In this document: positions 1-64,000 of the stretch, one piece after another
Layout: every line of letters begins with the position of its first letter
Position numbering within the stretch: the first letter of the stretch is position 1
Assembly: GCA_017442155.1 (NCBI GenBank)
Contig: JAFSAU010000015.1
Span: forward strand, 1-64,000
Length of the DNA stretch: 64,000 nt
Direction of reading: 5' to 3'
Source of the DNA: Clostridia bacterium
GTDB lineage: Bacteria; Bacillota; Clostridia; UMGS1883; UMGS1540
Notes under the pieces: generated by a model
Told to the model about the DNA's origin: nothing
The model's input: only the letters and a program-made list of their open reading frames with translations
Databases searched by the model: none
Translations under genes and position numbers: made by a program

Positions 1-19
1 AATTTTACAAACCTGAAAC

Positions 20-112
20 GGATGAAATTCCGAGAGAATTTTGGTGCGGAAGATGCAGCAAGGCTAACGCCTTGCAAAGATGACAAGCCGAAATACACCG
101 GAATTCCGCCGT
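20..112. repeat. Imperfect long hairpin element, copy 1
   Basis: No gene is visible in the first 235 bases. This stretch folds on itself. The core is a perfect 7-bp stem, GCAAGGC/GCCTTGC around a TAAC loop, near 55-75. The arms contain AATTCCG near 28-34 and a matching CGGAATT near 103-109, so the whole is an imperfect palindrome. A similar core (GC-rich stem, TGAC loop) lies at 38989-39016 with palindromic arms. I infer two members of a dispersed non-coding hairpin family. Confidence 0.4.
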
Positions 113-203
113 TTAAGGCGTGGTTCGGATGTCTTCTGTCATCCTAACCATATCGGGACAGTTATGACATATCGAAAATCTCTGCCGAGATTTATATTGA
201 TGA

Positions 204-234
204 AAAAACGACTTGTCGAAACAAGTCGTTTTTT
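204..234 (-). terminator. Intrinsic terminator after tRNA-Gln
   Basis: The hairpin AAAAAACGACTTG / CAAGTCGTTTTTT lies directly 3' of the minus-strand tRNA-Gln, with T runs on both strands. It can work in either direction. Confidence 0.8.
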
Positions 235-235
235 C

Positions 236-309
236 TGGCTGCGGGAATAGGATTCGAACCCATACAAAGTGAGTCAGAGTCACTCGTGCTACCTTTACAC
301 AATCCCGCA
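236..309 (-). tRNA. tRNA-Gln (anticodon CTG), CCA encoded
   Basis: On the minus strand a full cloverleaf can be drawn. The acceptor stem is TGCGGGA/TCCCGCA and the D arm is GTG..CAC. The anticodon stem AGTGA/TCACT holds the loop CTCTGAC, so the anticodon is CTG. The T arm has the TTCGAAT loop, the discriminator is G, and the genome encodes CCA at 236-238. The U1-A72 pair and G73 are typical glutamine identity elements. A consensus promoter sits just upstream and a terminator follows, so it is a single-gene unit. Confidence 0.93.
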
Positions 310-327
310 ATATCTGCAACAGAAAAT

Positions 328-356
328 AGTATAGCACAGTTTAAATGATTTGTCAA
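328..356 (-). promoter_or_regulatory. Sigma-A promoter of tRNA-Gln
   Basis: Minus strand: TTGACA, 17-bp spacer, TATACT. The -10 box ends 18 bases before the tRNA 5' end. Confidence 0.85.
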
Positions 357-420
357 GTATTTTTTTCTTCTTTTTTAAAAATTTTGTAATTAAATCGACA
401 GCCATATGTAATTACGAAAA

Positions 421-468
421 CAGACCTCCCAATCGTCAGCGTCTGGAGTCTGACTTTTGGGAGGTCTG
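421..468 (-). terminator. Terminator of the TRAP cassette
   Basis: A perfect 12-bp stem, CAGACCTCCCAA/TTGGGAGGTCTG, encloses a smaller GTCAG/CTGAC hairpin. A run of four T follows on the minus strand. It lies 28 bases past the stop of the permease gene. Confidence 0.75.
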
Positions 469-495
469 TTCAGTGCAACGAATTTAAAATCGGCT

Positions 496-2469
496 TTATG
501 CCTGCAAGTGTTTTACACGCTTTGCTTTAAGTATCTGGTATACAATTATCAGGGCAAAGAGCACGATGCCGATAACATCCGTCAAGGTATCAGGCGTAAT
601 CAGACAGAGGCCTGCGGCAAGAATAAGCAGCCGCTCAAACCAGGCCATCTTTGTGCGGAAGTATCCTTCCATACCGGCGGAAATTGCTACGATACCGGCA
701 AAGGAGGTCAGTACAATTTTGATAACCTCAATGGCCGTTGCATCAATGAACAGCATTTTCGGCTGCAGTACAAAGACGTAAGGGATAATAAAGGCCGTGA
801 TGGCAAGCCGGGTGGCAGTGATGCCGGTTTTCAGAGGGTCGGACTTTGCAATCGCACTGCCGGCGTAGGCTGCAAGTGCGACCGGCGGCGTGATATCTGC
901 CACAATACCGAAGTAGAACACAAACATATGGGCCGCGAGGATCGGCGTCTCGGGTGCAATCTTCAGAATCAGCGGAGCGGCCATGGTGGCCATAATGACG
1001 TAGTTCGCCGTGGTCGGCACACCCATACCGAGAACAATACAGGCCAGCATAACCAGCACCAGAGCCAGGAAAAGGCTGCTGCCGGATACGATGACCAGAA
1101 GGTCCATAAGCTCCTGCCCAAGGTAGGAAAGGCTGACCAGACCCACCACATTACCGGCTACTGCACAAGCAATAGCAACGGCAATGGTGCTCCGGGCACC
1201 GCCGGTGAGAGCTTCCAGGAATTTGGACGGGGAAAGACGGGTGTCCTTCGAGAAAAAGCTTACAATGATTGCAGACAGAATGGCCAGAGATACAGAGTAA
1301 GCCGGCGTCATGCCTCTGCCCATGAGAAGAACCAGCACCAAAACCGGAAGCAAAAGATAGCCGCGCTTTATAATTAAACGGCCGAGGTGGGGAATATCTT
1401 CCTTGGCAAGACCGCGGAGGCCCAGCTTTTTGGCTTCAAAATGAATCATCATAAAGATACCGGCAAAGTACAAAATTGCGGGCAGGATTGCCGCAATGGT
1501 AATGGTAATGTACGGGATTTCTGTGATTTCCGACATCAGAAACGCGGCGGCACCCATAATCGGGGGCATAATCTGTCCGCCGGTGGAAGCGGCAGCTTCA
1601 ACGGCGGCGGCAAATTCCGGCTTGTAGCCCGCTTTTTTCATAGTGGGGATGGTAATTGACCCACTGCCGACGGTGTTGGCAACGGAGCTGCCCGAATACA
1701 TGCCCTCCAGTGCGCTGGAGATAACGGCAACCTTTGCAGGACCGCCGCAGGCAAACCCGGCAATGGCATTGGCAAGGTCTACGAAAAATGCGCCGATACC
1801 TGTTTTTTCAAGAAAGGCACCGAACAGAATAAAGAGAGCCAGATAGTTGGTACAAATCTGGAGCGGGGTGCCGGTGATACCGTCCTTCGTATACACGAGC
1901 GTATACAAAAATCGGCTGAATGTGGTGCCCTGGAAAAAGGTGTAGGCAATCAGCACGGCGATAACACACAGGATGGGAAGCCCCACAACGCGGCGGCAGG
2001 CTTCTGCCAGAAGCAGGATGGCAAACACGGCCACTACCTTGTCCGGCATATCAATTGCAACGCCCTTTGTGGCGATTTCCCGTGCGTTGACGGCGATATA
2101 CATAAAGCATAAGAATGCAAGAATCCCAAAAATATAATCATACCAGGGAATAAAGTTCACCCGTTTTGCCTGTTTCTTGTAGGCTGGGTAAATCAAATAG
2201 GCAATCAAAAGAATCAACGCCAGAAATACGGCGCAGTTGCCGGGCCATACCATGACCGAGGACAAAAAGGAAATTTTGTTGAGGTACCGGCCAAGCAGGG
2301 CAACACAAAGTGCAAACACAGCGAAGAAAACCATAAGTACATTGATGACAATCTTCTTCTTGCCGGTAAAGTGCCGGGTGTTGGATTCCCGGTCAAATTC
2401 CGCCATAAGAGCATCTGCGTTAATGGGCTCTTCGGTGGCGTTGACGTTTATTTTTTCAGGCTCTTTCAT
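496..2469 (-). CDS. TRAP transporter permease, fused DctQ-DctM (TAXI type)
   Basis: This 657-residue polytopic membrane protein has the length of fused 4TM/12TM TRAP permeases. After a cytoplasmic N-terminus, about four helices (residues 40-160) form the small-subunit part. The large DctM-like part follows, with the family-typical stretch GSVANTVGSGSITIPTMKKA near 255 and GMGVPTTANYVIMA near 475. It would import an organic anion with a sodium or proton gradient, using the lipoprotein encoded two genes upstream. Its ATG overlaps the stop of the DUF1850 gene (ATGA), which suggests translational coupling. The substrate cannot be read from the sequence; TAXI systems often carry glutamate or C4/C5 acids. 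Confidence 0.92.
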   Translation of the reverse strand: MKEPEKINVNATEEPINADALMAEFDRESNTRHFTGKKKIVINVLMVFFAVFALCVALLGRYLNKISFLSSVMVWPGNCAVFLALILLIAYLIYPAYKKQAKRVNFIPWYDYIFGILAFLCFMYIAVNAREIATKGVAIDMPDKVVAVFAILLLAEACRRVVGLPILCVIAVLIAYTFFQGTTFSRFLYTLVYTKDGITGTPLQICTNYLALFILFGAFLEKTGIGAFFVDLANAIAGFACGGPAKVAVISSALEGMYSGSSVANTVGSGSITIPTMKKAGYKPEFAAAVEAAASTGGQIMPPIMGAAAFLMSEITEIPYITITIAAILPAILYFAGIFMMIHFEAKKLGLRGLAKEDIPHLGRLIIKRGYLLLPVLVLVLLMGRGMTPAYSVSLAILSAIIVSFFSKDTRLSPSKFLEALTGGARSTIAVAIACAVAGNVVGLVSLSYLGQELMDLLVIVSGSSLFLALVLVMLACIVLGMGVPTTANYVIMATMAAPLILKIAPETPILAAHMFVFYFGIVADITPPVALAAYAGSAIAKSDPLKTGITATRLAITAFIIPYVFVLQPKMLFIDATAIEVIKIVLTSFAGIVAISAGMEGYFRTKMAWFERLLILAAGLCLITPDTLTDVIGIVLFALIIVYQILKAKRVKHLQA

Positions 2470-2957
2470 AAAGATCCTCCTTTCAGTTTAAAGAGAACCT
2501 CGGCGTTTCTGCCGCATAAATCCCGAAGGCTTACGGTTTCATCGCCGATGACCAGTGTATGGTCAGACACAGTGCCCACGATGTAAGTGACATCCGGGAG
2601 GACAATGTGCAGATTGGTTACATAAATTCCGTCTGCGGAGGTTTCCATTACGGCATCCTCCGGCCAGCTTTCCGGTATGCCGGCACCGTACGCATGGTAC
2701 TTTGTTGCATATAGAATGAAGGTGTTCCCGTCTCCTTTTCTGTAATAGTCAGTAACCGGCGACTGATTGACAGAATGTACAAAGGTGACAGAAAACGTGT
2801 CATTTTCGCGGAGCCGATAGCTTGCGTATGTCTTGCCGGTTTCTACATCCTGCAGGATAAGCCGGGTGGGCCGGACGAGAAATGATACACAAGCGGCCGC
2901 AACTAAGATGAAAGCTGCGGCCGCTACCCAAGTCCGTTTTTTAAGCGAAGAATGCAT
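2466..2957 (-). CDS. DUF1850 protein of the TRAP-TAXI cassette
   Basis: This 163-residue protein has one N-terminal membrane segment (about residues 9-28), followed by an extracytoplasmic beta-rich domain. The stretch FVHSVNQSPVTDYYR is typical of DUF1850. Members regularly sit between TAXI binding-protein genes and fused permeases, as here, and are presumed accessory subunits; their exact role is unknown. The start overlaps the stop of the binding-protein gene (TAATG), and the gene end overlaps the permease start by four bases. All three genes must be one transcript. Confidence 0.85.
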   Translation of the reverse strand: MHSSLKKRTWVAAAAFILVAAACVSFLVRPTRLILQDVETGKTYASYRLRENDTFSVTFVHSVNQSPVTDYYRKGDGNTFILYATKYHAYGAGIPESWPEDAVMETSADGIYVTNLHIVLPDVTYIVGTVSDHTLVIGDETVSLRDLCGRNAEVLFKLKGGSL

Positions 2958-3901
2958 TACTGCACTTCGTTATAGTACTTCTGTGCACCGGCATGGAAGG
3001 GAACAGAGCCAACGTCTGTAGCATATTCCAGGTTGAGCTCTTTAAACTTGGCATGGGATGTCTCCAGGTCAGCACGTTTTTCAAACAGAGCTTTTGTGAA
3101 GTTGTACACATCAGCTTCGGGCAGGTCTGCTTTACAGATGATGGTTGCCTTTACCGCAACAGTCTGTACATCCTCTTCAATGCCGCTGTAGGTGCCGGCC
3201 GGGATGGGATAAGCAGAGTAGAAGGGGTAAGATTCCTTCAGGGCTGCCACATGCTCGTCATCAATGTTCAGGATTTTGAACTCCTTCGCGGAGCTTGCAA
3301 GGTCCGTAATGTTGGTTGTGGGTGCGCCGGCGGTGCAGAAGAATGCATCGATGGCACCGTTTTTGTACTGCTCGGAAGAATTACCGAAGTCAGCATTTAC
3401 AACCGTGATGTCCTCTTTCGTGAGACCGTAAGCCGCCAGAATCTGGATGGCATTGAATTCAACGCCGCTACCGGAGTCGCCGATGGAAACGGTTTTGCCC
3501 TTGAGGTCTGCAACGGTTTCAATGTCGGGGGCTGCCACAATCTGGCAAACCTCGGCATATACAGCACCGATGGTGGCAAAGCTGGTAATCTGTTCGCCTG
3601 CGAAGAGGTCTGTGCCCTTGTAGGCATAGTCCATAACGTCGTTCTGCACAATAGCAAAATCAACCTCGCCGCTGTTAATCAGCTGAATGTTGGCCTTGGA
3701 TGCACCGGTGGAATCCACGCGGATAGTCATGCCGGCGGCTTCGCCGATAATGGGGGCCATGGCGTTTGCTACAGCATAGTAGGTACCGCTGGTACCACCG
3801 CTTGCAAACTTGTACGTTGTTGTGGATTTGCCGCAAGAGGCCAGAGCGAATACGCATACAAGAGCCATAAGCGCGGCTACTACTTTCTTCCAATTCTTCA
3901 T
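2957..3901 (-). CDS. TAXI-family TRAP solute-binding lipoprotein
   Basis: This 314-residue secreted binding protein has a lipoprotein signal peptide ending in the lipobox LASC, so Cys23 would be lipidated. The next part, ASGGTSGTYYAVANAMAPII, is the classic start of TAXI proteins. The later blocks GKTVSIGDSGSGVEFNA and KNGAIDAFFCTAGAP also fit the family. It would capture the solute outside the membrane and deliver it to the fused permease. The gene is first in the cassette, with an AGGAGG site 7 bases before ATG and a consensus promoter upstream. Confidence 0.93.
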   Translation of the reverse strand: MKNWKKVVAALMALVCVFALASCGKSTTTYKFASGGTSGTYYAVANAMAPIIGEAAGMTIRVDSTGASKANIQLINSGEVDFAIVQNDVMDYAYKGTDLFAGEQITSFATIGAVYAEVCQIVAAPDIETVADLKGKTVSIGDSGSGVEFNAIQILAAYGLTKEDITVVNADFGNSSEQYKNGAIDAFFCTAGAPTTNITDLASSAKEFKILNIDDEHVAALKESYPFYSAYPIPAGTYSGIEEDVQTVAVKATIICKADLPEADVYNFTKALFEKRADLETSHAKFKELNLEYATDVGSVPFHAGAQKYYNEVQ

Positions 3902-3946
3902 AATAAAACCTCCTAAAATTTTTCTCTGTAGAGAGTAGTCTCAGAT

Positions 3947-3975
3947 AGTATATCATATTTTGGAGAAATTGTCAA
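3947..3975 (-). promoter_or_regulatory. Promoter of the TRAP cassette
   Basis: Minus strand: TTGACA, 17-bp spacer, TATACT. It starts about 45 bases upstream of the binding-protein ATG, so the cassette has its own promoter separate from the AraC gene behind it. Confidence 0.8.
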
Positions 3976-4008
3976 ATTTTTAATTGATTATATCGAAAAC
4001 ATCGTTTT

Positions 4009-4818
4009 TTATGAAAGGTATTTGCGCTTGTATTCCAGAGGAGACAGCCCCATTTCAGCTTTGAAAACCATAGCGAAATAGTTCTGACTGGAAAAGGCCA
4101 GCTGTTCGCTGATATCTGCAACGGAAAGGCCTTTTTGCAGAAGAGGAAGTGCGGCGGCAAGCTTGAGGCGCACAAAATGCTTCCGCACACCGCAATCCGA
4201 AAACTTAATAAAAGCATTTTTCATGGTGCTGGGTGCCATGTGGCAGAGCCGGGCGATATCCGACACGGAGAGGTTTTGGGACAGATTGGCCTGCATCACC
4301 TCAATGATTTTCCGGTAACGAAGAGCGTCCGGCGATTCCAGAAGAGTGGGATCTGCCGCATTTTCCACCGCCAGATGAATTATGAAGGACTCCAAAGCAG
4401 AGGTGAAATTCTGTTCGGAAACCGGAGAACGTGAGGAAAGCTTATGCATAAGGGCCTCCGCCAGAGAGAAGATGCTTTTATATGTACTTTCCTCTAATGG
4501 ATTGAGGTGTATAATTCCGTCCCCGATGGCCGCAGGTACTTCTCCCTCCGTTTTGAAGGACATGGTAAAAACATGCGGTTTTTTTGTTCCCAGAGACCAG
4601 ACCTTGTGGAATTCCATGGGTCGGTGAAAAATAATATCTCCCTTTTCCATTTCGTAAACACGTTCGTCCTCCGTAACGCCGATCTTACCGGATGCGACAT
4701 ATACAACCTCCCAGAAATCATGCATTTCGCCTTTGAAATAAAAGTCAAGGGCACGGTCTTCAGCAAAAGCCGAATACAGGGAAAGGACGGAGAAAGCGCG
4801 GCGGAGACTGTAGGGCAT
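4009..4818 (-). CDS. AraC-family transcriptional regulator
   Basis: About 269 residues. The N-terminal half is a cupin-like sensing domain: GEMHDFWEVVYVASGKI, then KGDIIFHRPMEFH. The C-terminal ~100 residues are the double helix-turn-helix, ending SSQNYFAMVFKAEMGLSPLEYKRKY, the usual AraC signature. I chose the ATG at 4818, which has AGAGGTG 7 bases upstream; a GTG three codons earlier would sit inside that ribosome site. It lies between the TRAP cassette and the glycan locus, all on the same strand, so its target could be either. Confidence 0.88.
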   Translation of the reverse strand: MPYSLRRAFSVLSLYSAFAEDRALDFYFKGEMHDFWEVVYVASGKIGVTEDERVYEMEKGDIIFHRPMEFHKVWSLGTKKPHVFTMSFKTEGEVPAAIGDGIIHLNPLEESTYKSIFSLAEALMHKLSSRSPVSEQNFTSALESFIIHLAVENAADPTLLESPDALRYRKIIEVMQANLSQNLSVSDIARLCHMAPSTMKNAFIKFSDCGVRKHFVRLKLAAALPLLQKGLSVADISEQLAFSSQNYFAMVFKAEMGLSPLEYKRKYLS

Positions 4819-4932
4819 TATAATCACCTCTGACTGAATTTATAAAAATTTCAATAAAACAAATATGGTTTATGGTTTTGGGTGCACACCATTATGATAC
4901 CATAAAAAAGGAGGTTTGTAAAGCAAAAACAG

Positions 4933-4958
4933 AAAAAAGCCGTGATAACGGCTTTTTT
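4933..4958 (-). terminator. Terminator closing the glycan locus
   Basis: The stem is AAAAAAGCCGT/ACGGCTTTTTT around GATA, five bases after the epimerase stop. T runs occur on both strands. It separates the long upstream locus from the AraC gene. Confidence 0.85.
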
Positions 4959-4962
4959 TGCT

Positions 4963-5817
4963 TTAAAGTGCCTCTGCCCGGCACATAATTTTTTCAAAAT
5001 TCTTATAGGCAAGACGAAACAGTTCTGTCGGAGTTCCTTCCATTTTTTCAAAGGAATTGTTATCGACCGCGGCCAGTGCGGCACAGTCTGCCAGATGCGG
5101 TTCATGCGTCAGGAAAAAGTGTCGGTCCAGTTTTTTCAGTTCCCGCAGAATTTCCACATACTGCACTTTGCCGTTCCCGGCAGGGACAACAGAATCCTTA
5201 CCGGCTGAATCCTTGATATGCACATGTTCTATGTATGGCTTTAAAATATGATACGCTTCAAGGGCATCAAATCCGGCGTATACAAAATTACCGGGGTCGA
5301 AAATGACCTTTAGTTGCGCACTGCCTATTGTTTCCACGATATCCCGGCAGTTTTCCGGGGTCTGGCCGTAAATGTAGCCACCCTCGTTTTCGTGGAGAAG
5401 CAGTACGTTTGTACCGCGGGCCGCATCCACATACTCCTGCATACGGCGCATAACCGTATCCCGATGCTTTTCCGGGGCATCCTCTTCCGGAAGAAACGGG
5501 CTGAAAACACGGACATACCGGGTCTCAAAGATTTCAGCCAGCCGAATGATATGCCGGAGCTTTTCCACCTCCGGTGTGTTGGGGGCGGACACCTCTGTTT
5601 TCCCGACAGGGGAGCCGATGGCAGACACGCCAAAGCCCTCATTTTCCATCAATTTTTTGATTTCCCGCGCTTCCTCTACCGAAATTTCTGAAATGTTTTT
5701 TCCGTTCACGCCGCGAAGCTCAATGTAACGCATTCCGATTTCTTTAAAACCGTCTATCTGTGCACGGATGTCCATGTCGATTTCATCCGCGAAGCCGGCA
5801 TAGGTATACCAGTTCAT
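4963..5817 (-). CDS. Sugar phosphate isomerase/epimerase family TIM barrel
   Basis: This 284-residue protein is of the xylose-isomerase-like (AP endonuclease 2) TIM-barrel superfamily. Metal-site stretches are visible: LLLHENEGGY near 147, KVIFDPGNFVYAG near 180, and HVHIKDSAG near 207. Members isomerise or epimerise sugars or inositols, and some act on 3-keto sugars together with Gfo/Idh/MocA oxidoreductases. It is the last gene of the locus. Its ATG overlaps the stop of nagA (ATGA), so the two are coupled. The substrate is unknown. A DgpC-type C-glycoside-cleaving role is possible, but no small partner subunit is visible next to it. Confidence 0.85.
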   Translation of the reverse strand: MNWYTYAGFADEIDMDIRAQIDGFKEIGMRYIELRGVNGKNISEISVEEAREIKKLMENEGFGVSAIGSPVGKTEVSAPNTPEVEKLRHIIRLAEIFETRYVRVFSPFLPEEDAPEKHRDTVMRRMQEYVDAARGTNVLLLHENEGGYIYGQTPENCRDIVETIGSAQLKVIFDPGNFVYAGFDALEAYHILKPYIEHVHIKDSAGKDSVVPAGNGKVQYVEILRELKKLDRHFFLTHEPHLADCAALAAVDNNSFEKMEGTPTELFRLAYKNFEKIMCRAEAL

Positions 5818-6971
5818 ATTTCTCTCCCTCCGAAAATCACCTTTTTCACAGAAACAGCATCGTCGAATATGACGATATCCGCATCAAAGCCCGCACGGAG
5901 CGAACCTTTTTTAGAAAGTCCCATTATCCTTGCCGGGACTTCTGTCATCATTTTTACAGCATCCCGGATGCCTATGCCGGCTTTGTTTGCCACAGTACGT
6001 ATCAACACATCGGCTGTAGCAATACTGCCTGCAAAAGCACTGCGGTCCACAAGTTTTGCCACTCCGTCCTCTATAATATAAGGTACATTTTCTGTTCCGC
6101 CTGCGATGACGGCATCGCAGGTATACCCGCCGAAACGAATGCAGTCCGTTACAAGACAGACGTGCTCCCATCCTTTGACACGGTAAATCATGCGAATGAG
6201 TTCCGGCGGCAGATGACAGCCGTCGGCAATAATCTCGGCCGTAACATCTTCCAGAAGGAATGCACTTTCAATGATACCCATTTTCCGGAAGCCGCCGCTT
6301 CTGGTGATGGTGGAGGTACAGGAATATAGATGTGTAATCAGCTTACAACCCTTTTGGTAAGCGGCGTAAAACGCGTCAAAGTCAGCATCGGTATGCCCGG
6401 CCGAAGTGACAATGCCCCATTTGTTCATAGCCTCCTGAAATGCTGCGCCGCCGGGGATTTCAGGCGCATAGGTCCACCGTTTTATGATAGTGCCGTATTC
6501 CTTCAAAACGGAACCGTATTCCGCTTCCTCCGGACGCACAATACAGCTGGCATCCTGGGCACCGCTCTGCAGGGGTGAAAGATACGGACCCTCCATATGT
6601 ACGCCTGCGAGAGAATTTGGGGTGCTTTTATCCTGCATAACCTTCTGTATGGCGGCAAGTGCCTTATGCACCGTTCCCATATCCGTTGCAGAGAGGGTGG
6701 GGAAGAGGGTGGTTGTGCCGTGGCTGGCATGGAGGGCCGCACTGCGGCGCACGGCCTCCTCTGTACCGTCTTCAAATTCAAATCCGTCACCGCCATGGTT
6801 GTGGATGTCAATAAAACCGGGGGAAACATAGTTTCCGGCCGCATCTATCAGCGCATCATAGGGGAGAGGACGGTCACCGACCGCAAGGATAATCCCGTCC
6901 TCCAGATATAAGTCCAGCCCGGTCCGGATTTCATCCAGAATCAGTTTTCCGTTTGTGATTTTTGTAATCAA
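5814..6971 (-). CDS. nagA: N-acetylglucosamine-6-phosphate deacetylase
   Basis: This 385-residue amidohydrolase has the usual length. The metal and catalytic stretches of NagA are present: PGFIDIHNHGGDG near 49, HMEGPYLSP near 123, TSAGHTDAD near 188, and LVTDCIRFGG near 263 with the catalytic Asp. It removes the acetyl group of GlcNAc-6-P. The start is TTG at 6971 with GGAG 8 bases upstream; no better ATG exists. No nagB, kinase or GlcNAc transporter lies nearby. Its place among Gfo/Idh genes suggests an N-acetylated sugar, possibly modified, is processed here. A related N-acyl sugar phosphate could be the true substrate. Confidence 0.88.
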   Translation of the reverse strand: MITKITNGKLILDEIRTGLDLYLEDGIILAVGDRPLPYDALIDAAGNYVSPGFIDIHNHGGDGFEFEDGTEEAVRRSAALHASHGTTTLFPTLSATDMGTVHKALAAIQKVMQDKSTPNSLAGVHMEGPYLSPLQSGAQDASCIVRPEEAEYGSVLKEYGTIIKRWTYAPEIPGGAAFQEAMNKWGIVTSAGHTDADFDAFYAAYQKGCKLITHLYSCTSTITRSGGFRKMGIIESAFLLEDVTAEIIADGCHLPPELIRMIYRVKGWEHVCLVTDCIRFGGYTCDAVIAGGTENVPYIIEDGVAKLVDRSAFAGSIATADVLIRTVANKAGIGIRDAVKMMTEVPARIMGLSKKGSLRAGFDADIVIFDDAVSVKKVIFGGREI

Positions 6972-6983
6972 AAGATCCGCTCC

Positions 6984-7997
6984 TTACTGGATAAATACTT
7001 CTTTCCCCGTTCGTGCCGATTCGTAAATTGCCAGAATTACGTCAACGGCATGACGGGCTTCTTTTCCGTCTACCAGCGGTTTTCTGCCGTCCCGGACGGC
7101 TTCGGCCATATCCTCTACTAAAATGGCGTGAAGGCTGTTTCCGGCCCAGGCACAATTGAGACCGCCCATATCATTGGAAACGGCCGGTGCCTCACTGCCG
7201 TCCGGCAGCTGCCAGGAAAGGAAGCCGCTTGTACCAAAGGAGATAGAACCTTCGGTGCCGTGGACGGAAATAATCGTATCCTGCCCGGGGAACACACTGG
7301 TGGCACATTCAATTACGCCCATGCCTCCGTGTTCAAAATTCAGAAGTACCGTGGCAGTATCTTCCACGGCAATATCCCGTGCCAGTGTGGCACATTTTGC
7401 CGTAACGCTCTTCACTCTGCCGGCCACATAAATTAGCATATCAATACCGTGAATCCCCTGATTCATCAGACAGCCGCCGCCGTCCAGCTCCCAGGTGCCG
7501 CGCCAGTCACCGCTGTCGTAGTATTCCTGACTCCGCCAGTATTTCAGATACGCGTCGGCTAAAATCACTTTGCCGAGCTTTCCCTCCGCAACCGTCTTTT
7601 TCGCAATCTGTACCATGTCGGTGTTCCGCCGCTGAAACACGCCGGACAGAAGTACGCCGTTTTCTTCGCAGGCATCAATCACGCGCTGCATCCGTTCACT
7701 GGTTACCTCCATCGGCTTTTCGCATAGAATATGCTTTTTGTGTGCCGCGGCTATTACTGCCACGTCGGCGTGTGTACCGCTGGGCGTACAGATATTTATA
7801 ACGTCAATTTCTTCTTTCCGAAGCATTTCCTCTAAATCTGTATAATAGGTGGAAAGTCCGTTTTCCTCTGCCGCCTTTTTTGCGGCCGCTTCGTCTGTAT
7901 CGCAGACAGCCGCCAGCATGGTATCCGGGGCCTTTTCAATGGCCGCAAAGTGCAGGGAAGAGACTCGGCCGCAACCAACAATTGCAAATTTAATCAT
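6984..7997 (-). CDS. Gfo/Idh/MocA family oxidoreductase 1
   Basis: This 337-residue NAD(P)-dependent sugar dehydrogenase type protein starts with a Rossmann fold, AIVGCGRVSSLH. It then has CEKPMEV near 94 with the catalytic Lys of the EKP motif. The substrate-domain stretch is WRGTWELDGGGCLMNQGIHG near 164, with the family's His. The WbpB/WlbA type of sugar 3-dehydrogenase has a similar stretch. It probably oxidises or reduces a ring carbon of a sugar or nucleotide sugar. It is closely similar to the third oxidoreductase of this locus, so the pair arose by duplication. AAAGGG precedes the ATG. Confidence 0.88.
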   Translation of the reverse strand: MIKFAIVGCGRVSSLHFAAIEKAPDTMLAAVCDTDEAAAKKAAEENGLSTYYTDLEEMLRKEEIDVINICTPSGTHADVAVIAAAHKKHILCEKPMEVTSERMQRVIDACEENGVLLSGVFQRRNTDMVQIAKKTVAEGKLGKVILADAYLKYWRSQEYYDSGDWRGTWELDGGGCLMNQGIHGIDMLIYVAGRVKSVTAKCATLARDIAVEDTATVLLNFEHGGMGVIECATSVFPGQDTIISVHGTEGSISFGTSGFLSWQLPDGSEAPAVSNDMGGLNCAWAGNSLHAILVEDMAEAVRDGRKPLVDGKEARHAVDVILAIYESARTGKEVFIQ

Positions 7998-8055
7998 AGT
8001 TATACCCTTTCGTCAGACAAAGCATAGCTTTGCCGTTCTCGTTTTGTGTCCGCAG

Positions 8056-8958
8056 TTACCGGACCTCATCAATTGTAACCTCACGTCCTTCTTTGTAGGA
8101 CTTTTCAATTGCCTGCAGCATATAGACCGGCATTACGAGATTTTCAGGACTGATGGGGCTTTGCTTTGCACGGAGCATTTCCACAAATTCCGTAATTCCT
8201 AACGTTACCAGCGTCTGGAAATGGTCCTCCATGGTCTTGCAGATACAGCCTTTTGTACCGTTTGCCATTATAAAATATTCATCCGGAGTTTTATTATTCA
8301 GTACCAGCGTTATAATTTTATCGGCATATTTTACTGCAACGGTAAAATTTTCGGGGTTTACAGCCGAGACGTAAACACTTACAGGGTCGAAACCGAACAG
8401 CTTCATACAGGCTTCGCAGGGGTGCGAACCATAGAAATAAATACCGTTGTAATCGGCCTCAAAGTTACTGCGGTATGTAACAACGCCGCTCTGAATTTCG
8501 CCAAGCTCGCCGGCATCAATCTTCGTTTTCAGCGTACGGACATCATAATTGAGCTTCAATGTGGAGCCGCCGCATACGAGCGTATTGCCGCTTTCGCGCA
8601 TAGCCTCCAAGAGCGCATTCACATCCTCAGATGAAAACGCAATGGGCTTGTCAATCCAGCAGGGATATCCGGCCCGGATGAAGGGGAGAATATCGCGGAT
8701 ATGCTGGCCGCCATCCCGGTACACCACCATCACGGCATCCACCGTACCCATCATTTCTTCGGGGCTTTGTACAATCCGTTCAATTTTACAGCTTTCGGCC
8801 ACTTCCTTTGTATGGGCAGGGTCATCATCATTTCCGTAAATGGCTGTTACGCGTGCATCGGGAATGAGATACCGCCCTTCGGGATTCGGAAGATTGCAGA
8901 TGCCGGCAAACCGTCCGGCGTGTGAATTGTCAGAGCCTAAAATACCAATTTTGAACAT
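8056..8958 (-). CDS. Gfo/Idh/MocA family oxidoreductase 2 (divergent)
   Basis: This 300-residue protein has an N-terminal Rossmann fold that departs from the GxGxxG form (IGILGSDNSHAGRF). A DKPIAFS stretch near 103 replaces EKP but keeps the catalytic Lys. The C-terminal part lacks the WRGTWE/GGG block of its two neighbours and has FYGSHPCEACMKLFG near 174, with a His in the expected place. It probably acts on a different intermediate from the other two. AGGAGG lies 7 bases before ATG. Confidence 0.8.
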   Translation of the reverse strand: MFKIGILGSDNSHAGRFAGICNLPNPEGRYLIPDARVTAIYGNDDDPAHTKEVAESCKIERIVQSPEEMMGTVDAVMVVYRDGGQHIRDILPFIRAGYPCWIDKPIAFSSEDVNALLEAMRESGNTLVCGGSTLKLNYDVRTLKTKIDAGELGEIQSGVVTYRSNFEADYNGIYFYGSHPCEACMKLFGFDPVSVYVSAVNPENFTVAVKYADKIITLVLNNKTPDEYFIMANGTKGCICKTMEDHFQTLVTLGITEFVEMLRAKQSPISPENLVMPVYMLQAIEKSYKEGREVTIDEVR

Positions 8959-8976
8959 GTTGATGCCTCCTGCGAT

Positions 8977-10014
8977 TTATAAAAAGATTTCCTGCTTCTT
9001 CTGCGAGGATTCGTAAATGGCGAGAATCAGCTCCACGCCCTTTCTGGCAGAATCCAGGGTGATAAAGGGGTCGGTATTTTCGTTTATCGCTTTACATAAA
9101 TCAGTGATTAAGAGATAGTGCGAAATGGAAACTACCTTTGTCGGATCATCCTTTGCACTGACGGCTTCCACCTTTTTCCATGTAGGCATGGGCAGGTCGG
9201 CGCCTTCCAGCTTCCATTCCACAATACCTTCCACGTCCTTTACGATAATACTTCCCTTTTCAAAGTGGAACTCAAAGGTTTCTATCATGCCGGGATAACA
9301 GCAGGTAGAGCCTTCGATTGTGGCGATACAGCCGTTTTTGAATTGTACCAGTGCCATGGCGGTGTCTTCCACCTCAATGCCTTTGCGTACCTTGTTGGCG
9401 CACTTTGCAAAAACGCTTTCCACATCCCCTAAAATCCAGGACATTATATCGATACCGTGTACACCCTGGTTCATGAGACAGCCACCGCCGTCCAGCTCCC
9501 AGGTGCCGCGCCATGCGTCCTTGTCGTAATACGCCTGGTCGCGATTGAATTTCAGATAAGCAGATGCCATTACAGGCTTACCGAACAGACCTTCCTCCAC
9601 GGCTTTTTTGGTAATCTGGAACGGCTCGTCATAACGCAGCTGAAATACACAGGCTAATTTTACGCCGTTTTCCTTTACAGCTTTATCGATGGCATCAATT
9701 TTTTCTTTGGTGATTTCTACCGGCTTTTCGCAGAGAATATGCTTCTTTGCGTTTGCCGCCGCAATACAGACTTCACCGTGCAGTCCGGAAGGTACGCATA
9801 CGGAAACAGCATCCACCTCCGGGTCAGCCAGAAGCTCTTTGTAATCTGTATATACCTTTTTTACATCATACAGTCGTGCCTTTTCTTCTGCTTTTTCGCG
9901 GACGATGTCGCATACTGCCACAACCTCTGCACAGTCACTCATGGCCGCACCCTCCAGATGCGTTCTGGAAATAACACCACAGCCGATAACACCCCATTTG
10001 ATTTTTTCACTCAT
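8977..10014 (-). CDS. Gfo/Idh/MocA family oxidoreductase 3
   Basis: 345 residues from the ATG at 10014, which has GAAAGGAG 8 bases upstream; the reading frame also opens at a TTG six codons earlier, inside that site. The Rossmann motif is GVIGCGVISRTHLEG, followed by CEKPVEI with the catalytic Lys, then the WRGTWELDGGGCLMNQGVHG block shared with oxidoreductase 1. The two differ most in the substrate-domain loops. Three such enzymes in a row point to stepwise redox chemistry on a sugar (oxidise, eliminate or epimerise, reduce). Confidence 0.88.
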   Translation of the reverse strand: MSEKIKWGVIGCGVISRTHLEGAAMSDCAEVVAVCDIVREKAEEKARLYDVKKVYTDYKELLADPEVDAVSVCVPSGLHGEVCIAAANAKKHILCEKPVEITKEKIDAIDKAVKENGVKLACVFQLRYDEPFQITKKAVEEGLFGKPVMASAYLKFNRDQAYYDKDAWRGTWELDGGGCLMNQGVHGIDIMSWILGDVESVFAKCANKVRKGIEVEDTAMALVQFKNGCIATIEGSTCCYPGMIETFEFHFEKGSIIVKDVEGIVEWKLEGADLPMPTWKKVEAVSAKDDPTKVVSISHYLLITDLCKAINENTDPFITLDSARKGVELILAIYESSQKKQEIFL

Positions 10015-10032
10015 CTTTTTTTCTCCTTTCAA

Positions 10033-11205
10033 TCAGTCAACGAGTATCTGATTTTGTTTTAAAATTTCTTGTATTGTGTTAATATCTACATTTTTAACAG
10101 CTTTATTTTGCTTTGCCGCAAGGGCAGCCGCGACGCCGGCCCCCTCGCCGGTAACGCAGCAGGTGGGAATACATCTTGTAATATCCCACATATCGTCAGT
10201 GACGGAAATATTCCGTCCGGCACAAAGAAGATTTTCTGTTTTGCCATACAGCGTGCGGTAGGGGACAGAGAATACCGGCCCCGGCTTTCGCCAGTCAGTC
10301 GTACGTCCTATGCTGTCCGGGAACTTCTTTCCTTCCTCACTCTCGTCCAGCGTGTATGCCCCCACGATACAGCGGGACATCCGCACCGGCGGAATCGTCT
10401 GCATTGTTACCGGCATAATATGCGGATTCCCTTCCTGTTCGCGCACCCGCTCCGTTCTTTCCCACAGTTTTTTATGCAGGAAGAACATCATGTCGTTTAA
10501 ATCTTCTGCTTTTGTGCCGTCGTACCGGCGGTGGTCCTTAAAATTCTCGGAGTAAATGCGGTAGCCGTCGCACCCGTTGCCCCGGTATGCAGAATAATAG
10601 CCCCAGTAGCTGGCAAAGTTTTGTGTAAAGGTCCGCATTTCTTCGCCGGCCATCATGGCTACCTCGCCGTCCCCCGTGCAGTCAATCACCGTTTTTACAC
10701 GCACAGCATCCCAGCCCTCCCGGTTATTCAGTATACAGGTGCTGATTCTGTTTCCGTCTGTGCACAGGTCGATAACCTTTGTGCCGTATAAAATTTTTAC
10801 GCCGGCATCGAGAAGCAGCTTTTCCGCCGCGATAGCGAACATCTGGGGATTAAACTGGACGAGAAAACGCTGTGTATTCCGTTTTTCAACATCCTGATGG
10901 TCACCCAGCCAGGCATCGGGAAAACGGTCTTCATAGCCTGCGGTGATGCTAAGCCGCAAAAGCTCTTCGCCAATGCCGAAAATATGCTGTGTGCCCCGTC
11001 CGTCGCAAAGGGGCAGGAAAACCGTAACAACACCTAAGGTTGCCAGACCGCCAAGTGCCCACTCCTGTTCACAGAGAACAACGGAAGCGCCTTGTCTTGC
11101 CGCCGCAAGTGCCGCGGAAATCCCGGCGGTACCGCCACCTGCGACCAGAACGTCGCATTCCTTTTTCACTGCGATTTCCCGGGCTTTCAGCACGATTGTG
11201 TTCAT
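10033..11205 (-). CDS. FAD-dependent oxidoreductase (FAD_oxidored type)
   Basis: 390 residues from the ATG at 11205, which has AAGGAGGG 6 bases upstream. The dinucleotide-binding motif is VLVAGGGTAGISAALAAARQ, then an acidic end of strand two (VLCEQ) and GGLATLG. Near the C-terminus, NLLCAGRNISVTDDMWD closes the FAD site. This family is common in carbohydrate loci of anaerobes, but its reactions are mostly unassigned. A second relative lies at 42713-43972. The stop is 18 bases from the next start, so it is cotranscribed with the Gfo/Idh genes. Confidence 0.82.
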   Translation of the reverse strand: MNTIVLKAREIAVKKECDVLVAGGGTAGISAALAAARQGASVVLCEQEWALGGLATLGVVTVFLPLCDGRGTQHIFGIGEELLRLSITAGYEDRFPDAWLGDHQDVEKRNTQRFLVQFNPQMFAIAAEKLLLDAGVKILYGTKVIDLCTDGNRISTCILNNREGWDAVRVKTVIDCTGDGEVAMMAGEEMRTFTQNFASYWGYYSAYRGNGCDGYRIYSENFKDHRRYDGTKAEDLNDMMFFLHKKLWERTERVREQEGNPHIMPVTMQTIPPVRMSRCIVGAYTLDESEEGKKFPDSIGRTTDWRKPGPVFSVPYRTLYGKTENLLCAGRNISVTDDMWDITRCIPTCCVTGEGAGVAAALAAKQNKAVKNVDINTIQEILKQNQILVD

Positions 11206-11289
11206 TCTTTTCCCTCCTTTTTCCATGATGTCTTTATACATAGCTGTGAGAAACAGAGGTTTCCCTGTTTCTCACAGAATGATACAATT

Positions 11290-12771
11290 TTAAAACTCGA
11301 ATTCTGCCGTTCTGTAGCCAAACATACCTGTGAGAGAATCCCAGTACATCACCTTGAGGCTGTAGGTTTCATCCGGAGAGGCAACCCCTGTCATGGGAAT
11401 GCTTACGGAGACATCTTCCGCGCCCACGGTTACCATTTTGATTTCTACAAGCTGTTTGCCCGCACCGGTATCCTTATAAATGCCGGCAATCAGATTTTTC
11501 CTGTCATTTTTTTCTGCGGCCTGATGGAAATCGTATTTTACGGTGAAAGCACCGGCAGAAGGTTTGGCAATATCTACATCCATTGTACCGCTTCCATCCA
11601 GATTAACTGTTTTTGTCAACTGCAACACTGCATTCTGGCGTTGCTTGCGGACAATTGTCAGGTTATCCCAGTACATAACGGCATCTTTGTTCCCTTTTAC
11701 TTGAAACGTTATGCTTTTAGCGGTGTCATTATCCGTCATTGTAAAGGGAATGGAAATACGAATCCATTCGCCCTTCACACCTGATACATCCACTTTCTTT
11801 TGGACGTATTTGCCGTAAGTTTGGGCATTGCCTGTTGTCAGCTGGACCATGAAACGGAGGTGAGAAATTGAAGAATCTGAAGGGACATATGCCCAGACAG
11901 AAGCTTCATATTCCGTGTCCTTCAGGAAGGTGGGGAGCGTTTTAGCTTTCATGAGTTCTGTGTAATCGGCAGCATCTGCGCTTAAAGTGGTTTTTACAGA
12001 ACCCGTCCCTACATGCTTCGTTTCCGTGTCTACCGCAATTGTTGCTTTGTTTGCGGTGACATCAGAATCGCTGTCCATATTCAGATGGAGTTCATCGTCA
12101 TACACTTTTGTGTACTCCGAAACATAGGAGAAGTTCTTTTCGGCCCGCTCTGCTGCCTCGGCTTCCGCCTCGGCCTGAAGCTCCGCGGTGGAGTAAACGG
12201 CAATGTCATCTACGTAGAAAACGCCGTTTGTAACTGCGCCGTCACGGAAGCGGAATGCAAAATTTGTGTCGTCTGTAGCCACGAAAGTACCGGAAATCTC
12301 TTGCCATGCATCGCCGGTTTCATGATAGTTCGCACCACCATACCAACCGGTTGTTGTGCCTCCGCTGCCATTGGATATGCTGTTTACACGAATCTGAATG
12401 CCGCCTGCGCCTTCGGAAGCTGCAATAGACGTGGGAATATTGACCATCATGGTGATTTTGTATTCCGTGCCGGCTGTCAGATTGGTGGTGCCGGTATAAT
12501 TGATTTGTCCGGCACTGGTTCCGTTCAGAATGGTTACCATCAGGCTCTTTGAACCGGAATAGGCTTTGTCAGCGGTGACTTCAGCAGAAATCTTTTCGGA
12601 ATTAGAAGAATTAACATTCCAGCCATCCATGGTACTTCCGCTGTAGTCAGCTCCTTCAAAACCGATACTGTCTGTAAGACAGTTGTCTGCCGCCGCGGCG
12701 GGCAGTGCACCGAGAAGTGCGCTCAGCAGTACACATACTGCCAAAAGGGATACGAGTTTTTTGGTTTTCAT
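11290..12771 (-). CDS. Secreted protein with two carbohydrate-binding-like domains
   Basis: 493 residues with a Sec signal peptide (about 1-28, ending LGALPAAAA). Two jelly-roll modules of the CBM4/9/16-like type follow, at about 32-195 and 225-370. Both have the typical end, with an aromatic or Phe-Tyr-Val-Asp-Asp pattern (VFYVDDIAVYS; MYWDNLTIV). An Ala/Glu-rich linker joins them, and a small beta domain ends the protein. No catalytic module is visible. It probably binds polysaccharide outside the cell for the two large enzymes encoded upstream. No cell-wall anchor is seen. Confidence 0.8.
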   Translation of the reverse strand: MKTKKLVSLLAVCVLLSALLGALPAAAADNCLTDSIGFEGADYSGSTMDGWNVNSSNSEKISAEVTADKAYSGSKSLMVTILNGTSAGQINYTGTTNLTAGTEYKITMMVNIPTSIAASEGAGGIQIRVNSISNGSGGTTTGWYGGANYHETGDAWQEISGTFVATDDTNFAFRFRDGAVTNGVFYVDDIAVYSTAELQAEAEAEAAERAEKNFSYVSEYTKVYDDELHLNMDSDSDVTANKATIAVDTETKHVGTGSVKTTLSADAADYTELMKAKTLPTFLKDTEYEASVWAYVPSDSSISHLRFMVQLTTGNAQTYGKYVQKKVDVSGVKGEWIRISIPFTMTDNDTAKSITFQVKGNKDAVMYWDNLTIVRKQRQNAVLQLTKTVNLDGSGTMDVDIAKPSAGAFTVKYDFHQAAEKNDRKNLIAGIYKDTGAGKQLVEIKMVTVGAEDVSVSIPMTGVASPDETYSLKVMYWDSLTGMFGYRTAEFEF

Positions 12772-12796
12772 GAATTTGTCCTCCTAAAAAATTTTT

Positions 12797-15490
12797 TTAT
12801 TGCATTACTGCTTTTTCATAAATCGGCTGACCGCCCGGCGCATAAAGGAGCACCTCAATTTTTTCACCCGGGATGCCCTTTGCCTCCAGGGTGGTTTCCC
12901 ATGCACCGCCGGTTGCCGCTTTACACATTTTTACATCCGTATTTTCACGGACGCCGTTTTTTTCAACGCTTCGGAGAGCCACCACGCAGGCTCCTTCCGG
13001 TACGATTGCACCCTCACCAATGGCAATTCGTATCCGGACAGTGCCGGGCAGAAGTGTCGAAAGAAGATTTCCTTCCGCATCCCGGAATTCCACTGTTTTA
13101 AACGGGATGGTTCCGGTTTTTCCTATCGCCCTGGAAAGTGCTTCCAAGGAAAGATAAACAGTTTCTCCATCCTTTTCCAAGGTTCCGTTTCCGTATGCAA
13201 TTTTTATGTTCTCTCTCTGAAAGCATACTGCTTCTGTACCGTTGTTCAACAGGATGCATGTCTCATCCGGGAATACGCGGTACATCAGCCCCCCAACATG
13301 AATTTCTTCTGTTGCACCCGTCCTGCGGAACAGGCGGTAAGCCTCGCAAAGCTCATCTTCAGCGGCAAGTATATCGCTGTACAGCTGTGTATCCTCCAGC
13401 TTCCACAAAGTGCTGCCGCTTCCCTCGCGGAAGGAGTAGAAGCCTATGGCATCCGCACCTGCGAAAAACGACTGGTAAATCATATGCATTAGCTCATCTA
13501 TGGTTGGCTGTCGACTGCCTGCATATGCAAAGGTCTGTAGGAGTGCATATACAGGTTTTCGGCCCCGGACTGCTTCATTTACCTCTGCCATGTTGGCGTA
13601 TACATCCGTCACCGCCTGTCCGGAGCCTATCGGATACTGGTCGGGCGCAATGATGTCGCAGGCGTTGCCGATGTCCACATAATGCTCTGCGGAATAATGG
13701 TCTGCCGTCATATAGGTCGGATGATAGGGGTCTATGGAACGAATCAGAAGATAGGAGTCGAGAAGTAGCTGCCGCACGTTTTCCGGTTCATTCCGCATCT
13801 GCAGAAACGGCTCGTCCTGAATCATCCAGCCCAATACAGCCGGGTGGTCCTTATACTCTTTTATGATGGCTTCTGTTCTTTCACGGTTTACATAGTGTCC
13901 GGCAGGGAGCATGTTCCCGCCATAAAGAGGAACAAGCACACGAAGCCCTGCTGTTTGTGCCGCGTCCAGAAAAGTTTTCATGGAGCCGGTTTCGTAATCG
14001 CCCATTCCTTGTATTACGTTTACACCTGCGGCTGCTGCGGCCGTCATATCCGCCTCATAGACATGATAACCGAACACAACATCGGAAAATGTGCCGTCTG
14101 CATTTTGCATCTGCCCGTTCTCATTGACAGCACCGGGTGGGTCGAAACAGTAGATGGTTTTTTTCGCCATATCTAAAACCGTACTGCCCTTTATGCGTTC
14201 ACACCGTACTTCGTAGGGCTTTCCTTTTGCAAGGTCTGCAAGAGAGAACGTAAACGTCCCTTCTCCTGCCGTCGAAGTCTGCACGCCGGTTTGTTTCTCT
14301 CCATCCCAAAGATAAAACCGAACCGTTTCCCCGTTTTCCGGCGTGCCGTTCAGATGAAATGTGACCTGACCCGTTTGCCAGGTTGCATAATAAAATGTGG
14401 TTTCATTATCGGTTTTAAGCGTAATCAGCGGTGCTTCCTCTGTTTTATACACATGGAGGCCTGCATAAGAAACCTCCGTTTCACCGTACTTTCTGAAATA
14501 CAGTGAAAGCTCCTGCACACCGTCCGGCACCTTGAAATCATAGCGGAAGTCTCTCCATTTTCCATGGGTATTTCCGAGGGCTTCGGTGGTAAATTCCGAA
14601 GCACCGGTATAGGCAAACTTGAGGACGGGATTGCCGCCGTTTGTCATAAATCTTCCTTTAATAGTATAGGTCTCTCCACCTTGTACCCCGAAGGTCTGGT
14701 ATATATACGGTGCACCGCTTCCGCAAAGCTTTACGCCTGCTTTTGTGCCGTCGGCATTGGGTGAAAGCACCGCAATGGTTCCCCATGCACCGGAGGCATA
14801 CCAGCTTGTCGGTTTTGCACCGCTGACATTTGAAAAATCTCCGTTTATCAATATGTCACTTTCTGCCGGAAACGTTTCTTCTGCCTGCATGTCTGCATAG
14901 GTGCCGTCTTCGTTTAGCTTATGAAGCTGCAAATCATCCCAGTATGCCGTGCCGGTCTGTCCGCCGTTACAGCGGATATACACCGTTTCGAGTGCCGCGA
15001 AATTCACTTTAGGCGTAAAGGGCAGGCGGATGGTTTTCCATTCTCCGTCCGTATCGCCCGAAATGCGCTGTGCACCGGGGGTGTAGAGATTGGAGGTGTT
15101 TCCCTTTGCATCCCGTATAACCGCCCGGAGAAGCGCATCGTTTACGGAAGATCCTTCCGGCACCAGAATTTTAATGGACAGCTCATAGGTTGCATCTGTA
15201 TCAAAGTACCCCCAATACATTGCGCCGCTGATGAGTGCTTGCGGGATTCCGGTGCTTTGGGAGGTGACTGTTTTCAGACCGAGGCTTCCCTGTGCCACAT
15301 ATTCTGCATCGGTTTTAAAATTCCCGTACCACGGGGAGTTTGAATAGCACGACCAGCCCTGGGGTTCAACCCCCACCGCTTTACTCTCTTCAAAACCGCC
15401 GTATTTTACTGTGCCGCTGTATGCCGCCTCTGCTCTCCATATGGGGGAGAGCAGGAGGCAAAGCATAAGTGTAAAAATTAGCTTCTTCAT
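12797..15490 (-). CDS. Secreted multidomain glycosidase-like protein
   Basis: 897 residues. There is a signal peptide at 1-22, two CBM4/9-like jelly rolls at about 25-190 and 210-350, and a beta sandwich at about 355-450. A clan-A-like TIM barrel follows at about 465-740, then a C-terminal beta region. The barrel has HPAVLGWMIQDEPF with the likely acid/base Glu560 at the end of strand four. The strand-seven stretch PVYALLQTF has Gln where retaining clan-A enzymes carry the nucleophile Glu. It is a paralogue of the next upstream protein over modules two to five but lacks SLH domains, so it may be released or held by partners. I cannot assign a GH family. Confidence 0.8.
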   Translation of the reverse strand: MKKLIFTLMLCLLLSPIWRAEAAYSGTVKYGGFEESKAVGVEPQGWSCYSNSPWYGNFKTDAEYVAQGSLGLKTVTSQSTGIPQALISGAMYWGYFDTDATYELSIKILVPEGSSVNDALLRAVIRDAKGNTSNLYTPGAQRISGDTDGEWKTIRLPFTPKVNFAALETVYIRCNGGQTGTAYWDDLQLHKLNEDGTYADMQAEETFPAESDILINGDFSNVSGAKPTSWYASGAWGTIAVLSPNADGTKAGVKLCGSGAPYIYQTFGVQGGETYTIKGRFMTNGGNPVLKFAYTGASEFTTEALGNTHGKWRDFRYDFKVPDGVQELSLYFRKYGETEVSYAGLHVYKTEEAPLITLKTDNETTFYYATWQTGQVTFHLNGTPENGETVRFYLWDGEKQTGVQTSTAGEGTFTFSLADLAKGKPYEVRCERIKGSTVLDMAKKTIYCFDPPGAVNENGQMQNADGTFSDVVFGYHVYEADMTAAAAAGVNVIQGMGDYETGSMKTFLDAAQTAGLRVLVPLYGGNMLPAGHYVNRERTEAIIKEYKDHPAVLGWMIQDEPFLQMRNEPENVRQLLLDSYLLIRSIDPYHPTYMTADHYSAEHYVDIGNACDIIAPDQYPIGSGQAVTDVYANMAEVNEAVRGRKPVYALLQTFAYAGSRQPTIDELMHMIYQSFFAGADAIGFYSFREGSGSTLWKLEDTQLYSDILAAEDELCEAYRLFRRTGATEEIHVGGLMYRVFPDETCILLNNGTEAVCFQRENIKIAYGNGTLEKDGETVYLSLEALSRAIGKTGTIPFKTVEFRDAEGNLLSTLLPGTVRIRIAIGEGAIVPEGACVVALRSVEKNGVRENTDVKMCKAATGGAWETTLEAKGIPGEKIEVLLYAPGGQPIYEKAVMQ

Positions 15491-15491
15491 T

Positions 15492-18400
15492 TTAGTTCAT
15501 TACGCGCTGCATTACAACGGCCGCTTCGGCGCGTGTTGCATTGCCGCGGGGATTTACGGTGCCGTCAGCATTCCCGCGGATGATGCCGCTCTTTACCATT
15601 GCGGAAAGTGCTTCTACAGCATAGTCTGCAACGAGTGCCTTATCGGAGAAGGTATCGAGTTCGCCGCCCTGTCCTTTTTCGTACTGGCGGTGGGCATATT
15701 CAAGACCGCGCTGTACAATAACCATCATATCCTGTCTCGTTATTTCCGCATCGGGGCTGTATGCATCATCGCCTACGCCCTTTAAGATACCTGCCGCTTT
15801 TCCGATTGCAATTTCCTTTGCATATTCCGCATTCGGATCAACATCGGCAAAAACTTCCGTTGCATTGCCTGTAATACCGAGAGCACGAATCAGGAACATA
15901 GCAAAGTCTGCGCGTGTAATGTTCTGTGCCGGTGCGTAGGTACGGATGCCTTTTGTATTGATGATTTCTTCTTCATAGAGGTAATCTACCGCTTCCTGTG
16001 CCCATGTATGATTACCCATATCGTCAAAGTTGCCTTCCATAACGGAGAAGTCCACAGCTTCCGAAGGTGTAATCTTATAAAGCAGTGCGCCGTGGGGGCC
16101 GATTGCCGCTTCAAATGTTCCATCACCCTGTACGGAAGCAGTTTTGCCTGTGCCGCTTACAAGGCTTGCCGTAAATGCACCGATTTTAATCTTGCCGTTT
16201 GCACTCTCGAGGGGAACGCTTACTGTGCGGTCTTCTTCTTTCATGTTCATCAGCATCAGATAGAGACTGCCGTCCATGGAGAACAAATGATTCCATACGT
16301 CGCCCGTGCGGTCTTCATTAAAGAACGTACCTTTATCAAAGATAAACGCATCTGTCAAAAGGAACATTTCCTTTTCCGCAAATTCACACATCGGCTCGTA
16401 GAGAGGTGTATCCTTTACATGCCATCCCGTTTCCTGGAAGGCATAATATCCGATGCCTTCCATATCTTCTATAAGCGCCTGATACTGCATGCTCTTGGCT
16501 TCGTCAATGGTGGGGAGGTAGTAGCCGTTACCGGCCTCTTCTTTTGTTGCCGCGCCGAAGCTCTGACCGAGATAGTGTACGACTTTACGGTGTACATGGG
16601 TATTTTCCAGTCCACCCATCATTTTGTTAACAACCTTGTATGTGCCTTCCATACCATAGCTGGGATGCGAAATCATCTGCATATTTGTGGCATAATGATG
16701 AATTATAAGAAGATCACTGGTTGCCGCCGTAAATTTCGTACTGCCCGTTGCTATAACATCCTGAATAATTACGGGATGCACAGGGTCAATGTCACGGATA
16801 ATTTTATATGCATTTACAAGATCGGGATATGGGTCGGACATATGGAGATACGGTTCGTCCATAACAAGATATCCAAACAGTGCCGGATGGTCTTTGAGTC
16901 CCTTTACCATTTCAATGGTATTTTCAATTTTCCCCGCCGTGCCTGCTGCTTGCATGCCGCTGTACAGAATCAGCGTTGCATACATACCGTTTGCCTGTGC
17001 AAGATCCAGATATGCTTTACCGGTCTGCAGGCTTGCACCGCCGCCCTGAATGACGTTGACGCCCGCAGCTTTTGCAAGCTTCAGATTTTCATCCTGGGAA
17101 AATACGTGGTAACCCCAAACAGGTGTAATCACTTCACCGCCAATTACAATTTCACCTTTATCGTTAATCATGGTCGGGCGGTTATAACGGTACACATCCC
17201 ATACCGCCGTTTCCATTTTCTCTTTACCCTCTGCTTCATAAAGGGTTGCGCGGACCTCGTATTTTTTGCCGATTTCCGCCATGTCCATTACGTCGAAGGT
17301 AAACATAGCCTCGGGAATTGCCTTTACGTTTTTTCGTTCTGCCAAAACGGTATCGCCGTCGCAAAGTGCAATGTCAAATACTTCTGTACCTTTGGGTACA
17401 TATGCGCCTGTATTTAAAGAAGCACCAACTGTCCCTTTGCCCCATTCCGTATAGAAAAAGGTATCGCCGTCAAATCTGACGCGGCTTGCGGTGCCGATGG
17501 CATAACACTGTACATCGTCCCAGTAAATTTCACCTGCACCATACATGCGCATATAGACTTTACATTTCACTGCACCCATCGGTGCTGTGAAGGTACAGCT
17601 CTTCTGATGCCATACCCCGTATGTTTTGCCGAACATTTCCGACTGCGAGGAAATAAAGTTTTCCCCTGCCGCATTATAGAATTCAATCTTGAAACGGGGA
17701 CCGGAGCCTTTTACGGAAATGGTTCTGAGCCATACGGAAACCTGATATTCCATACCGGCTACAACTGCAAAATCATCTTTATAAAGCCAGGGGTTTGCAC
17801 CTGTGGTATCGGAAATGCGGATACATTTGTTTCCGTCAATACCGCCGTCCACAACCTGTACCATATTATCCCATTTCGACTGATATGCCTGCCAGCCGCC
17901 TGCCGGTGCGCCGTCCGCGCCTACCTCTTCAAAGCTTCCGTTTGTGAAGATGTTTACGTTTCCTTCCGGAATGGGCTTTAAATCCGTTGCCGGTACGGGG
18001 GGCTGGTTTTCCACCTTCATTTTGCCCTTATCCGGTTCAAGCTTCGGTGCACGCATATCCACATCTTTTACACGGTTTACCTGTACATCGTCAATGAAGA
18101 TGCTGCCATATGTACCTGAAGTAAAGCGAAGGTAATACTGCATAGTATCCTCAGCAGATGTAACAGTAAAGGTTTTTTCGATTTTCTGCCATTTTCCGTC
18201 CGTATTCCCCACAGGTTCGGAAATATTATACTTTGCACTGGCTTCACTGTTTACACGGGCATACACCTGTACGCCGAGGCGGTCACTGCCTTCTACATGC
18301 TTCATCGGTTCCACGGTACGCACCCATGCACTCATAATGTACTCTGTGCCGACCTCCGGTTTTGTTGCACCGTCACTGTATGCAAGGGTTACATCGGCGG

Positions 18401-18650
18401 TTTCTGCATTTTCTTTGGAAATGGTCGCCACCAGGCTTCCTGCACCGCTTCTGGCATGTTCCTTACTGATAGTTAATTCCCAGTTTCCCATTTTAGTAGC
18501 AGTCCAGCCTTCAAAGTCCGTGCCGAGACCTTTTTCAAAGTCTGCATTACCGGTCAGCAGGTTTTCCGGGGCTTCTGCGGCTTGAACTGCCATAGATGAA
18601 AACAGCATAAGAACTGCCAACAGTACGCCCCAAATTTTTCTTGCTCTCAT
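15492..18650 (-). CDS. S-layer-anchored multidomain glycosidase-like protein
   Basis: 1052 residues. There is a signal peptide at 1-24, two CBM4/9-like modules at about 30-195 and 232-385, a beta sandwich at about 390-490, and a TIM barrel at about 505-780. Three SLH domains follow at about 895-1052 (ITRADFAMFLIRALG, ITRQDMMVIVQRG, ATRAEAAVVMQRVMN). SLH domains bind pyruvylated wall polymers, so the protein sits on the cell surface. The barrel shows HPALFGYLVMDEPY with Glu599 as the likely acid/base. Strand seven reads VVHYLGQSF, again with Gln at the usual nucleophile place. It is first in the locus, and the stop lies one base from the paralogue's gene end-to-start junction. Confidence 0.85.
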   Translation of the reverse strand: MRARKIWGVLLAVLMLFSSMAVQAAEAPENLLTGNADFEKGLGTDFEGWTATKMGNWELTISKEHARSGAGSLVATISKENAETADVTLAYSDGATKPEVGTEYIMSAWVRTVEPMKHVEGSDRLGVQVYARVNSEASAKYNISEPVGNTDGKWQKIEKTFTVTSAEDTMQYYLRFTSGTYGSIFIDDVQVNRVKDVDMRAPKLEPDKGKMKVENQPPVPATDLKPIPEGNVNIFTNGSFEEVGADGAPAGGWQAYQSKWDNMVQVVDGGIDGNKCIRISDTTGANPWLYKDDFAVVAGMEYQVSVWLRTISVKGSGPRFKIEFYNAAGENFISSQSEMFGKTYGVWHQKSCTFTAPMGAVKCKVYMRMYGAGEIYWDDVQCYAIGTASRVRFDGDTFFYTEWGKGTVGASLNTGAYVPKGTEVFDIALCDGDTVLAERKNVKAIPEAMFTFDVMDMAEIGKKYEVRATLYEAEGKEKMETAVWDVYRYNRPTMINDKGEIVIGGEVITPVWGYHVFSQDENLKLAKAAGVNVIQGGGASLQTGKAYLDLAQANGMYATLILYSGMQAAGTAGKIENTIEMVKGLKDHPALFGYLVMDEPYLHMSDPYPDLVNAYKIIRDIDPVHPVIIQDVIATGSTKFTAATSDLLIIHHYATNMQMISHPSYGMEGTYKVVNKMMGGLENTHVHRKVVHYLGQSFGAATKEEAGNGYYLPTIDEAKSMQYQALIEDMEGIGYYAFQETGWHVKDTPLYEPMCEFAEKEMFLLTDAFIFDKGTFFNEDRTGDVWNHLFSMDGSLYLMLMNMKEEDRTVSVPLESANGKIKIGAFTASLVSGTGKTASVQGDGTFEAAIGPHGALLYKITPSEAVDFSVMEGNFDDMGNHTWAQEAVDYLYEEEIINTKGIRTYAPAQNITRADFAMFLIRALGITGNATEVFADVDPNAEYAKEIAIGKAAGILKGVGDDAYSPDAEITRQDMMVIVQRGLEYAHRQYEKGQGGELDTFSDKALVADYAVEALSAMVKSGIIRGNADGTVNPRGNATRAEAAVVMQRVMN

Positions 18651-18699
18651 TTTTTTATCTCCTTTCTTTCCATACAGACAGTGTCTGCGTTATGATTCC

Positions 18700-18728
18700 A
18701 TTGTAAGCTAAAAAAATGCTTTTGTCAT
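18700..18728 (-). promoter_or_regulatory. Promoter of the glycan locus
   Basis: Minus strand: ATGACA, 17-bp spacer, TACAAT, about 50 bases upstream of the first start codon. The imperfect -35 fits an activator-dependent promoter, which suits the adjacent AraC gene. Confidence 0.55.
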
Positions 18729-18732
18729 TGTG

Positions 18733-18755
18733 GATTCGCACAAAAATATTGTGAA
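18733..18755. promoter_or_regulatory. Possible AraC operator between divergent genes
   Basis: The inverted repeat ATTCGCACAA / TTGTGAAT lies just upstream of the -35 of the glycan promoter and upstream of the AraC gene promoter. This place suits a regulator that controls both directions. Assignment is by position only. Confidence 0.4.
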
Positions 18756-18778
18756 TATTGCGGTGTTTTTTAAATCAC

Positions 18779-18807
18779 TTGTCTAAAAAACTCGTTTTTG
18801 TTATAAT
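18779..18807 (+). promoter_or_regulatory. Promoter of the AraC gene
   Basis: TTGTCT, 17-bp spacer, TATAAT, 70 bases before the start codon. Confidence 0.6.
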
Positions 18808-18877
18808 ATTCTATAATAAAAGGAAAGACTTGCTGTAATGGGGAATTTGTGATAAGAGCTTTATAGGGGGGTATACA

Positions 18878-19720
18878 GTGCAAAAAACATACCGGATTGG
18901 AAAATACAGCTTTGAATACAGAGAGCGCGTGACCAGCGGAGAGGCATTTCCGTATATTCCGCATTTTCATGATTCTTATGAGATTTTTTATTTTCTGGAG
19001 GGGGAGGGTGACTATGTCGTAGAGGGGAAAAAGTATCCGCTTGCCCCGGGAGATGTTATTATCACCAACCCCCGCGAACTGCACAGCCCGGATATTTGTT
19101 CCGATATCTATCGGCGTATCACAATTGCAATCCATCCTCTATATCTCTCCGGTTTTATTACAAAAGATTATAATCCCTTTAACGGTCTTGCCAGCCGCCC
19201 GCTTGCGGAGCAGAACCGAATTCCCGCGGAGCTTGTGCAGAGCCAGGGGATTGCACAAGAGATCCGTGCACTCGGAGAACACTATTGCGATAATAAGCCC
19301 AGCCGGGATGCAATGCTAAAGGCACATCTTCTCATTTTACTTGAGGCCATAAATGGGATTGTCGGTGTCTCAAAAATTTCTTTTGCACATGAACGCATTC
19401 AGGAAATTGTGCATTATGTGAATAATAATCTGACAGAAAAAATATCTCTTTCCGATATTGCGGAAGAATTTTATATGAATAAGCACTATTTGTCGCATAC
19501 GTTTCATGACCGTATGGGTATGACGTTGACGGATTATATTACATCCAAACGGATTCAGCTTTCCCTCGGACTTATCAGCCAGCAGTGCACACTTTTAGAG
19601 GTTGCACTGAGTGCGGGCTTTGCCGATTATGCAAGCTTTTACCGGGCGTTTATAAAGATTGTCGGTATAAGTCCGCAGAGTTACAGGAAAAATCTGGAAA
19701 AAACTCGGGGGGGGGGTTAA
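18878..19720 (+). CDS. AraC-family regulator divergent to the glycan locus
   Basis: 280 residues from a GTG start with a G-rich ribosome site (TAGGGGGG) 8 bases upstream. The N-terminal cupin (PHFHDSYEIFYFLEGEG, then PGDVIITNPRELHS) would sense a sugar. The C-terminal domain has two helix-turn-helix units and ends ADYASFYRAFIKIVGISPQSYRKN. It probably activates the divergent locus. The gene ends in a run of ten G at 19707-19716 that encodes Gly-Gly-Gly just before the stop. Slippage of one base would replace the stop and lengthen the tail. Confidence 0.88.
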   Translation: MQKTYRIGKYSFEYRERVTSGEAFPYIPHFHDSYEIFYFLEGEGDYVVEGKKYPLAPGDVIITNPRELHSPDICSDIYRRITIAIHPLYLSGFITKDYNPFNGLASRPLAEQNRIPAELVQSQGIAQEIRALGEHYCDNKPSRDAMLKAHLLILLEAINGIVGVSKISFAHERIQEIVHYVNNNLTEKISLSDIAEEFYMNKHYLSHTFHDRMGMTLTDYITSKRIQLSLGLISQQCTLLEVALSAGFADYASFYRAFIKIVGISPQSYRKNLEKTRGGG

Positions 19721-19779
19721 AACAGAGTAAGGAAAAAACGTTACGTTGTTCATGTCTTTTGCCTTATTATAAAGGAAGG

Positions 19780-19825
19780 AAATGCAGGAACGCATCGGGA
19801 AACCGGCAGCGGCTGCATTTTTTTT
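19780..19825 (+). terminator. Terminator of the AraC gene
   Basis: Stem AAATGCAG/CTGCATTT with an internal CGG..CCG pairing, followed by a T run. The 110 bases after it (19826-19936) contain two loosely similar AAAATGCC..AATCGAA stretches and nothing else I can name. Confidence 0.65.
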
Positions 19826-19936
19826 CGTAAAAACAGCCGTAATCGGATACAAAATGGTCAAAATGCCTAATCGAATTCCGTTTTCATCCTGCCGTTAGGT
19901 AAAATAGGCAAAAATGCCGGAATCGAAAGAAAAGTG

Positions 19937-19965
19937 TTGACAAAAGGGAAAAAATCGGATATACT
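19937..19965 (+). promoter_or_regulatory. Promoter of the hom-lysC operon
   Basis: TTGACA, 17-bp spacer, TATACT: a near-perfect sigma-A promoter 78 bases before the GTG of the ACT-domain gene. Confidence 0.85.
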
Positions 19966-20043
19966 ATATTGAAAACAAATGTTTTTCGCTCAGAGACATT
20001 CCGGAGCGGATTGTTTTTTTATGGAAAGGGGGCAGAAACGGAC

Positions 20044-20475
20044 GTGAAAAAACAGTATGTTCTCGCAGATATAACGGTGTTGCCGGACGTTTTTCCCAAG
20101 GTACTGCAGGCGAAAAAGCTGCTGCGCGCGGGCGAAGCGGAAACAGTGCATGACGCAGTGCGTATGACAGGTATCAGCCGGAGTGCCTACTATAAATATA
20201 AGGACCATATTTTCCCGTTTAATGAAATGCAAGGGATTTTAACGGTTTATTTTGAACTGATGGATATTCCGGGCACACTATCGGAAATACTGGGCATTGT
20301 GGCCCGCGCCGGATGCAATATTCTGACGATAAATCAGACAATCCCCATAAACGGTGTTGCCAGTATTACCATGACTTTGCAGACAGAAGCCATGCAGATG
20401 GAGTTTGAAGAGATGGTGGACGCACTTTCAAGGCCAAAGGGCGTGCGTACCATGAATGTTTTAGGGAAACAGTAG
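20044..20475 (+). CDS. ACT domain protein, PheB / UPF0735 family
   Basis: 143 residues from GTG 20044, preceded by AAAGGGGG. The frame is open further upstream, but the family begins at KKQYVLADITVLPDVF and is about 147 residues long. Residues ~10-70 form a helical, HTH-like region (ARMTGISRSAYYKYKD type). Residues ~75-143 are an ACT domain (DIPGTLSEILGIVARAGCNI), which usually binds an amino acid. These proteins commonly sit directly before homoserine dehydrogenase genes in Firmicutes, as here, 21 bases apart. A role as amino-acid-responsive regulator or as chorismate mutase type PheB has been proposed; neither is proven by this sequence. Confidence 0.88.
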   Translation: MKKQYVLADITVLPDVFPKVLQAKKLLRAGEAETVHDAVRMTGISRSAYYKYKDHIFPFNEMQGILTVYFELMDIPGTLSEILGIVARAGCNILTINQTIPINGVASITMTLQTEAMQMEFEEMVDALSRPKGVRTMNVLGKQ

Positions 20476-20496
20476 CGTAAAAAGGAGGAGACGCAT

Positions 20497-21672
20497 ATGA
20501 TAAATATAGCAATTCTGGGCTTTGGCACGGTGGGAAGTGGCGTGTATGAGGTCCTGAAAAAGGATGGCGGCATAATTGCCGGCCGTGTAGGAGACGAGGT
20601 GCGGATTAAATATATTGTAGAAATCCGCGATTTCTCCGACCATCCGGATGCACAGCTTTTCACGAAGGATTACAGTGCTGTGCTGACAGATAATTCCGTT
20701 TCCGTGGTTGTAGAAATGATGGGCGGCATTGAGCCTGCCTACAGCTTCACGAAGGATGCAATTCTGCACGGTAAAAGCGTGGTCACATCCAATAAGGCTC
20801 TCGTAGCCGAAAAAGGGGCAGAGCTATTTGCACTGGCAAGAGAAAACGGCGTGTTCTATCGCTATGAAGCCAGTGTGGGCGGCGGCATTCCGGTCATCCG
20901 TCCCATCGGTACCTGCCTTGCGGCAAACCGCATTACCCGTGTGATGGGAATTCTGAATGGTACCACCAACTATATTCTGACGAAAATGATTGAAGAGGGG
21001 CAGTCCTTTGAGACGGCACTGGCAGATGCCCAGAAAAAGGGGTATGCGGAGGCAGATCCCACCGCTGACGTGGAGGGACATGATACCTGCCGGAAGATTG
21101 CTATTTTGGCCTCTCTGATTTTTGGTAAAAATGTGGATTATAAAAAGATTTCCACCGAAGGCATCACGGGCGTGGAGCCGGAGGATGTGGAATATGCCGA
21201 GGCGATGGATTCCAGTATTAAGCTGATTGGTATGGCAAGAATCGGCGAAGATAAGGTGTTTGCACGGGTTTCCCCCATGCTGATCCCGAACGACAGTCCG
21301 CTTGCCTGCGTAAAGGACGTATTTAATGCGGTTATGCTTACCGGTGACAATGTGGGCGATGTGATGCTTTACGGCAGCGGTGCCGGAAAGCTGCCGACGG
21401 CCAGCGCGGTGGTTTCTGACGTGATTGACATTGCCCGCGGCATTTCAGAAAACCGGCGGCTGGACTGGGAGGACGGTGATTCTTCATATGTAACACCGCT
21501 TTCGGAAACGAAAGTTACCTGCCTTATAAGAAGTAAAGAAGAAATTGAGGACGCTACCTGTATTGACATTGGTATTGAGGGCGAGAAGGGATATATTCTC
21601 CGGAACTTTAAGGAAAGCGACCTGGAAGCACTTTTGAAACGTGAAGGCGTAATAAAGTGCATCAGAATGTAA
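20497..21672 (+). CDS. hom: Homoserine dehydrogenase
   Basis: 391 residues. The NAD(P)-binding motif is AILGFGTVGSGVYEVL. The catalytic domain includes EASVGGGIPVIRP near 127, GILNGTTNYILTKM near 150, and the GYAEADPTADVEGHD signature near 187, with the catalytic acidic and Lys residues nearby. It reduces aspartate semialdehyde to homoserine for threonine and methionine. The usual Gram-positive enzyme is about 430 residues with a C-terminal ACT domain. Here only about 65 residues follow the core, so the ACT domain is short or degenerate; allosteric control may instead come from the ACT protein encoded upstream. AGGAGG precedes ATG. Confidence 0.95.
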   Translation: MINIAILGFGTVGSGVYEVLKKDGGIIAGRVGDEVRIKYIVEIRDFSDHPDAQLFTKDYSAVLTDNSVSVVVEMMGGIEPAYSFTKDAILHGKSVVTSNKALVAEKGAELFALARENGVFYRYEASVGGGIPVIRPIGTCLAANRITRVMGILNGTTNYILTKMIEEGQSFETALADAQKKGYAEADPTADVEGHDTCRKIAILASLIFGKNVDYKKISTEGITGVEPEDVEYAEAMDSSIKLIGMARIGEDKVFARVSPMLIPNDSPLACVKDVFNAVMLTGDNVGDVMLYGSGAGKLPTASAVVSDVIDIARGISENRRLDWEDGDSSYVTPLSETKVTCLIRSKEEIEDATCIDIGIEGEKGYILRNFKESDLEALLKREGVIKCIRM

Positions 21673-21678
21673 AGTAGT

Positions 21679-21722
21679 TATTTTGGAAAACTGCCATTTA
21701 TAGCAGTTTCCTGCAAAATAAG
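21679..21722 (+). ncRNA. Intercistronic hairpin between hom and lysC
   Basis: An extended stem: outer TTATTTTG/CAAAATAA and inner ACTGC/GCAGT, almost filling the gap between the two genes. It ends 4 bases before the lysC ribosome site (AAAGGAAG). There is no T run, so it is more likely an mRNA stability or processing element than a terminator. Confidence 0.5.
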
Positions 21723-21737
21723 AAAGGAAGAACGGAA

Positions 21738-22952
21738 ATGGGACTTATCGTACAAAAATTCGGCGGCTCATCCGTGGCGAATGCGGAGCGGGTGTTTCGC
21801 GTAGCCAATCGGATTAAGTCGTACTACGACAAGGGAAATTCAATTGTGGTAGTTGTATCTGCCCAGGGTGACACAACGGATGACCTTATTGCGAAAGCAA
21901 AGGAAATTAATGACGCACCCACGAAAAGAGAAATGGATGTGCTTTTATCAAGCGGCGAACAGATTTCTATGGCACTTCTTGCCATGGCTCTTGAAAAGCT
22001 GGGTTGTCCGGCCATAAGCCTTACCGGCTGGCAGGCAGGAATCCGCACCGACGCAAAGTACAGCAGTGCGCGGATTGAGAGCATCAAAACAGAGAGAGTT
22101 CAGCGGGAGCTGGACCAGAAAAAGATTGTAATTGTGGCAGGATTTCAGGGGATTGACCGCTTTGACGATATCACAACCCTTGGCCGCGGCGGCTCCGATA
22201 CGTCTGCTGTGGCACTGGCAGCGGCACTCCATGCAGACCTTTGTCAGATTTACACAGACGTAAAAGGCGTTTATACTGCAGACCCGCGTATTGTACCGGA
22301 TGCGTCACAGCTGGAGGACATTTCCTATGATGAAATGCTGGAGCTTGCAAGCCTTGGCGCGAATGTACTGCATAACCGCTCCGTTGAGGTGGCGAAAAAA
22401 TATAATGTAAACATGGAAGTGCTGTCAAGCTTCGAGGAAGCACCCGGCACAGTTGTTAAGGAGGTTAATAAGGTGGAAAAAATGATTATCAGGGGCGTAG
22501 CCCGCGACAATGACGTGGCACGGATTTCTCTTACAGACATAGGCGATGAGCCGGGAAGAGCATTTACTCTCTTTTCCATTCTGGCAAAGAAGAATATCAA
22601 CGTGGATATTATTCTGCAGTCTATCGGCCGCGACAACAAAAAGGATATCAGCTTCACGGTGCCGGAGTCCTCTCTGGAGCTGGCTGTGGAAACGCTGAAG
22701 GAAAATATGGAGGTTATCGGTGCCAGCGGCATTCTGTATGATGCAGATGTTTCCAAGGTTTCCATTGTGGGTGCCGGTATGGTGTCGAACCCCGGTGTTG
22801 CGGCAAAAATGTTTGAGGCTCTTTACAACGCCAACATTAACATTAAGATGATTTCCACAAGTGAAATTAAGGTATCTGTTCTGGTTGCACGCAGAGAAGG
22901 CGAAGCGGCTGTCCGTGCAATTCATGATAAATTCAACCTTTCCAATATCTAA
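21738..22952 (+). CDS. lysC: Aspartate kinase
   Basis: 404 residues, the usual length of monofunctional class II aspartokinases. The kinase domain starts IVQKFGGSSVANAERV and has GRGGSDTSAVALAAAL near 157. Two ACT domains follow (about 265-400), including GRAFTLFSILAKKNINVDII and KMFEALYNANINIKMI. It phosphorylates aspartate as the first step to lysine, threonine and methionine, and the ACT domains bind lysine and/or threonine. An internal start for a separate beta subunit is possible but no strong ribosome site was obvious. Confidence 0.95.
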   Translation: MGLIVQKFGGSSVANAERVFRVANRIKSYYDKGNSIVVVVSAQGDTTDDLIAKAKEINDAPTKREMDVLLSSGEQISMALLAMALEKLGCPAISLTGWQAGIRTDAKYSSARIESIKTERVQRELDQKKIVIVAGFQGIDRFDDITTLGRGGSDTSAVALAAALHADLCQIYTDVKGVYTADPRIVPDASQLEDISYDEMLELASLGANVLHNRSVEVAKKYNVNMEVLSSFEEAPGTVVKEVNKVEKMIIRGVARDNDVARISLTDIGDEPGRAFTLFSILAKKNINVDIILQSIGRDNKKDISFTVPESSLELAVETLKENMEVIGASGILYDADVSKVSIVGAGMVSNPGVAAKMFEALYNANINIKMISTSEIKVSVLVARREGEAAVRAIHDKFNLSNI

Positions 22953-22956
22953 GAGT

Positions 22957-23688
22957 ATGAAGGAAAATGTAATTATCGGAAGAAATCCGGTATTGGAAGC
23001 ATTAAAGGCAGGGCGCACCATTGATAAGCTGTACATACGGCAGGGTGCGCCCGAGCCGACCCTTACAAAAATCGCAGGTATGGCACGGCGTGCCGGTATT
23101 CCTGTAACGGAGGCCGATAAAAAAAGACTGGACCAGCTTTCGGACGGCGGTAATCATCAGGGTGTTGTGGCACAGGCGGGCATTTACGGTTATGTTTCCG
23201 TGGAGGAAATTCTGAAGAAAGCGGAGGATGCGGGCGAAGCTCCGTTTATTGTCCTTTGTGACCGTATTTGTGACCCTCATAACTTAGGTGCCATTATCCG
23301 CTCGGCGAATGCGGCCGGGGCGCACGGCGTGGTCATTACAAAGCACGACGGGGTAGGCGTGAACGCAACTGTGGACAAGGTGTCTGCAGGGGCGGTTTCT
23401 TTTACGCCTGTAGCGCGTGTATCGAGCCTTCCGAACACCATGGAAGAATTACAGAAAAAAGGCGTCTGGATTACAGGGGCAGACGGCACGGCAGACCGGT
23501 CTCTGTTTGAAGCGGACCTTTCCGGTCCCGTGGCGATTGTGGTCGGAAATGAAGGGGAAGGTATGAGCCGTCTGGTACGGGAAAAATGTGATTTTCTTGT
23601 TAAAATTCCGATGCGCGGACAGACGGAATCATTAAATGCGTCCGTTGCGGCGGCACTTTTTATGTTTGAGGTGGCGAGAAAAAGATGA
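22957..23688 (+). CDS. rlmB: 23S rRNA (guanosine-2'-O)-methyltransferase RlmB
   Basis: 243 residues from ATG 22957, five bases after the lysC stop. The frame is open upstream inside lysC, but the family begins ENVIIGRNPVLEAL. There is an N-terminal substrate-binding domain (~1-75) and a SPOUT domain with DRICDPHNLGAIIRSANAAG near 92, VVGNEGEGMSRLVREKCD near 193 and IPMRGQTESLNASVAAAL near 215, which form the trefoil knot. It methylates G2251-type sites in 23S rRNA. Its start is translationally linked to lysC. Confidence 0.94.
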   Translation: MKENVIIGRNPVLEALKAGRTIDKLYIRQGAPEPTLTKIAGMARRAGIPVTEADKKRLDQLSDGGNHQGVVAQAGIYGYVSVEEILKKAEDAGEAPFIVLCDRICDPHNLGAIIRSANAAGAHGVVITKHDGVGVNATVDKVSAGAVSFTPVARVSSLPNTMEELQKKGVWITGADGTADRSLFEADLSGPVAIVVGNEGEGMSRLVREKCDFLVKIPMRGQTESLNASVAAALFMFEVARKR

Positions 23689-24884
23689 AATATGTTGTAA
23701 TATTGGCAGACGGTATGGCGGATTATCCCGTAGAAGCACTGGGAGGCAAAACGCCTATGGAAACTGCGGAAAAGCCTTGTATGGATGCTATGGCGGCGGC
23801 AGGGGAGCAGTTTCTTGTGAAAACCGTGCCGGATAATTTGAAACCGGGTAGCGATGTTGCAAATCTTACAGTAATGGGTTATAATACAAAGGATGTCTAC
23901 ACGGGGCGTTCACCGCTGGAAGCGGCAAGCATCGGCGTAAAGCTTAATGAGGATGAAACTTCGTTCCGTGCGAATCTTGTCAGTCTCGGCGGCGAAGAGG
24001 CATACGATGCACTTTCGATGCTGGACTACAGTGCCGGTGAAATTTCAACGGAAGAAGCACGGGAAATTATAAAAACCCTGCAGGAAAAACTGGTACGAAA
24101 GAATTTTTCGCTGTATCCCGGCATCAGCTACCGGCATCTTTTGGTCTGGAAAAATGCAGGTGATATCGGGAATTTAACACCGCCCCACGATATTTCGGAC
24201 AGACCTGTAAAAAACTATTTGCCCACATGCCGGGAAATCCGAAGTATTATGGAAGAAAGCCGTGAAATTCTGAAAGACCATCCCGTGAATGTCAAAAGAC
24301 GGGAGAAGGGACTCCGCACGGCAGACTCTCTCTGGATTTGGGGGGAAGGAAAGAAACCGGAATTACCGGATTTCTATACGCTGTACGGCAAAAAGGGTGC
24401 GGTAATTTCTGCCGTTGACCTTGTGCGCGGTATTGGCTTCCTTGCAGGAATGCAGGTCATTGATGTGCCGGGCGTGACGGGGAATATAGATACGAATTTT
24501 GCCGGCAAGGCAGAAGCGGCAGTGAAAACCCTTCTTTTGGACGGCAATGATTTTGTATATGTACACATGGAAGCCCCCGACGAATGCGGACATCGCGGCG
24601 AAACGGAAAACAAAGTCAAGTCCATTTCGATGATTGATTCGGAGGTTGTACAATATATTAAAACAAAACTCGAGGAGAGCGGCGAGGCTTTCCGTATGTT
24701 GATTCTGCCGGATCATCCGACGCCTATCTGTATTAAAACCCACGCAAGGGATCCGGTTCCCTGCCTTTTATATGACAGTCGGAAAAAGGGGAATGGGAAA
24801 GCCGTATTTACGGAAAAAAGCGCGGCCGGCGGCCGGATGATTGATCCGGGATACGAGCTTATGCGTGAATTTATAGAAGCATAG
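23685..24884 (+). CDS. apgM: ApgM-like alkaline-phosphatase-superfamily enzyme; possible homoserine kinase analogue
   Basis: 399 residues. The start is ATG overlapping the rlmB stop (ATGA). The metalloenzyme core is typical of archaeal-type cofactor-independent phosphoglycerate mutase: VVILADGMADYPVEALGGKT, SDVANLTVMGYNT with the catalytic Ser, then HMEAPDECGHRGE and LPDHPTPICIKTH with metal ligands. Genes of this type next to hom and lysC have been proposed by comparative genomics to replace classical homoserine kinase; no thrB is visible here. I therefore favour aspartate-pathway use over glycolysis, by context only. Confidence 0.85.
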   Translation: MKYVVILADGMADYPVEALGGKTPMETAEKPCMDAMAAAGEQFLVKTVPDNLKPGSDVANLTVMGYNTKDVYTGRSPLEAASIGVKLNEDETSFRANLVSLGGEEAYDALSMLDYSAGEISTEEAREIIKTLQEKLVRKNFSLYPGISYRHLLVWKNAGDIGNLTPPHDISDRPVKNYLPTCREIRSIMEESREILKDHPVNVKRREKGLRTADSLWIWGEGKKPELPDFYTLYGKKGAVISAVDLVRGIGFLAGMQVIDVPGVTGNIDTNFAGKAEAAVKTLLLDGNDFVYVHMEAPDECGHRGETENKVKSISMIDSEVVQYIKTKLEESGEAFRMLILPDHPTPICIKTHARDPVPCLLYDSRKKGNGKAVFTEKSAAGGRMIDPGYELMREFIEA

Positions 24885-24910
24885 GATAAAAAGAAAGGAA
24901 AGAGTTTAAA

Positions 24911-25957
24911 ATGGGAAAGGTTAAACAGTTTTTAGAAAAAAAGAACGTAAATTTTTCTTTGAAACGTTACGGAATTGACGCGCTTGGCGCAATGGCGCAG
25001 GGGCTTTTTGCCTCCCTTTTAATTGGTACGATTCTGGATACATTGGGTGCACAGCTGGGTGTACAGATTCTGTGTGATATCGCGGTGTATGCCAAGGCTG
25101 TTACCGGTGTAGCTATGGCTGTGGCAATCGGGTATGCACTCCAGTGCCCGCCCCTCGTACTCTTTTCGCTGGCGGCGGTAGGACAGGCGGCGAATGCCCT
25201 TGGCGGCGCAGGCGGTCCGTTAGCTGTATATATCGTGGCGACAATTGCGGCTGAAGCAGGAAAACTTGTCAGCAAAGAAACGAAGATTGATATTCTGGTC
25301 ACACCCATTGTTACCATCGGTGTAGGTGTACTGCTTTCCATCTGGTGTGCACCGGCGATCGGACAGGCGGCCAGTGCTGTAGGCAGTGCCATTATGTGGG
25401 CCACAGAGCTGCAGCCCTTCCTGATGGGTATTCTGGTTTCCGTGATTGTGGGTATTGCACTTACATTGCCCATAAGCAGTGCGGCAATTTGTGCGGCACT
25501 TGGTCTTACAGGTCTTGCAGGCGGCGCGGCAGTGGCAGGCTGTTGTGCACAGATGGTTGGCTTTGCAGTCATGAGCTTCCGTGAAAACCGCTGGGGCGGT
25601 CTTGTGGCACAGGGGCTCGGCACCAGTATGTTGCAAATGGGGAACATTGTGCGAAATCCGAGAATCTGGATTGCTCCCACACTGGCTTCGGCGATTACCG
25701 GTCCGCTGGCAACCTGCGTTTTCAGACTGGAAATGAACGGTGCCGCTGTTTCCTCCGGCATGGGGACCTGCGGTATGGTCGGCCCCATCGGCGTATATAC
25801 CGGCTGGGTCAATACCGGCATTACCATTACAGCAATGCACTGGATAGGCCTTGCGTTGATTGCCATTATTCTGCCGGCTGTGCTGACCTGGGGCTTCGGT
25901 CTTGTTTGCCGCAAAATCGGTTGGATAAAAGAAAATGATTTGAAACTGGATTTATAA
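24911..25957 (+). CDS. PTS-type IIC membrane protein (PTS_EIIC_2 family)
   Basis: 348 residues, with about nine hydrophobic segments rich in Gly and Ala. [20 protein letters not shown] starts the family. Later blocks include [20 protein letters not shown] and [19 protein letters not shown]. No IIA or IIB components are nearby, and members occur as lone genes, so real phosphotransferase coupling is doubtful. Its place between apgM and dusB does not reveal a substrate. The frame ends one base into the next ATG (TAATG), so it is coupled to dusB. Confidence 0.8.
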
Positions 25958-26910
25958 TGGATTTTAAGGATAAAGTGTTCTTAGCTCCAATGGCAGGTGT
26001 AAGTGACCTTGCATTCCGGCAGATTTGCCGGGAAATGGGAGCGGATATGGCATATTCCGAAATGGTGAGTGCAAAGGCCCTGCAGTTCGGCGATAAAAAG
26101 ACCTTTGCACTTATGCGTTTTGAGGAAGAGGAAAAGCCGCATGTGGTACAGCTTTTCGGGCATGAACCGAAGGTACTGGCTGAAGCGGCGGCACGGGTTT
26201 CGGAATTTGCAGATATGATCGATATTAACATGGGCTGTCCCGCCCCCAAGATTACCGGGGGTGGAGACGGATCGGCCCTGATGCGGAATATTCCGCTGGC
26301 GGCAGAAATTGCACGGGCGACCGTGCGTGCGTCCTCTGTGCCGGTTACAGTGAAAATCCGGAAAGGCTGGGAGACGGAAAATGCACCGGAAATGGCCCGC
26401 GCGCTGGAGGAAGAAGGAATTGCAGCTGTCACCGTGCACGGCAGGACCACACGGGAGCAGTACCGGGGACATGCCGATTGGGGCGTGATCGCCAGAGTAA
26501 AGCAGGCGGTGCACATTCCGGTCATTGGCAACGGTGATATTTTTACTGCAGAAGATGCTGAAAAAATGCGGATGGAGACAGGATGCGACGCGGTAATGAT
26601 TGGCCGGGGTGCGATGGGGAATCCGTTCATTTTCAGAGAAATCCGGGAAACCAGGCAGTTTGGCCGGGTGAGAACTGTTTGTACGGCATGGGAACGGGTG
26701 CAGGTCTGCCTCGATCAGCTTCGCCGGATGGAGCAGTATAAAGGTCCACGGACGGCTATTTTAGAGGCGCGGAAGCACGCCGCCTGGTATATCCACGGCC
26801 GCCCGGGAGCGGCCGCGGCGCGGGAGAAGATTAACCGGGCTGTTACATACAAGGAAATGGAAGAAATTCTTTCGGCTTTTGCGGAAGGACAAAGAGAGGA
26901 AACGGAATGA
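25957..26910 (+). CDS. dusB: tRNA-dihydrouridine synthase
   Basis: 317-residue FMN-dependent TIM barrel. [20 protein letters not shown] opens the protein. [20 protein letters not shown] holds the catalytic Cys near 94. VKIRKGWE and [16 protein letters not shown] supply FMN and substrate contacts, and VIGNGDIF and [12 protein letters not shown] close the barrel. It reduces uridines in the tRNA D loop. The gene is coupled to the membrane protein upstream and to the SDR gene downstream by four-base overlaps. Confidence 0.94.
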
Positions 26911-27710
26911 AGGTTGCAGCAATTACCGGTGCTTCCGGTGGAATTGGCCGGGCAACGGCACAGCTGCTGGCGGATGAATACCGGGTTTACGACCTGAGCC
27001 GCAGCGGCACTGACAGCGGAAATATTGTACATATCGACGCGGACGTGACAAACGAGGAAAGTCTGTCCGCGGCATTTTCGCGTATCCGGGCGCGGGAAGG
27101 GCGGCTGGACCTTCTTATCTGCAACGCAGGTATCGGCATTGCCGCGGCGGCCGAATTTACAGATGCCGCGGCGGCCGGACACCAGATGAATGTGAATTTC
27201 TTCGGCGTGTATCTTGCCTGTAAGCACGCGATGCCTCTTCTGCGGGAGACGGGCGGGCGGATTGTGGCAGTCAGCTCCGCGGCGGCAGAATTTCCCATAC
27301 CGTTTCAGAGTTTTTATTCCGCTTCCAAAGCGGCGGTAAACACCTTTATCTGTGCACTTCGGAACGAAGTGAGGGCCTTTGGCGTTTCGGTTTGTGCCGT
27401 TATGCCGGGGGATACGAAAACGGGATTTACCGATGCGCGGAAAAAAGATTTTGCAGGGGAGGATATTTACGGCGGAAGGATTGCCCCTTCGGTGGCTGTT
27501 ATGGAGAAGGATGAGAAAAACGGAATGCCGGTGGAGCGCGTTGCCCGTACAATTTTCCGGGCGGCAAAGAAGCGGCATGTACGCCCGCTCTACACGGCAG
27601 GGCTAAAATACAAGCTGTTTGTAGCAGTAAAAAAACTATTTGGAACGACAGTGGTAAACTGGCTGATTGGGCTTTTATATATCAAAAAACCGAAAAAGGA
27701 GGCGCAGTAG
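26907..27710 (+). CDS. Short-chain dehydrogenase/reductase
   Basis: 267 residues with the SDR cofactor motif [15 protein letters not shown], the NAG motif ([12 protein letters not shown]), catalytic Ser in [11 protein letters not shown], and YSASKAAV with the catalytic Tyr and Lys. The C-terminal ~45 residues are basic and hydrophobic ([20 protein letters not shown]), which suggests membrane association and a lipid-like or fatty substrate. The start overlaps the dusB stop (ATGA). The stop is directly followed by the mnmG GTG. Confidence 0.88.
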
Positions 27711-29579
27711 GTGGAAAACAACAGGTATGACGTCATTGTGGTTGGCGGCGGCCATGCGGGTTGTGAGGCGGCGGCAGCGGCGGCCCGGGTGGGCGCAAGA
27801 ACGCTGCTTTTTTCCATGAGTCTGGATTTTCTGGCCTCCATGTCCTGCAATCCCAATATCGGCGGCAGTGCCAAGGGCCATCTGGTCCGGGAAATTGACG
27901 CTCTCGGCGGTGTGATGGGAAAGGCGGCAGATGCCACATTTTTACAGTCACGCCTTCTCAACACCGGGAAGGGGCCGGCAGTACACGCACTCCGCGCCCA
28001 GACCGATAAGTGGAATTATATGCGGGAGATGAAACGCCGCATGGAGGAAACCGAGGGGCTGGATGTGCGCCAGGCCGAGATTGTGGAAATCCTGGCCGAT
28101 GACGGGCATGTGAAGGGGGTAAAAACCCATCTCGGAGCCGAGTTTTACGCTCCGGCTGTGGTGATTGCCACGGGCACCTATCTGAACGGAAAAATCATCA
28201 CCGGCGAACATAGTCACGCCGGCGGGCCGGACGGTATGTTTCCGGCGGCGGAGCTGGCAAAATCTTTAGCAAGCCTCGGGATTCCTCTTCGACGCTTCAA
28301 AACGGGGACACCGCCCCGCATCAGCCGCCGAAGTCTGGATTTTTCCAAAATGGAACCCCAGTACGGTGATGAGGTAATTACGCCTTTTTCCTTTGAAACG
28401 ACAGGAAAACTTGAAAATCAGGTGGCTTGTTATCTGACATATACAAATGAAAAAACACATGAAATTATCCGGAATAATCTGCACCGTGCGCCCATGTTCA
28501 GCGGCGTAATCGAAGGTGTAGGAGCACGGTACTGTCCGTCTATTGAAGATAAGGTGGTCCGTTTTTCTGAGCGGGAACGGCATCAGCTTTTCATTGAGCC
28601 GATGGGCCTGGATACCGATGAAATGTATGTTTCCGGCCTTTCCACCTCCCTTCCTGAGGATGTGCAGGAAGAAATGCTCCATACAATTCCCGGCCTTGAA
28701 AATGCAGTGATTATGCGGGCTGGATATGCGATTGAGTATGATTGCTGTGACCCGCTGGAGCTGGAAAGCACGCTGGAGAGTAAGCGTATCCGCGGTCTGT
28801 ATGGCGCAGGACAGTTTAACGGAACCTCCGGATATGAGGAGGCGGCGGCCCAGGGCCTGGTGGCCGGGGCAAACGCAGCATTGAAGTTACAGAACAAGCC
28901 CCCGCTTATCATTGGCCGGGATGAGGGATATGTGGGCGTTCTGGTTGACGATTTGGTGACAAAAGGAACGAACGAGCCGTATCGGATGATGACCTCCCGT
29001 GCAGAGTACCGTCTGCTTCTCCGGCAGGATAATGCGGATGCCCGTCTGACGCCGAAGGGGTATGCCGCCGGACTTATCCGTGAAGAAAGATATGCTGCAT
29101 TTACAGAAAAACAGCATCAGATTGAGCAGGAAATGTATCGGCTGGAAAAAACGTCCCTGCCGCCAACGGAGCAATTACGTGAAATCATGACTGCAGCCGG
29201 ATGCGAGCCGGTGGAAACCGGGATTCGCATTGCGGACCTTCTGCGCCGCCCGCAGATTTCCTATGCGGCACTTGCTCCCGTAGATGTGGCGCGGCCGGAT
29301 CTTCCGGCAGAGGTGTGCCGGGAGGCAGAAATCCGTATTAAATACGCCGGGTATATTGAACGGCAGAAAAAGGCGGTGGCGCAGTTCCGGAAACTGGAGG
29401 ACAGAGTGCTTCCGGAGGGAATGAACTATATGGAACTGGAAGGGCTCTGCACGGAAGCCCGGCAGAAGCTGACCCGTCATCAGCCGAAAAACCTGGGACA
29501 GGCATCCCGGATTTCCGGTGTACGGCCTGCGGATATCAGCGTACTGCTTGTATACCTTGAAAAGGGGAAATTACAGTAA
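27711..29579 (+). CDS. mnmG: tRNA uridine-5-carboxymethylaminomethyl modification enzyme MnmG
   Basis: 622 residues, normal for the family. The start is GTG immediately after the SDR stop, with AAGGAGG in the SDR 3' end. The FAD motif is [44 protein letters not shown] and GTFLNGK-like [10 protein letters not shown] are MnmG signatures, with the C-terminal helical domain (from ~480) for tRNA and MnmE binding. With MnmE it modifies U34 of certain tRNAs. It overlaps rsmG by one base, as in many Firmicutes. Confidence 0.96.
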
Positions 29580-30274
29580 TGGATGTATTAAAAAAGGGCC
29601 TTATGGCTTTTGATATTACGCCGACAGAAACAATTTGCGAACAGTTTTCTGCCTACGAAAAACTGCTTGTAGAGTGGAATGGAAAAATGAATCTGACGGC
29701 CATTACCGACCACGACGGCGTGGTGAACAAACATTTTGTGGACAGTATCAGTTGTCAGGCACTTCTTCCCCACGGGGCGAGCGTGGCGGATGTGGGCACC
29801 GGGGCCGGTTTTCCCGGCTTACCACTGAAAATTGTGCGGCCGGATCTTCGCGTTACGCTGCTGGATGCCCTTGCCAAACGGCTGACCTTCCTGGATGCCG
29901 TGATAGAAGAGCTGGGACTGGAAAATGTGGAAACTGTGCACATGCGGGCTGAAGATGCGGGACATAGTGCTCTCAGAGAGGCCTTTGACGCAGTGACGGC
30001 CCGCGCGGTGGCCGGCCTGCCCGTCCTTTGCGAATATTGTATGCCGCTGGTAAAAAAGGGCGGCCTGTTTTTGGCGATGAAGGGAACGGAAGGAGCGGTA
30101 GAAGCCCAAAATGCAGAAAAAGCCGTAAAAATTTTAGGCGGTGAAGTTGTGGAAATTCGTGACGTATCGTGGCAGGATTTGTCGCACACCGTCGTCGTTA
30201 TACAGAAAACGGGACAAACTCCGACAAAATACCCCCGGAAGGCAGGAAAACCGCAAAAATCTCCGATTTCTTGA
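29579..30274 (+). CDS. rsmG: 16S rRNA (guanine527-N7)-methyltransferase
   Basis: 231 residues. YEKLLVEWNGKMNLTAITD near 22 is the family start. ASVADVGTGAGFPGLPLKI near 65 is the SAM site, and FDAVTARAVAGLPVLCEYC follows near 137. It methylates G527 of 16S rRNA. Its loss gives low-level streptomycin resistance in other bacteria. The stop codon lies in the loop of the terminator at 30262-30298. Confidence 0.95.
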   Translation: MDVLKKGLMAFDITPTETICEQFSAYEKLLVEWNGKMNLTAITDHDGVVNKHFVDSISCQALLPHGASVADVGTGAGFPGLPLKIVRPDLRVTLLDALAKRLTFLDAVIEELGLENVETVHMRAEDAGHSALREAFDAVTARAVAGLPVLCEYCMPLVKKGGLFLAMKGTEGAVEAQNAEKAVKILGGEVVEIRDVSWQDLSHTVVVIQKTGQTPTKYPRKAGKPQKSPIS

Positions 30275-30298
30275 TAAAAAAGAAGTCGGAATTTTTTT
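30262..30298 (+). terminator. Terminator that encloses the rsmG stop codon
   Basis: Stem TCCGATTTCTT/AAGAAGTCGGA with one G-U pair, then seven T. The TGA of rsmG (30272-30274) begins at the edge of the loop. Ribosomes finishing rsmG would therefore cover the hairpin. Confidence 0.8.
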
Positions 30299-30299
30299 C

Positions 30300-30328
30300 T
30301 TTACAAATATGGAAAATTATGGTAATAT
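30300..30328 (+). promoter_or_regulatory. Promoter of noc
   Basis: TTTACA, 17-bp spacer, TAATAT, right after the rsmG terminator and 20 bases before the noc ATG. It allows noc to be expressed apart from the long upstream operon. Confidence 0.5.
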
Positions 30329-30348
30329 TTTCCTGAGGTGATGCATAT

Positions 30349-31161
30349 ATGTTAAATTTTAAATTGCAGGACGAGAAAAACAGGATTTTTCAGATTCCGG
30401 TGGAATCCATTATTCCCAATCCCTACCAGCCACGTCAGACCTTTGATAGTCTGGCCATTGAGGAACTGGCAAATTCCATCCGGGAATACGGCGTGATTCA
30501 GCCGATTACGGTGCGCCGGATTGCCAAGGATATGTACGAGCTGGTTACGGGCGAGCGGCGCCTTCGTGCGGCAAAATCTCTGCGGCGGCCCACCATTCCG
30601 GCGATGATTCTGAATATCAGTGATAACGATAGTGCCGTTATTGCGCTGATTGAAAATCTGCAGCGGAAGGAGTTGGGTTTTTTTGAGGAAGCAGAGGGGT
30701 ATTATCATCTGATTTCAGACCACGGTATGACTCAGGAGGAAGTGGCGGCGAAAACAGGAAAAAAGCAGTCCACGGTGGCGAATAAGCTGCGGATTCTGAA
30801 GCTTTCTCCTTATCTCAAAAAAATTGTTTCGGAAAACAAGCTGACGGAGCGGCATTGCAGGGCACTTCTCAGACTGCCGGATGAGGAAATGCAGTGGAAG
30901 GCACTGATGAAAATTGTGGAAAAAAATATGAATGTCCGGGCCGCGGAGGAGTACATAGATGTGCTTTTAGGAGAAAAGAAGGAAGAGGAACCGACGCCGC
31001 CTCCGGCCCCTGTGGTGAAGCGAAAGAAAAGTGACTATCGCATCTTTCTCAATACCATTGATAAGGCCCTTGAAATGGTCCGTGAGGCAGGTGTGAAGCC
31101 GAAAACAAAAAAGACAGAATTTGAAGATTATTATGAGTACACCATCCGGATAGATAAATAA
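30349..31161 (+). CDS. noc: ParB-family nucleoid occlusion protein
   Basis: 270 residues. The ParB N-terminal CTP-binding domain has PYQPRQTFD and ELVTGERRLRAAKSL (GERRxRA motif). IENLQRKELGFFEEAEGY precedes a helix-turn-helix (MTQEEVAAKTGKKQSTVANKLRIL, near 132). The C-terminal part is divergent and may dimerise. No parA/soj lies next to it, and it follows mnmG-rsmG, which is the usual place of Noc rather than chromosomal ParB. Noc keeps division away from the nucleoid by binding DNA and membrane. An amphipathic N-terminal start (MLNFKLQDEKNRIFQ) fits membrane binding. Confidence 0.88.
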   Translation: MLNFKLQDEKNRIFQIPVESIIPNPYQPRQTFDSLAIEELANSIREYGVIQPITVRRIAKDMYELVTGERRLRAAKSLRRPTIPAMILNISDNDSAVIALIENLQRKELGFFEEAEGYYHLISDHGMTQEEVAAKTGKKQSTVANKLRILKLSPYLKKIVSENKLTERHCRALLRLPDEEMQWKALMKIVEKNMNVRAAEEYIDVLLGEKKEEEPTPPPAPVVKRKKSDYRIFLNTIDKALEMVREAGVKPKTKKTEFEDYYEYTIRIDK

Positions 31162-31162
31162 T

Positions 31163-31220
31163 CGGGGCTATGCGTATAACAGCCCCGAAAAGTAGTGCTT
31201 CCGGGGCTGTTAATTATACG
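31163..31220. terminator. Competing hairpins between convergent noc and DUF2508 genes
   Basis: Three copies of the AGCCCCG/CGGGGCT word allow two exclusive stems: 31163-31169 with 31181-31187, or 31178-31187 with 31202-31211. The second is longer and is extended by CGTATAA/TTATACG with a bulge. It separates two genes that converge. Confidence 0.6.
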
Positions 31221-31228
31221 GAGATTTC

Positions 31229-31477
31229 TCAAACAACATTTTTTTTAGCCATTTGCAAAAGGTGCGCGTACCGGATTTCATGGGCCTTGATGGCGTAAAT
31301 GTACATATCTGTCAGCTCGTCGCTGTCGGCAAACATCAGATTACGGCGGCAGTCGGCAATATCCTTTTGTGCCTCCCGGATGAGTGTACAGAGCTCCTCG
31401 TCCCGGGCCGGGAGTGGTTCCTCGCGGCGAAACCGCGCTAAAATAGAAGAAATGGGCGGGGTGTTTGCAATTTGCAT
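31229..31477 (-). CDS. DUF2508 (YaaL-like) protein
   Basis: 82 residues from ATG 31477, chosen because GGAGG lies 7 bases upstream; the frame opens 12 codons earlier without a site. LCTLIREAQKDIADCRRNLM followed by a Tyr-rich helix (MYIYAIKAHEIRYAHLLQMA) matches the DUF2508 pattern. It is predicted to be a helical hairpin in the cytoplasm with unknown role; relatives are often near recR or sporulation genes. It follows cwlD with a 58-base gap, so they may share a transcript. Confidence 0.75.
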   Translation of the reverse strand: MQIANTPPISSILARFRREEPLPARDEELCTLIREAQKDIADCRRNLMFADSDELTDMYIYAIKAHEIRYAHLLQMAKKNVV

Positions 31478-31535
31478 TTTATATACCTCCTTGCAGGGAA
31501 TCTCTATGGACAAGTATACTCTGCTTTGAGGAAAA

Positions 31536-32240
31536 TTATACCGGATACAGGAATTTTTTTACACCGCTGCAGATGGCAGAAGCAAGTGCATCCTGGTATG
31601 CCTCGCTCGTCAGAAGTGATTCCTCCTCCGGATTCGACAGAAAACCACACTCCACAATTACAGCCGGCACTTCTGCTTTCCGCAGAAGATACAAGTCGCT
31701 TGTCGGCTTTGTTTCGCGGGTACAGTGGGGACCGATGGTTTTAAGAATGGAAAGGCGGATGGTATCGGCAAGCTTCTGACTTTCTTCGCTTCCTGACGGA
31801 TAAAAAATCTGCGGACCGCTATACCGGGCATCCGAAAAATGATTCATATGGATGCTGATGAGACAGGCTGTGCCGCTGGCATTGGCAATGGAAACTCTGG
31901 CTTTCATATCCTCTTGTTTTTTAGCCCGGAGGGAGGCGTTCTCATTTGTATATAAAGCGCGGTCCTCTTCCCTTGTCATCTGAATTTCTTCCCCACCTGC
32001 CGTAAGCTTTTCAGCCAGCTTTTTAGAAATGGCGAGATTTAAATCCTTCTCTAAAATGCCGGTTACATCGCCGACGGCACCGCCGTCCGGAGCCCCGTGT
32101 CCCGGGTCGATGACGATGATGCCGCCTGCGGCTGTGGATGCCGGTTCAGCTTTCGGTGGCAGAAGCGAATAGACCAGAAACGCTACAATGACCAGAAGTG
32201 CAAGAAATAAAATTCCGCCCCGCTTTAAGATAATAAGCAT
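31536..32240 (-). CDS. cwlD: N-acetylmuramoyl-L-alanine amidase, CwlD-like
   Basis: 234 residues from ATG 32240, where AAGGTGGG lies 6 bases upstream; the frame is open 40 codons further but without a site. There is an N-terminal membrane anchor (about 9-28), then an Amidase_3 domain: IVIDPGHGAPDGGA with the first zinc His, EKDLNLAISKKL with the zinc Glu, SIHMNHFSD with the third ligand, and VIVECGFLSNPEE with the catalytic Glu. Length and anchor match CwlD, which makes muramic-delta-lactam in spore cortex. The ORF is near other sporulation genes in the window. Confidence 0.86.
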   Translation of the reverse strand: MLIILKRGGILFLALLVIVAFLVYSLLPPKAEPASTAAGGIIVIDPGHGAPDGGAVGDVTGILEKDLNLAISKKLAEKLTAGGEEIQMTREEDRALYTNENASLRAKKQEDMKARVSIANASGTACLISIHMNHFSDARYSGPQIFYPSGSEESQKLADTIRLSILKTIGPHCTRETKPTSDLYLLRKAEVPAVIVECGFLSNPEEESLLTSEAYQDALASAICSGVKKFLYPV

Positions 32241-32304
32241 AAAAAACCCACCTTTCTCTTTTTTCAATTTATGCAGGAAAGGTGGGAAATAGTATTTTGA
32301 AAAC

Positions 32305-32329
32305 AAAAAAGCGGTTCGATGGAAACCGC
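32305..32329 (-). terminator. Terminator after the ComEA-like gene
   Basis: Minus strand: stem GCGGTT/AACCGC followed by six T. It lies between the ComEA-like gene and cwlD, so cwlD needs its own promoter. The remaining ~75 bases up to 32424 hold one short frame (32344-32400, minus, 18 codons) that I do not call. Confidence 0.65.
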
Positions 32330-32424
32330 CGGACCTTACAAAGTCAATATAGTGCAGCAAGATAGTAGGGGATGGCCTTCCGGATGTCCTGGATAATCAT
32401 TTTGTCACAGTTCCCTGTTTTTTC

Positions 32425-32784
32425 TTATTTTACCCCTATCTTATCCTTTATTTTAGCATACGTTTTTTCACCAATTCCTTCCACTTCCGTAATGGAGGCC
32501 GGGTGGAGAAATTTGCCCCATTCCTCCCGGTGCGCAACAATCCGGAAGGACAGTGTTTCGCCGATGCCGGGCAGAGTGGACAGGAGAGACGCGTCGGCGG
32601 TGTTGATATTGATACCGCCGCCCTCCCCAACAGGTGGAATTCGTGCTGTATCATACAGAGATTCTTGTCGGTTCTCTATTGTTATCTGTGCATCGGGAAT
32701 ATATGTGGCGGCAAAATGCAAACCGATAAAAAGGAGAAAGAGTGCCGATAAAAGAAAAATAAGAATACGGTTTGATTTTTTCAT
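32425..32784 (-). CDS. Helix-hairpin-helix protein, ComEA-like
   Basis: 119 residues. One membrane segment (about 7-28) anchors a C-terminal double helix-hairpin-helix: ININTADASLLSTLPGIGET and EVEGIGEKTYAKIKDKI. This is the DNA-binding part of competence protein ComEA, which binds incoming DNA outside the membrane. It lacks the SLBB domain of longer ComEA and no comEC is near. A general DNA-binding membrane protein is the alternative. Confidence 0.82.
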   Translation of the reverse strand: MKKSNRILIFLLSALFLLFIGLHFAATYIPDAQITIENRQESLYDTARIPPVGEGGGININTADASLLSTLPGIGETLSFRIVAHREEWGKFLHPASITEVEGIGEKTYAKIKDKIGVK

Positions 32785-32795
32785 AACTGCCTCCC

Positions 32796-32825
32796 AAAAA
32801 AGGCCGTAAAAACTTTTACAGCCTT
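32796..32825 (-). terminator. Terminator of the DUF1846 gene
   Basis: Minus strand stem AAGGC-GTAAAA/TTTTAC-GCCTT with a mismatch, followed by six T. It lies 22 bases after the DUF1846 stop. Confidence 0.75.
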
Positions 32826-32847
32826 AAAATTCAAAAGAAAGTTCTGA

Positions 32848-34335
32848 TTATTTGTGATAGAGTTTTTTTGTCTGATATTTTGGCTCACAGGTCAGGTGAA
32901 TCCCCAGCTTGCGGTACACATCCTTATCCACCTGGGATAAGAGCACCGTGGAGTGGGCTTCACAACCCCGCAGGGCAGAAAGCTGTTCCGTGGCCAGCTT
33001 TGCCGGGACACTTTGTGTGGCACTCATCGTCAGTGCAATCAGCACCTCGTCGGAATGAAGGCGTGGGTTGTGATTGCCTAAAATATCGGTTTTCAGCCTC
33101 TGAATCGGCTCAATAACCGATGGCTCAATCAAATGAATGGAATCGTCAATCCCTCCGGCAGCCTTCACAGCATTCAGAAGAGCGGCAGAGGAAGCACCGA
33201 GAAGATTGGAGGTTTTTCCGGTGACAATCCGGCCGTCATGCAGTTCGATTGCCACGGCGGGTGCGTCTCCCGTTTCGGAGCTTTTGGTAAGGGCGGCGGT
33301 GACAACACGGCGGTTTTCCGCAGTAATGCCCGCATTGTTCATTATGATTTCAATTTTCTGGGCAGCTTCTTCACTCCAGCGGCCCAGCCGGCTTTCGCAA
33401 AGCGCGTCATAGTACCGGCGGATAATTTCAGCCTGGGCGGCTTCTTCTGTCACGGTGTCATCCGTAATGCAGTAGCCGGCCATGTTTACCCCCATATCTG
33501 TGGGGGAGTTATAGGGGCTTTTTCCGGAAATTCGCTGGAACATAGCGTTCAGCACCGGGAACACTTCAACATCACGGTTATAGTTGACGGCAATGTCGCC
33601 GTATGCTTCCAGATGATAGGGGTCAATCATATTCACATCGTTCAGATCTGCAGTGGCGGCTTCGTATGCCAGATTGACCGGATGCTTTAAGGGGAGATTC
33701 CAGATAGGGAAGGTTTCAAATTTTGCATATCCCGCTGAAACACCACGCAGGTGCTCATGGTATAGCTGAGAAAGGCAAGTGGCCATTTTCCCGCTGCCCG
33801 GACCGGGAGCTGTTACCACAACCAGGGGGCAGGTGGTTTCAATATACTCGTTTTTGCCGAATCCCTCTTCGCTTACAATATGCTTGATATCCGTAGGATA
33901 GCCGGCAATGGGGTAATGCAGATAGGTTTTGACACCCAGCTTTTCCAGCTTATCCTTAAAGGTGGCTGCAGAAGGCTGGCCGTCAAACTGAGAAATGACA
34001 ACACTTCCTACATAAAGACCGATAGAACGGAAAGCGTCGATAAGACGCAGAACATCTGCATCATAGGTGATGCCCAGGTCACTGCGCATTTTGTTTTTTT
34101 CAATTGCGTCGGCGTTAATGACGATGACAATTTCCACGTCCTTGGCAATATTTTTCAGCATCAGTACCTTACTGTCAGGCCGGAAGCCCGGCAGAACGCG
34201 GGCGGCGTGATGGTCATCAAACAGCTTGCCGCCGAATTCCAGGTACAGCTTGCCGCCAAACTCTAAAATTCGCTGCTGAATCTGCTCCGACTGTTTCTTT
34301 ATGTATGCTTCGTTGTCAAATCCTATCTTTTGCAT
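32848..34335 (-). CDS. DUF1846 protein
   Basis: 495 residues, full length for the family. It begins KIGFDNEAYIKKQSEQIQQR, then KLYLEFGGKLFDDHHAARVL, and later VVVTAPGPGSGKMATCLSQL (near 170) and DPYHLEAYGDIAVNYNRDVE. DUF1846 proteins are widespread in Firmicutes; structures show a nucleotide-hydrolase-like or UDP-sugar-like fold, but the function is unknown. PGPGSGK resembles a P-loop without the final Thr/Ser. It is a single gene with its own promoter and terminator. Confidence 0.9.
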   Translation of the reverse strand: MQKIGFDNEAYIKKQSEQIQQRILEFGGKLYLEFGGKLFDDHHAARVLPGFRPDSKVLMLKNIAKDVEIVIVINADAIEKNKMRSDLGITYDADVLRLIDAFRSIGLYVGSVVISQFDGQPSAATFKDKLEKLGVKTYLHYPIAGYPTDIKHIVSEEGFGKNEYIETTCPLVVVTAPGPGSGKMATCLSQLYHEHLRGVSAGYAKFETFPIWNLPLKHPVNLAYEAATADLNDVNMIDPYHLEAYGDIAVNYNRDVEVFPVLNAMFQRISGKSPYNSPTDMGVNMAGYCITDDTVTEEAAQAEIIRRYYDALCESRLGRWSEEAAQKIEIIMNNAGITAENRRVVTAALTKSSETGDAPAVAIELHDGRIVTGKTSNLLGASSAALLNAVKAAGGIDDSIHLIEPSVIEPIQRLKTDILGNHNPRLHSDEVLIALTMSATQSVPAKLATEQLSALRGCEAHSTVLLSQVDKDVYRKLGIHLTCEPKYQTKKLYHK

Positions 34336-34367
34336 GGCAATTCCCCCTAAATTTTTCCCATAAGAAA

Positions 34368-34395
34368 ATTATACCACGCAAAATGAAAATGTCAA
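34368..34395 (-). promoter_or_regulatory. Promoter of the DUF1846 gene
   Basis: Minus strand: TTGACA, 16-bp spacer, TATAAT, about 30 bases before the ATG. Confidence 0.75.
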
Positions 34396-34415
34396 GTATT
34401 TCTTTGCAAGAAAAT

Positions 34416-35222
34416 CTATTTTATGTCTAAAGACCGGACTGCAATCTTTACATCTTCTACCCAGATGCCCGTAAATTCCGTCACTGTGGCGGCGAGATGC
34501 TTCCGGATTTTTTCTGTCGCAGAAGGAATAGACTCGCCGTAGCGCAGATTGATTTCAAGATGCAGAATCAGATTTCGGTCCTGCTCCTCTGCGCTGCAAA
34601 TCCAGATTTGCGTTACTTCAGGGAATTTCTTCGTCTCCTGGATGCATATTGTCACTACCACACTGTGCGAAATTGTGAACTCCCCGAGACAGCTATAGGT
34701 GGGCCGTACCAGCGTTTTTTCGCTTTCTTTTTTTCGGTTAGCCGGGCGGAAAATCTGCAGGGGATCCAGCCAGTAGCCGGAAAAATCCTTGCGAATCTGG
34801 AAGGTGGGGACTGGGATGACGTGCTTGCCTTCCGTCTGGCGGATGTGGCGCGCCAGACGGATGTCCTCTTCGGAGGAAACGTCGTTGATATGAATGATTT
34901 TCTCCGGCGGCGGCAGAAGCAGCATGGTAGCAATTCGCTGTACCATTTCCACCGAGGTACCCACCAGAATAATTTTTTCGGCACCGCTTTCTGCTATCGC
35001 ACGGCGGACATTCTCGGCGTGCTCCCGCTCAAAAAAGAGTGCACGTTTTACGGAAGCAAATTTTGTTTTCTCTTTTTTGGCAGAAACGCCGGCAATGGCC
35101 GTATTTCCGCGAATCAGAAGACCGTCGTCAATAATCAGAGGGATGCGGTGCTTTCGGGCAAGTTCTGTCACACGGTAGCTTTTTCCCGTGCCGCTGGGAC
35201 CGACAAAGCCGTACACTTTCAT
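34416..35222 (-). CDS. P-loop NTPase fused to an Asp23/Gls24 domain
   Basis: 268 residues. Residues 1-170 form a small P-loop domain with Walker A GPSGTGKS at 8-15 and strands like EKIILVGTSVEMVQRIAT. Residues ~178-268 match Asp23/Gls24 envelope-stress proteins: GEFTISHSVVVTICIQ, then HLEINLRYGESIPSATEKIR and TEFTGIWVEDVKIAV. Asp23 proteins normally lack an NTPase. The fusion suggests an ATP- or GTP-driven factor at the cell envelope, possibly linked to fatty-acid or wall synthesis. Function is not established. It is coupled to the small gene upstream (12-base gap). Confidence 0.8.
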   Translation of the reverse strand: MKVYGFVGPSGTGKSYRVTELARKHRIPLIIDDGLLIRGNTAIAGVSAKKEKTKFASVKRALFFEREHAENVRRAIAESGAEKIILVGTSVEMVQRIATMLLLPPPEKIIHINDVSSEEDIRLARHIRQTEGKHVIPVPTFQIRKDFSGYWLDPLQIFRPANRKKESEKTLVRPTYSCLGEFTISHSVVVTICIQETKKFPEVTQIWICSAEEQDRNLILHLEINLRYGESIPSATEKIRKHLAATVTEFTGIWVEDVKIAVRSLDIK

Positions 35223-35234
35223 GGCTCGGTCCCT

Positions 35235-35600
35235 CTATGCTTCCTCGCTGGGAAACATTTTAACCGTTCCGTTTATCAGATGAGCACGGTTAATGAAATC
35301 CCGCGCGGTTTTCCCCCGGGCAGTGCGGCCTTCCACGAAGTACCCTGCCGGAAGTACTGCAACCACAATCCCCTCCGTTACCCGGTACAGCCGCTCAGCA
35401 TCGGCATCCTTGCCGTACCGTCCCGCCAGCCATTCCACCACGGTTACCCGATCACCCTTGGAAAATTCCCGTCTTTTCCGGCGGCGCATATTATCGAAGA
35501 GAATTTCCCGGTTGCTTTCCAGCAAAATCTGCCGCATTTCCTTTTCGATCTGTTTTCTTTTTTCTGCTTTTGCAAGCCTTCGTTCCGCGTTTGTTTTCAT
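35235..35600 (-). CDS. Small basic protein of unknown function
   Basis: 121 residues, highly basic and charged, predicted as a coiled coil over ~1-45 (ERRLAKAEKRKQIEKEMRQI) followed by a beta-rich SH3-like part (FSKGDRVTVVEWLAGRYG, then VVAVLPAGYFVEGRTARG). No family is recognised. It shares a promoter with the P-loop/Asp23 gene and would be made first. The basic coil suggests RNA or ribosome binding, but this is only a guess. Confidence 0.7.
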   Translation of the reverse strand: MKTNAERRLAKAEKRKQIEKEMRQILLESNREILFDNMRRRKRREFSKGDRVTVVEWLAGRYGKDADAERLYRVTEGIVVAVLPAGYFVEGRTARGKTARDFINRAHLINGTVKMFPSEEA

Positions 35601-35644
35601 ACCGTGTCACCCCAATTTCTGTCTCAAACTTTTGCTTTGACTAT

Positions 35645-35673
35645 ATTATATGCAATCCATCAGAAAAAGTCAA
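35645..35673 (-). promoter_or_regulatory. Promoter of the small protein / P-loop-Asp23 pair
   Basis: Minus strand: TTGACT, 17-bp spacer, TATAAT. Confidence 0.75.
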
Positions 35674-35752
35674 GTTTTTATGAACAAATATATGTTCTGT
35701 TCTGCGGCAGGGAAAAAAATCCGGAACAGCGGAGCGAAAGTACAGATTCGCC

Positions 35753-35781
35753 TTGACAAATTTCCTTCTATAGTATATAAT
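35753..35781 (+). promoter_or_regulatory. Promoter of cdaA-cdaR
   Basis: TTGACA, 17-bp spacer, TATAAT: perfect consensus, 36 bases before the GTG. Confidence 0.88.
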
Positions 35782-35817
35782 TAAAAAAAGAATATAAATA
35801 AAGGAAAGGATGATTCG

Positions 35818-36660
35818 GTGAGCTTCTGGGAAACAGTATGGCGGTTTATTACGCTCATGCGGCCGGCAGATTTTGTGGATATTATAATTGTGGCTTTTGC
35901 ACTTTATAAAGGTGTAAAGCTTGTGCGGGAAACCCGTGCCCAGCAGCTTGTAAAGGCCGTGGTTATCCTGATTCTGATTCTTTGGGGGAGCACGCTTCTG
36001 CGGCTGCATTCCATTACATATATTCTGGAAAATGTGATGCAGGTCGGTTTCTTGGCACTTTTAATTATTTTTCAGCCGGAGCTGCGGCGAATGCTCGAAA
36101 AGGTGGGACGGAGCAAAATCGGGAATATTTTCACCTCCGCACCGGAAAACATTGACCGGATGGTGGATGAGCTGGCCGATGCGGCCACCTATCTGTCTGC
36201 CCATAAAATCGGAGCACTGGTTGTGCTGGAGCGGGGAACAAAAATCGGCGAAATTGTCACAACCGGTACGGCACTTTCGGCAGACCTTACCAGCGCACTT
36301 CTGATTAATATTTTCATTCCGAACACGCCACTGCATGACGGTGCCGTGGTGATACAGGAAGGCCGCATCAGCGCGGCGGGATGTCTTTTGCCGCTGACGC
36401 AGAACGATTCTTTAAGCCGTGAACTGGGCACACGTCACCGGGCGGCACTTGGTATGACTGAAATTTCCGACGCAGTCGTTCTGGTCGTTTCCGAAGAAAC
36501 CGGAAAGATTTCCATTGCCCGGGATGGGGATATGGTGCGGAACCTGACCGAGGATTCCCTTCGCCGCGCTCTGTATAAAAACCTTGCAGAGGAAGAGGCG
36601 GCGAAGCCGGTGGAAGAACTGCGGAAATGGAAGGAGGCCTTTCGGTGGAAAAAGAAATAA
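35818..36660 (+). CDS. cdaA: Diadenylate cyclase CdaA
   Basis: 280 residues from GTG with GGAAAGGATG upstream. Three N-terminal membrane helices (about 15-90) precede the DAC domain. The DGA motif (HDGAVVIQEGRISAAG, near 178) and the RHR motif (GTRHRAALGMTEISDA, near 203) that join two ATP molecules are both intact. It makes c-di-AMP at the membrane. The downstream cdaR overlaps it. The phosphodiesterase PgpH lies at the end of this window. Confidence 0.96.
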   Translation: MSFWETVWRFITLMRPADFVDIIIVAFALYKGVKLVRETRAQQLVKAVVILILILWGSTLLRLHSITYILENVMQVGFLALLIIFQPELRRMLEKVGRSKIGNIFTSAPENIDRMVDELADAATYLSAHKIGALVVLERGTKIGEIVTTGTALSADLTSALLINIFIPNTPLHDGAVVIQEGRISAAGCLLPLTQNDSLSRELGTRHRAALGMTEISDAVVLVVSEETGKISIARDGDMVRNLTEDSLRRALYKNLAEEEAAKPVEELRKWKEAFRWKKK

Positions 36661-37556
36661 AACGTCATGTAATGCAGGTTTTGTGCATTCTGTGCGCTGT
36701 GGCACTATGGATGTATGTTATATATACGGAGGACCCGGAAATGAGCGTGTGGATGCGGAACATTCCCGTCTCCTATGTGGGAAATGAAACGCTTACAGAG
36801 CGGGGGCTTACTTTCGTTGAACGGACAGAGCTCACCCAGATAAACGTTAAAGTAACGGGGAGACGTTCTTCCCTGACCCGGCTTCAGGATTCAGAAATCC
36901 GCGCCATGGTGGACTACTCTGCCATCATGGGCACAGGGAACCATACGCTGCCGGTTTCTGTTTCCATAGCCCAGAGCGACGTGCGGGTGACAAAGATTTC
37001 AGCAAGTACAGTTACTTGTAAAACGGATGCGCTGGTTACAGTGGATAAGACTGTAACGGTTACTACTTCGGGAGCAGAAGCACTGGGGATACATGACCTG
37101 ACAGCATCTCCCTCTACCGTACGTGTGACCGGCCCCGAAAGTATATTGACACATCTGACGGCTAAGGTGCATATTGATTTTGGCGATGGAGAGATTTCTG
37201 ACAGCCATATCGTTTCTCTTTCGGACCAGTCCGGTAAATTTCTTTGGGCGGATTCGGTAACAATGGAGTCCGATTCGGTGACAGTGTCTGCCACCCGGTC
37301 TCTGGATGTGAAGCTGGAGGCGGCAAATCTGCCGGAGGGAGTGGAAATTAAAGAGACGGTGTATAATCCGGAAACAGTAGATGTCCGTGGTGCACTTTCT
37401 GACCTTGTAGCCCTGGAAGACGTTCGCGGTGCGTATAGCGTGTGGGTGGACTTTTCTTCCTCTCCGGCAAAAAGCGGACAGGTATATCTCTCTTATCCGG
37501 AGGGAGTGGAGCAGCTTGGACCTTCTCACGCTTCGGCAGAATTTCATTTTGAATAA
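36645..37556 (+). CDS. cdaR: CdaR, YbbR-domain regulator of CdaA
   Basis: 303 residues from GTG 36645, chosen because AAGGAGG lies 8 bases upstream; an ATG six codons earlier overlaps that site. One membrane helix (about 7-27) precedes three extracellular YbbR repeats (about 30-115, 120-210 and 215-303). The usual Bacillus protein has four. CdaR tunes CdaA activity. The start is inside cdaA by 16 bases. glmM, the normal third gene of this operon, is absent; a convergent gene follows instead. Confidence 0.9.
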   Translation: MEKEIKRHVMQVLCILCAVALWMYVIYTEDPEMSVWMRNIPVSYVGNETLTERGLTFVERTELTQINVKVTGRRSSLTRLQDSEIRAMVDYSAIMGTGNHTLPVSVSIAQSDVRVTKISASTVTCKTDALVTVDKTVTVTTSGAEALGIHDLTASPSTVRVTGPESILTHLTAKVHIDFGDGEISDSHIVSLSDQSGKFLWADSVTMESDSVTVSATRSLDVKLEAANLPEGVEIKETVYNPETVDVRGALSDLVALEDVRGAYSVWVDFSSSPAKSGQVYLSYPEGVEQLGPSHASAEFHFE

Positions 37557-37562
37557 TAAGAT

Positions 37563-37596
37563 GGGGGTGTAGCAAAATCTGTTTTGCTACACCCCC
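37563..37596. terminator. Bidirectional hairpin between cdaR and the thioesterase
   Basis: A perfect 15-bp stem, GGGGGTGTAGCAAAA/TTTTGCTACACCCCC, with a TCTG loop. U-tracts are weak on both sides. Confidence 0.65.
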
Positions 37597-37611
37597 TTGT
37601 AAATATGTGCG

Positions 37612-38016
37612 TTATTTTTCGGCCCTTTGCTGCATTGCATCATAAAATGCCGGAAAGAGCGTGAAGGGAACGGGCTTTCCGTTTTCACCGAGGAAGCAGT
37701 GGGTACTGGTGCCGGTAAAAACGGTCTGACCGTCAACGCTCATGGTATAGGCAAGGGTGAATTTCAGTTTTTTACATTCCGCCACCGAAACCTCAACAGT
37801 AATTTCGTCGGGATAGGTGGTGGTTTTTTTATATTCGCAGGAAAGCCGCACCACGGGTGAGATAATACCCTTTTCCTCGAATGTATGGTAGGGGAAGCCT
37901 ATTTTTTCAAAAAAGTCAATCCGGGCTTCCTCCATGATGCGTACATAATTGGAGTGATGGGTAATCTGCATTTTATCGGTTTCATAATATTGTACCTTAT
38001 GACAGTAGGGGAGCAT
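37612..38016 (-). CDS. Acyl-CoA thioesterase (YbgC/FadM type, hotdog fold)
   Basis: 134 residues. KVQYYETDKMQITHHSNYVRIMEEARIDF at the N-terminus has the YbgC/4-hydroxybenzoyl-CoA thioesterase pattern: the Y-x-D region and HHSNYV with the catalytic acidic residue nearby. It hydrolyses acyl-CoA thioesters; acyl length is unknown. The gene follows the metallo-hydrolase with a 14-base gap and an AGGAGG site. Confidence 0.88.
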   Translation of the reverse strand: MLPYCHKVQYYETDKMQITHHSNYVRIMEEARIDFFEKIGFPYHTFEEKGIISPVVRLSCEYKKTTTYPDEITVEVSVAECKKLKFTLAYTMSVDGQTVFTGTSTHCFLGENGKPVPFTLFPAFYDAMQQRAEK

Positions 38017-38030
38017 AGAAATCCTCCTTT

Positions 38031-38768
38031 TTACACAGAAAAGCTTTCCAGGTCATGTGCCGCCAGGACAAGATAGGGCAAAGAAACAAAATTCTGCAGG
38101 AAAACATCTTCGCCGTCTCCAATCCACAGCTCATGCAGGTGATTGAAAATCAGCTTGCCGATGTCGGCCTTCTGCAGAATTGGCATGGAAAATTCCGGCC
38201 GGTAGTGCGTTCCTTCGCAAACGCAGACATCCAGATGTCCGACGTTCTGCGGAAAATCAGAAAAGTCGGGCGATAAATCACCGGTAAAAAGCATCCGTTT
38301 TCCGTCTGCTTCTATAAGATATGCAAAGGACGGCTCTCCACCGGACATATGGCGGGTGGGAATGGCAGTGACAGAGATGTTCTCATCCTTATAAACAGCA
38401 CCCTCATGTGTGGTATGATACTGCACAAGCCCTTCCTCGTTCTTTACATGGACAGCACCGAGCCAGGCGCGGAAAGGCGCAATGGCCGCCTCTTCTGCGA
38501 AATAAAAGTCGGTATGCTGGCCGTCCGTCGGATATTTGTGCAGAGCTTTGGCAAGGGCCGTTAGGCCGCTGGTATGGTCGTCGTGCATATGGGTAAGAAA
38601 AACTGCACGCAGATTTTTAAAGGGCACACCGGCGCGGAACATTTGGCCGCTGGCTGGCTCGCCTGCGTCAATCATGTAACAGCTTTCGCCGATTTCGAGT
38701 AAGGTCGAGGTGGCAAACCGGCCGGGGGTGTGGTTGCCGTGGCTGGTGCCTAATGTAATAATACGCAT
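38031..38768 (-). CDS. Metallo-beta-lactamase-fold hydrolase (RNase Z-like)
   Basis: 245 residues. The zinc motif THMHDDHTSG is at 59-68 (HxHxDH), with later ligands in LFTGDLSPDFSD near 155 and FNHLHELW near 209. The fold and length fit RNase Z / PqsE-like hydrolases. N-terminal GTSHGNHTPGRFATSTLLEI helps classify it as a ribonuclease-Z-related phosphodiesterase or phosphohydrolase. The actual substrate is unknown. It shares an operon with the thioesterase. Confidence 0.85.
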   Translation of the reverse strand: MRIITLGTSHGNHTPGRFATSTLLEIGESCYMIDAGEPASGQMFRAGVPFKNLRAVFLTHMHDDHTSGLTALAKALHKYPTDGQHTDFYFAEEAAIAPFRAWLGAVHVKNEEGLVQYHTTHEGAVYKDENISVTAIPTRHMSGGEPSFAYLIEADGKRMLFTGDLSPDFSDFPQNVGHLDVCVCEGTHYRPEFSMPILQKADIGKLIFNHLHELWIGDGEDVFLQNFVSLPYLVLAAHDLESFSV

Positions 38769-38839
38769 TTTTTATTCTCCTAAAATAAATGTTGATTACG
38801 GGGCGATAACAGAATTGACCCGTGGAAATACGATTTAAA

Positions 38840-39041
38840 CACCCTAGGGTGACAGAAGGTATCTGAACCTCGTTTTTTACTTTCTCTTTTTTGCCACTAC
38901 TTCGTTAAAATACTCGTAAATGCGTCAGCATTTACTGCGTTTTTGCCTTCAAAAACGCAGTAAAATTTATAATTCTTTTGATGCGGAGGTTTTGCAGGGC
39001 TGACGCCCTGCAAAACAGAAAAATCAAAAGGATTGAAATTT
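38840..39041. repeat. Cluster of hairpins, copy 2 of the hairpin element
   Basis: A 310-base gap without genes. It holds a perfect 12-bp palindrome CACCCTAGGGTG (38840-38851), a stem GTAAATGC/GCATTTAC (38916-38935), and a 15-bp perfect stem around CCTT (38931-38964) that overlaps the previous one. A long imperfect palindrome follows, with arms 38963-38982 and 39023-39041 and core GTTTTGCAGGGC/GCCCTGCAAAAC. The core matches copy 1 at 20-112. The rest (38769-38839) shows nothing I can name. Confidence 0.5.
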
Positions 39042-39079
39042 GGCAAGTTTATGGCATATTGTGTCCGAGTCTTACTGCA

Positions 39080-39736
39080 CTAAACAGTGAGAATGGCCCG
39101 GCAGGGAGCGCAGCTGGTTTTTTCTGCCTTCAGCGGCAGTGCCGTCAGCCGTCCGCCCATCGCGGGGCAACTTTCCAGGTTTATAACGGGAGCCAGCATC
39201 AGAATATCTGCGGCATAGAAATCCCCGAAAAAGCTTTGCGGATTGGCGAGGTTATCCCACCGGGGGAAGTCACTGGATAAAATAGAAGGCCTCTTTGCAA
39301 TCAGCTGCAGCATAGCTGCCCGGGTGAAGTAGGGGGAGGCAGACAGATAGTCAGCGTCAAACCACTTTCTGCCGTAATCGCAGCTCACAAGAACAGCTTC
39401 TCCGGGCTGGATACGGTGAAAAGCATCGCATTCTTTTAAAAGTGCCGGTGTGACAGCCATGTTTTCACCCAGAAAAGGGAGATGCAGTACCACGGCCGGC
39501 ACATCGCAAATCCGGTCCAGAGAAACATCAATAAGCGGGTAGGAGGCATCCCCCAGCACGTGGGCCGGGGTTTCCAGATAGGTGCCCGTCTGGGAGTGAA
39601 GACCATCAAAAATCTCACAGCCCACATAGCCGTCCACCCACGGCACAGGCGGCAGAGGACGAATGCCGAGGGCGGGGAAGGGCGGCTCATAATTCCACAT
39701 TCCGGAATACAGCGTTCCGGTTAAATCTATCTTCAT
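39080..39736 (-). CDS. Cyclase-family (kynurenine-formamidase-like) hydrolase with altered metal motif
   Basis: 218 residues. The cyclase family motif HxGTHxDxPxH appears as HSQTGTYLETPAH (residues 47-59), so the first His-Asp pair is Tyr53 and Glu55. The later conserved part VLVSCDYGRKWFD and ILSSDFPRWDN is present. These enzymes hydrolyse amides or esters or cyclise polyketides, usually with a divalent metal. Whether metal is bound here is unclear. The start overlaps the TIM-barrel gene by four bases. Confidence 0.75.
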   Translation of the reverse strand: MKIDLTGTLYSGMWNYEPPFPALGIRPLPPVPWVDGYVGCEIFDGLHSQTGTYLETPAHVLGDASYPLIDVSLDRICDVPAVVLHLPFLGENMAVTPALLKECDAFHRIQPGEAVLVSCDYGRKWFDADYLSASPYFTRAAMLQLIAKRPSILSSDFPRWDNLANPQSFFGDFYAADILMLAPVINLESCPAMGGRLTALPLKAEKTSCAPCRAILTV

Positions 39737-40410
39737 ATGTTTGTCAGCATTTCTGCCAGACGGCGGAGCGTATCATCCATATTGCCGCAGTAGTCCGAAA
39801 CAGAGATATAGCCGGTAAAGCTACGGGCCAGAAGAATGGAAAGACATTCCTTAACCTCGCTGTTACCTTCCTCCAGCGGTACGGGGATGTCGGTGCCCAT
39901 GATTCCGTCTTTCATGCGGACAAATACCACATCACCGTGGACCTTGCTTTTGTAAAAAGCGGAACGGAAGGGCATGATACCCTGGCGCGAAAATTCCACA
40001 GAGCTGAGCACAAGGCCCGTATCGGGCGTACGGATTTCCTTGTAGGCGTCGAAGGTCAGGCCGTTTTCCTTAGTTGGCTCAAATAAAAGACGGATGCCCA
40101 TACCGCGCGCCATGTCAATAACGGTAGCAAGGTTTTCGTTGCCCGGTGCACAAAGAAGTACATTCTCAATGCCAAGAAGATGGGCACGGCGGAAAAAGGC
40201 AATATAGTCCGCAGTGCACTCGGTGGGGATATCCACAGAGTAGAGCACGATGCGCTGTCTCCGGGCAATCAGACGGTTTCGGATATCCTCGGTTTCTGCG
40301 CCGCTCAGGCAATGCAAAGGCTTTCCGAAAACACCGTCGCAAAGCTCCAGATTGTCAATGCCGTAGGTTTCGTCTTCAAAATTTTTAAGAGCGATACTGT
40401 ATTTAAACAT
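39733..40410 (-). CDS. Sugar phosphate isomerase/epimerase-like TIM barrel, short
   Basis: 225 residues, shorter than usual (about 270). LFEPTKENGLTFDAYKEIR near 115 holds the usual metal Glu, and VHGDVVFVRMKDGI near 173 resembles the HxK/KD strand. The N-terminal strands are abbreviated. It overlaps the AAC(3) gene by 8 bases and the cyclase gene by 4, so these three are translated as a unit. The substrate is unknown; an inosose- or hydroxypyruvate-type isomerase is one option. Confidence 0.72.
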   Translation of the reverse strand: MFKYSIALKNFEDETYGIDNLELCDGVFGKPLHCLSGAETEDIRNRLIARRQRIVLYSVDIPTECTADYIAFFRRAHLLGIENVLLCAPGNENLATVIDMARGMGIRLLFEPTKENGLTFDAYKEIRTPDTGLVLSSVEFSRQGIMPFRSAFYKSKVHGDVVFVRMKDGIMGTDIPVPLEEGNSEVKECLSILLARSFTGYISVSDYCGNMDDTLRRLAEMLTNI

Positions 40411-41182
40411 TCTTTACTGCACCTCCGTTATGATATTTGCAGTCCACGCACCGTTTGTTATCGCACAGGAAGTAGTTTACGTTATCCTGCAGAAGAGCAA
40501 GTCCGATTTCAAACATTTTCGGCACGTCAATCACTTTCACAACCGCATTTCCCACGCGCCCCTCGGTCATGGCATCGGCGCGGCGGAGGTCCTTGGTGAA
40601 GGAGAGAAAATCCCGGTGTCCGGGCGGGTAACGTTTCACAGTCATGGTTTTGCCCTCGTAATCCTTCATATAGGTAGGTGCGGCGAAGGTGTGGTCCTCC
40701 AGATACGGTGCATCCACAAAGTCCTCTAAGGTGTGGAGCGTGGTGTTTCTGTTCATGTCCACTCCCAGCAGTACGATTTTACCGCCCAGCTCACAGAGCT
40801 TTTCGTAGGGCGTGCCGTGGCCGCAGTTGGTTTCAGCCGTATCGTGTCCCGCCGTCAGATAAGAAGCCAGCCGGCCGATGGCCGCGATAGAGTGGGAGGG
40901 ACGGAGGGAGCGGATGGCATTCGGGCGGGTCCGCACCGTTTCGTTAATGATACCCACAACGACTGGGCTTGTGGCCGCATCAAAGGGTTTGGAGCCGTCC
41001 ATGGAGGATACGGCTAATGTGCCCCGGGGACCTAAAACTTCCAATAGTGCGTCCACAACCGCATCCGCGCCGCCTTCCACATGACCAATAGCGGCCAGGG
41101 AGCTGTGCAAAAGAATCAGGTCTCCTTCGCAGATGCCGCAGAGACGGAAGTCGCGCACCATTTGTTCTTTGGTAATTGACAT
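40403..41182 (-). CDS. AAC(3)-fold N-acetyltransferase 1
   Basis: 259 residues from ATG 41182, where GAAAGGATG lies 8 bases upstream. Two earlier ATG/TTG codons would put the site inside the gene. The family stretches are LLHSSLAAIGHVEGGADAVV, RPSHSIAAIG with the catalytic His, CGHGTPYEKL and RNTTLHTLEDFV. AAC(3) proteins transfer acetyl from CoA to an amine of an aminoglycoside or aminosugar; many housekeeping members do not confer resistance. The context suggests a sugar or aminosugar substrate. Confidence 0.85.
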   Translation of the reverse strand: MSITKEQMVRDFRLCGICEGDLILLHSSLAAIGHVEGGADAVVDALLEVLGPRGTLAVSSMDGSKPFDAATSPVVVGIINETVRTRPNAIRSLRPSHSIAAIGRLASYLTAGHDTAETNCGHGTPYEKLCELGGKIVLLGVDMNRNTTLHTLEDFVDAPYLEDHTFAAPTYMKDYEGKTMTVKRYPPGHRDFLSFTKDLRRADAMTEGRVGNAVVKVIDVPKMFEIGLALLQDNVNYFLCDNKRCVDCKYHNGGAVKNV

Positions 41183-41212
41183 AGCATTCATCCTTTCAAA
41201 ATTATACAGCAG

Positions 41213-41241
41213 ATTATATAGCAAAAATAAAATTTTGTCAA
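41213..41241 (-). promoter_or_regulatory. Promoter of the AAC(3)-TIM-cyclase operon
   Basis: Minus strand: TTGACA, 17-bp spacer, TATAAT: perfect consensus. Confidence 0.88.
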
Positions 41242-41263
41242 ATGCTTCCTGACAAAAATGAAT

Positions 41264-42544
41264 TTATTTCCCTAAAGTGGGGAGTTCGGACAAATATTTG
41301 CGGAGAATCTCCTGCGTAAAACCATTATTTTCCATAATTTCTTTGTAAAAATAAGCACTGGGCTTCGGAGTGCGTTTGAAGCTTTCAAAATCCACATCCA
41401 CAAGACCAAAACGGGGAAGAAACGATGTCCACTCATAATTATCCATAAAGGACCAGTACAGATATCCCCGTACGTCCGCACCCATGCGCATGGCTTCGCG
41501 GATGGCATTAAGGTACAGTGCCAGGTACACAATACGAAACCGGTCATCATCACAGCTACAACCGTTTTCTGTGATGTATATGGGCTTGTCGTACAGCCTT
41601 GTCAGCTGTCCTATCATGTTTTCCGGGTACATTTCCTCCAGATAAAAGTCCATGGGAATCATTTTCAGCTTTTTGTGTTCGTACCGTGTGCCAAATCCGT
41701 TTTCGCGGCGGGCATCTATCAGTGTACGGGTATACATATTGATAGCCCAGTAATCCAGGCTGTCCTTCACTTCCGGACAAAACTCGCCGTCGGTAAAAGG
41801 GAGAACAATTTCACCGGTGCGGATGGCATGGAGAAAGAAGCCGTTGGCCGCCCAGTCGTGATAGTCCGCAAGTGTTTTATCAAAGGGGTCATGGTGACGT
41901 TTGGGCGTGTATTGCACCATGGCATGGGCGGTGCTTATGGGTTTGTCGGAATACTTTTTCACAATATGGTAGCCCCGGGCGTGAAACTTCAGGCAGTTGA
42001 TTTTCCAGAGATACCGCTCCTGGCCGAATCCGAGATTAAATTCATTCAGGATGTTCCAGGAATCTACATAAGGAGCGGTCAGCGGAACAATATATTCAGC
42101 AAACCGTTCAAAATAGCGGAGGTTTTCAATGTTCTGAAAGCCGCCTTTTTCAATGAACCAGGCCGGTGTCGTGAAATGAATCAGCGTCAGAAATACGGTG
42201 ATGCCGTTCTCCTTTAAGAGAGAAAGCTCCTTGATATAATGCTCCGTGGCTTCCCGGCTGAACTGCCCCTCTTCCGGCTCGATACGGCTCCATTCCAGAC
42301 TCATACGGTAAGCACGGTGCCCCAGTGCTGTAAGCAGGGCGGTATCCTCTTCTACCATCTCATAGTGATTGCAGGCCTTGCCGGACGGTGCACGGAATTC
42401 GTCGAAATAAAATTCCGGCTTCTGTTCCTCCGCCCAGTTGGAACTATGTATATTATCCCCCTCAATCTGATGACCGGCAGTGGCAGAGCCCCAGAGAAAG
42501 CCCTTGGGAAAGAGGGTGTCAGGCAGAGAAAAAACGTCGTACAT
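41264..42544 (-). CDS. Glycoside hydrolase family 1 beta-glycosidase
   Basis: 426 residues. The GH1 acid/base Glu168 lies in SWNILNEFN, and the nucleophile Glu326 in PIYITENGCS. The N-terminal FPKGFLWGSATAGHQIEGD and HRAYRMSLEWSRIEPEEGQF are family marks, as is the C-terminal WSFMDNYEWTSFLPRFGLVDVDF. It hydrolyses beta-glucosides, beta-galactosides or their phosphates; the typical phospho-glycosidase residues are not clear here. The product is cytoplasmic (no signal peptide). It has its own promoter and RBS AAGGAGG. Confidence 0.93.
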   Translation of the reverse strand: MYDVFSLPDTLFPKGFLWGSATAGHQIEGDNIHSSNWAEEQKPEFYFDEFRAPSGKACNHYEMVEEDTALLTALGHRAYRMSLEWSRIEPEEGQFSREATEHYIKELSLLKENGITVFLTLIHFTTPAWFIEKGGFQNIENLRYFERFAEYIVPLTAPYVDSWNILNEFNLGFGQERYLWKINCLKFHARGYHIVKKYSDKPISTAHAMVQYTPKRHHDPFDKTLADYHDWAANGFFLHAIRTGEIVLPFTDGEFCPEVKDSLDYWAINMYTRTLIDARRENGFGTRYEHKKLKMIPMDFYLEEMYPENMIGQLTRLYDKPIYITENGCSCDDDRFRIVYLALYLNAIREAMRMGADVRGYLYWSFMDNYEWTSFLPRFGLVDVDFESFKRTPKPSAYFYKEIMENNGFTQEILRKYLSELPTLGK

Positions 42545-42567
42545 AAAATCGCCTCCTTTTTTTGGTT

Positions 42568-42596
42568 AGAATATCACATTTGCATATATTTGTCAA
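42568..42596 (-). promoter_or_regulatory. Promoter of the GH1 gene
   Basis: Minus strand: TTGACA, 17-bp spacer, TATTCT. Confidence 0.75.
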
Positions 42597-42602
42597 GCAC
42601 AA

Positions 42603-42628
42603 AGTATGAAAATCCGGTTTTTTGGGAT
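42603..42628. repeat. 26-bp direct repeat, left boundary
   Basis: It matches 45019-45044 at 23 of 26 positions (AGTATG.AAATCCGGTTTTT.GGGA). The two copies bracket an AT-rich two-gene block, so this could be the edge of an inserted segment. Confidence 0.5.
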
Positions 42629-42712
42629 CCAAGAAAAAGGGTTCGAGAAAATGCCCATTCTCCTAAAAAAGTACATCAGACTGTCTTGAAAAAACATTCA
42701 TTTATATCCTCC

Positions 42713-43972
42713 TCAAGCTTCTATGATTGCACCATTATTTTTCAGATTTTTTCTTAACTGTTCAATATCAAGACATTGCAAGTCAGAATCCGATGCTCGC
42801 GCTAGTGCTACCGCAGTGCCTGCCGCTTCCCCCATGCAAGTACAGATAGGCATAATTCTCACCGAAGCTTGTGCTTTGTGTGTTGCAGAAATACATCTGC
42901 CGGCAACAAGCAGATTATCATATTCCTTCGGAAGAAGGCTTCTGTACGGAATCGTATAATACGCACCCGGCGGAAAATAATAATGACTCGTTCCCGCCCC
43001 GGAAGGGTTATGTATATCAATATCATAATTACCAAGCGCTATGGCATCTTCAAATTTTGTACAATTTTTAAGCTCTTCCGCTGTAAGAACGTGTTTGCCG
43101 ATCAGTCTTCGGCTCTCCCGCACACCTATATCGGATGCAATGGAGATGATTGTGCTGTTTTTGAAGGCATCCGATGCTTTTTTAAGAAATTCCACCAGTT
43201 CAAAAATCTGTTTTCTTGCTATTTTTTCCGCTTCACTTACATCAAAAGGATTGCACGGATTCAGCTTTATGACCCTTGTTGTATTCAAATGTAAAATGCC
43301 TTCACCGATGCCAAAAAAATAGAGGATATTTTCTCTCGGATTTGTAATCTCACCGGTCTTTTGCTTCTCTTTATATAATTTCTGAATATATTCCATGTCT
43401 TTGATAAAAAGTTCTATGTCCACACCGCTCATTCTGAAACATGTTGTCATAGGCTGACAATAGCCGTCTCTTTCACGACCGAGTGCAAACGCGCACCCCG
43501 CCAAATAGAACAAATTTCCGTCTCCCGTTGCATCAATGAAAAAATCAGACTTAAAATCAAGTTTTTCACATCCGGCAAAAACTTTAACCGTTTCGAGTTT
43601 CCTGCCTGATTTTTCAACATCGTAAATCTTGGCATGGAACAAAACATCTGCCCCTGCATTTTCAAGCATGGAGTCAAGCAGCAGTTTGAATTGTTCGGGC
43701 GAGAAGAAGCGGTCGTCACAGTTTGAAAACATTTCTTTTTGCACTGCAAGCATTTCTCTGAAAATACCGCCCGAAAGATATACTTTCTCGTTCTTTTCTT
43801 TGCTTGTTGTCCAATACGGCATAAAAGGATATACAAGTGAATTCGACATTGCACCGCCGAGTGAACCGTTTTTTTCAATCAGAAGTACATCCAGCCCATA
43901 CCGTGCTGCCGCAATCCCTGCGGCAACGCCCGTAAGACCGCCACCGGCTATAATCAGATCATATCTTTTCAT
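42713..43972 (-). CDS. FAD-dependent oxidoreductase (FAD_oxidored type), AT-rich cassette
   Basis: 419 residues with the FAD motif IIAGGGLTGVAAGIAAARYG and GGAMSN, and a C-terminal NLLVAGRCISATHKAQASVR closing stretch. It is a relative of the oxidoreductase at 10033-11205. Base composition is clearly richer in A/T than the flanking genes. It is divergent from the PocR-AraC gene, which probably controls it. AGGTGA precedes ATG. The substrate is unknown. Confidence 0.8.
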   Translation of the reverse strand: MKRYDLIIAGGGLTGVAAGIAAARYGLDVLLIEKNGSLGGAMSNSLVYPFMPYWTTSKEKNEKVYLSGGIFREMLAVQKEMFSNCDDRFFSPEQFKLLLDSMLENAGADVLFHAKIYDVEKSGRKLETVKVFAGCEKLDFKSDFFIDATGDGNLFYLAGCAFALGRERDGYCQPMTTCFRMSGVDIELFIKDMEYIQKLYKEKQKTGEITNPRENILYFFGIGEGILHLNTTRVIKLNPCNPFDVSEAEKIARKQIFELVEFLKKASDAFKNSTIISIASDIGVRESRRLIGKHVLTAEELKNCTKFEDAIALGNYDIDIHNPSGAGTSHYYFPPGAYYTIPYRSLLPKEYDNLLVAGRCISATHKAQASVRIMPICTCMGEAAGTAVALARASDSDLQCLDIEQLRKNLKNNGAIIEA

Positions 43973-44043
43973 AATAATAAATCACCTCAAGTACATTCTA
44001 TCACAGAAAAAAATAAAATTCTTGCTATTTTAATACAAACACC

Positions 44044-44072
44044 TTGAACAAATAATACTTTTATGATATAAT
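44044..44072 (+). promoter_or_regulatory. Promoter of the PocR-AraC gene
   Basis: TTGAAC, 17-bp spacer, TATAAT, 30 bases before the ATG. Confidence 0.6.
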
Positions 44073-44101
44073 TTTATCAAAATTGTTAGTAGGAGTTTTA
44101 T

Positions 44102-44926
44102 ATGGAATACATAAGCCTTCATAATTTTATTAATTGCTTGCAGTACGGAACCCGGCTTCATATCGGTGTCCTGTTTTTCGGAGACTACGGAAATGAAAAA
44201 TGCATTTTACCGCACGCACAGCAAATCCACGCCGGAAAAATCTGCACAGAACTTAAAATGCATAAGCACGGATACAAAAGGTGCTATGCCTGTCGATGTG
44301 CCGCAATTCAAAAAGCGATGCAAACCAAAAAGGCTTTTGACGGACTTTGCATCAATGGAATTTACGAATATACAAGGCCCGTTGTGATAGATAATAACAT
44401 AGCCTGTATCATCTACATAGGAAATATTCTGGAAGAAACAAAAGGTCTTGAAAAGCTTAGAAAAAAAATAAGCGGAAAGGAAGAGCTTCTGAACACACTC
44501 GAAAAAAATTTTTCATTTGAAATGTGCGAAACCTTCGGGGCATTAATCGAAAACCATATCCGCATATTACTAAAAGATGCTCCGCCGTCATCTGCACTCG
44601 TTTTCAAACCTCTTATCGAAAACATTAAAAGCTATATTGAAGCAAACCACGAATATGATATAAAGCTTTCTGATTTAGCAAATACCTTCGGGTATAACAA
44701 ACAATATATCGGACGTCTGTTTAAAAAGGAAACGCACATGAACTTTTCAGAATATGTAAACATGCAAAGAATCAGACATGCAAAAATACTCCTGAAAGAA
44801 ACTGCTGATTCAGTCATTATCATATCCATGAGCGTAGGATTTAATAACGTTACGTATTTTAATAAAATGTTCAGAAAATATACCGGCATTACGCCGCTGG
44901 AATACAGAAATAAATCCACAAATTAA
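44102..44926 (+). CDS. AraC regulator with PocR-like sensory domain
   Basis: 274 residues. Residues ~1-150 resemble PocR: a Cys-rich stretch (HAGKICTELK, then GYKRCYACRCAAIQ with Cys61, 64 and 66), RPVVIDNNIACIIYIGNIL. PocR domains bind small molecules such as hydrocarbon derivatives or a metal via cysteines. The C-terminal double helix-turn-helix ends RKYTGITPLEYRNK. It is divergent from the FAD oxidoreductase gene, and both lie inside the repeat-bounded AT-rich block. Confidence 0.83.
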   Translation: MEYISLHNFINCLQYGTRLHIGVLFFGDYGNEKCILPHAQQIHAGKICTELKMHKHGYKRCYACRCAAIQKAMQTKKAFDGLCINGIYEYTRPVVIDNNIACIIYIGNILEETKGLEKLRKKISGKEELLNTLEKNFSFEMCETFGALIENHIRILLKDAPPSSALVFKPLIENIKSYIEANHEYDIKLSDLANTFGYNKQYIGRLFKKETHMNFSEYVNMQRIRHAKILLKETADSVIIISMSVGFNNVTYFNKMFRKYTGITPLEYRNKSTN

Positions 44927-44947
44927 ATCGCGGACAAAAAAGGAGCA

Positions 44948-45014
44948 CATTTTGGGTGGCTTGCATTCCCCTTTACCCCAAACGGCCCAAAATGATGACT
45001 TCTAATCATTTTTT
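44948..45014 (+). terminator. Overlapping hairpins after the PocR-AraC gene
   Basis: CATTTTGGG/CCCAAAATG (44948-44994) shares its right arm with a second stem, AAAATGAT/ATCATTTT (44989-45012), which is followed by a T-rich stretch. The second stem looks like a terminator. The two cannot form together. Confidence 0.45.
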
Positions 45015-45018
45015 CTTT

Positions 45019-45044
45019 AGTATGTAAATCCGGTTTTTCGGGAC
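45019..45044. repeat. 26-bp direct repeat, right boundary
   Basis: Matches 42603-42628 at 23 of 26 positions. It ends 57 bases before the cysE -35 box. Confidence 0.5.
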
Positions 45045-45100
45045 AGTACAGATTGCAGAAAAGAAGAGGGACAGCACGGCTGAAAAAACGGTGGCAAAGC

Positions 45101-45130
45101 TTGACAATACAGCATAGGCTGTGATATACT
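45101..45130 (+). promoter_or_regulatory. Promoter of cysE
   Basis: TTGACA, 18-bp spacer, TATACT, 25 bases before ATG. Confidence 0.8.
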
Positions 45131-45154
45131 CTTACCGTTGGAAGGAGGTAAATT

Positions 45155-45817
45155 ATGTTTGGAAAACTTCGGTATGATATAAAGACAATCATGGAGCGGG
45201 ACCCGGCGGCAAAAAGCGCGGCACAGGTGTTTTTTCTGTATCCTGGACTCTGGGCGGTGATTTACCATCGGATTGCTCACTGGCTTCACAGACACGGACG
45301 GACTTTCCTGGCCCGCATGGTTTCCAATATTGCCAGAAGTGCTACCGGAATTGAAATTCATCCCGGTGCAACGATAGGACGCGGGCTTCTTATAGACCAT
45401 GGCATGGGTGTGGTCATTGGGGAGACAGCGGAAATCGGTGACAATGTGACAATTTATCAGGGCGTGACCCTGGGCGGTACCGGCAAAGATGTGGGGAAGC
45501 GTCATCCGACCATCGGAAATAATGTACTGATTGGTGCCGGTGCCAAGGTGCTCGGCCCTTTTACCGTAGGGGAGAATTCCAAAATTGCCGCCAATTCTGT
45601 TGTTCTCAGCGAAGTACCGCCGAATTGCACCTGCGTTGGTGCTCCGGCCAGAATTGTGAAACGGGACAACGAGCGGGTGAATAACTTTGACCAGATTCAT
45701 TTGCCTGACCCGGTTTCGCAGGAGCTTTGCCGCTTGCTGATTCGCATCGAAAAACTGGAAAAAGCGGCTGAGAGGAAATGTGTCGAAAAAGAAGAAAAAA
45801 TGCTTGACAAACCGTGA
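45155..45817 (+). CDS. cysE: Serine O-acetyltransferase
   Basis: 220 residues. Helical N-terminal domain (~1-70) with [20 protein letters not shown], then left-handed beta-helix hexapeptides: [40 protein letters not shown] and [20 protein letters not shown]. The catalytic His is in DHGMG, and the C-terminus is charged. It acetylates serine for cysteine synthesis. GGAAGGAGG precedes ATG. No cysK is adjacent. Confidence 0.95.
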
Positions 45818-45832
45818 AAAAGTATTTATAAT
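45804..45832 (+). promoter_or_regulatory. Promoter of the antiporter gene, overlapping cysE
   Basis: TTGACA, 17-bp spacer, TATAAT: perfect consensus, whose -35 box lies inside the last codons of cysE. Confidence 0.85.
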
Positions 45833-45884
45833 AGAAAAGTCGGTTTGAAGCTGACAAAGTAAACTATATAAAGGAAGCGAAAAA

Positions 45885-47186
45885 ATGAGCATTCTATTAT
45901 CGGTATCCATCGCCCTTCTTGCGGGGCTTTTAATGACAAGGGCATTCAAACCCCTGAAATTGCCGGCGGTGACGGCGTACCTCATTGCGGGTGTGCTGAT
46001 TGGTCCGTACTGTCTCGGTGCACTTGGAATTGACGGACTGGGCTTTAAAACCTCGGAGGCAGTGGGCGCACTGTCGCTGATTTCGGAGGTAGCTCTCGGC
46101 TTTATTGCTTTTTCCATCGGTAACGAATTTCGTTTGTCGGATTTGAGAAAAACCGGAAAGCAGGCAACGGTTATCGGGATTGTGCAGGCACTGGTGGCAA
46201 CCCTTCTTGTAGACCTGGCCCTCCTTGTGGTACATTTTCTTATGCCTGATAAACTTACAGTGTCGCAGGTGCTTACGCTGGGTGCAATTGCTACCGCAAC
46301 GGCACCGGCAGCAACACTGATGGTTGTGCGGCAGTATAAGGCCAAAGGACCGCTGACGGATTTGCTGCTTCCTATTGTAGCACTGGACGATGCGGTAGGT
46401 CTTATTGTATTTGCCGTATCCTTCGGTATTGCCCGTTCACTTCTGGAAGGTGCAGTGGATATGGTTTCTATCCTTGTAAACCCGCTGGTGGAAATTGTCT
46501 GTTCTTTGGGGCTTGGTGCTGTGATGGGTTGGCTTTTGACCCAGCTTGAAAAAATGTTTAATTCCAATACAAACCGCCTGAATATGACGATTGCCTTTGT
46601 GTTTGTTACTGTGGCACTCTCCATGATGGACTTTCACGTAGGTCCGGTACATATCAGCTTTTCTTCCCTTCTGGTCTGCATGATGCTGGGTACGATATTC
46701 TGTAATATCTGTCCCCTTTCCGAGGACCTGATGGGGGCGACAGATAAGTGGACGTCGCCGCTGTTCGCGCTCTTTTTCGTCATCAGTGGTGCAGAGCTGG
46801 AGCTGAATGTGTTTTTGGACTGGGCTATTGTAGGGGTTGGACTTGTCTACATCATTTTCCGTTCTCTCGGCAAATATACCGGGTCCCTCGCCAGTGCAAA
46901 AATGACGAAGTGCAGTCCTGAAATTTGTAAATACCTGGGTATTACGCTCCTGCCGCAGGCGGGGGTCGCGCTGGGGATGTGCGCCATTGCGGCGGAACAG
47001 CTTCCCGGCCAGGGAAATCTTATTCGGAATATCACACTGTTTGCTGTGCTGATTTATGAACTGTTCGGTCCTGTGTTTACCCGCTGGGCACTGACGAAGG
47101 CGGGCGATATCAAGCCTATGAGCGAAGAGGTCAGAATGCGCCGGCAGACGAAGCTTGCGGCAGCGCAGAAAACTTCCGAGAAATAA
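45885..47186 (+). CDS. Cation:proton antiporter (CPA2 family)
   Basis: 433 residues, about 12 membrane segments. KLPAVTAYLIAGVLIGPYCLG near 25, then GFIAFSIGNEFRL near 68, TAPAATLMVVRQY near 141 and VALDDAVGLIVFAVSFG near 165 with the paired Asp that bind the cation. The last ~40 residues are charged and cytoplasmic; no TrkA-N domain is attached. It would exchange Na+ or K+ for H+ and take part in pH or ion control, which fits the c-di-AMP genes here, since c-di-AMP controls potassium. GAAGCGAAAA precedes ATG. Confidence 0.88.
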   Translation: MSILLSVSIALLAGLLMTRAFKPLKLPAVTAYLIAGVLIGPYCLGALGIDGLGFKTSEAVGALSLISEVALGFIAFSIGNEFRLSDLRKTGKQATVIGIVQALVATLLVDLALLVVHFLMPDKLTVSQVLTLGAIATATAPAATLMVVRQYKAKGPLTDLLLPIVALDDAVGLIVFAVSFGIARSLLEGAVDMVSILVNPLVEIVCSLGLGAVMGWLLTQLEKMFNSNTNRLNMTIAFVFVTVALSMMDFHVGPVHISFSSLLVCMMLGTIFCNICPLSEDLMGATDKWTSPLFALFFVISGAELELNVFLDWAIVGVGLVYIIFRSLGKYTGSLASAKMTKCSPEICKYLGITLLPQAGVALGMCAIAAEQLPGQGNLIRNITLFAVLIYELFGPVFTRWALTKAGDIKPMSEEVRMRRQTKLAAAQKTSEK

Positions 47187-47192
47187 AAAAAC

Positions 47193-47225
47193 AAAAATCC
47201 GAATGCCGGCGGCGTTCGGATTTTT
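47193..47225 (+). terminator. Terminator of the antiporter gene
   Basis: Stem AAAAATCCGAA/TTCGGATTTTT; it works in both directions. It lies 6 bases after the antiporter stop and separates this gene from the CLC gene. Confidence 0.88.
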
Positions 47226-47240
47226 ACTGGAAAAAGGAGA

Positions 47241-48491
47241 ATGAACATGCACAAAATGAGGGCAGTGCCGGAGTACATAAAAGCTTTTGTAAAGTGGATT
47301 ATTTTAGCCGGCATAGTCGGCTGTATTGGCGGTGCAGTGGGCAGCGTATTCCATATCTGCATTGACCTGGCAACGGAACTCCGGATGGAGCATAGCTGGA
47401 TTCTGTACCTTCTGCCAATAGGGGGACTTGTCATTGCCGGGCTGTATGCACTGGGGAAAAACTATGGGCGGATTGATACCAACCGGGTGCTGGAGGCCGT
47501 ATATTCGAGTGAAAAAGTACCGTTTGTAATGGCACCGCTGATTTTTATCAGTACGGTGATGACACATCTTCTCGGCGGCTCAGCCGGACGGGAGGGGGCG
47601 GCACTGCAACTGGGCGGCAGTATCGGATACCGGATTGGAAAAACCTTCCGGCTGAAACCGGGAGACATGCATCTTATTGTGATGGCGGGCATGAGTGCTG
47701 TGTTTTCAGCCCTTTTCGGCACACCGCTGACGGCAGCTGTGTTTGCCATCGAGGTAGTCTGCGTGGGTGTGTGGCATTATGCGGCACTGGTACCCTGCCT
47801 TACCGGGGCATTGGCAGGCTTCGGGATGGCACAGTGTTTTGGCCTTGCGCCGGTGCATTTTGGGGGCGTGGTGTTTCCGGCACTGACCGTGGGTGCGGCG
47901 GGGCAAGTGGCCATACTGGCTCTTCTCTGCGCACTTGTGGGAATGTTATTTTATGAAACGATTCATGCGGCGGAGCACCTGGGCGAACGGTATCTGCCGA
48001 ATAAGTTTCTCCGTGCGGCAGTGGGCGGTGCAATTGTGGTTGTGCTTACACTGCTTGTAGGTACACGGGATTATAATGGGGCCGGCATGGATATCATTAC
48101 CCGCGCCATTGGCGGCGAAGCCCGTTATGAGGCGTTCTTGCTGAAAATTCTGTTTACTGCCGTAACGATTGCGGCGGGATTTAAGGGCGGCGAGATTGTA
48201 CCGGCGTTCTTTATCGGCTCTACCTTCGGCTGCGTAGCAGCACCGCTACTTGGCCTCGACCCCGGCTTTGCGGCGGCGGTGGGGTTTGTGGCGGTATTCT
48301 GCAGTGTGGTGAATTGCCCCGTGGCATCCATGTTTTTGGCCCTGGAGGTGTTTGGCGCAGAAGGGATGCTGTTTTTTGCGGTGGCCTGCGCTGTAAGCTT
48401 TATGATGTCCGGCAGAAGCAGCCTCTATAAAGCGCAGAAAATGGTGTATTCCAAAACCGATGAAACCCGCATAGATCCCACCGTGGAATAA
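47241..48491 (+). CDS. CLC-family chloride/fluoride transporter
   Basis: 416 residues, with about 11 helices. HLLGGSAGREGAALQLGGSI near 105 carries the gating Glu in GREGA. FKGGEIVPAFFIGSTFG near 314 and VFCSVVNCPVASMFLALEVF follow. The first selectivity motif is not GSGIP (it reads GRIDTNRVLEAV). That trait and the GGSAGREG block resemble fluoride-type CLC antiporters more than CLC-ec1. Substrate is therefore Cl- or F-. No fluoride riboswitch is visible upstream. The start has GGAG 7 bases before ATG. Confidence 0.85.
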   Translation: MNMHKMRAVPEYIKAFVKWIILAGIVGCIGGAVGSVFHICIDLATELRMEHSWILYLLPIGGLVIAGLYALGKNYGRIDTNRVLEAVYSSEKVPFVMAPLIFISTVMTHLLGGSAGREGAALQLGGSIGYRIGKTFRLKPGDMHLIVMAGMSAVFSALFGTPLTAAVFAIEVVCVGVWHYAALVPCLTGALAGFGMAQCFGLAPVHFGGVVFPALTVGAAGQVAILALLCALVGMLFYETIHAAEHLGERYLPNKFLRAAVGGAIVVVLTLLVGTRDYNGAGMDIITRAIGGEARYEAFLLKILFTAVTIAAGFKGGEIVPAFFIGSTFGCVAAPLLGLDPGFAAAVGFVAVFCSVVNCPVASMFLALEVFGAEGMLFFAVACAVSFMMSGRSSLYKAQKMVYSKTDETRIDPTVE

Positions 48492-48547
48492 GGGTTTTGC
48501 TGTTTGTATACTCTTTTTTTGCAAAACCGGTTTTTTCTGGTTTTCGG

Positions 48548-48576
48548 TTGCGTTTTAAAGGGAACAGTGATATAAT
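48548..48576 (+). promoter_or_regulatory. Promoter of the Arr-like gene
   Basis: TTGCGT, 17-bp spacer, TATAAT. A weak hairpin (GCAAAACCG/CGGTTGC, 48521-48551) that may end the CLC transcript overlaps its -35 box. Confidence 0.55.
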
Positions 48577-48619
48577 GAGTTCGTGTGAAACTTGAAGTTG
48601 TTAAGAGAGGTTAATTTTT

Positions 48620-48934
48620 TTGAAGATTGAATTAAAACCAGACGGAACATGGTATCACGGTTCAAATAAAGTATTTACCGTTCTTCGTCCTGATAGTACG
48701 ATTACACAGTGGGAGGAACTTGCCCGGGCTTTTTCGCATCAACCCAGCCGGCTTACGTATGATGATGCCGGTGTAATCGAACATAATGGTACAGAAAAAG
48801 GATACCTGTATTGTATAGATGAGCATATTGTTGTGGGCGAAGATATAATCCGGCATCCGAAAACGAGTATGGATAAGAATGTTGAGTTTCTAACCAAAAG
48901 ACCGTTAAAGGTTAAACTGATTTGTGAATTGTAA
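48620..48934 (+). CDS. Small Arr-like (rifampin ADP-ribosyltransferase-like) protein
   Basis: 104 residues from TTG 48620 with AAGAGAGG 9 bases upstream. The N-terminal TWYHGSNKVF resembles the F-YHGT start of Arr. The C-terminal GYLYCIDEH..., then HPKTSMDKNVEFLTKRPLKV resembles the GRIYVVEP and NPT..R..HPLRV part of Arr. Arr transfers ADP-ribose to rifamycins. The protein is shorter than Arr by about 35 residues, with the middle beta region reduced. Resistance is not implied; it may be a housekeeping ADP-ribosyltransferase or a degenerate member. Confidence 0.6.
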   Translation: MKIELKPDGTWYHGSNKVFTVLRPDSTITQWEELARAFSHQPSRLTYDDAGVIEHNGTEKGYLYCIDEHIVVGEDIIRHPKTSMDKNVEFLTKRPLKVKLICEL

Positions 48935-49025
48935 TTTTAATTTATCTGTTTTCTGTTTTCGATGCGGAAAAAATTGTTACAGTATAACAAATTGAAAGGA
49001 AAGATTTCAATTCAAGAGGTACGTC

Positions 49026-49811
49026 ATGTTAAAAAAGGCTGAAGTTTTAAAACAGCTTGCACAATTCAGTAAGGCCAGAGGAAAGGTTGTTACGGTACAC
49101 ACATCCCTGAAAGCAGTAGGAGCCATTGAGGGCGGCGGTGAAACGCTTCTCAGTGCTTTGATTGAATATTTTACGGCGGACGGAGGACTTTTATGCATAC
49201 CTACGCATACATGGGAATCCGATATCTATGATTTGCGAAAGGCAGAAAGCTGCCTGGGCGTACTGCCGTGCCTTGCGGCGGCACATCCGGATGCTTTGCG
49301 GACCATGCACCCTACGCATTCAATGGCGGTGTTCGGTGATACAGAAGGGGCACAGGAATTTGCCAAAAATGACGAGTTTGCAAACAGCCCGGCGGATCCT
49401 GCCGGATGCTATGGCAAGCTGTATGAACAGGATGGGTATGTACTTTTAATCGGTGTTGGCCAGGAAAAAAATACGTTTATCCATTGCATTGAGGAAATGC
49501 TGGGGGTTGCGGATCGTCTTACAGAACAGAAGGTGGAAAAAACCATTATGCATAAGGACGGCACCGAAGAAAAACGGTCGCTGTATTGGTTTGCGGATAC
49601 GCTTCCCGATGTATCAGAGAAATTCCAGAAGTTTGAGGCTCCGTTTCGCCATTTTGGATGTATTCAGGATGGAATTCTGGGCAATGCGCCTGTGCAGATG
49701 TGCAGTGCGAGGAAAATGAAAGAGGTTCTGGAGCTGATATATACCAACAACAAAGGCGGAGAGCTTTTGGCAGATGACCTGCCTGTGGATGAGAAATTAT
49801 ATTTGAAATAA
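49026..49811 (+). CDS. AAC(3)-fold N-acetyltransferase 2
   Basis: 261 residues. VVTVHTSLKAVGAIEGGGET, MHPTHSMAVFGDTEGAQEF with the catalytic His, and LLIGVGQEKNTFIHCIEEM show the AAC(3) fold. It is a distant paralogue of the protein at 40403-41182. Near YEQDGYVLLIGV, the GTPYEKL motif is changed to CYGKLYEQDG, so the substrate site differs. It heads a six-gene operon. AAGAGG lies 6 bases before ATG. A short inverted repeat (AATTGAA/TTCAATT) lies in the leader. Confidence 0.83.
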   Translation: MLKKAEVLKQLAQFSKARGKVVTVHTSLKAVGAIEGGGETLLSALIEYFTADGGLLCIPTHTWESDIYDLRKAESCLGVLPCLAAAHPDALRTMHPTHSMAVFGDTEGAQEFAKNDEFANSPADPAGCYGKLYEQDGYVLLIGVGQEKNTFIHCIEEMLGVADRLTEQKVEKTIMHKDGTEEKRSLYWFADTLPDVSEKFQKFEAPFRHFGCIQDGILGNAPVQMCSARKMKEVLELIYTNNKGGELLADDLPVDEKLYLK

Positions 49812-49824
49812 AAGGAGAAGAGAA

Positions 49825-51078
49825 ATGCTTATAAGCACCCAACCGGACTCAAAGGGGAAGGCGGCGGCTCTCGAACGTGCACGTCAGTTAACGGAATTCC
49901 GGTGGACTCCGGTACGGGATGTTCCGGTGTACGCCAAGGCTGCCGGGAAAACGGTACTTCCCGCGGGGGAAGAAAAGCAGGGGATGCTCTATTCCTCCAC
50001 GGAACCAACGGATAAATTTATTACAGAAAACATCTCTTTTGAAACGTTCCGGACGATTATAGCAAATCCCGACAGTGCCCTCTACACAAAAGATATAGGC
50101 GGCCATAATAATTCCTGGGCATATTTCGGAATTGTATGTAACGGTCTGGTCCGGTATGCGCTTAACATCAGACGCAGATATTCCACCAAGCGATGGCCGA
50201 CAATTCCCGGAATGCGCAAGGTTGCGGACGAAGAAAAATATGCGGTAGAGGAAATCAGGCTGTGTGATGTACTGTATGCCTTCGGTAAGGGGCGCAACCA
50301 TGTAGCATTTGTTACGGATATTCTCCGGGATGAAAACGGCATGGTGCAGCAGGTGGAGGTTTCAGAGGCCATCCGTCCGGTATGTGTTCGGAGACAGTTT
50401 GCGCCGGAAGCGTTTTATGAAGAATATAAACTTTTTGCACTCTGGAGATATGATTTTATAGATACAGTGCCGCGGCCGGTGCTTCAGGATGCCAAAACAT
50501 TTTTTACAGATCGTTTGTCAGGCCTTCCCGCTATTGCGGTGGATTACGGAGATAAAACAAATTACCGTACCCATGAGGATGTTGTCATATCAACATTTTG
50601 CGAGGGTGAAAATGAAATAGAAATCTGCTGTGAGGGAAAGCAAATAGAAAAATTTTTGATTTCGGGTGTGGGGAAGGTACAGCGAAGTTTTCCGCGCGGA
50701 TATTATACGGTGAGACACGTAAAGACGGACGAAACTGTCTGTTTTTGCGTTACGGAGCCGGAAATCAGCCATAGTGTACAAAAAGATGAAATTACTATAA
50801 AGGCGGATGCCTGTGACTCCGAAAGCCGGATTTTGTATATGGAGTTCCGGGAGAAGGGGAAAGCAGAGGAGATACAGGAAACCGGAAAAGACGATGAAAA
50901 CTCGGCAGTGTTCTTTTACAGCGATCAGTGTGCGAGCCTTGCAAAAGTTGAGGAGCTGACGGAAGAAGAAAAAGAGAGTGGTGTTTTCACAAGAAAAATT
51001 CCGGAGGATGCCGCAAATTTCAAGGTTTATTTTGAAAACAAATATGGGATATGGACCCATACGATGATAAAAATATAA
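49825..51078 (+). CDS. NlpC/P60-like papain-fold protein
   Basis: 417 residues. NSWAYFGIVCNGLVRYAL near 96-113 holds a likely catalytic Cys105, and GRNHVAFVTDIL a likely His159. These sit in the order and spacing of NlpC/P60 hydrolases. There is no signal peptide. Residues ~215-417 are beta-rich, possibly a binding domain. It might cleave or transfer an amide in a sugar-peptide. Family assignment is by motif only. It is 13 bases from the AAC(3) gene and in its operon. Confidence 0.6.
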   Translation: MLISTQPDSKGKAAALERARQLTEFRWTPVRDVPVYAKAAGKTVLPAGEEKQGMLYSSTEPTDKFITENISFETFRTIIANPDSALYTKDIGGHNNSWAYFGIVCNGLVRYALNIRRRYSTKRWPTIPGMRKVADEEKYAVEEIRLCDVLYAFGKGRNHVAFVTDILRDENGMVQQVEVSEAIRPVCVRRQFAPEAFYEEYKLFALWRYDFIDTVPRPVLQDAKTFFTDRLSGLPAIAVDYGDKTNYRTHEDVVISTFCEGENEIEICCEGKQIEKFLISGVGKVQRSFPRGYYTVRHVKTDETVCFCVTEPEISHSVQKDEITIKADACDSESRILYMEFREKGKAEEIQETGKDDENSAVFFYSDQCASLAKVEELTEEEKESGVFTRKIPEDAANFKVYFENKYGIWTHTMIKI

Positions 51079-51124
51079 AGCAAGCATCATTCGCTGTAAA
51101 TGTTTTGGGCTGGAGGAGTAAGCA

Positions 51125-51766
51125 GTGAAAAAAACAGAATACTTATTTGATTTTGATGGTACGCTGGTGGATTCTATGCCCGCATATAGTAGCGTTATGC
51201 TACGTGTTTTAGACGAAAACGATGTTTCGTATGGAAGCGACATTGTGAAAATCATTACTCCCCTCGGGTATGCGGGAACGGCGAAATATTTTAAGACCAT
51301 AGGACTTTCCCTGCCGGAAGAAGAAATTCTTCGCCGGATGCATGAATATGCTGCCGCAGAATATCTTTATCGCATCCCGGCAAAAAACAATGTGATTCCT
51401 ACGCTGGAAGCTCTGAAAGCACAGGGAGCCGGATTACACGTTCTCACAGCAAGCCCCCACGATATGCTGGATCCGTGTCTCAGGCGTCTGGGAATGTATG
51501 ACCTTTTTGAAAATGTGTGGTCCTGCGATGATTTCGGTACCACAAAGGCTGACCCTGCAATTTATAAGATGGCGGCAGAGAAAATCGGGAGACCGGCATG
51601 TGAAATCCTCTTCCTGGACGACAACTACAATGCGGACAAGACGGCGAAGGAGGCCGGAATGCAGGTGTGTGGCGTGTACGACGCATCCTCCAAGGAATAT
51701 GAGGCAGAAATCCGGACGGTTGCAGATACATATATATACGATTTTTCAGAGCTTCTGGAAAAGTGA
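51125..51766 (+). CDS. HAD-family phosphatase (beta-phosphoglucomutase-like)
   Basis: 213 residues. Motif I is FDFDGTLVDS at 8-17, motif II HVLTASPHD near 104, motif III around KADPAIYKMAAEKIG near 140, and motif IV EILFLDDNYNADKTAKEAG near 160. The cap is small and helical. It dephosphorylates a sugar phosphate or phosphoglycolate. GGAGGA precedes the start. The stop overlaps the next frame, so the next gene is cotranscribed. Confidence 0.88.
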   Translation: MKKTEYLFDFDGTLVDSMPAYSSVMLRVLDENDVSYGSDIVKIITPLGYAGTAKYFKTIGLSLPEEEILRRMHEYAAAEYLYRIPAKNNVIPTLEALKAQGAGLHVLTASPHDMLDPCLRRLGMYDLFENVWSCDDFGTTKADPAIYKMAAEKIGRPACEILFLDDNYNADKTAKEAGMQVCGVYDASSKEYEAEIRTVADTYIYDFSELLEK

Positions 51767-51840
51767 AAATGCGCAAGTGTTGCAAAATGCCGTGGAAAAA
51801 CGGTGAAAGGAAAATCTTTGCAGTAGAGAAGGGTGGAAAA

Positions 51841-52686
51841 ATGCTATACAGTTTTATGCGATTCCCCGGTGGGAAAACAAAGGCGGTAACGCTGAGCTAT
51901 GATGACGGGTCAGTTTATGACCTGCAGCTTCTGGAAACAGCAGAAAAATACGGTCTAAAATGCACACTGAATCTGGTGGGTAACACGGTGATGCAGGGGT
52001 CGGGCCTGAAAAAGGACGAAATTCAGAAATATGTTCTCGACTGCGGCCATGAAATTGCCAACCACGGCTTTTATCATCGGGCACTCGACAGTATCCGGCC
52101 GGTGGAAGGGATACGGGACACGCTGGACTCGCGCTTGACACTGGAAAATACGTTCGGTATCATTGTGCGCGGCATGGCCTTTCCTGACAGGGGATTGAAA
52201 AGCACGGACCCCCAATATGCGGGAATACGGGAGTATCTCCGGGCACTGGATATCGCCTACGTTCGCACGGTTGGGGGCGATAATGACACCTTTGCTATGC
52301 CGGAGGACTGGTATAGCTGGATGCCGACGGCCCATCATACTAACCCGAAAATTACAGAATTTATTGAAAAATTCACTGCCTTGTCGGTAGAGAAACTCTA
52401 CCGTGCAAGCCGGGCACCGCGTCTGTTCTTCCTATGGGGGCACAGCGCAGAGTTTGCCAGAGACAAAAACTGGGACCGCCTGGAGGAATTTTGTAAAAGA
52501 CTGGCAGGTAGGGAAGATACCTGGTACGCAACAAATATGGAAATTTACGAATACACGGAAGCGTACCGCAGTCTGGTGCACAGCGCAGACGGGCATATGG
52601 TTCACAATCCCACACGTATGGACATCTGGTTTGAAACAGATGGGGAAATGTATACGGTCCGTTCCGGGGAAACGATACAAATCTGA
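51841..52686 (+). CDS. Polysaccharide deacetylase
   Basis: 281 residues from ATG 51841, which has AAGGGTGG 6 bases upstream; the frame runs back 26 codons to an ATG that overlaps the HAD stop. The NodB motif one is AVTLSYDDGS and motif two is HEIANHGFYHRA with the zinc His pair. AFPDRGL is motif three, followed by LFFLWGHSAEF with the C-terminal His. No signal peptide is seen, so the substrate is intracellular, for example an N-acetylated sugar or a lipid-linked one. Confidence 0.86.
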   Translation: MLYSFMRFPGGKTKAVTLSYDDGSVYDLQLLETAEKYGLKCTLNLVGNTVMQGSGLKKDEIQKYVLDCGHEIANHGFYHRALDSIRPVEGIRDTLDSRLTLENTFGIIVRGMAFPDRGLKSTDPQYAGIREYLRALDIAYVRTVGGDNDTFAMPEDWYSWMPTAHHTNPKITEFIEKFTALSVEKLYRASRAPRLFFLWGHSAEFARDKNWDRLEEFCKRLAGREDTWYATNMEIYEYTEAYRSLVHSADGHMVHNPTRMDIWFETDGEMYTVRSGETIQI

Positions 52687-52709
52687 TTTACACAAAGAAA
52701 GGAAAAAAT

Positions 52710-54077
52710 ATGGGAGCATTTGAGAAAGACTTATCAAAGGGAAGCGTTGGGAAACAGCTGTGGGCTTTTGCATTGCCCTTTATCATTTCAAATCTGATTC
52801 AGTCACTGTACGGTGTGGTGGACATGATTATTGTGGGGCGGTACAGCGGTGCAGAGAGCATGGCCGGTGTGAATATCGGCAGCCAGATTACGCTGCTGGT
52901 TACAAACCTTGTTATCGGCCTGTGCGCCGGCGGCACCACTTTGATTGCCCAGTATATGGGTAATGGTGCACGAAAGGCACTGAAAGAGACTATCGGAACG
53001 CTGCTTACTACACTGATTGTGCTGGGAATAGCCCTTACTGTCGTGATGGTGCTTTTCAAAAATTCTTTACTGCAGATTGTGCAGACGCCAACGGAGGCAA
53101 TGGGAGAGGCGCAGGAATACCTGCTGATTACGGCCCTCGGCACCCTGTTTATATTTGGATATAATGCACTCAGTGCCATCATGCGCGGGATGGGTGACAG
53201 TAAAAATCCTCTTTTGTTTGTTGGAATTGCCTGCGTGATTAACATTATGCTTGATTATGTTCTGGTGGCGATATCCGGTATGGCGGCCCGTGGTGCGGCT
53301 GTTGCAACGGTGGTGTCCCAGGCGGTGAGCATGATTCTGTGTATTTTTTACCTCAAGCGAAACGATTTTATTTTTGATTTCAGCCGCAGCTCCTTCGGGT
53401 TTCACCGGGAACGGCTTAGGATGCTTTTAAAGGTCGGGATACCCACCTCGGTGCAGAATGTGATTGTGGGTATGTCGTTCCTGTTTCTGACTACGCTGGT
53501 AAATATGATGGGCGTAAAAGAATCTGCAGCCCTGGGTGCCGTAGCAAAGTTCAATTCCTTTGCTATTTTACCGGCACTTGCCATGAGCGCGTCTATTGCA
53601 GCCATGAGTGGCCAGAATCTGGGGGCCGGAAAGCCGGAGAGGGCAGTGCAGACCATGAAGCTGGGAACGCTTATCGGCTTTGCCATGAGTGCTGTTATAT
53701 TTGCTGTGGCCCAGCTTTTTCCGGAGTTTGTGCTTAAAATTTTCAACGATGACCCGGCCGTAATCGCGGCGGGTAAGGAATACATGAGTGCGTTCAACTT
53801 TGACTATCTTCTGGCATCCGTTTTGTTTGGCCTAAACGGACTTTTTATCGGCAGCGGACACACAACCTTCACGCTGTTTAACAGCGTGCTTTCCTCGGTA
53901 CTCATTCGTGTGCCGATGGCGTATCTCGGGGGCATAGTACTGAGTTGGGGGATGTTTGGTGTCGGTCTCGCCGCCCCGGCTTCCTCACTCGTTTCGGTAT
54001 GCATGGCGTTTATTTTCTATAAGACAGGAAAATGGAGAAAGATGGTAATCCTGAAAGGAGATGCAATGAATGGCTAA
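52710..54077 (+). CDS. MATE-family efflux transporter
   Basis: 455 residues, 12 predicted helices. FALPFIISNLIQSLYGVVDM and GRYSGAESMAGVNIGSQITL at the N-terminus and the matching LLKVGIPTSVQNVIVGMSFL with AAMSGQNLGAGKPERAV in the second half show the MATE pseudo-repeat. It would export an organic compound using Na+ or H+. Placed in the operon between the deacetylase and the GHL6 protein, it may release the operon's product or an inhibitor. The end overlaps the next gene by 8 bases. Confidence 0.92.
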   Translation: MGAFEKDLSKGSVGKQLWAFALPFIISNLIQSLYGVVDMIIVGRYSGAESMAGVNIGSQITLLVTNLVIGLCAGGTTLIAQYMGNGARKALKETIGTLLTTLIVLGIALTVVMVLFKNSLLQIVQTPTEAMGEAQEYLLITALGTLFIFGYNALSAIMRGMGDSKNPLLFVGIACVINIMLDYVLVAISGMAARGAAVATVVSQAVSMILCIFYLKRNDFIFDFSRSSFGFHRERLRMLLKVGIPTSVQNVIVGMSFLFLTTLVNMMGVKESAALGAVAKFNSFAILPALAMSASIAAMSGQNLGAGKPERAVQTMKLGTLIGFAMSAVIFAVAQLFPEFVLKIFNDDPAVIAAGKEYMSAFNFDYLLASVLFGLNGLFIGSGHTTFTLFNSVLSSVLIRVPMAYLGGIVLSWGMFGVGLAAPASSLVSVCMAFIFYKTGKWRKMVILKGDAMNG

Positions 54078-56013
54078 GCTGAAACGGGCGGTACATATTG
54101 ATTTTCATACAATGCCGGGGATTTATAACTTCGGTAAGGGATTTGATGCCACAGTTTTTGCGGAGCGGCTGCAAAGTGCCCACGTGGAAATGATCAATAT
54201 GTTTTTTCAGTGTAATATAGGACATGTATATTATCCCACGAAAATCGGCGTGCCGTATCCGGATATGAAGGGGGATATGTTCGGCGATATTGTGCGGGAG
54301 TGCCGAAAACGCGGCATTCGTGTGGTGGGGTACACCAATACGGCTATTAACCATGTGCAGGCACTTCTGCATCCGGAATGGCAACGGGTGGATGCAAAGG
54401 GACGGGTGCTGGGCGATGACCCCGCAAACAACAATTTCTGCCGGCCGATGTGCTTTAATAATGAAGAATACCGGAGGTATCTTTCTTCCCTCATTCGTGA
54501 AGTGGTGGAGCGGTATGACATTGACGGCATCTTTGCTGACTGTATGAATCCGTCACCGTACTGTCACTGCCCCAAGTGCACACGGGATATGAAAGAGGCG
54601 GGGCTGGATATTACCAATAAGGCGCATGTCCGCTATTTTGCCTATGAAAAGTTCCGGGAATTTGCCCTTATGATACGGAACAGCGTTCCGGAGGGAAAGC
54701 TCGTGCAGCAGACAGGCGTACCCTTCGACTGGGATGGAATGCACGCTGTCAGCACCCATGGCGAGCTGGAATGCCTGCCTACAGGCGGCTGGGGATACGA
54801 TTTCTTCGGACCGCAGGTGGCGTATATGCGGCAGTTCCGAAAGGAAATTCTGTATATGACCGGCCGGTTTCAGGCCTCCTGGGGTGATTTTGGCGGATAT
54901 AAGACGGAAGCTGCGATTGAAAATGACTGCTATGATGCGCTTTGTCAGGGCGTGCAGGTTTCTGTGGGAGACCATATGCACCCGGCAGGAAATCTGGATG
55001 AAGCACTGTATGAGAGCATTGGCAGGGCGTTTGCCAAGGTAAAAGCGTACGAACCGTGGACAGACCTGGCGGTACCCCGGGCTGAAATTGCGGTTTTGAA
55101 CGATAAAACCTGCATCACGAAGGAAGAAATGCGGGGCGGTCTGGGACGGAATACGTCGGTAACCGGTGCGGCAAGACTTCTGGCAGAGCTGAAATATGGA
55201 TTTGATATTATTAACGAGGATATGTCCTTTGACGAATATAAGGTGATCATTCTGCCGGACCGGATCTACATGTCTGATAAACTGGCCGACAAGCTGACGG
55301 GGTATACGGAACGGGGCGGAAAACTGCTATGCTCCGGAACGGCGGGGCTGAATAGAACACAGACCGGTTTTGCGATTCCGGCACTGGACTTCCTGCGGTT
55401 TACGGGGCTGGATGACAGCAATTCTTCTTATTACACAGTGGATAAAAGCGCACCACTGGCCATGTACCGCCATGGCATTACCATGGAATCGTCGTATAAA
55501 ACAGCAGACTATATAAAGCCTTACTTTAACCGGCACTGGGATGGCTTGCACGGCTATTTTTACACACCGCCGGAGAAGGCGACGGGCGAAGCGGCCGTGG
55601 CAGAGAAGGACGGCATCTGCTATATTTGCTTCTGTATTTTTGAAAGTTACTTTGATCAGGCTTATGCGGCCCATAAGGAGCTGGTAAGCGGGATATTGAA
55701 GCGGCTTCTGCCGGTACCCCGGCTGAAAACAGAAGACGTACCCAGTACGGCTCGCGTCACTGTGACGGAAGCAGAGGATTTCGATTTACTGCATGTGAAA
55801 ACCACATATCCGGAAAAACGGGGGCGACAGGCCTGCATTATCGAGGAACACACTAAAATGCCTGCAGGGGCCGTGGCGATGGTGCGGGGAACATACGCGG
55901 GTGTATACCGCCTGCCGGAAAAAACGCCCGTTTCCTTTGAAACGGACGGGGTGTATACGCGCGTCACGTTGCCGGAAATCTGCGGATACGATATGTTTCT
56001 GCTGGAAAAATAA
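54070..56013 (+). CDS. GHL6-type putative glycoside hydrolase
   Basis: 647 residues. The TIM-barrel part (~1-350) matches hypothetical glycosyl hydrolase 6: HIDFHTMPGIYNFGKGFDAT, MINMFFQCNIGHVYYPT, DIDGIFADCMNPSPYCHCPK with an Asp-Cys pattern, then HGELECLPTGGW with a candidate Glu. A trimerisation-like Rossmann domain (~355-560, VIILPDRIYMSDKLADKL) and a beta C-terminus follow, as in beta-galactosidase-type enzymes. No signal peptide is present, so it acts in the cytoplasm. It is the last gene of the operon. Confidence 0.8.
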   Translation: MAKLKRAVHIDFHTMPGIYNFGKGFDATVFAERLQSAHVEMINMFFQCNIGHVYYPTKIGVPYPDMKGDMFGDIVRECRKRGIRVVGYTNTAINHVQALLHPEWQRVDAKGRVLGDDPANNNFCRPMCFNNEEYRRYLSSLIREVVERYDIDGIFADCMNPSPYCHCPKCTRDMKEAGLDITNKAHVRYFAYEKFREFALMIRNSVPEGKLVQQTGVPFDWDGMHAVSTHGELECLPTGGWGYDFFGPQVAYMRQFRKEILYMTGRFQASWGDFGGYKTEAAIENDCYDALCQGVQVSVGDHMHPAGNLDEALYESIGRAFAKVKAYEPWTDLAVPRAEIAVLNDKTCITKEEMRGGLGRNTSVTGAARLLAELKYGFDIINEDMSFDEYKVIILPDRIYMSDKLADKLTGYTERGGKLLCSGTAGLNRTQTGFAIPALDFLRFTGLDDSNSSYYTVDKSAPLAMYRHGITMESSYKTADYIKPYFNRHWDGLHGYFYTPPEKATGEAAVAEKDGICYICFCIFESYFDQAYAAHKELVSGILKRLLPVPRLKTEDVPSTARVTVTEAEDFDLLHVKTTYPEKRGRQACIIEEHTKMPAGAVAMVRGTYAGVYRLPEKTPVSFETDGVYTRVTLPEICGYDMFLLEK

Positions 56014-56038
56014 AGCGCAGCTTGCAGGGAAGCAAAAG

Positions 56039-56072
56039 AAAAAGGACTTGGCTTTTTTACCAGGTCCTTTTT
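56039..56072. terminator. Bidirectional terminator
   Basis: Stem AAAAAGGAC-TTGG / CCAG-GTCCTTTTT with T runs on both strands. It ends the 49-56 kb operon on the plus strand and the tRNA-Leu on the minus strand. Confidence 0.85.
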
Positions 56073-56158
56073 GGTGCTCGAGACCGGAATCGAACCGGTA
56101 CGGGATTGCTCCCACGGGATTTTAAGTCCCGGGCGTCTGCCAGTTCCGCCACTCGAGC
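56072..56158 (-). tRNA. tRNA-Leu (anticodon TAA), CCA encoded
   Basis: Minus strand: acceptor GCTCGAG/CTCGAGC, anticodon loop CTTAAAA in the GGGA/TCCC stem giving TAA, a long variable arm (class II), and a T arm with TTCGATT. Discriminator A, with CCA encoded at 56072-56074. It is a single-gene unit with a perfect promoter. Confidence 0.94.
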
Positions 56159-56176
56159 TTTTACGCTACTTTGTCT

Positions 56177-56205
56177 ATTATAGCATAAAGGTTTTGCTTT
56201 GTCAA
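56177..56205 (-). promoter_or_regulatory. Promoter of tRNA-Leu
   Basis: Minus strand: TTGACA, 17-bp spacer, TATAAT: perfect consensus, 18 bases before the tRNA. Confidence 0.88.
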
Positions 56206-56212
56206 GAATTTT

Positions 56213-56914
56213 TTAATACGCAAGTAAATCTACGTTATACAGAGCAACAGAAATACCCTCGCCCCATTTGATTCTCAGGTTTTCTACGCCCAGAAGGTTT
56301 ACTTCTACGTCAATGGGATTCTGTGCCTGCTGCAGCTCGTAGGAAATGATTTCATGTTCTGTTCCGTCATTTTCCACACTGTAGAAGGTCAGTGTGTTTG
56401 TGGCTTTGGAGCCGACAGAAGTATAAGGCGCAACAGCCTTGCCGACCAGACGGGCATACTTCCCATTTAAAATATAGATGTTGTCGTCGTAGCGACTTCC
56501 CTGCAGCAGGTTATCGCACTGGATTTTCTCATCCTTCAGTTCAAATGTTGCGTCTGCACCTGTTCTGATGCCAACATCATAGGAATCAATCTTGCTTCTT
56601 TCCAGGTCCTCGAGGTGCAATGTGGACTGTACCGGCTTGCCGCCTACATATACGCTTGTGGTAGCCTGATCCCATTCCACTTTCTTGCCAAGCAACTGGC
56701 CCATAGCCCGCAGCGGCACATAGGTGGTACCGTTATAAATCATAGGCTCAACTTTTTCACCGTTCGCATCGCGCAGGGTTTTTTCTACGCCATCCCAGTA
56801 AACACGGATGCCGCCGATATGTACGTCAATACCGACAGCAAATGCGGTCACCGCCGTTGTCAGAACCAGTGCTACGCAAAGTCCTAAAATAAAGCCTTTC
56901 ATCTTCTCTTTCAT
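56213..56914 (-). CDS. Copper-amine-oxidase-like stalk domain protein
   Basis: 233 residues from ATG 56914, with AGGAGG 9 bases upstream. A membrane segment or signal peptide (about 6-27) precedes a beta domain. GEKVEPMIYNGTTYVPLRAMG and QLLGKKVEWDQATTSVYV make the copper amine oxidase N-terminal (stalk) repeat, which is widespread in secreted Clostridia proteins. The C-terminal half is an unrecognised beta-rich region. Probably anchored or released on the outside; function unknown. Confidence 0.82.
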   Translation of the reverse strand: MKEKMKGFILGLCVALVLTTAVTAFAVGIDVHIGGIRVYWDGVEKTLRDANGEKVEPMIYNGTTYVPLRAMGQLLGKKVEWDQATTSVYVGGKPVQSTLHLEDLERSKIDSYDVGIRTGADATFELKDEKIQCDNLLQGSRYDDNIYILNGKYARLVGKAVAPYTSVGSKATNTLTFYSVENDGTEHEIISYELQQAQNPIDVEVNLLGVENLRIKWGEGISVALYNVDLLAY

Positions 56915-56968
56915 GTTCAAAATCCTCCTGAAATTTTTCCGCACGAGGTGCGTCTGGCAGTGCTATTT

Positions 56969-56997
56969 ATTATAGCACTCCGGGATGAAAAAGTCAA
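56969..56997 (-). promoter_or_regulatory. Promoter of the stalk-domain gene
   Basis: Minus strand: TTGACT, 17-bp spacer, TATAAT. Confidence 0.75.
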
Positions 56998-57027
56998 GCC
57001 AAAAACCGAAAGAATTTTGTTTTTGTT

Positions 57028-58584
57028 TTAATAGGAAGAATAATCTGTAAAATCGAAGGTATCGGTGGGGGCATCGGGATCGGGAAAAACATCTTCCTCG
57101 GCGTGGGCAGAAGCCTGAAAAATCTGCAGACGGCTGTGGCCGGCACAGGACAGAGAGACACTTTGGCCGTCCGGAATATGAAAGGTACCGGAGGATTCTC
57201 CGTCATTTACAAAGACTTCCAGGATGGGACCGTCAGCGAAAAGCTCCAGCATATATAGGGGCGCGGCTGCAATACAGCGGCAAGAGTCCCGTGTTTCCAT
57301 ACAAAGCTTCCCGTCCGTCAGACGTAAAACAAAAGTGCCAAAGCGGAGTGAGAAATTTGTAGGCCCGCAAAGGCGCACCCGTGAAGTGGCGGGAAGCAAA
57401 AATGTGCCGGGAATGTGGCTGTCATATATCACGGTATCAAAAACAGAACACATCTCTGCCGTGGGGCGGGTCAGAAGCCTGCCGGCGCGGGTGAAAAGCT
57501 CCCGCGGCATGGTCATGCAGCGGGCGTGACGGGCCGCGCCGAATAAAAACCGCCGCCCCTTGTGCGAAACAGATGTCGGGGCATGAATGTCTTTGCCGAA
57601 ATCCAGTGTTCCTTGCTGTCGGATGCGAAAACGTGTATTTTGAAAGGTGCCGGTGTACCAGCGTGCCGCATCGGGCCAGGTAGCGAGAAGGGCGTGGGTG
57701 CGTCCGATGGCAAAAAGATTAGGATAATCCAAGGGAAAATCCGCATTCCGCAGAAGCGGGTGCACATACTGCCACTGGCCGCCGGACTGTTGAAAGAGCA
57801 GAAAGACACCGCGGTCCTCCCGCATACTGGCTGTGAGTATATACGTGCCGTCCGCGGTTTCTGTAAAATCCGGATTGCGAAAAACCGGGCCAAACCCTGC
57901 CGGTGGCCGGATGCCGGGTATGATCGTTTCTCCTGAAAAGTGGAGCATATCCCTGCTTTCTGCGCTGAGGATGTATTCCCGCAGAAGTCCGTCGTCCGGC
58001 CGGGATAAGGAGTAGGAAAGATACAGGCGTACCCGGTCCTCCCCGGCTACGGCACAGCCGCCGAGGATGCCGCCGGTAGTATGACGCCCCTGACGGATTT
58101 CAGCAGGCGGTAAAAAGCAGAGGGGCAGATGACGCCAGTGGAGCATGTCGCGGCTGACAGCATGGCCCAGGCAGAAAACATCCGGAGAAACGGAAAAGGG
58201 TGCACACGGATAAAAGAGATGGCATGTGTCCCGGTAAAAGCAGAGCGCGCCGGGCGCGTACATCGGGCCACAAAAGGGCGTGAAATGATATCTTGTGGCG
58301 GACGGAGTTTCTGTTTTCAAAAGAGCACCATCTGCCTGGAGAAAGCGCACACCTCTGTCAAACAGTCTGTCGCAGTCGGAAAGATACGCGAGGGAAAGCG
58401 TGGCATCGGTGAGGGAGAGGGTATACACCGTATATTTTTGTAGTGGAAAGACAACCCGGTCCAGATTCCGGGCACGCCTTCGCAAAAAATTGATGCCGTC
58501 AGACAAAGTGAGGAGAGCGGATGAGCCGGATACCCGCGGAAAAATCTCCAGCGTACGGTAACAATCGCTATAAAATGTAATCAT
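57028..58584 (-). CDS. GH32-fold protein with all catalytic motifs altered
   Basis: 518 residues. After ~98 N-terminal residues it has the GH32 five-blade propeller and C-terminal sandwich. YHFTPFCGPMYAPGALCFY aligns with the WMNDPNG region but has Ala110 for the nucleophile Asp. The RDP motif is FRNPD (Asn237), and the ECP acid/base region is DYPN (Asp286). HLFYPCAPF and LEVFVNDGESSG confirm the fold. It probably cannot cleave fructosides and may bind a ligand or scaffold. Its ATG overlaps the ylbJ stop (ATGA), so it is coupled to that gene. A RBS AAAGGAG is present. Confidence 0.8.
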   Translation of the reverse strand: MITFYSDCYRTLEIFPRVSGSSALLTLSDGINFLRRRARNLDRVVFPLQKYTVYTLSLTDATLSLAYLSDCDRLFDRGVRFLQADGALLKTETPSATRYHFTPFCGPMYAPGALCFYRDTCHLFYPCAPFSVSPDVFCLGHAVSRDMLHWRHLPLCFLPPAEIRQGRHTTGGILGGCAVAGEDRVRLYLSYSLSRPDDGLLREYILSAESRDMLHFSGETIIPGIRPPAGFGPVFRNPDFTETADGTYILTASMREDRGVFLLFQQSGGQWQYVHPLLRNADFPLDYPNLFAIGRTHALLATWPDAARWYTGTFQNTRFRIRQQGTLDFGKDIHAPTSVSHKGRRFLFGAARHARCMTMPRELFTRAGRLLTRPTAEMCSVFDTVIYDSHIPGTFLLPATSRVRLCGPTNFSLRFGTFVLRLTDGKLCMETRDSCRCIAAAPLYMLELFADGPILEVFVNDGESSGTFHIPDGQSVSLSCAGHSRLQIFQASAHAEEDVFPDPDAPTDTFDFTDYSSY

Positions 58585-59687
58585 GCCTGCTCCTTTTCTG
58601 TTTTTTTCTTTATTGTATCATAGCCGGAAGTGCGATGCAACCTTTTATTCAAAGAATCCATCAGCCGGAAGAAAAACCAGACAGAGAAGGTGAGAAGCAC
58701 GGCCGCGGCCAGATAACCGCCGTAAGCGACAGCCTTTTCCTGCAAAAGAGGAGCGTTGGCGGGGACAGCCTGCGGAAACACCATCAGCAGGAGACGACAG
58801 TAGAAGGCAGACAGCCCGGAGGATAAAAGCTTTCCTATTATATAACTATTCATGGAAAGACCGTTTCTTCGCACAAGGGCCGCTGTCTGGAGAAAAACGG
58901 ACAGGCCGCCAAAGGACAAAAGCCCGGCCATGGCGGGGAGGGCACCGCCGTCTGTGCCGGCTACCGCGCTGACTTCGAGAAAGCCTGCGCACAGAAGTGC
59001 CGCCGTCTTTTCGCCAAGTCCGGAAGCTGTCAGAAAACGGCGGGCAATGCCAAGAATGCCCAGATGCTCCAGAAATGCGGTGATAACGGAGAAAAAGACT
59101 ACAAAACCGCAGAGTGAGAGAACGGTGTGCACTGCATCACCCATCGGGTCGGCGGCAGTCTTTCGGAGCGTGGTACGCACGCGTGGGGTGTCAGTGCCGT
59201 AAAAGCGCATACAAAAGCCGGTGGAAAATGAAGCAAGGGTCTGGGCGGCCAGGAGAATGTACCCTGCGGCAGGGCTTTTGCATGCGGCCGTACCTACAGC
59301 ACCAATGACGAACAGGGGACCGGCGTTATTTGTGAAGGCCAGAAGCCGCTGGGCTTCCGGGCGAGAAATACTGCCGGAGGAATATAGCTTACAGGTGACG
59401 GCGGCACCGGCAGGGTAGCCGCTGACAAGCCCTAAAAGTACAGCGGATGCACCTTCACCACCTACGCGAAAAAGGAAGCGGGAGGGTCTTTCAAAAATTC
59501 GGCCGGCAGACGATGTGATTCCGCTGGCTATCAGGGTGTTGGCACAGACAAAAAAGGGGAAAAGCGAAGGAATGAGCGTAGAAGCGCAAAGAGAGAGTGC
59601 TTTTCCGGCCGCGCTTATAGCAACGGCGGGGAACAGAGAAAGGGCCAGTGCAGTAAGTGCCGCACAGATACCGACAGCTTTTTTCAT
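58581..59687 (-). CDS. ylbJ: YlbJ-like sporulation membrane protein
   Basis: 368 residues, about 9-10 helices. STLIPSLFPFFVCANTLIASG and GLVSGYPAGAAVTCKLYSSG near 90 are the nucleoside-recognition (GATE) motif of YlbJ. YlbJ is needed for spore cortex formation in Bacillus and localises to the spore. The usual length is about 400, so the C-terminus is slightly short. AGGAGG and ATG are in the right place. It is divergent from yqfC and cotranscribed with the GH32-like gene. Confidence 0.87.
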   Translation of the reverse strand: MKKAVGICAALTALALSLFPAVAISAAGKALSLCASTLIPSLFPFFVCANTLIASGITSSAGRIFERPSRFLFRVGGEGASAVLLGLVSGYPAGAAVTCKLYSSGSISRPEAQRLLAFTNNAGPLFVIGAVGTAACKSPAAGYILLAAQTLASFSTGFCMRFYGTDTPRVRTTLRKTAADPMGDAVHTVLSLCGFVVFFSVITAFLEHLGILGIARRFLTASGLGEKTAALLCAGFLEVSAVAGTDGGALPAMAGLLSFGGLSVFLQTAALVRRNGLSMNSYIIGKLLSSGLSAFYCRLLLMVFPQAVPANAPLLQEKAVAYGGYLAAAVLLTFSVWFFFRLMDSLNKRLHRTSGYDTIKKKTEKEQA

Positions 59688-59759
59688 GGCGTGTCCTCCT
59701 AAAATATGGTTTTTTTCGGTGCTGGGTCCTCATATACATATGGCGAAAGGACTGATTTC

Positions 59760-60038
59760 ATGCGAAAACGAAACCGGACGCCCCTCCGAGAAAAGGTGGC
59801 AGAAGCTGTGGAACTGCCGAAGGAGATTATGCTTTCTATGCCGAAAATAACGGTGCTGGCAGGCAAGGAAGCCACTGTGGAGAATTATAAAGGCATTATA
59901 GAGCTTTCCAGAGAGTGTATTCGCCTGTACACCGGGGCGGGGATTTTATGTTTGCGGGGAGAAAACCTGGATATTGCGGCGATTACGGACGAGGATATTG
60001 CCATTGAGGGTGCAATTGGTAAAATTGAATTTGAATAG
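59760..60038 (+). CDS. yqfC: Sporulation protein YqfC
   Basis: 92 residues from ATG 59760, with AAAGG 9 bases upstream; the frame opens 18 codons earlier without a good site. REKVAEAVELPKEIMLSMPKIT, then GRECVENYKGIIEL-like VENYKGIIELSRECIRLYTG, match the YqfC family (93 residues in Bacillus). It pairs with YqfD in the mother cell in spore formation. Followed by yqfD after 11 bases. Confidence 0.9.
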   Translation: MRKRNRTPLREKVAEAVELPKEIMLSMPKITVLAGKEATVENYKGIIELSRECIRLYTGAGILCLRGENLDIAAITDEDIAIEGAIGKIEFE

Positions 60039-60049
60039 AGGGCGTAGTC

Positions 60050-61255
60050 ATGATTTTTTCTATTTTACAGTATTTGCGGGGCTTTCTTGTTCTGCAGCTT
60101 CAGGGAATGTACATTGAACGATTTATTAACCTATGCGTGAGGCACGGCATATATTTATGGAACATCCGGAAGGAAGCGTGCGGCCGGGCAACAGTACATG
60201 TGAGCATCCCGGGGTTTTTTCGTATTCCGGAAGCGGCACGGAAAACCAAAACAAAAGTAAAAATTTTGCGGAAAAGAGGTCTGCCGCTTTTCTTGCATCG
60301 CCACAGGAGACGAGGTGCCTTTGTGGCCGGAATGCTCCTTTTTACCATAGTACTGGCACTTCTGACCTCCTTTGTATGGGCGATAGAGATTGACGGAACA
60401 GAAAAAATGGATAAAAATATGATAAGAAATACGCTTAGGTCTTGCGGTTTGGACGTGGGTGTGTTAAAATATACCTTGAAGGCTTCCGATATTCAGGCGG
60501 ATATGCTGCGGGAGATGCCGGAGCTGTCCTGGCTGTGGGTGGAGGTTAAGGGGACGCGGGCTTTTGTGCATGTGCGCGAAAAAACGCCGGTGCCCGATAT
60601 TGTTCCTGTAGGCCGCCCGGCTAATATTACAGCGGACTGTGACGGGGTGATTACCGAATGCACAGCCACGCGGGGCACTGCTATGGTCCGGGAGGGCGAT
60701 ACGGTGCAAAAAGGGACGCTCCTGATAAGCGGTACAGTGGAAACAAAGCATGGAAGCACACTGCTGGTGCATGCGGAAGGGTCTGTAAAGGCGAAAACGT
60801 GGCGCACGAGAAGCGGCACCTTTCCCCTTGAGAAGCAGACGGAGACGGACAGAGGCCAGGTGAAAACCCGATACAATCTTTATTTCGGCACATGGCGGCT
60901 TCCACTGCATACCGGCCGAGACCCTTTTGAAACATATCGGGTGGAAACAGAGACAACTGCTGTGAAGCTCTGGGGAGACCTGTATTTGCCGGTCACTTTT
61001 GAAAAACAAAGGCTTTACAGTACAGATGTGGGCAGTGTTACGCTTTCACCGGCAGAGGCGGAAATGTATTATGGCAAGACACTTCTCGCCGAAATCGAAA
61101 TTCCGGATAACGGGGAAATTATAAATACAGAATATACGCACATACTAAATAAAGACGGAACAATTACAGTGACTTGTACCGTCGAATGTATAGAGGAAAT
61201 CGGGGAAACCCGGGAGATACTGGAGGAAACAGAGGATGACGGAACGATATTTTGA
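60050..61255 (+). CDS. yqfD: Sporulation protein YqfD
   Basis: 401 residues, as in Bacillus (398). A cytoplasmic N-terminal domain with GMYIERFINLCVRHGIYLWN, one membrane helix (about 93-112, AGMLLFTIVLALLTSFVWAI), then an extracytoplasmic part with LSWLWVEVKGTRAFVHVREKTP. YqfD is a mother-cell membrane protein for stage IV. Its gene overlaps phoH by 20 bases. Confidence 0.9.
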   Translation: MIFSILQYLRGFLVLQLQGMYIERFINLCVRHGIYLWNIRKEACGRATVHVSIPGFFRIPEAARKTKTKVKILRKRGLPLFLHRHRRRGAFVAGMLLFTIVLALLTSFVWAIEIDGTEKMDKNMIRNTLRSCGLDVGVLKYTLKASDIQADMLREMPELSWLWVEVKGTRAFVHVREKTPVPDIVPVGRPANITADCDGVITECTATRGTAMVREGDTVQKGTLLISGTVETKHGSTLLVHAEGSVKAKTWRTRSGTFPLEKQTETDRGQVKTRYNLYFGTWRLPLHTGRDPFETYRVETETTAVKLWGDLYLPVTFEKQRLYSTDVGSVTLSPAEAEMYYGKTLLAEIEIPDNGEIINTEYTHILNKDGTITVTCTVECIEEIGETREILEETEDDGTIF

Positions 61256-62192
61256 TATTAACGGCATCAAAAACCAGTCGGAGCTGTTCGGCGCGTTCGA
61301 CAAAAATCTGCTGCTCATTGAAAAAGAGCTGGATGTGCAGCTGATTACCCGGGAAGGGGTTATCAAGGTGCTGGGGGAGGACACGAACACCCAGAAAGCC
61401 ATTTATGTATTTGAAAATCTGCGTGGAATTCTGGAAAAGGGCGAGGGCCTTACGGAGCAGGATGTCCGCTATGCCATCACAATGGCAGAGGACGGAATTC
61501 TCTTTTCTGCGGCCAGCCTCGGTGAAAATTATGTATGTATCACCTCCAAAGGAAAGCCGGTGAAAGCGAAAACACTGGGACAGAAGGCGTATGTGGACAG
61601 CATCAAAAGCAGTACCGTAACCTTCGGCATCGGCCCGGCGGGGACAGGCAAAACATATCTGGCCGTGGCACTGGCGGTAGATGCTTTCCGAAAAAAACAG
61701 GCCAGCCGCATTATTCTGACCCGGCCTGCTGTGGAAGCCGGGGAAAAGCTGGGATTTCTGCCCGGTGACCTGCAGAACAAGGTAGACCCATATCTTCGTC
61801 CTCTGTACGATGCGCTGAGTGACATGCTGGGAGCAGAGAGCTATCAGAAATATTTTGAGCGGGGACTTATTGAAGTGGCACCCCTGGCTTATATGCGGGG
61901 CAGGACGCTGGATGATGCTTTTATCATTCTGGATGAGGCCCAGAACACTACGCCGGAGCAAATGAAAATGTTTCTGACCCGTATCGGGTTTGGCTCCAAA
62001 GCGATTATTACCGGTGACATTACCCAGATTGATTTGCCGGATGGCAAGCGGTCTGGTCTTAGAGACGTAATACACATTCTGAAAAATATTGAAGGAATTT
62101 CCTTTGTATATCTGACGGCAAAGGATGTGGTACGGCATCCGCTGGTGCAGAAAATTATTGATGCCTATGAGAGAAATACCAAACGGAAATAG
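61236..62192 (+). CDS. phoH: PhoH-family ATPase (YbeZ/PhoH-like)
   Basis: 318 residues. Walker A GPAGTGKT at 133-140, Walker B ILDEAQN near 230, and TGDITQIDLPDG near 266. The N-terminal ~100 residues carry a KH-like RNA-binding part (VQLITREGVIKVLGEDTNTQ). Such proteins work with YbeY in RNA processing. The order yqfC-yqfD-phoH-pgpH is that of Bacillus. GGAGG lies 9 bases before ATG inside yqfD. Confidence 0.92.
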   Translation: MTERYFDINGIKNQSELFGAFDKNLLLIEKELDVQLITREGVIKVLGEDTNTQKAIYVFENLRGILEKGEGLTEQDVRYAITMAEDGILFSAASLGENYVCITSKGKPVKAKTLGQKAYVDSIKSSTVTFGIGPAGTGKTYLAVALAVDAFRKKQASRIILTRPAVEAGEKLGFLPGDLQNKVDPYLRPLYDALSDMLGAESYQKYFERGLIEVAPLAYMRGRTLDDAFIILDEAQNTTPEQMKMFLTRIGFGSKAIITGDITQIDLPDGKRSGLRDVIHILKNIEGISFVYLTAKDVVRHPLVQKIIDAYERNTKRK

Positions 62193-62204
62193 AGGTACAC
62201 GCAA

Positions 62205-64000
62205 ATGAAAAAGAGTATTATCGTAACGGTCTCATTCATTGTTACGTTTTTGCTGATGCTATCCGGTCAGCGTCTCACCCAGTATGATATCGAGGCCGGA
62301 CGGACAGCGCCGGCAGATATCTATGCCCCGCGGGAAATTGTGGACAAAGTGACGACAGAAAAGCGTCGGGCAGAGGCAGAGGCAGGTTTCCAGGACAAGT
62401 TTGAGATTTCGGCTGATCTGAGCCAGGCCTCGGAAGAGGCACTGTCGGGGTTGATTGCCTTTGTCGGGGAACAGCGGACTAACAACAGCGTGTTCCGGCA
62501 GACGCGATACGAAGGCGTGGATATTTCGATGCTGCTTGAAATGCGTGACGAGGAATGGAACACGCTGACAGATGCGCTTTCAAAGGTACAGGCAGAACTT
62601 TTGGGAAACGGAATCTCCGATAAAACCGCGGCACTGGAGGAAGCCCGTGCTCTTCTGGCAGAAAAAACGGAAAATGTGAATGCGGGCATTGCTGCTTTGG
62701 ATGTGACACTGCGGGAAAATATGGTGTTCAGTCCGGAAAAAACAGAAGAGTCCCGTCAGGCATTACGGGAGAGTGTGGAAGAGGTTACGTATAAACCGAA
62801 TCAGGTGATTGTGCGAAAGGGCGATGTGGTGACTCAGGCACAGTATGAGGTGCTTTCGGACCTCGGAATGGTAGCTTCGGGAGAAGCCTCCACCGATGTG
62901 CTGGGCGGTGTGGGAACGGCAGTTCTGCTTCTGTTTTGCTACGGAATTTTATACATGTATCTGCGGCGGTACGCCCACGAATATCTGAAGAGCGACGGGT
63001 TGCTCCTCATGATTGCTGTTATTTTCGCCCTTACGGTACTGCTCTGCACCGTCGGAGCAGGGACACTCAGCCCGTACCTTTTGCCTATTGTTGCAGGGAC
63101 GGCACTTTTGGCAATTTTGCTGGACATTCGTTTTGCGATTACATATAATGCGGTGATTTCCTTTCTGGCCGTGTTGATATTTGAGGGGGACGTGTACTGT
63201 CTGGCCTGTCTCCTTTTATCCGGAACGTTGTCCACCTTTATATTCACACGCCCCGGCCTGCGTCACAAATTGGTTTTTTCAGCGGCAATACAGATGCTGT
63301 ATCAGTTCGGACTGTATTTTGCCGTTGGGGTTCTGGAGGGCTTGGAGTTGCAAAATGCGCTGGTACGAGGTCTGTACGGTCTCGGCGCCGGGATGATAAC
63401 CTCTGTAATTATTATCGGTACGCTGCCATTCTGGGAGTATGCCTTTGACGTGACGACGCCCTTTAAGCTTCTGGAGCTGGCAAACCCTGACCAGCCGTTG
63501 CTCAAACGTCTTCTGACGGAAGCCCCCGGTACCTACCACCACAGCCTGATGGTGGGAAATCTTGCCGAGGTAGCCTGCGAAGCTGTGGGCGGAAATGCGC
63601 TTCTGGCCCGGACGGGTGCCTATTACCACGATGTGGGGAAATTGCGCCGTCCCCAGTATTTTAAGGAGAACCAGTACGCAGAGAATCCCCATGAAAAAAT
63701 GAGTCCGCAGTTGAGTGCATCCATCATTCTTTCGCATGTGAAAGACGGCAGCGACCTGGCCCGGCAGTACCGTCTGCCCGGTGCAATCCGTAGTATTATT
63801 GCGTCTCATCACGGGAATTCTCTTGTTTCCTTCTTTTATCATAAAGAAAAGATTGAAAATGACGGTATAGCGGATGAGGCAAAATTCCGGTACAGCGGTC
63901 CCCGGCCGAGAACGTGTGAGGAAGCCATCGTAATGCTGGCGGATTCTGTGGAGGCGGCGGTGCGGTCGCTGGAGGAAAAGGAGGAAACTTCTATCCGCCA
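62205..64000 (+). CDS. pgpH: Cyclic-di-AMP phosphodiesterase PgpH (7TMR-HD), cut by window end
   Basis: 598 residues visible; the family is about 700-750, so the C-terminus lies beyond the window. After a signal-like helix comes the extracellular 7TMR-HDED domain (about 30-230, ending KPNQVIVRKGDVVTQAQYEV). About seven helices follow (235-425), then the HD domain: APGTYHHSLMVGNLAEVAC and GAYYHDVGKLRRPQYF with the metal His-Asp pair, and SHHGNSLVSFFYHKE. It hydrolyses c-di-AMP to pApA. The start has AGAGGTAC 8 bases upstream. Confidence 0.93.
   Translation, partial: MKKSIIVTVSFIVTFLLMLSGQRLTQYDIEAGRTAPADIYAPREIVDKVTTEKRRAEAEAGFQDKFEISADLSQASEEALSGLIAFVGEQRTNNSVFRQTRYEGVDISMLLEMRDEEWNTLTDALSKVQAELLGNGISDKTAALEEARALLAEKTENVNAGIAALDVTLRENMVFSPEKTEESRQALRESVEEVTYKPNQVIVRKGDVVTQAQYEVLSDLGMVASGEASTDVLGGVGTAVLLLFCYGILYMYLRRYAHEYLKSDGLLLMIAVIFALTVLLCTVGAGTLSPYLLPIVAGTALLAILLDIRFAITYNAVISFLAVLIFEGDVYCLACLLLSGTLSTFIFTRPGLRHKLVFSAAIQMLYQFGLYFAVGVLEGLELQNALVRGLYGLGAGMITSVIIIGTLPFWEYAFDVTTPFKLLELANPDQPLLKRLLTEAPGTYHHSLMVGNLAEVACEAVGGNALLARTGAYYHDVGKLRRPQYFKENQYAENPHEKMSPQLSASIILSHVKDGSDLARQYRLPGAIRSIIASHHGNSLVSFFYHKEKIENDGIADEAKFRYSGPRPRTCEEAIVMLADSVEAAVRSLEEKEETSIR

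Follow-up and report, generated by a model that had tools for sequence, protein, structure and literature searches.

A block of 2.4 kb (positions 42603-45044) in the 2.43-Mb genome of a Clostridia bacterium (G000) is probably a horizontally acquired small variable segment which carries a regulator-enzyme unit and would have entered the genome with no mobility gene of its own, with the 26-base direct repeats near its edges as a by-product or remnant of that event. The block is part of the window, the whole stretch of 64,000 nucleotides that was analysed, and lies between the genes for a GH1 glycosidase and a serine O-acetyltransferase (cysE). At this site G000 differs in length from one sister genome of the same genus (G002), a second sister genome (G001) holds a different insert, the block contrasts in composition with its surroundings, and its pair of genes recurs elsewhere.

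Gene content and composition of the block

The native left flank is the GH1 gene (41264-42544, minus strand, PF00232), which has copies of 93% identity in G001 and 86% in G002, and the native right flank is cysE (45155-45817, plus strand; TIGR01172, E 1.1e-73), which is 97% and 94% identical in the same two genomes. A consensus scan places a promoter-like site in front of each of them, both pointing away from the block: TTGACA/TATTCT on the minus strand at 42568-42596 for GH1, which is the left limit of the slot, and TTGACA/TATACT on the plus strand at 45101-45130 for cysE, which is its right limit. The plus-strand TTGTCAA of the former and the TTGAC and TATACT of the latter are kept in both sister genomes. 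Between these limits the block holds two substantial genes, a FAD-dependent oxidoreductase of 419 amino acids (42713-43972, minus strand) and an AraC-type transcriptional regulator of 274 amino acids with a PocR domain (44102-44926, plus strand), which are divergent and separated by 129 bp. The initial annotation had described an AT-rich block with just these two kinds of divergent genes and no transposase or integrase inside, and this description holds in full: the inner GC content is 0.39 against 0.48 outside, and no recombinase, transposase or integrase gene is found in the block among its ORFs or by Pfam. The two genes have third-position GC contents (GC3) of 0.38 and 0.39, where the median is 0.49, and both lie at the 6th-8th percentile of 292 ORFs of at least 200 amino acids, a mechanical list in which some entries are not genes.

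The remaining sequence offers few features. The spacer after the oxidoreductase stop (42629-42712) contains, when read by eye, a GGAGG and an ATG 12 codons before a stop, which could just possibly be the truncated beginning of another gene of the operon; no similar start was seen by eye among the printed downstream ORFs. A hairpin with a T-rich tail lies 3' of the regulator (44941-45018, plus strand, -21.7 kcal/mol) and is a weak candidate for a terminator, as its z-score is -1.59, 17 of 200 shuffles fold equally well and it is absent from the list of the terminator scan. No RNA family reached its gathering score in 40000-47000.

The oxidoreductase is a member of PF12831 (FAD_oxidored), which it matches over model positions 1-416 of 416 with 368.6 bits (gathering score 27, E 7.3e-110). 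Its solved relatives at E <= 1e-5 comprise one thioredoxin reductase, matched by residues 3-44. The regulator contains a PocR domain (PF10114, 33.8 bits, gathering score 23.9, E 3.5e-8), of which only model positions 38-122 of 162 are spanned, and an AraC helix-turn-helix (HTH) domain (PF12833, 78.9 bits, gathering score 33.6, E 3.5e-22), and thus belongs to the PocR-AraC regulators, although it falls outside the NCBIfam equivalog TransRegPocR (72.8 bits against a cut-off of 500, residues 174-272 only). PocR regulators are known from the context of the propanediol operon. The present protein resembles PocR-AraC regulators in its domain order and its divergent placement beside a metabolic gene and differs in its target, which would be the PF12831 oxidoreductase; it is likely to respond to a small molecule and to activate the divergent gene. 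The oxidoreductase has no PHROG match at 1e-5 and the regulator matches seven PHROGs that are annotated as regulator, DNA-binding or unknown, so that by Pfam and PHROG the block is no known mobile element or phage, as expected of a small variable segment.

The distribution of the unit is patchy. On plasmids the regulator has homologues in 2074 records, all below 60% identity and the eight listed at about 25%, and a search of a contig collection returned five distant loci labelled Clostridia, four of 29-34% identity and one short match. Neither G001 nor G002 has the oxidoreductase at E <= 1e-60, and the same is true of G004 and G005, which represent two other genera. A third genus (G003), a member of its own family, carries a copy with 53% identity over residues 1-348, where it is cut by the end of the contig. 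Among 391 genomes of the class, an even draw from a larger group, 37 contain the oxidoreductase at E <= 1e-110, and the best relatives belong to other families (f10, f29 and f19); no donor with a near-identical sequence was found among them, the nearest being 62% identical. In a tree of 32 rows the protein groups with families f10, f29, f19, f16, f20 and f7, and the G003 copy lies across a split supported at 100/100. This separation from the copy of its own family fits horizontal transfer.

Loci were available for 30 of the 43 oxidoreductase matches, the present one included. At 13 of the 29 others (L133-L161), from eight families, a regulator-like protein is divergent from the oxidoreductase and within about 300 bp of it; at L133 the distance is 1.3 kb, three loci (L134, L151 and L157) have only HTH-type matches, in another layout, and the remaining 12 have no regulator-like protein within the stretch of up to 1.5 kb examined on each side. 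The divergent layout is also found in G003 and G022, where Pfam confirms the PocR domain. The pair thus recurs as a unit, and its scattered occurrence agrees with horizontal spread. In G027 a PocR-like gene is divergent from what by eye appears to be a GH3 gene. A literature search, from which subscription journals were mostly absent, returned nothing on PF12831 FAD-dependent oxidoreductases, alone or with PocR/AraC regulators, and nothing on AraC insertion slots.

The slot in sister genomes and comparable inserts

The genus is represented by three genomes including G000, all draft assemblies, and the junctions are those of the assemblies alone. In G002 the GH1 and cysE genes are adjacent: the alignment gap is 94 bp, the start codons are 138 bp apart and the two -35-like boxes are separated by 8 bp. 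In G001 the slot is occupied by an AraC gene with an AraC_binding domain, a glycyl-radical enzyme and the remnant of a glycyl-radical activase (L047, 9071-9160), which matches TIGR02494 at positions 2-26 of 293 (E 2.5e-6) with about 25 recognisable residues. The truncated activase suggests a piece of an operon more than a neat cassette, and the enzyme in this slot would have to rely on another activase. The inserts of G000 and G001 share no DNA similarity at E 0.01. The possibility that all relatives have the same block in the same place, which would have spoken against an insertion, is thus not borne out, and the segment is absent or different in relatives between conserved flanks in the manner of small variable segments. 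The empty site that the initial annotation had anticipated exists in G002; the single repeat copy expected within it is missing, although this fast-changing spacer could have lost one. That both inserts lie between the promoter boxes is to be expected if an insert elsewhere in the 138-bp gap would disturb one of the two genes.

The GH1 identities suggest that G002 is the outgroup, which makes the empty state plausibly the older one and the block a probable gain. With only three genomes in the genus this order is polarised by parsimony alone, and G003, G004 and G005 offer no further check on polarity as none of them has a GH1 match within 1.5 kb of cysE.

Comparable inserts were sought by aligning contig C4, 160 kb of C12 and 84 kb of C11 of G000 with stretches of G001 and G002 (23 alignment blocks of at least 250 bp, with a small overlap). 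Six distinct loci in this syntenic sample differ by more than 500 bp, and three of them have inserts with AraC and catabolic genes, four inserts in total as the studied slot carries two. In the gap between cysE and an antiporter gene of G001 (L047, G001:C49) lies an AT-rich second insert with AraC, EamA and melibiase-like genes, around which two pairs of repeats (9875-9922 / 14622-14668 and 9923-10137 / 15627-16058) are duplicated native sequence comprising the end of cysE, the promoter of the antiporter gene and pieces of that gene. Such pieces lie at the left edge of the insert, which has the look of an insertion with tandem duplication. The other locus, G000:C12:155754-158554 (L114), is an AT-rich insert in which an AraC gene is divergent from a 590-residue protein that by eye appears to be a glycosidase, and it corresponds to a 24-bp gap in G002. 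Flanking repeats with a score of at least 17 occur at two of the four inserts, the present block counted; the two without them, the G001 insert in the studied slot and the one in C12, reach best scores of 7 and 8. As repeats are missing at two inserts and consist of duplicated native sequence at another, they do not mark inserts of this kind in general.

A scan of the wider stretches of the three genomes yielded 136 pairs of direct repeats with a score of at least 17, many of which lie by eye in paralogous or repeat-rich genes. Two pairs were inspected closely, one within genes and one promoter-like and placed around a small gene pair. The latter consists of 46-base repeats 2.6 kb apart (G000:C4:198174-198219 and 200819-200864; L105, L106), between which lie an apparent sigma factor gene and a partner (by eye).

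The AraC background of G000 is large, with 66 matches to the AraC HTH model, 65 of them above the cut-off. In the sampled contigs, GC3 is below 0.40 in 4 of 12 AraC ORFs against 23 of 280 others (Fisher p 0.017, Mann-Whitney p 0.0015); the 12 include the present block and derive from 13 places, one of which was dropped for having no ORF of 200 amino acids, and the line at 0.40 was set after the values of the block had been seen. The AT-richness of these ORFs hints, in a small sample, that AraC units are often recent arrivals.

Some further features of the window are recorded here. The ORF at 40403-41224 matches the aminoglycoside 3-N-acetyltransferase family and 49026-49811 looks similar by eye, which does not imply a resistance function. 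The segment 48469-52708 is replaced in G001 by what by eye appears to be a phosphate transporter gene, and 48500-48999 has a GC content of 0.37. Two diverged copies 2008 bp apart at 7438-9744, with 68 and 24 bases of near identity, are probably duplicated genes. A YqfD sporulation gene is present, which together with the distant relatives of the regulator labelled Clostridia hints at a Clostridia-like bacterium.

The 26-base direct repeats and alternative readings

The left (42603-42628) and right (45019-45044) copies of the repeat, both read on the plus strand, match at 23 of 26 bases, as the initial annotation had reported. Compared without gaps, the two spacers share a best repeat of score 19, a value that is not approached in 300 letter shuffles of the spacers (13 at most), and in 100 Markov-shuffled windows a direct repeat reaches at least 17 in eight and at least 19 in none. 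An 18-base core is found with up to three mismatches at 23 places in the genome, the two block copies at zero and the other 21 at two or three. A backwards-pattern control gives three places, and the rate in shuffled windows (mean 0.23 per 64 kb) amounts by arithmetic to about nine per genome, so that the weak matches are somewhat commoner than chance; this excess of 21 against 3 is modest. A blastn search with the right spacer returned the left repeat as the sole other match in the genome below E 0.1, and the two copies are the only close ones in G000. A dispersed element is thereby not supported, nor is the common terminator that the initial annotation had named as a ground for doubt, with no other place of the core below two mismatches. 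Besides the two copies, the 25-base form has nothing below five mismatches within 1.25 Mb of retrieved loci, overlaps included, where the best other matches, L133-L161 included, have five to six; one of six mismatches lies in L137, a related oxidoreductase locus. Flanking direct repeats around the pairs of other families in L133-L161 are mainly paralogous or weak matches. A phage site is likewise unsupported, as the core does not occur in exact form in the viral contigs searched, and no likeness to a dif/Xer-like site was apparent.

The similarity around both repeats ends sharply on each side, which bears on a special case of the preferred reading. Incoming DNA might have settled between two copies of the native spacer, of which 26 bases are still recognisable, a merodiploid-type duplication as described for transformation in pneumococcus in the available text of PMC3784515. 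The second insert of G001, with duplicated native sequence on either side of other DNA and antiporter remnants, is of this form; in the available account the pneumococcal duplication arises between existing repeats, and the present case is known from sequence alone. The sharp ends of similarity argue against such a remnant, as do the spacers of G001 and G002, which show nothing alike, and it is an unlikely though conceivable origin of the repeats.

It is improbable that the block is a non-autonomous mobile element whose repeats serve an enzyme from another locus as attachment sites or target duplications. The repeats do lie near both edges, the genome contains no further close copy, and in G022, from another family of the order, a tyrosine-recombinase gene (L065, 8236-9132) is located 1.3 kb from the homologous pair. 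However, the block holds no recombinase and the empty site of G002 no repeat copy, as either would be expected of a site-specific integrative element, the viral contigs lack the core, the fetched loci including those of related pairs hold nothing close, and two of the four AraC-carrying inserts are without repeats. Nor does it have the terminal inverted repeats and transposase of a transposon: exact inverted matches between the spacers do not exceed 10 bases, and the one inverted pair of 18 bases (83%; 42545-42562 / 44936-44953) has its left arm in the ribosome-site region of GH1, outside the left repeat. The proposal of a small inserted metabolic unit, possibly moved by recombination between the repeats, can accordingly be divided. 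Insertion is upheld by the empty site in G002, the other insert in G001, the atypical composition, the patchy distribution and a tree at odds with kinship; movement by the repeats is unsupported, because G002 has no copy, the block no recombinase gene and the related pairs no such repeat beside them.

An ancestral block that disappeared from G002, perhaps through deletion between its repeats, and gave way to another insert in G001 is similarly doubtful. Deletion between short repeats is given as a source of such variation in the available text of Touzain et al. 2010 (PMC2884548), but it would at first leave one copy behind, which the G002 spacer does not show, and the atypical composition and the position in the tree away from the own-family copy do not fit an ancestral block. 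Slightly more doubtful is that the repeats are a regulatory site shared by the two promoters and unrelated to the insertion. The left copy lies 6 bases upstream of the -35-like box of GH1 and the right copy 56 bases upstream of that of cysE, and the core contains a CCGG-centred quasi-palindrome (seen in the list of inverted matches) and has the 21 weak matches against three in the control; yet an operator of 25 asymmetric bases would be long, the core recurs nowhere else below two mismatches, and neither GH1 nor cysE is preceded by it in G001 or G002. Least probable is a genus-wide system in which back-to-back promoter gaps are docking slots that exchange divergent AraC-enzyme cassettes, the 26-base repeat being the recombination site for an enzyme encoded elsewhere.

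Probable integration of the block and its significance

In the preferred reading of an acquired variable segment, a foreign fragment with the divergent PocR-AraC sensor and FAD oxidoreductase would have entered the genome and settled in the few bases that separate the back-to-back promoters of GH1 and cysE, where it breaks neither gene. Integration would most likely have occurred by illegitimate or homology-assisted recombination, and the repeats may be a short duplication made at the junctions or the decayed remnant of a larger one. Against this reading stands that the repeats are tied to no mechanism and that 26 bases exceed the usual length of target-site duplications. That the activase in G001 is truncated, and that native sequence is duplicated next to it, suggests imprecise joining of fragments in this genus. 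As a mechanism, this is nothing new: for small variable segments, illegitimate and also homology-assisted recombination are proposed in the available text of PMC2884548, which gives 10-18% of segments as flanked by direct repeats and 66-94% of these repeats as shorter than 30 bp. The block resembles the segments, or microdiversity loci, of that text in that it is short, lies between conserved genes, is missing or differs among relatives and, like most of them, is not a known mobile element. Unlike them, it is compared between species of one genus rather than within a species, and it comprises a complete regulator-enzyme unit.

The slot, vacant in one sister species and otherwise occupied in another, offers a clear example of a self-contained regulator-enzyme unit, and the probable acquisition of such a pair is a common form of variation among bacterial genomes. 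Counts of inserts throughout the genus would show how such a bacterium acquires regulated genes for catabolism with no mobile elements in sight.

Follow-up and report, generated by a model that had tools for sequence, protein, structure and literature searches.

The window analysed here is a 64,000-nucleotide stretch of the genome of a Clostridia bacterium. Its reverse strand contains an open reading frame bounded exactly by positions 57028 and 58584, which starts with ATG and encodes a GH32-like protein of 518 residues, related by descent to enzymes that cleave sucrose and fructans and predicted to be a pseudoenzyme. The gene lies directly behind ylbJ (spoVV), and the sporulation genes yqfC and yqfD adjoin ylbJ on the opposite strand. 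The features of the locus are as follows:

57028-58584, minus strand: GH32-like predicted pseudoenzyme, 518 aa (ORF call, Pfam, structure alignment, tree)
58294-58584, minus strand: N-terminal domain, residues 1-97 (6nob alignment; best conserved part)
57445-58293, minus strand: five-bladed propeller region, residues 98-380 (Pfam Glyco_hydro_32N match at 100-352)
57100-57444, minus strand: C-terminal sandwich region, residues 381-495 (least conserved part; under the Pfam 32C cut-off)
57031-57099, minus strand: acidic and aromatic C-terminal tail DPDAPTDTFDFTDY, common to the window and SIG447 and lacking in RGIG3022
58255-58257, minus strand: codon 110 (GCG), Ala for the GH32 nucleophile Asp
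57874-57876, minus strand: codon 237 (AAT), Asn for the transition-state stabiliser Asp of the RDP motif
57727-57729, minus strand: codon 286 (GAT), Asp for the acid/base Glu of the ECP motif
58581-58584, minus strand: ATGA, the pseudoenzyme start overlapping the ylbJ stop (TGA)
58590-58597, minus strand: AAAAGGAG, Shine-Dalgarno-like, within the ylbJ 3' end
58581-59687, minus strand: ylbJ / spoVV (TIGR02871, E=1e-59, under the curated cut-off)
59760-60038, plus strand: yqfC, divergent sporulation gene (TIGR02856, 4.9e-22)
60050-61255, plus strand: yqfD, sporulation gene (TIGR02876, 2.8e-86)

Two homologues from the same genus, one of uncultured bacteria of the gut, are compared throughout, one from Oscillospiraceae bacterium SIG447 (52% identical) and one from Clostridia bacterium RGIG3022 of goat rectum (31%). 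Pfam Glyco_hydro_32N (PF00251) matches the window protein with E=5.6e-17 and 62.7 bits against a cut-off of 22.1, and the match is present in all three proteins. The initial annotation had described preserved fold marks and an intact sandwich; the latter claim is too strong since the sandwich is only 34% identical between the window and SIG447, the least conserved region of the protein. The Pfam 32C model (PF08244) gives it 12.8 bits, below the cut-off of 21.9, and the profile alignment of the window protein to 6nob and 1w2t covers it in part. The other regions are 66% (N-terminal domain), 57% (tail), and 52% (propeller) identical in the same pair. The tail motif DxDAPxDTFDFxDY is kept between the window and SIG447 despite the divergent sandwich that precedes it, and could be a contact peptide. 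A signal peptide or membrane segment is not evident in the protein sequence as judged by eye.

Residue alignment to Thermotoga maritima BfrA (1uyp/1w2t) was used to place the catalytic sites. The BfrA motifs WMNDPN, FRDP, and ECP read PMYAPG, FRNP, and DYP in the window protein, with D17, D138, and E190 of BfrA corresponding to A110, N237, and D286. The replacement of Asp, Asp, and Glu at these sites, first noticed by the initial annotation, is thus confirmed by the alignment and by the codons GCG, AAT, and GAT. In the order nucleophile, stabiliser, and acid/base, the triad letters are A/N/D in the window, A/S/A in SIG447, and G/D/D in RGIG3022, so that all three positions are lost in the first two proteins and two of three in the last. 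Homologues carrying the same substitutions had been anticipated beside ylbJ; the neighbourhood holds, whereas the letters differ from protein to protein (A/A/G, N/S/D, and D/A/D by site). Different letters at the same sites in two further, independent MAGs make chance or an assembly error an unlikely source of the loss. None of the homologues keeps all three catalytic residues, while every full-length protein among about 65 other GH32s compared, from the same class and phylum, keeps Asp/Asp/Glu. Apparent triad losses in three other GH32s, L098_2582, L088_3615, and L033_2, were rejected as locus-edge truncations or alignment artefacts.

The loss apparently extends to most of the sugar pocket. 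Sixty-one intact GH32s served as the reference for invariance and gave 35 columns that are at least 95% invariant, of which nine are catalytic or pocket columns, as we take them to be from the BfrA alignment and general knowledge of GH32 structures, and 26 are others. All three proteins keep one of the nine pocket columns (Arg236) against 17 of the 26 others (Fisher p=0.007, a guide only, as the three proteins are related and the pocket set was picked with the alignment known). Each protein by itself retains 19 to 23 of the 26 non-pocket residues. In the order window/SIG447/RGIG3022, the changes in and around the pocket are N109 to Y/Y/L, Q126 to P/S/L, W139 to L/L/L, W350 to A/V/T, and C287 to Y/M/F. 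In related enzymes, the walls or floor of the pocket are formed by Trp38, Trp65, and Trp335 of exo-inulinase and by Asp41, Thr104, and Cys222 of BT1760 (PMC6560043). The acidic side chains of the old pocket are mostly gone, and none of the three proteins has intact -1 subsite residues. Taken together, the sequences predict with high confidence that the window protein is a GH32 pseudoenzyme. Residues 139 (L), 167-168 (RH), 232-233 (GP), and 295-296 (RT), identical in all three dead proteins, are seldom seen in intact GH32s, and they are candidates for a new function.

The gene is present in all three genomes of the genus, among six genomes of the family examined, and is missing from the 25 other genomes of the order, those of the remaining family genera included. 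A scan of genome contigs with the single protein gave no match, and an alignment-based scan found the SIG447 and RGIG3022 homologues only; viral contigs, as an alignment source, contributed one or two GH32s. In all three genomes the gene lies directly behind ylbJ on the same strand, with a 4-base overlap in the window, a 20-base overlap in SIG447, and a 27-base gap in RGIG3022. The ATGA junction reported earlier is real, with AAAAGGAG inside the end of ylbJ, and within the genus the linkage is not lost in any relative. It may nevertheless be plain shared descent, because only three sequences, all of one genus, are known. In sister genera the slot behind ylbJ varies and is occupied by NAD synthase in one (G001) and by the spore amidase gene cwlD in another (G005). 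In the latter, the cortex amidase gene lies 7 bases behind ylbJ (L069, 2828-4580). The former, of the same family (L067, 98% complete), has ylbJ, yqfC, yqfD, and SpoVAC, and a SpoIVA match is absent.

The setting is one of sporulation. The SpoIVA and SpoVAC/SpoVAEB families are found in all three genomes of the genus, and yqfC and yqfD adjoin ylbJ in the host and also in both relatives. The YlbJ matches of all 26 matching order genomes score under the curated TIGR02871 cut-off, and the order therefore seems to carry a divergent SpoVV. In Bacillus subtilis, ylbJ has been renamed spoVV; it is expressed in the mother cell under sigma-E control, and its product resides in the outer forespore membrane, where it transports dipicolinic acid (DPA) (PMC5629000). 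The sporulation link proposed earlier thus stands as linkage in three of three genomes, whereas its direct tie to cortex or coat does not, since the identity of ylbJ with spoVV points to DPA transport and outer-membrane biology.

SpoVV, a membrane transporter that is not homologous to the pseudoenzyme, is encoded by the first gene of the unit. A sigma-70-type promoter was not found upstream of ylbJ. A sigma-E promoter was sought by eye in the 72-base gap ahead of ylbJ, which contains a motif, TCATATACATATGGCGAAAGGA, common to the three genomes; this motif extends into the ribosome-binding site of yqfC and was rejected as a poor consensus match. The next gene downstream of the pseudoenzyme has its own sigma-70-type promoter (56969-56997), and the unit therefore probably consists of ylbJ and the pseudoenzyme gene only. 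The product of that downstream gene (56213-56944, minus strand) looks exported and contains a copper amine oxidase N-terminal-like domain; the gene is present in SIG447 and missing at the same place in RGIG3022. Further on, a perfect TTGACA-17-TATAAT promoter with an extended TG (56177-56205, minus strand) precedes tRNA-Leu(taa) at 56072-56158 on the same strand, and this tRNA gene is also placed behind the pseudoenzyme in RGIG3022. A GHL6-type putative glycoside hydrolase with a GH42M-like domain is encoded at 54070-56013 on the plus strand and is 68% identical in RGIG3022, where the order is rearranged.

The closest relative of solved structure is 6nob, a beta-fructofuranosidase of Bifidobacterium adolescentis, a species not known to form spores. 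Like the window protein with its putative sandwich, 6nob has an N-terminal domain, a propeller, and a sandwich in the same order, and the two align from 6nob residue 11-12 on, N-terminal domain included. Unlike the window protein, it retains WMNDPN, FRDP, and ECP. The propeller of BfrA aligns with residues 98-399 of the window protein, and the crystal protein 1w2t has Asp at the acid/base position where 1uyp has Glu, the same change as in the window. In contrast to the window protein, BfrA is an active enzyme without the extra N-terminal domain. In a maximum-likelihood tree of the propeller, the three proteins form one clade (99/98) that is joined by 6nob (100/99). The host also has an intact GH32 on another contig (C50), with WVNDPN, FRDP, and ECP, which falls in a distant clade. 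In a comparison of 391 genomes of the class, the window protein was the sole GH32 that could be aligned with the N-terminal domain of 6nob. Together with the tree, this argues against a recent duplication of the resident GH32 as the source of the pseudoenzyme, and its gene was likely acquired by transfer from outside. The ancestor of the genus would have acquired a GH32 with a 6nob-type N-terminal domain at the position behind ylbJ (spoVV); this protein would then have lost its catalytic and fructose-holding residues and would since have been kept as a folded non-enzymatic protein.

The pattern of losses and linkage suggests a new non-enzymatic job in spore formation, and that the pseudoenzyme serves sporulation is, in our judgement, somewhat probable. 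Its translation would take place on the ylbJ transcript in the mother cell, coupled to that of SpoVV. The protein has no evident export signal and should therefore remain in the cytosol of the cell in which it is made. As the fructose subsite has been lost, fructosides would hardly be bound in the normal way, and these two observations together favour a role in protein contact. Given a sporulation role, protein contact and a re-tuned ligand pocket divide our expectation about equally. The reading that we put forward, with confidence that is evenly balanced, is that the protein lacks catalytic activity, stays in the cytosol of the mother cell, where it is made together with SpoVV, and most likely acts at the outer forespore membrane through contacts with another protein. 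The partner would most likely be SpoVV or another component at the mother-cell face of that membrane; its identity and the benefit gained are a guess. AlphaFold models from 4- and 3-row alignments reached mean pLDDT values of 56 and 49, too low for a usable pocket or for a surface on which a partner site could be placed. Foldseek ranked GH32 structures first for the first of these models (6nob, E=7e-21) with a TM of about 0.3, an agreement that is therefore local only.

The glycan-binding role favoured by the initial annotation is not upheld, since the triad and the -1 fructose subsite are dismantled in all three proteins. We also consider unlikely its more general form, in which a non-cleaving pocket makes the protein a mother-cell lectin for glycans of the coat or spore surface, with a sugar specificity that may be new. 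Engineered triad mutants of GH32s are present in the PDB with bound sugars, for example those of a plant invertase (2qqw D23A, 2qqu D239A, and 2qqv E203A) and 4ffh (D54N) with sucrose, and loss of the triad alone therefore need not abolish binding. Moreover, Arg236 and the lineage-specific R167, H168, G232, and P233, which are near the old pocket in sequence, are invariant. However, N109, Q126, W139, W350, and C287 around the pocket are also replaced, and a fructan lectin is disfavoured by so gutted a pocket. The beta-sandwich of the GH32 enzyme BT1760 is not a sugar-binding module (PMC6560043), and in the pseudoenzyme it is the fastest-changing part. In addition, a protein without an export signal could reach only those glycans that face the mother cell.

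It is more doubtful still that the protein is a relic, namely an inactivated GH32 that persists through translation with ylbJ and drifts slowly under weak constraint. Its divergence is fast compared with its neighbours (52% identity between the window and SIG447, against 67% for ylbJ, 75% for yqfD, and 96% for phoH), which also fits weak constraint; the sandwich is 34% and 19% identical to those of the two relatives, and RGIG3022 is without the tail. On the other hand, no stop or frameshift occurs in the gene across three lineages, whereas about 12 stops would be expected under neutral drift to the observed protein distance, with no fewer than 4 in any of 500 simulated runs that placed a similar number of changes at random. 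The dN/dS between the window and SIG447 is 0.20 (0.19 for ylbJ), with dS saturated at 2.1, and most of the non-pocket invariant residues are kept in each protein. These values indicate that the gene is under purifying selection, in agreement with the initial view that the change was selected and does not reflect decay.

Very unlikely, in our estimate, is a lineage-specific SpoVV accessory that tunes spore loading by binding, on the side of the mother cell, either DPA or the transporter. Slightly less likely than this is that the protein binds a small anionic ligand, possibly dipicolinate, and serves SpoVV as an accessory or a sensor. The gene shares its operon with that of a DPA transporter, and the old pocket has lost most of its acidic side chains while Arg236 is kept and Arg167 and His168 are invariant. 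Against such a ligand, SpoVV and DPA synthase are enough for DPA export in vegetative B. subtilis cells (PMC5629000), and in the family's other genera ylbJ occurs without the pseudoenzyme. Another explanation is that the protein acts on an active invertase as a decoy or regulator, the role proposed for Nin88 of plants (PMC11821009), and the host does carry an intact GH32. This explanation is largely refuted and highly improbable, as a second GH32 was not found in SIG447 (77% complete) or RGIG3022 (94% complete), and the intact enzyme of the host falls far away in the tree. It is just as improbable that the protein is still active, either through catalytic residues at new sites or on a new substrate: residue 286 is acidic in two of the three proteins and new invariant residues include E209 and E447, but SIG447 has Ala at 286 and the nucleophile site reads Ala/Ala/Gly.

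Proteins of this general kind are known elsewhere. Plant defective invertases, including tobacco Nin88, are GH32s retained after the loss of catalytic or NDPN residues (PMC11821009). The Nin88-type proteins are plant cell-wall proteins that occur beside many active paralogues; in contrast, the window protein is probably cytosolic and belongs to spore-formers, and two of the three genomes show no active paralogue. GH18 chitinase-like lectins keep a glycosidase fold without catalysis (PMC3662789), and some are reported to bind sugars. Unlike those sugar-binding members, the window protein has a dismantled fructose subsite. No description of a dead GH32 relative from bacteria was found in the open literature searched, which included few subscription journals. 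Dead GH32s are already known from plants, and what is new is the lineage-restricted GH32 pseudoenzyme. Across three species, the reaction centre and the sugar pocket have been lost while the rest of the protein has been retained, and the case is connected with a single, defined spore gene. Should the association with SpoVV prove functional, the pseudoenzyme would be a genus-specific and previously unknown part of spore loading in gut Clostridia.
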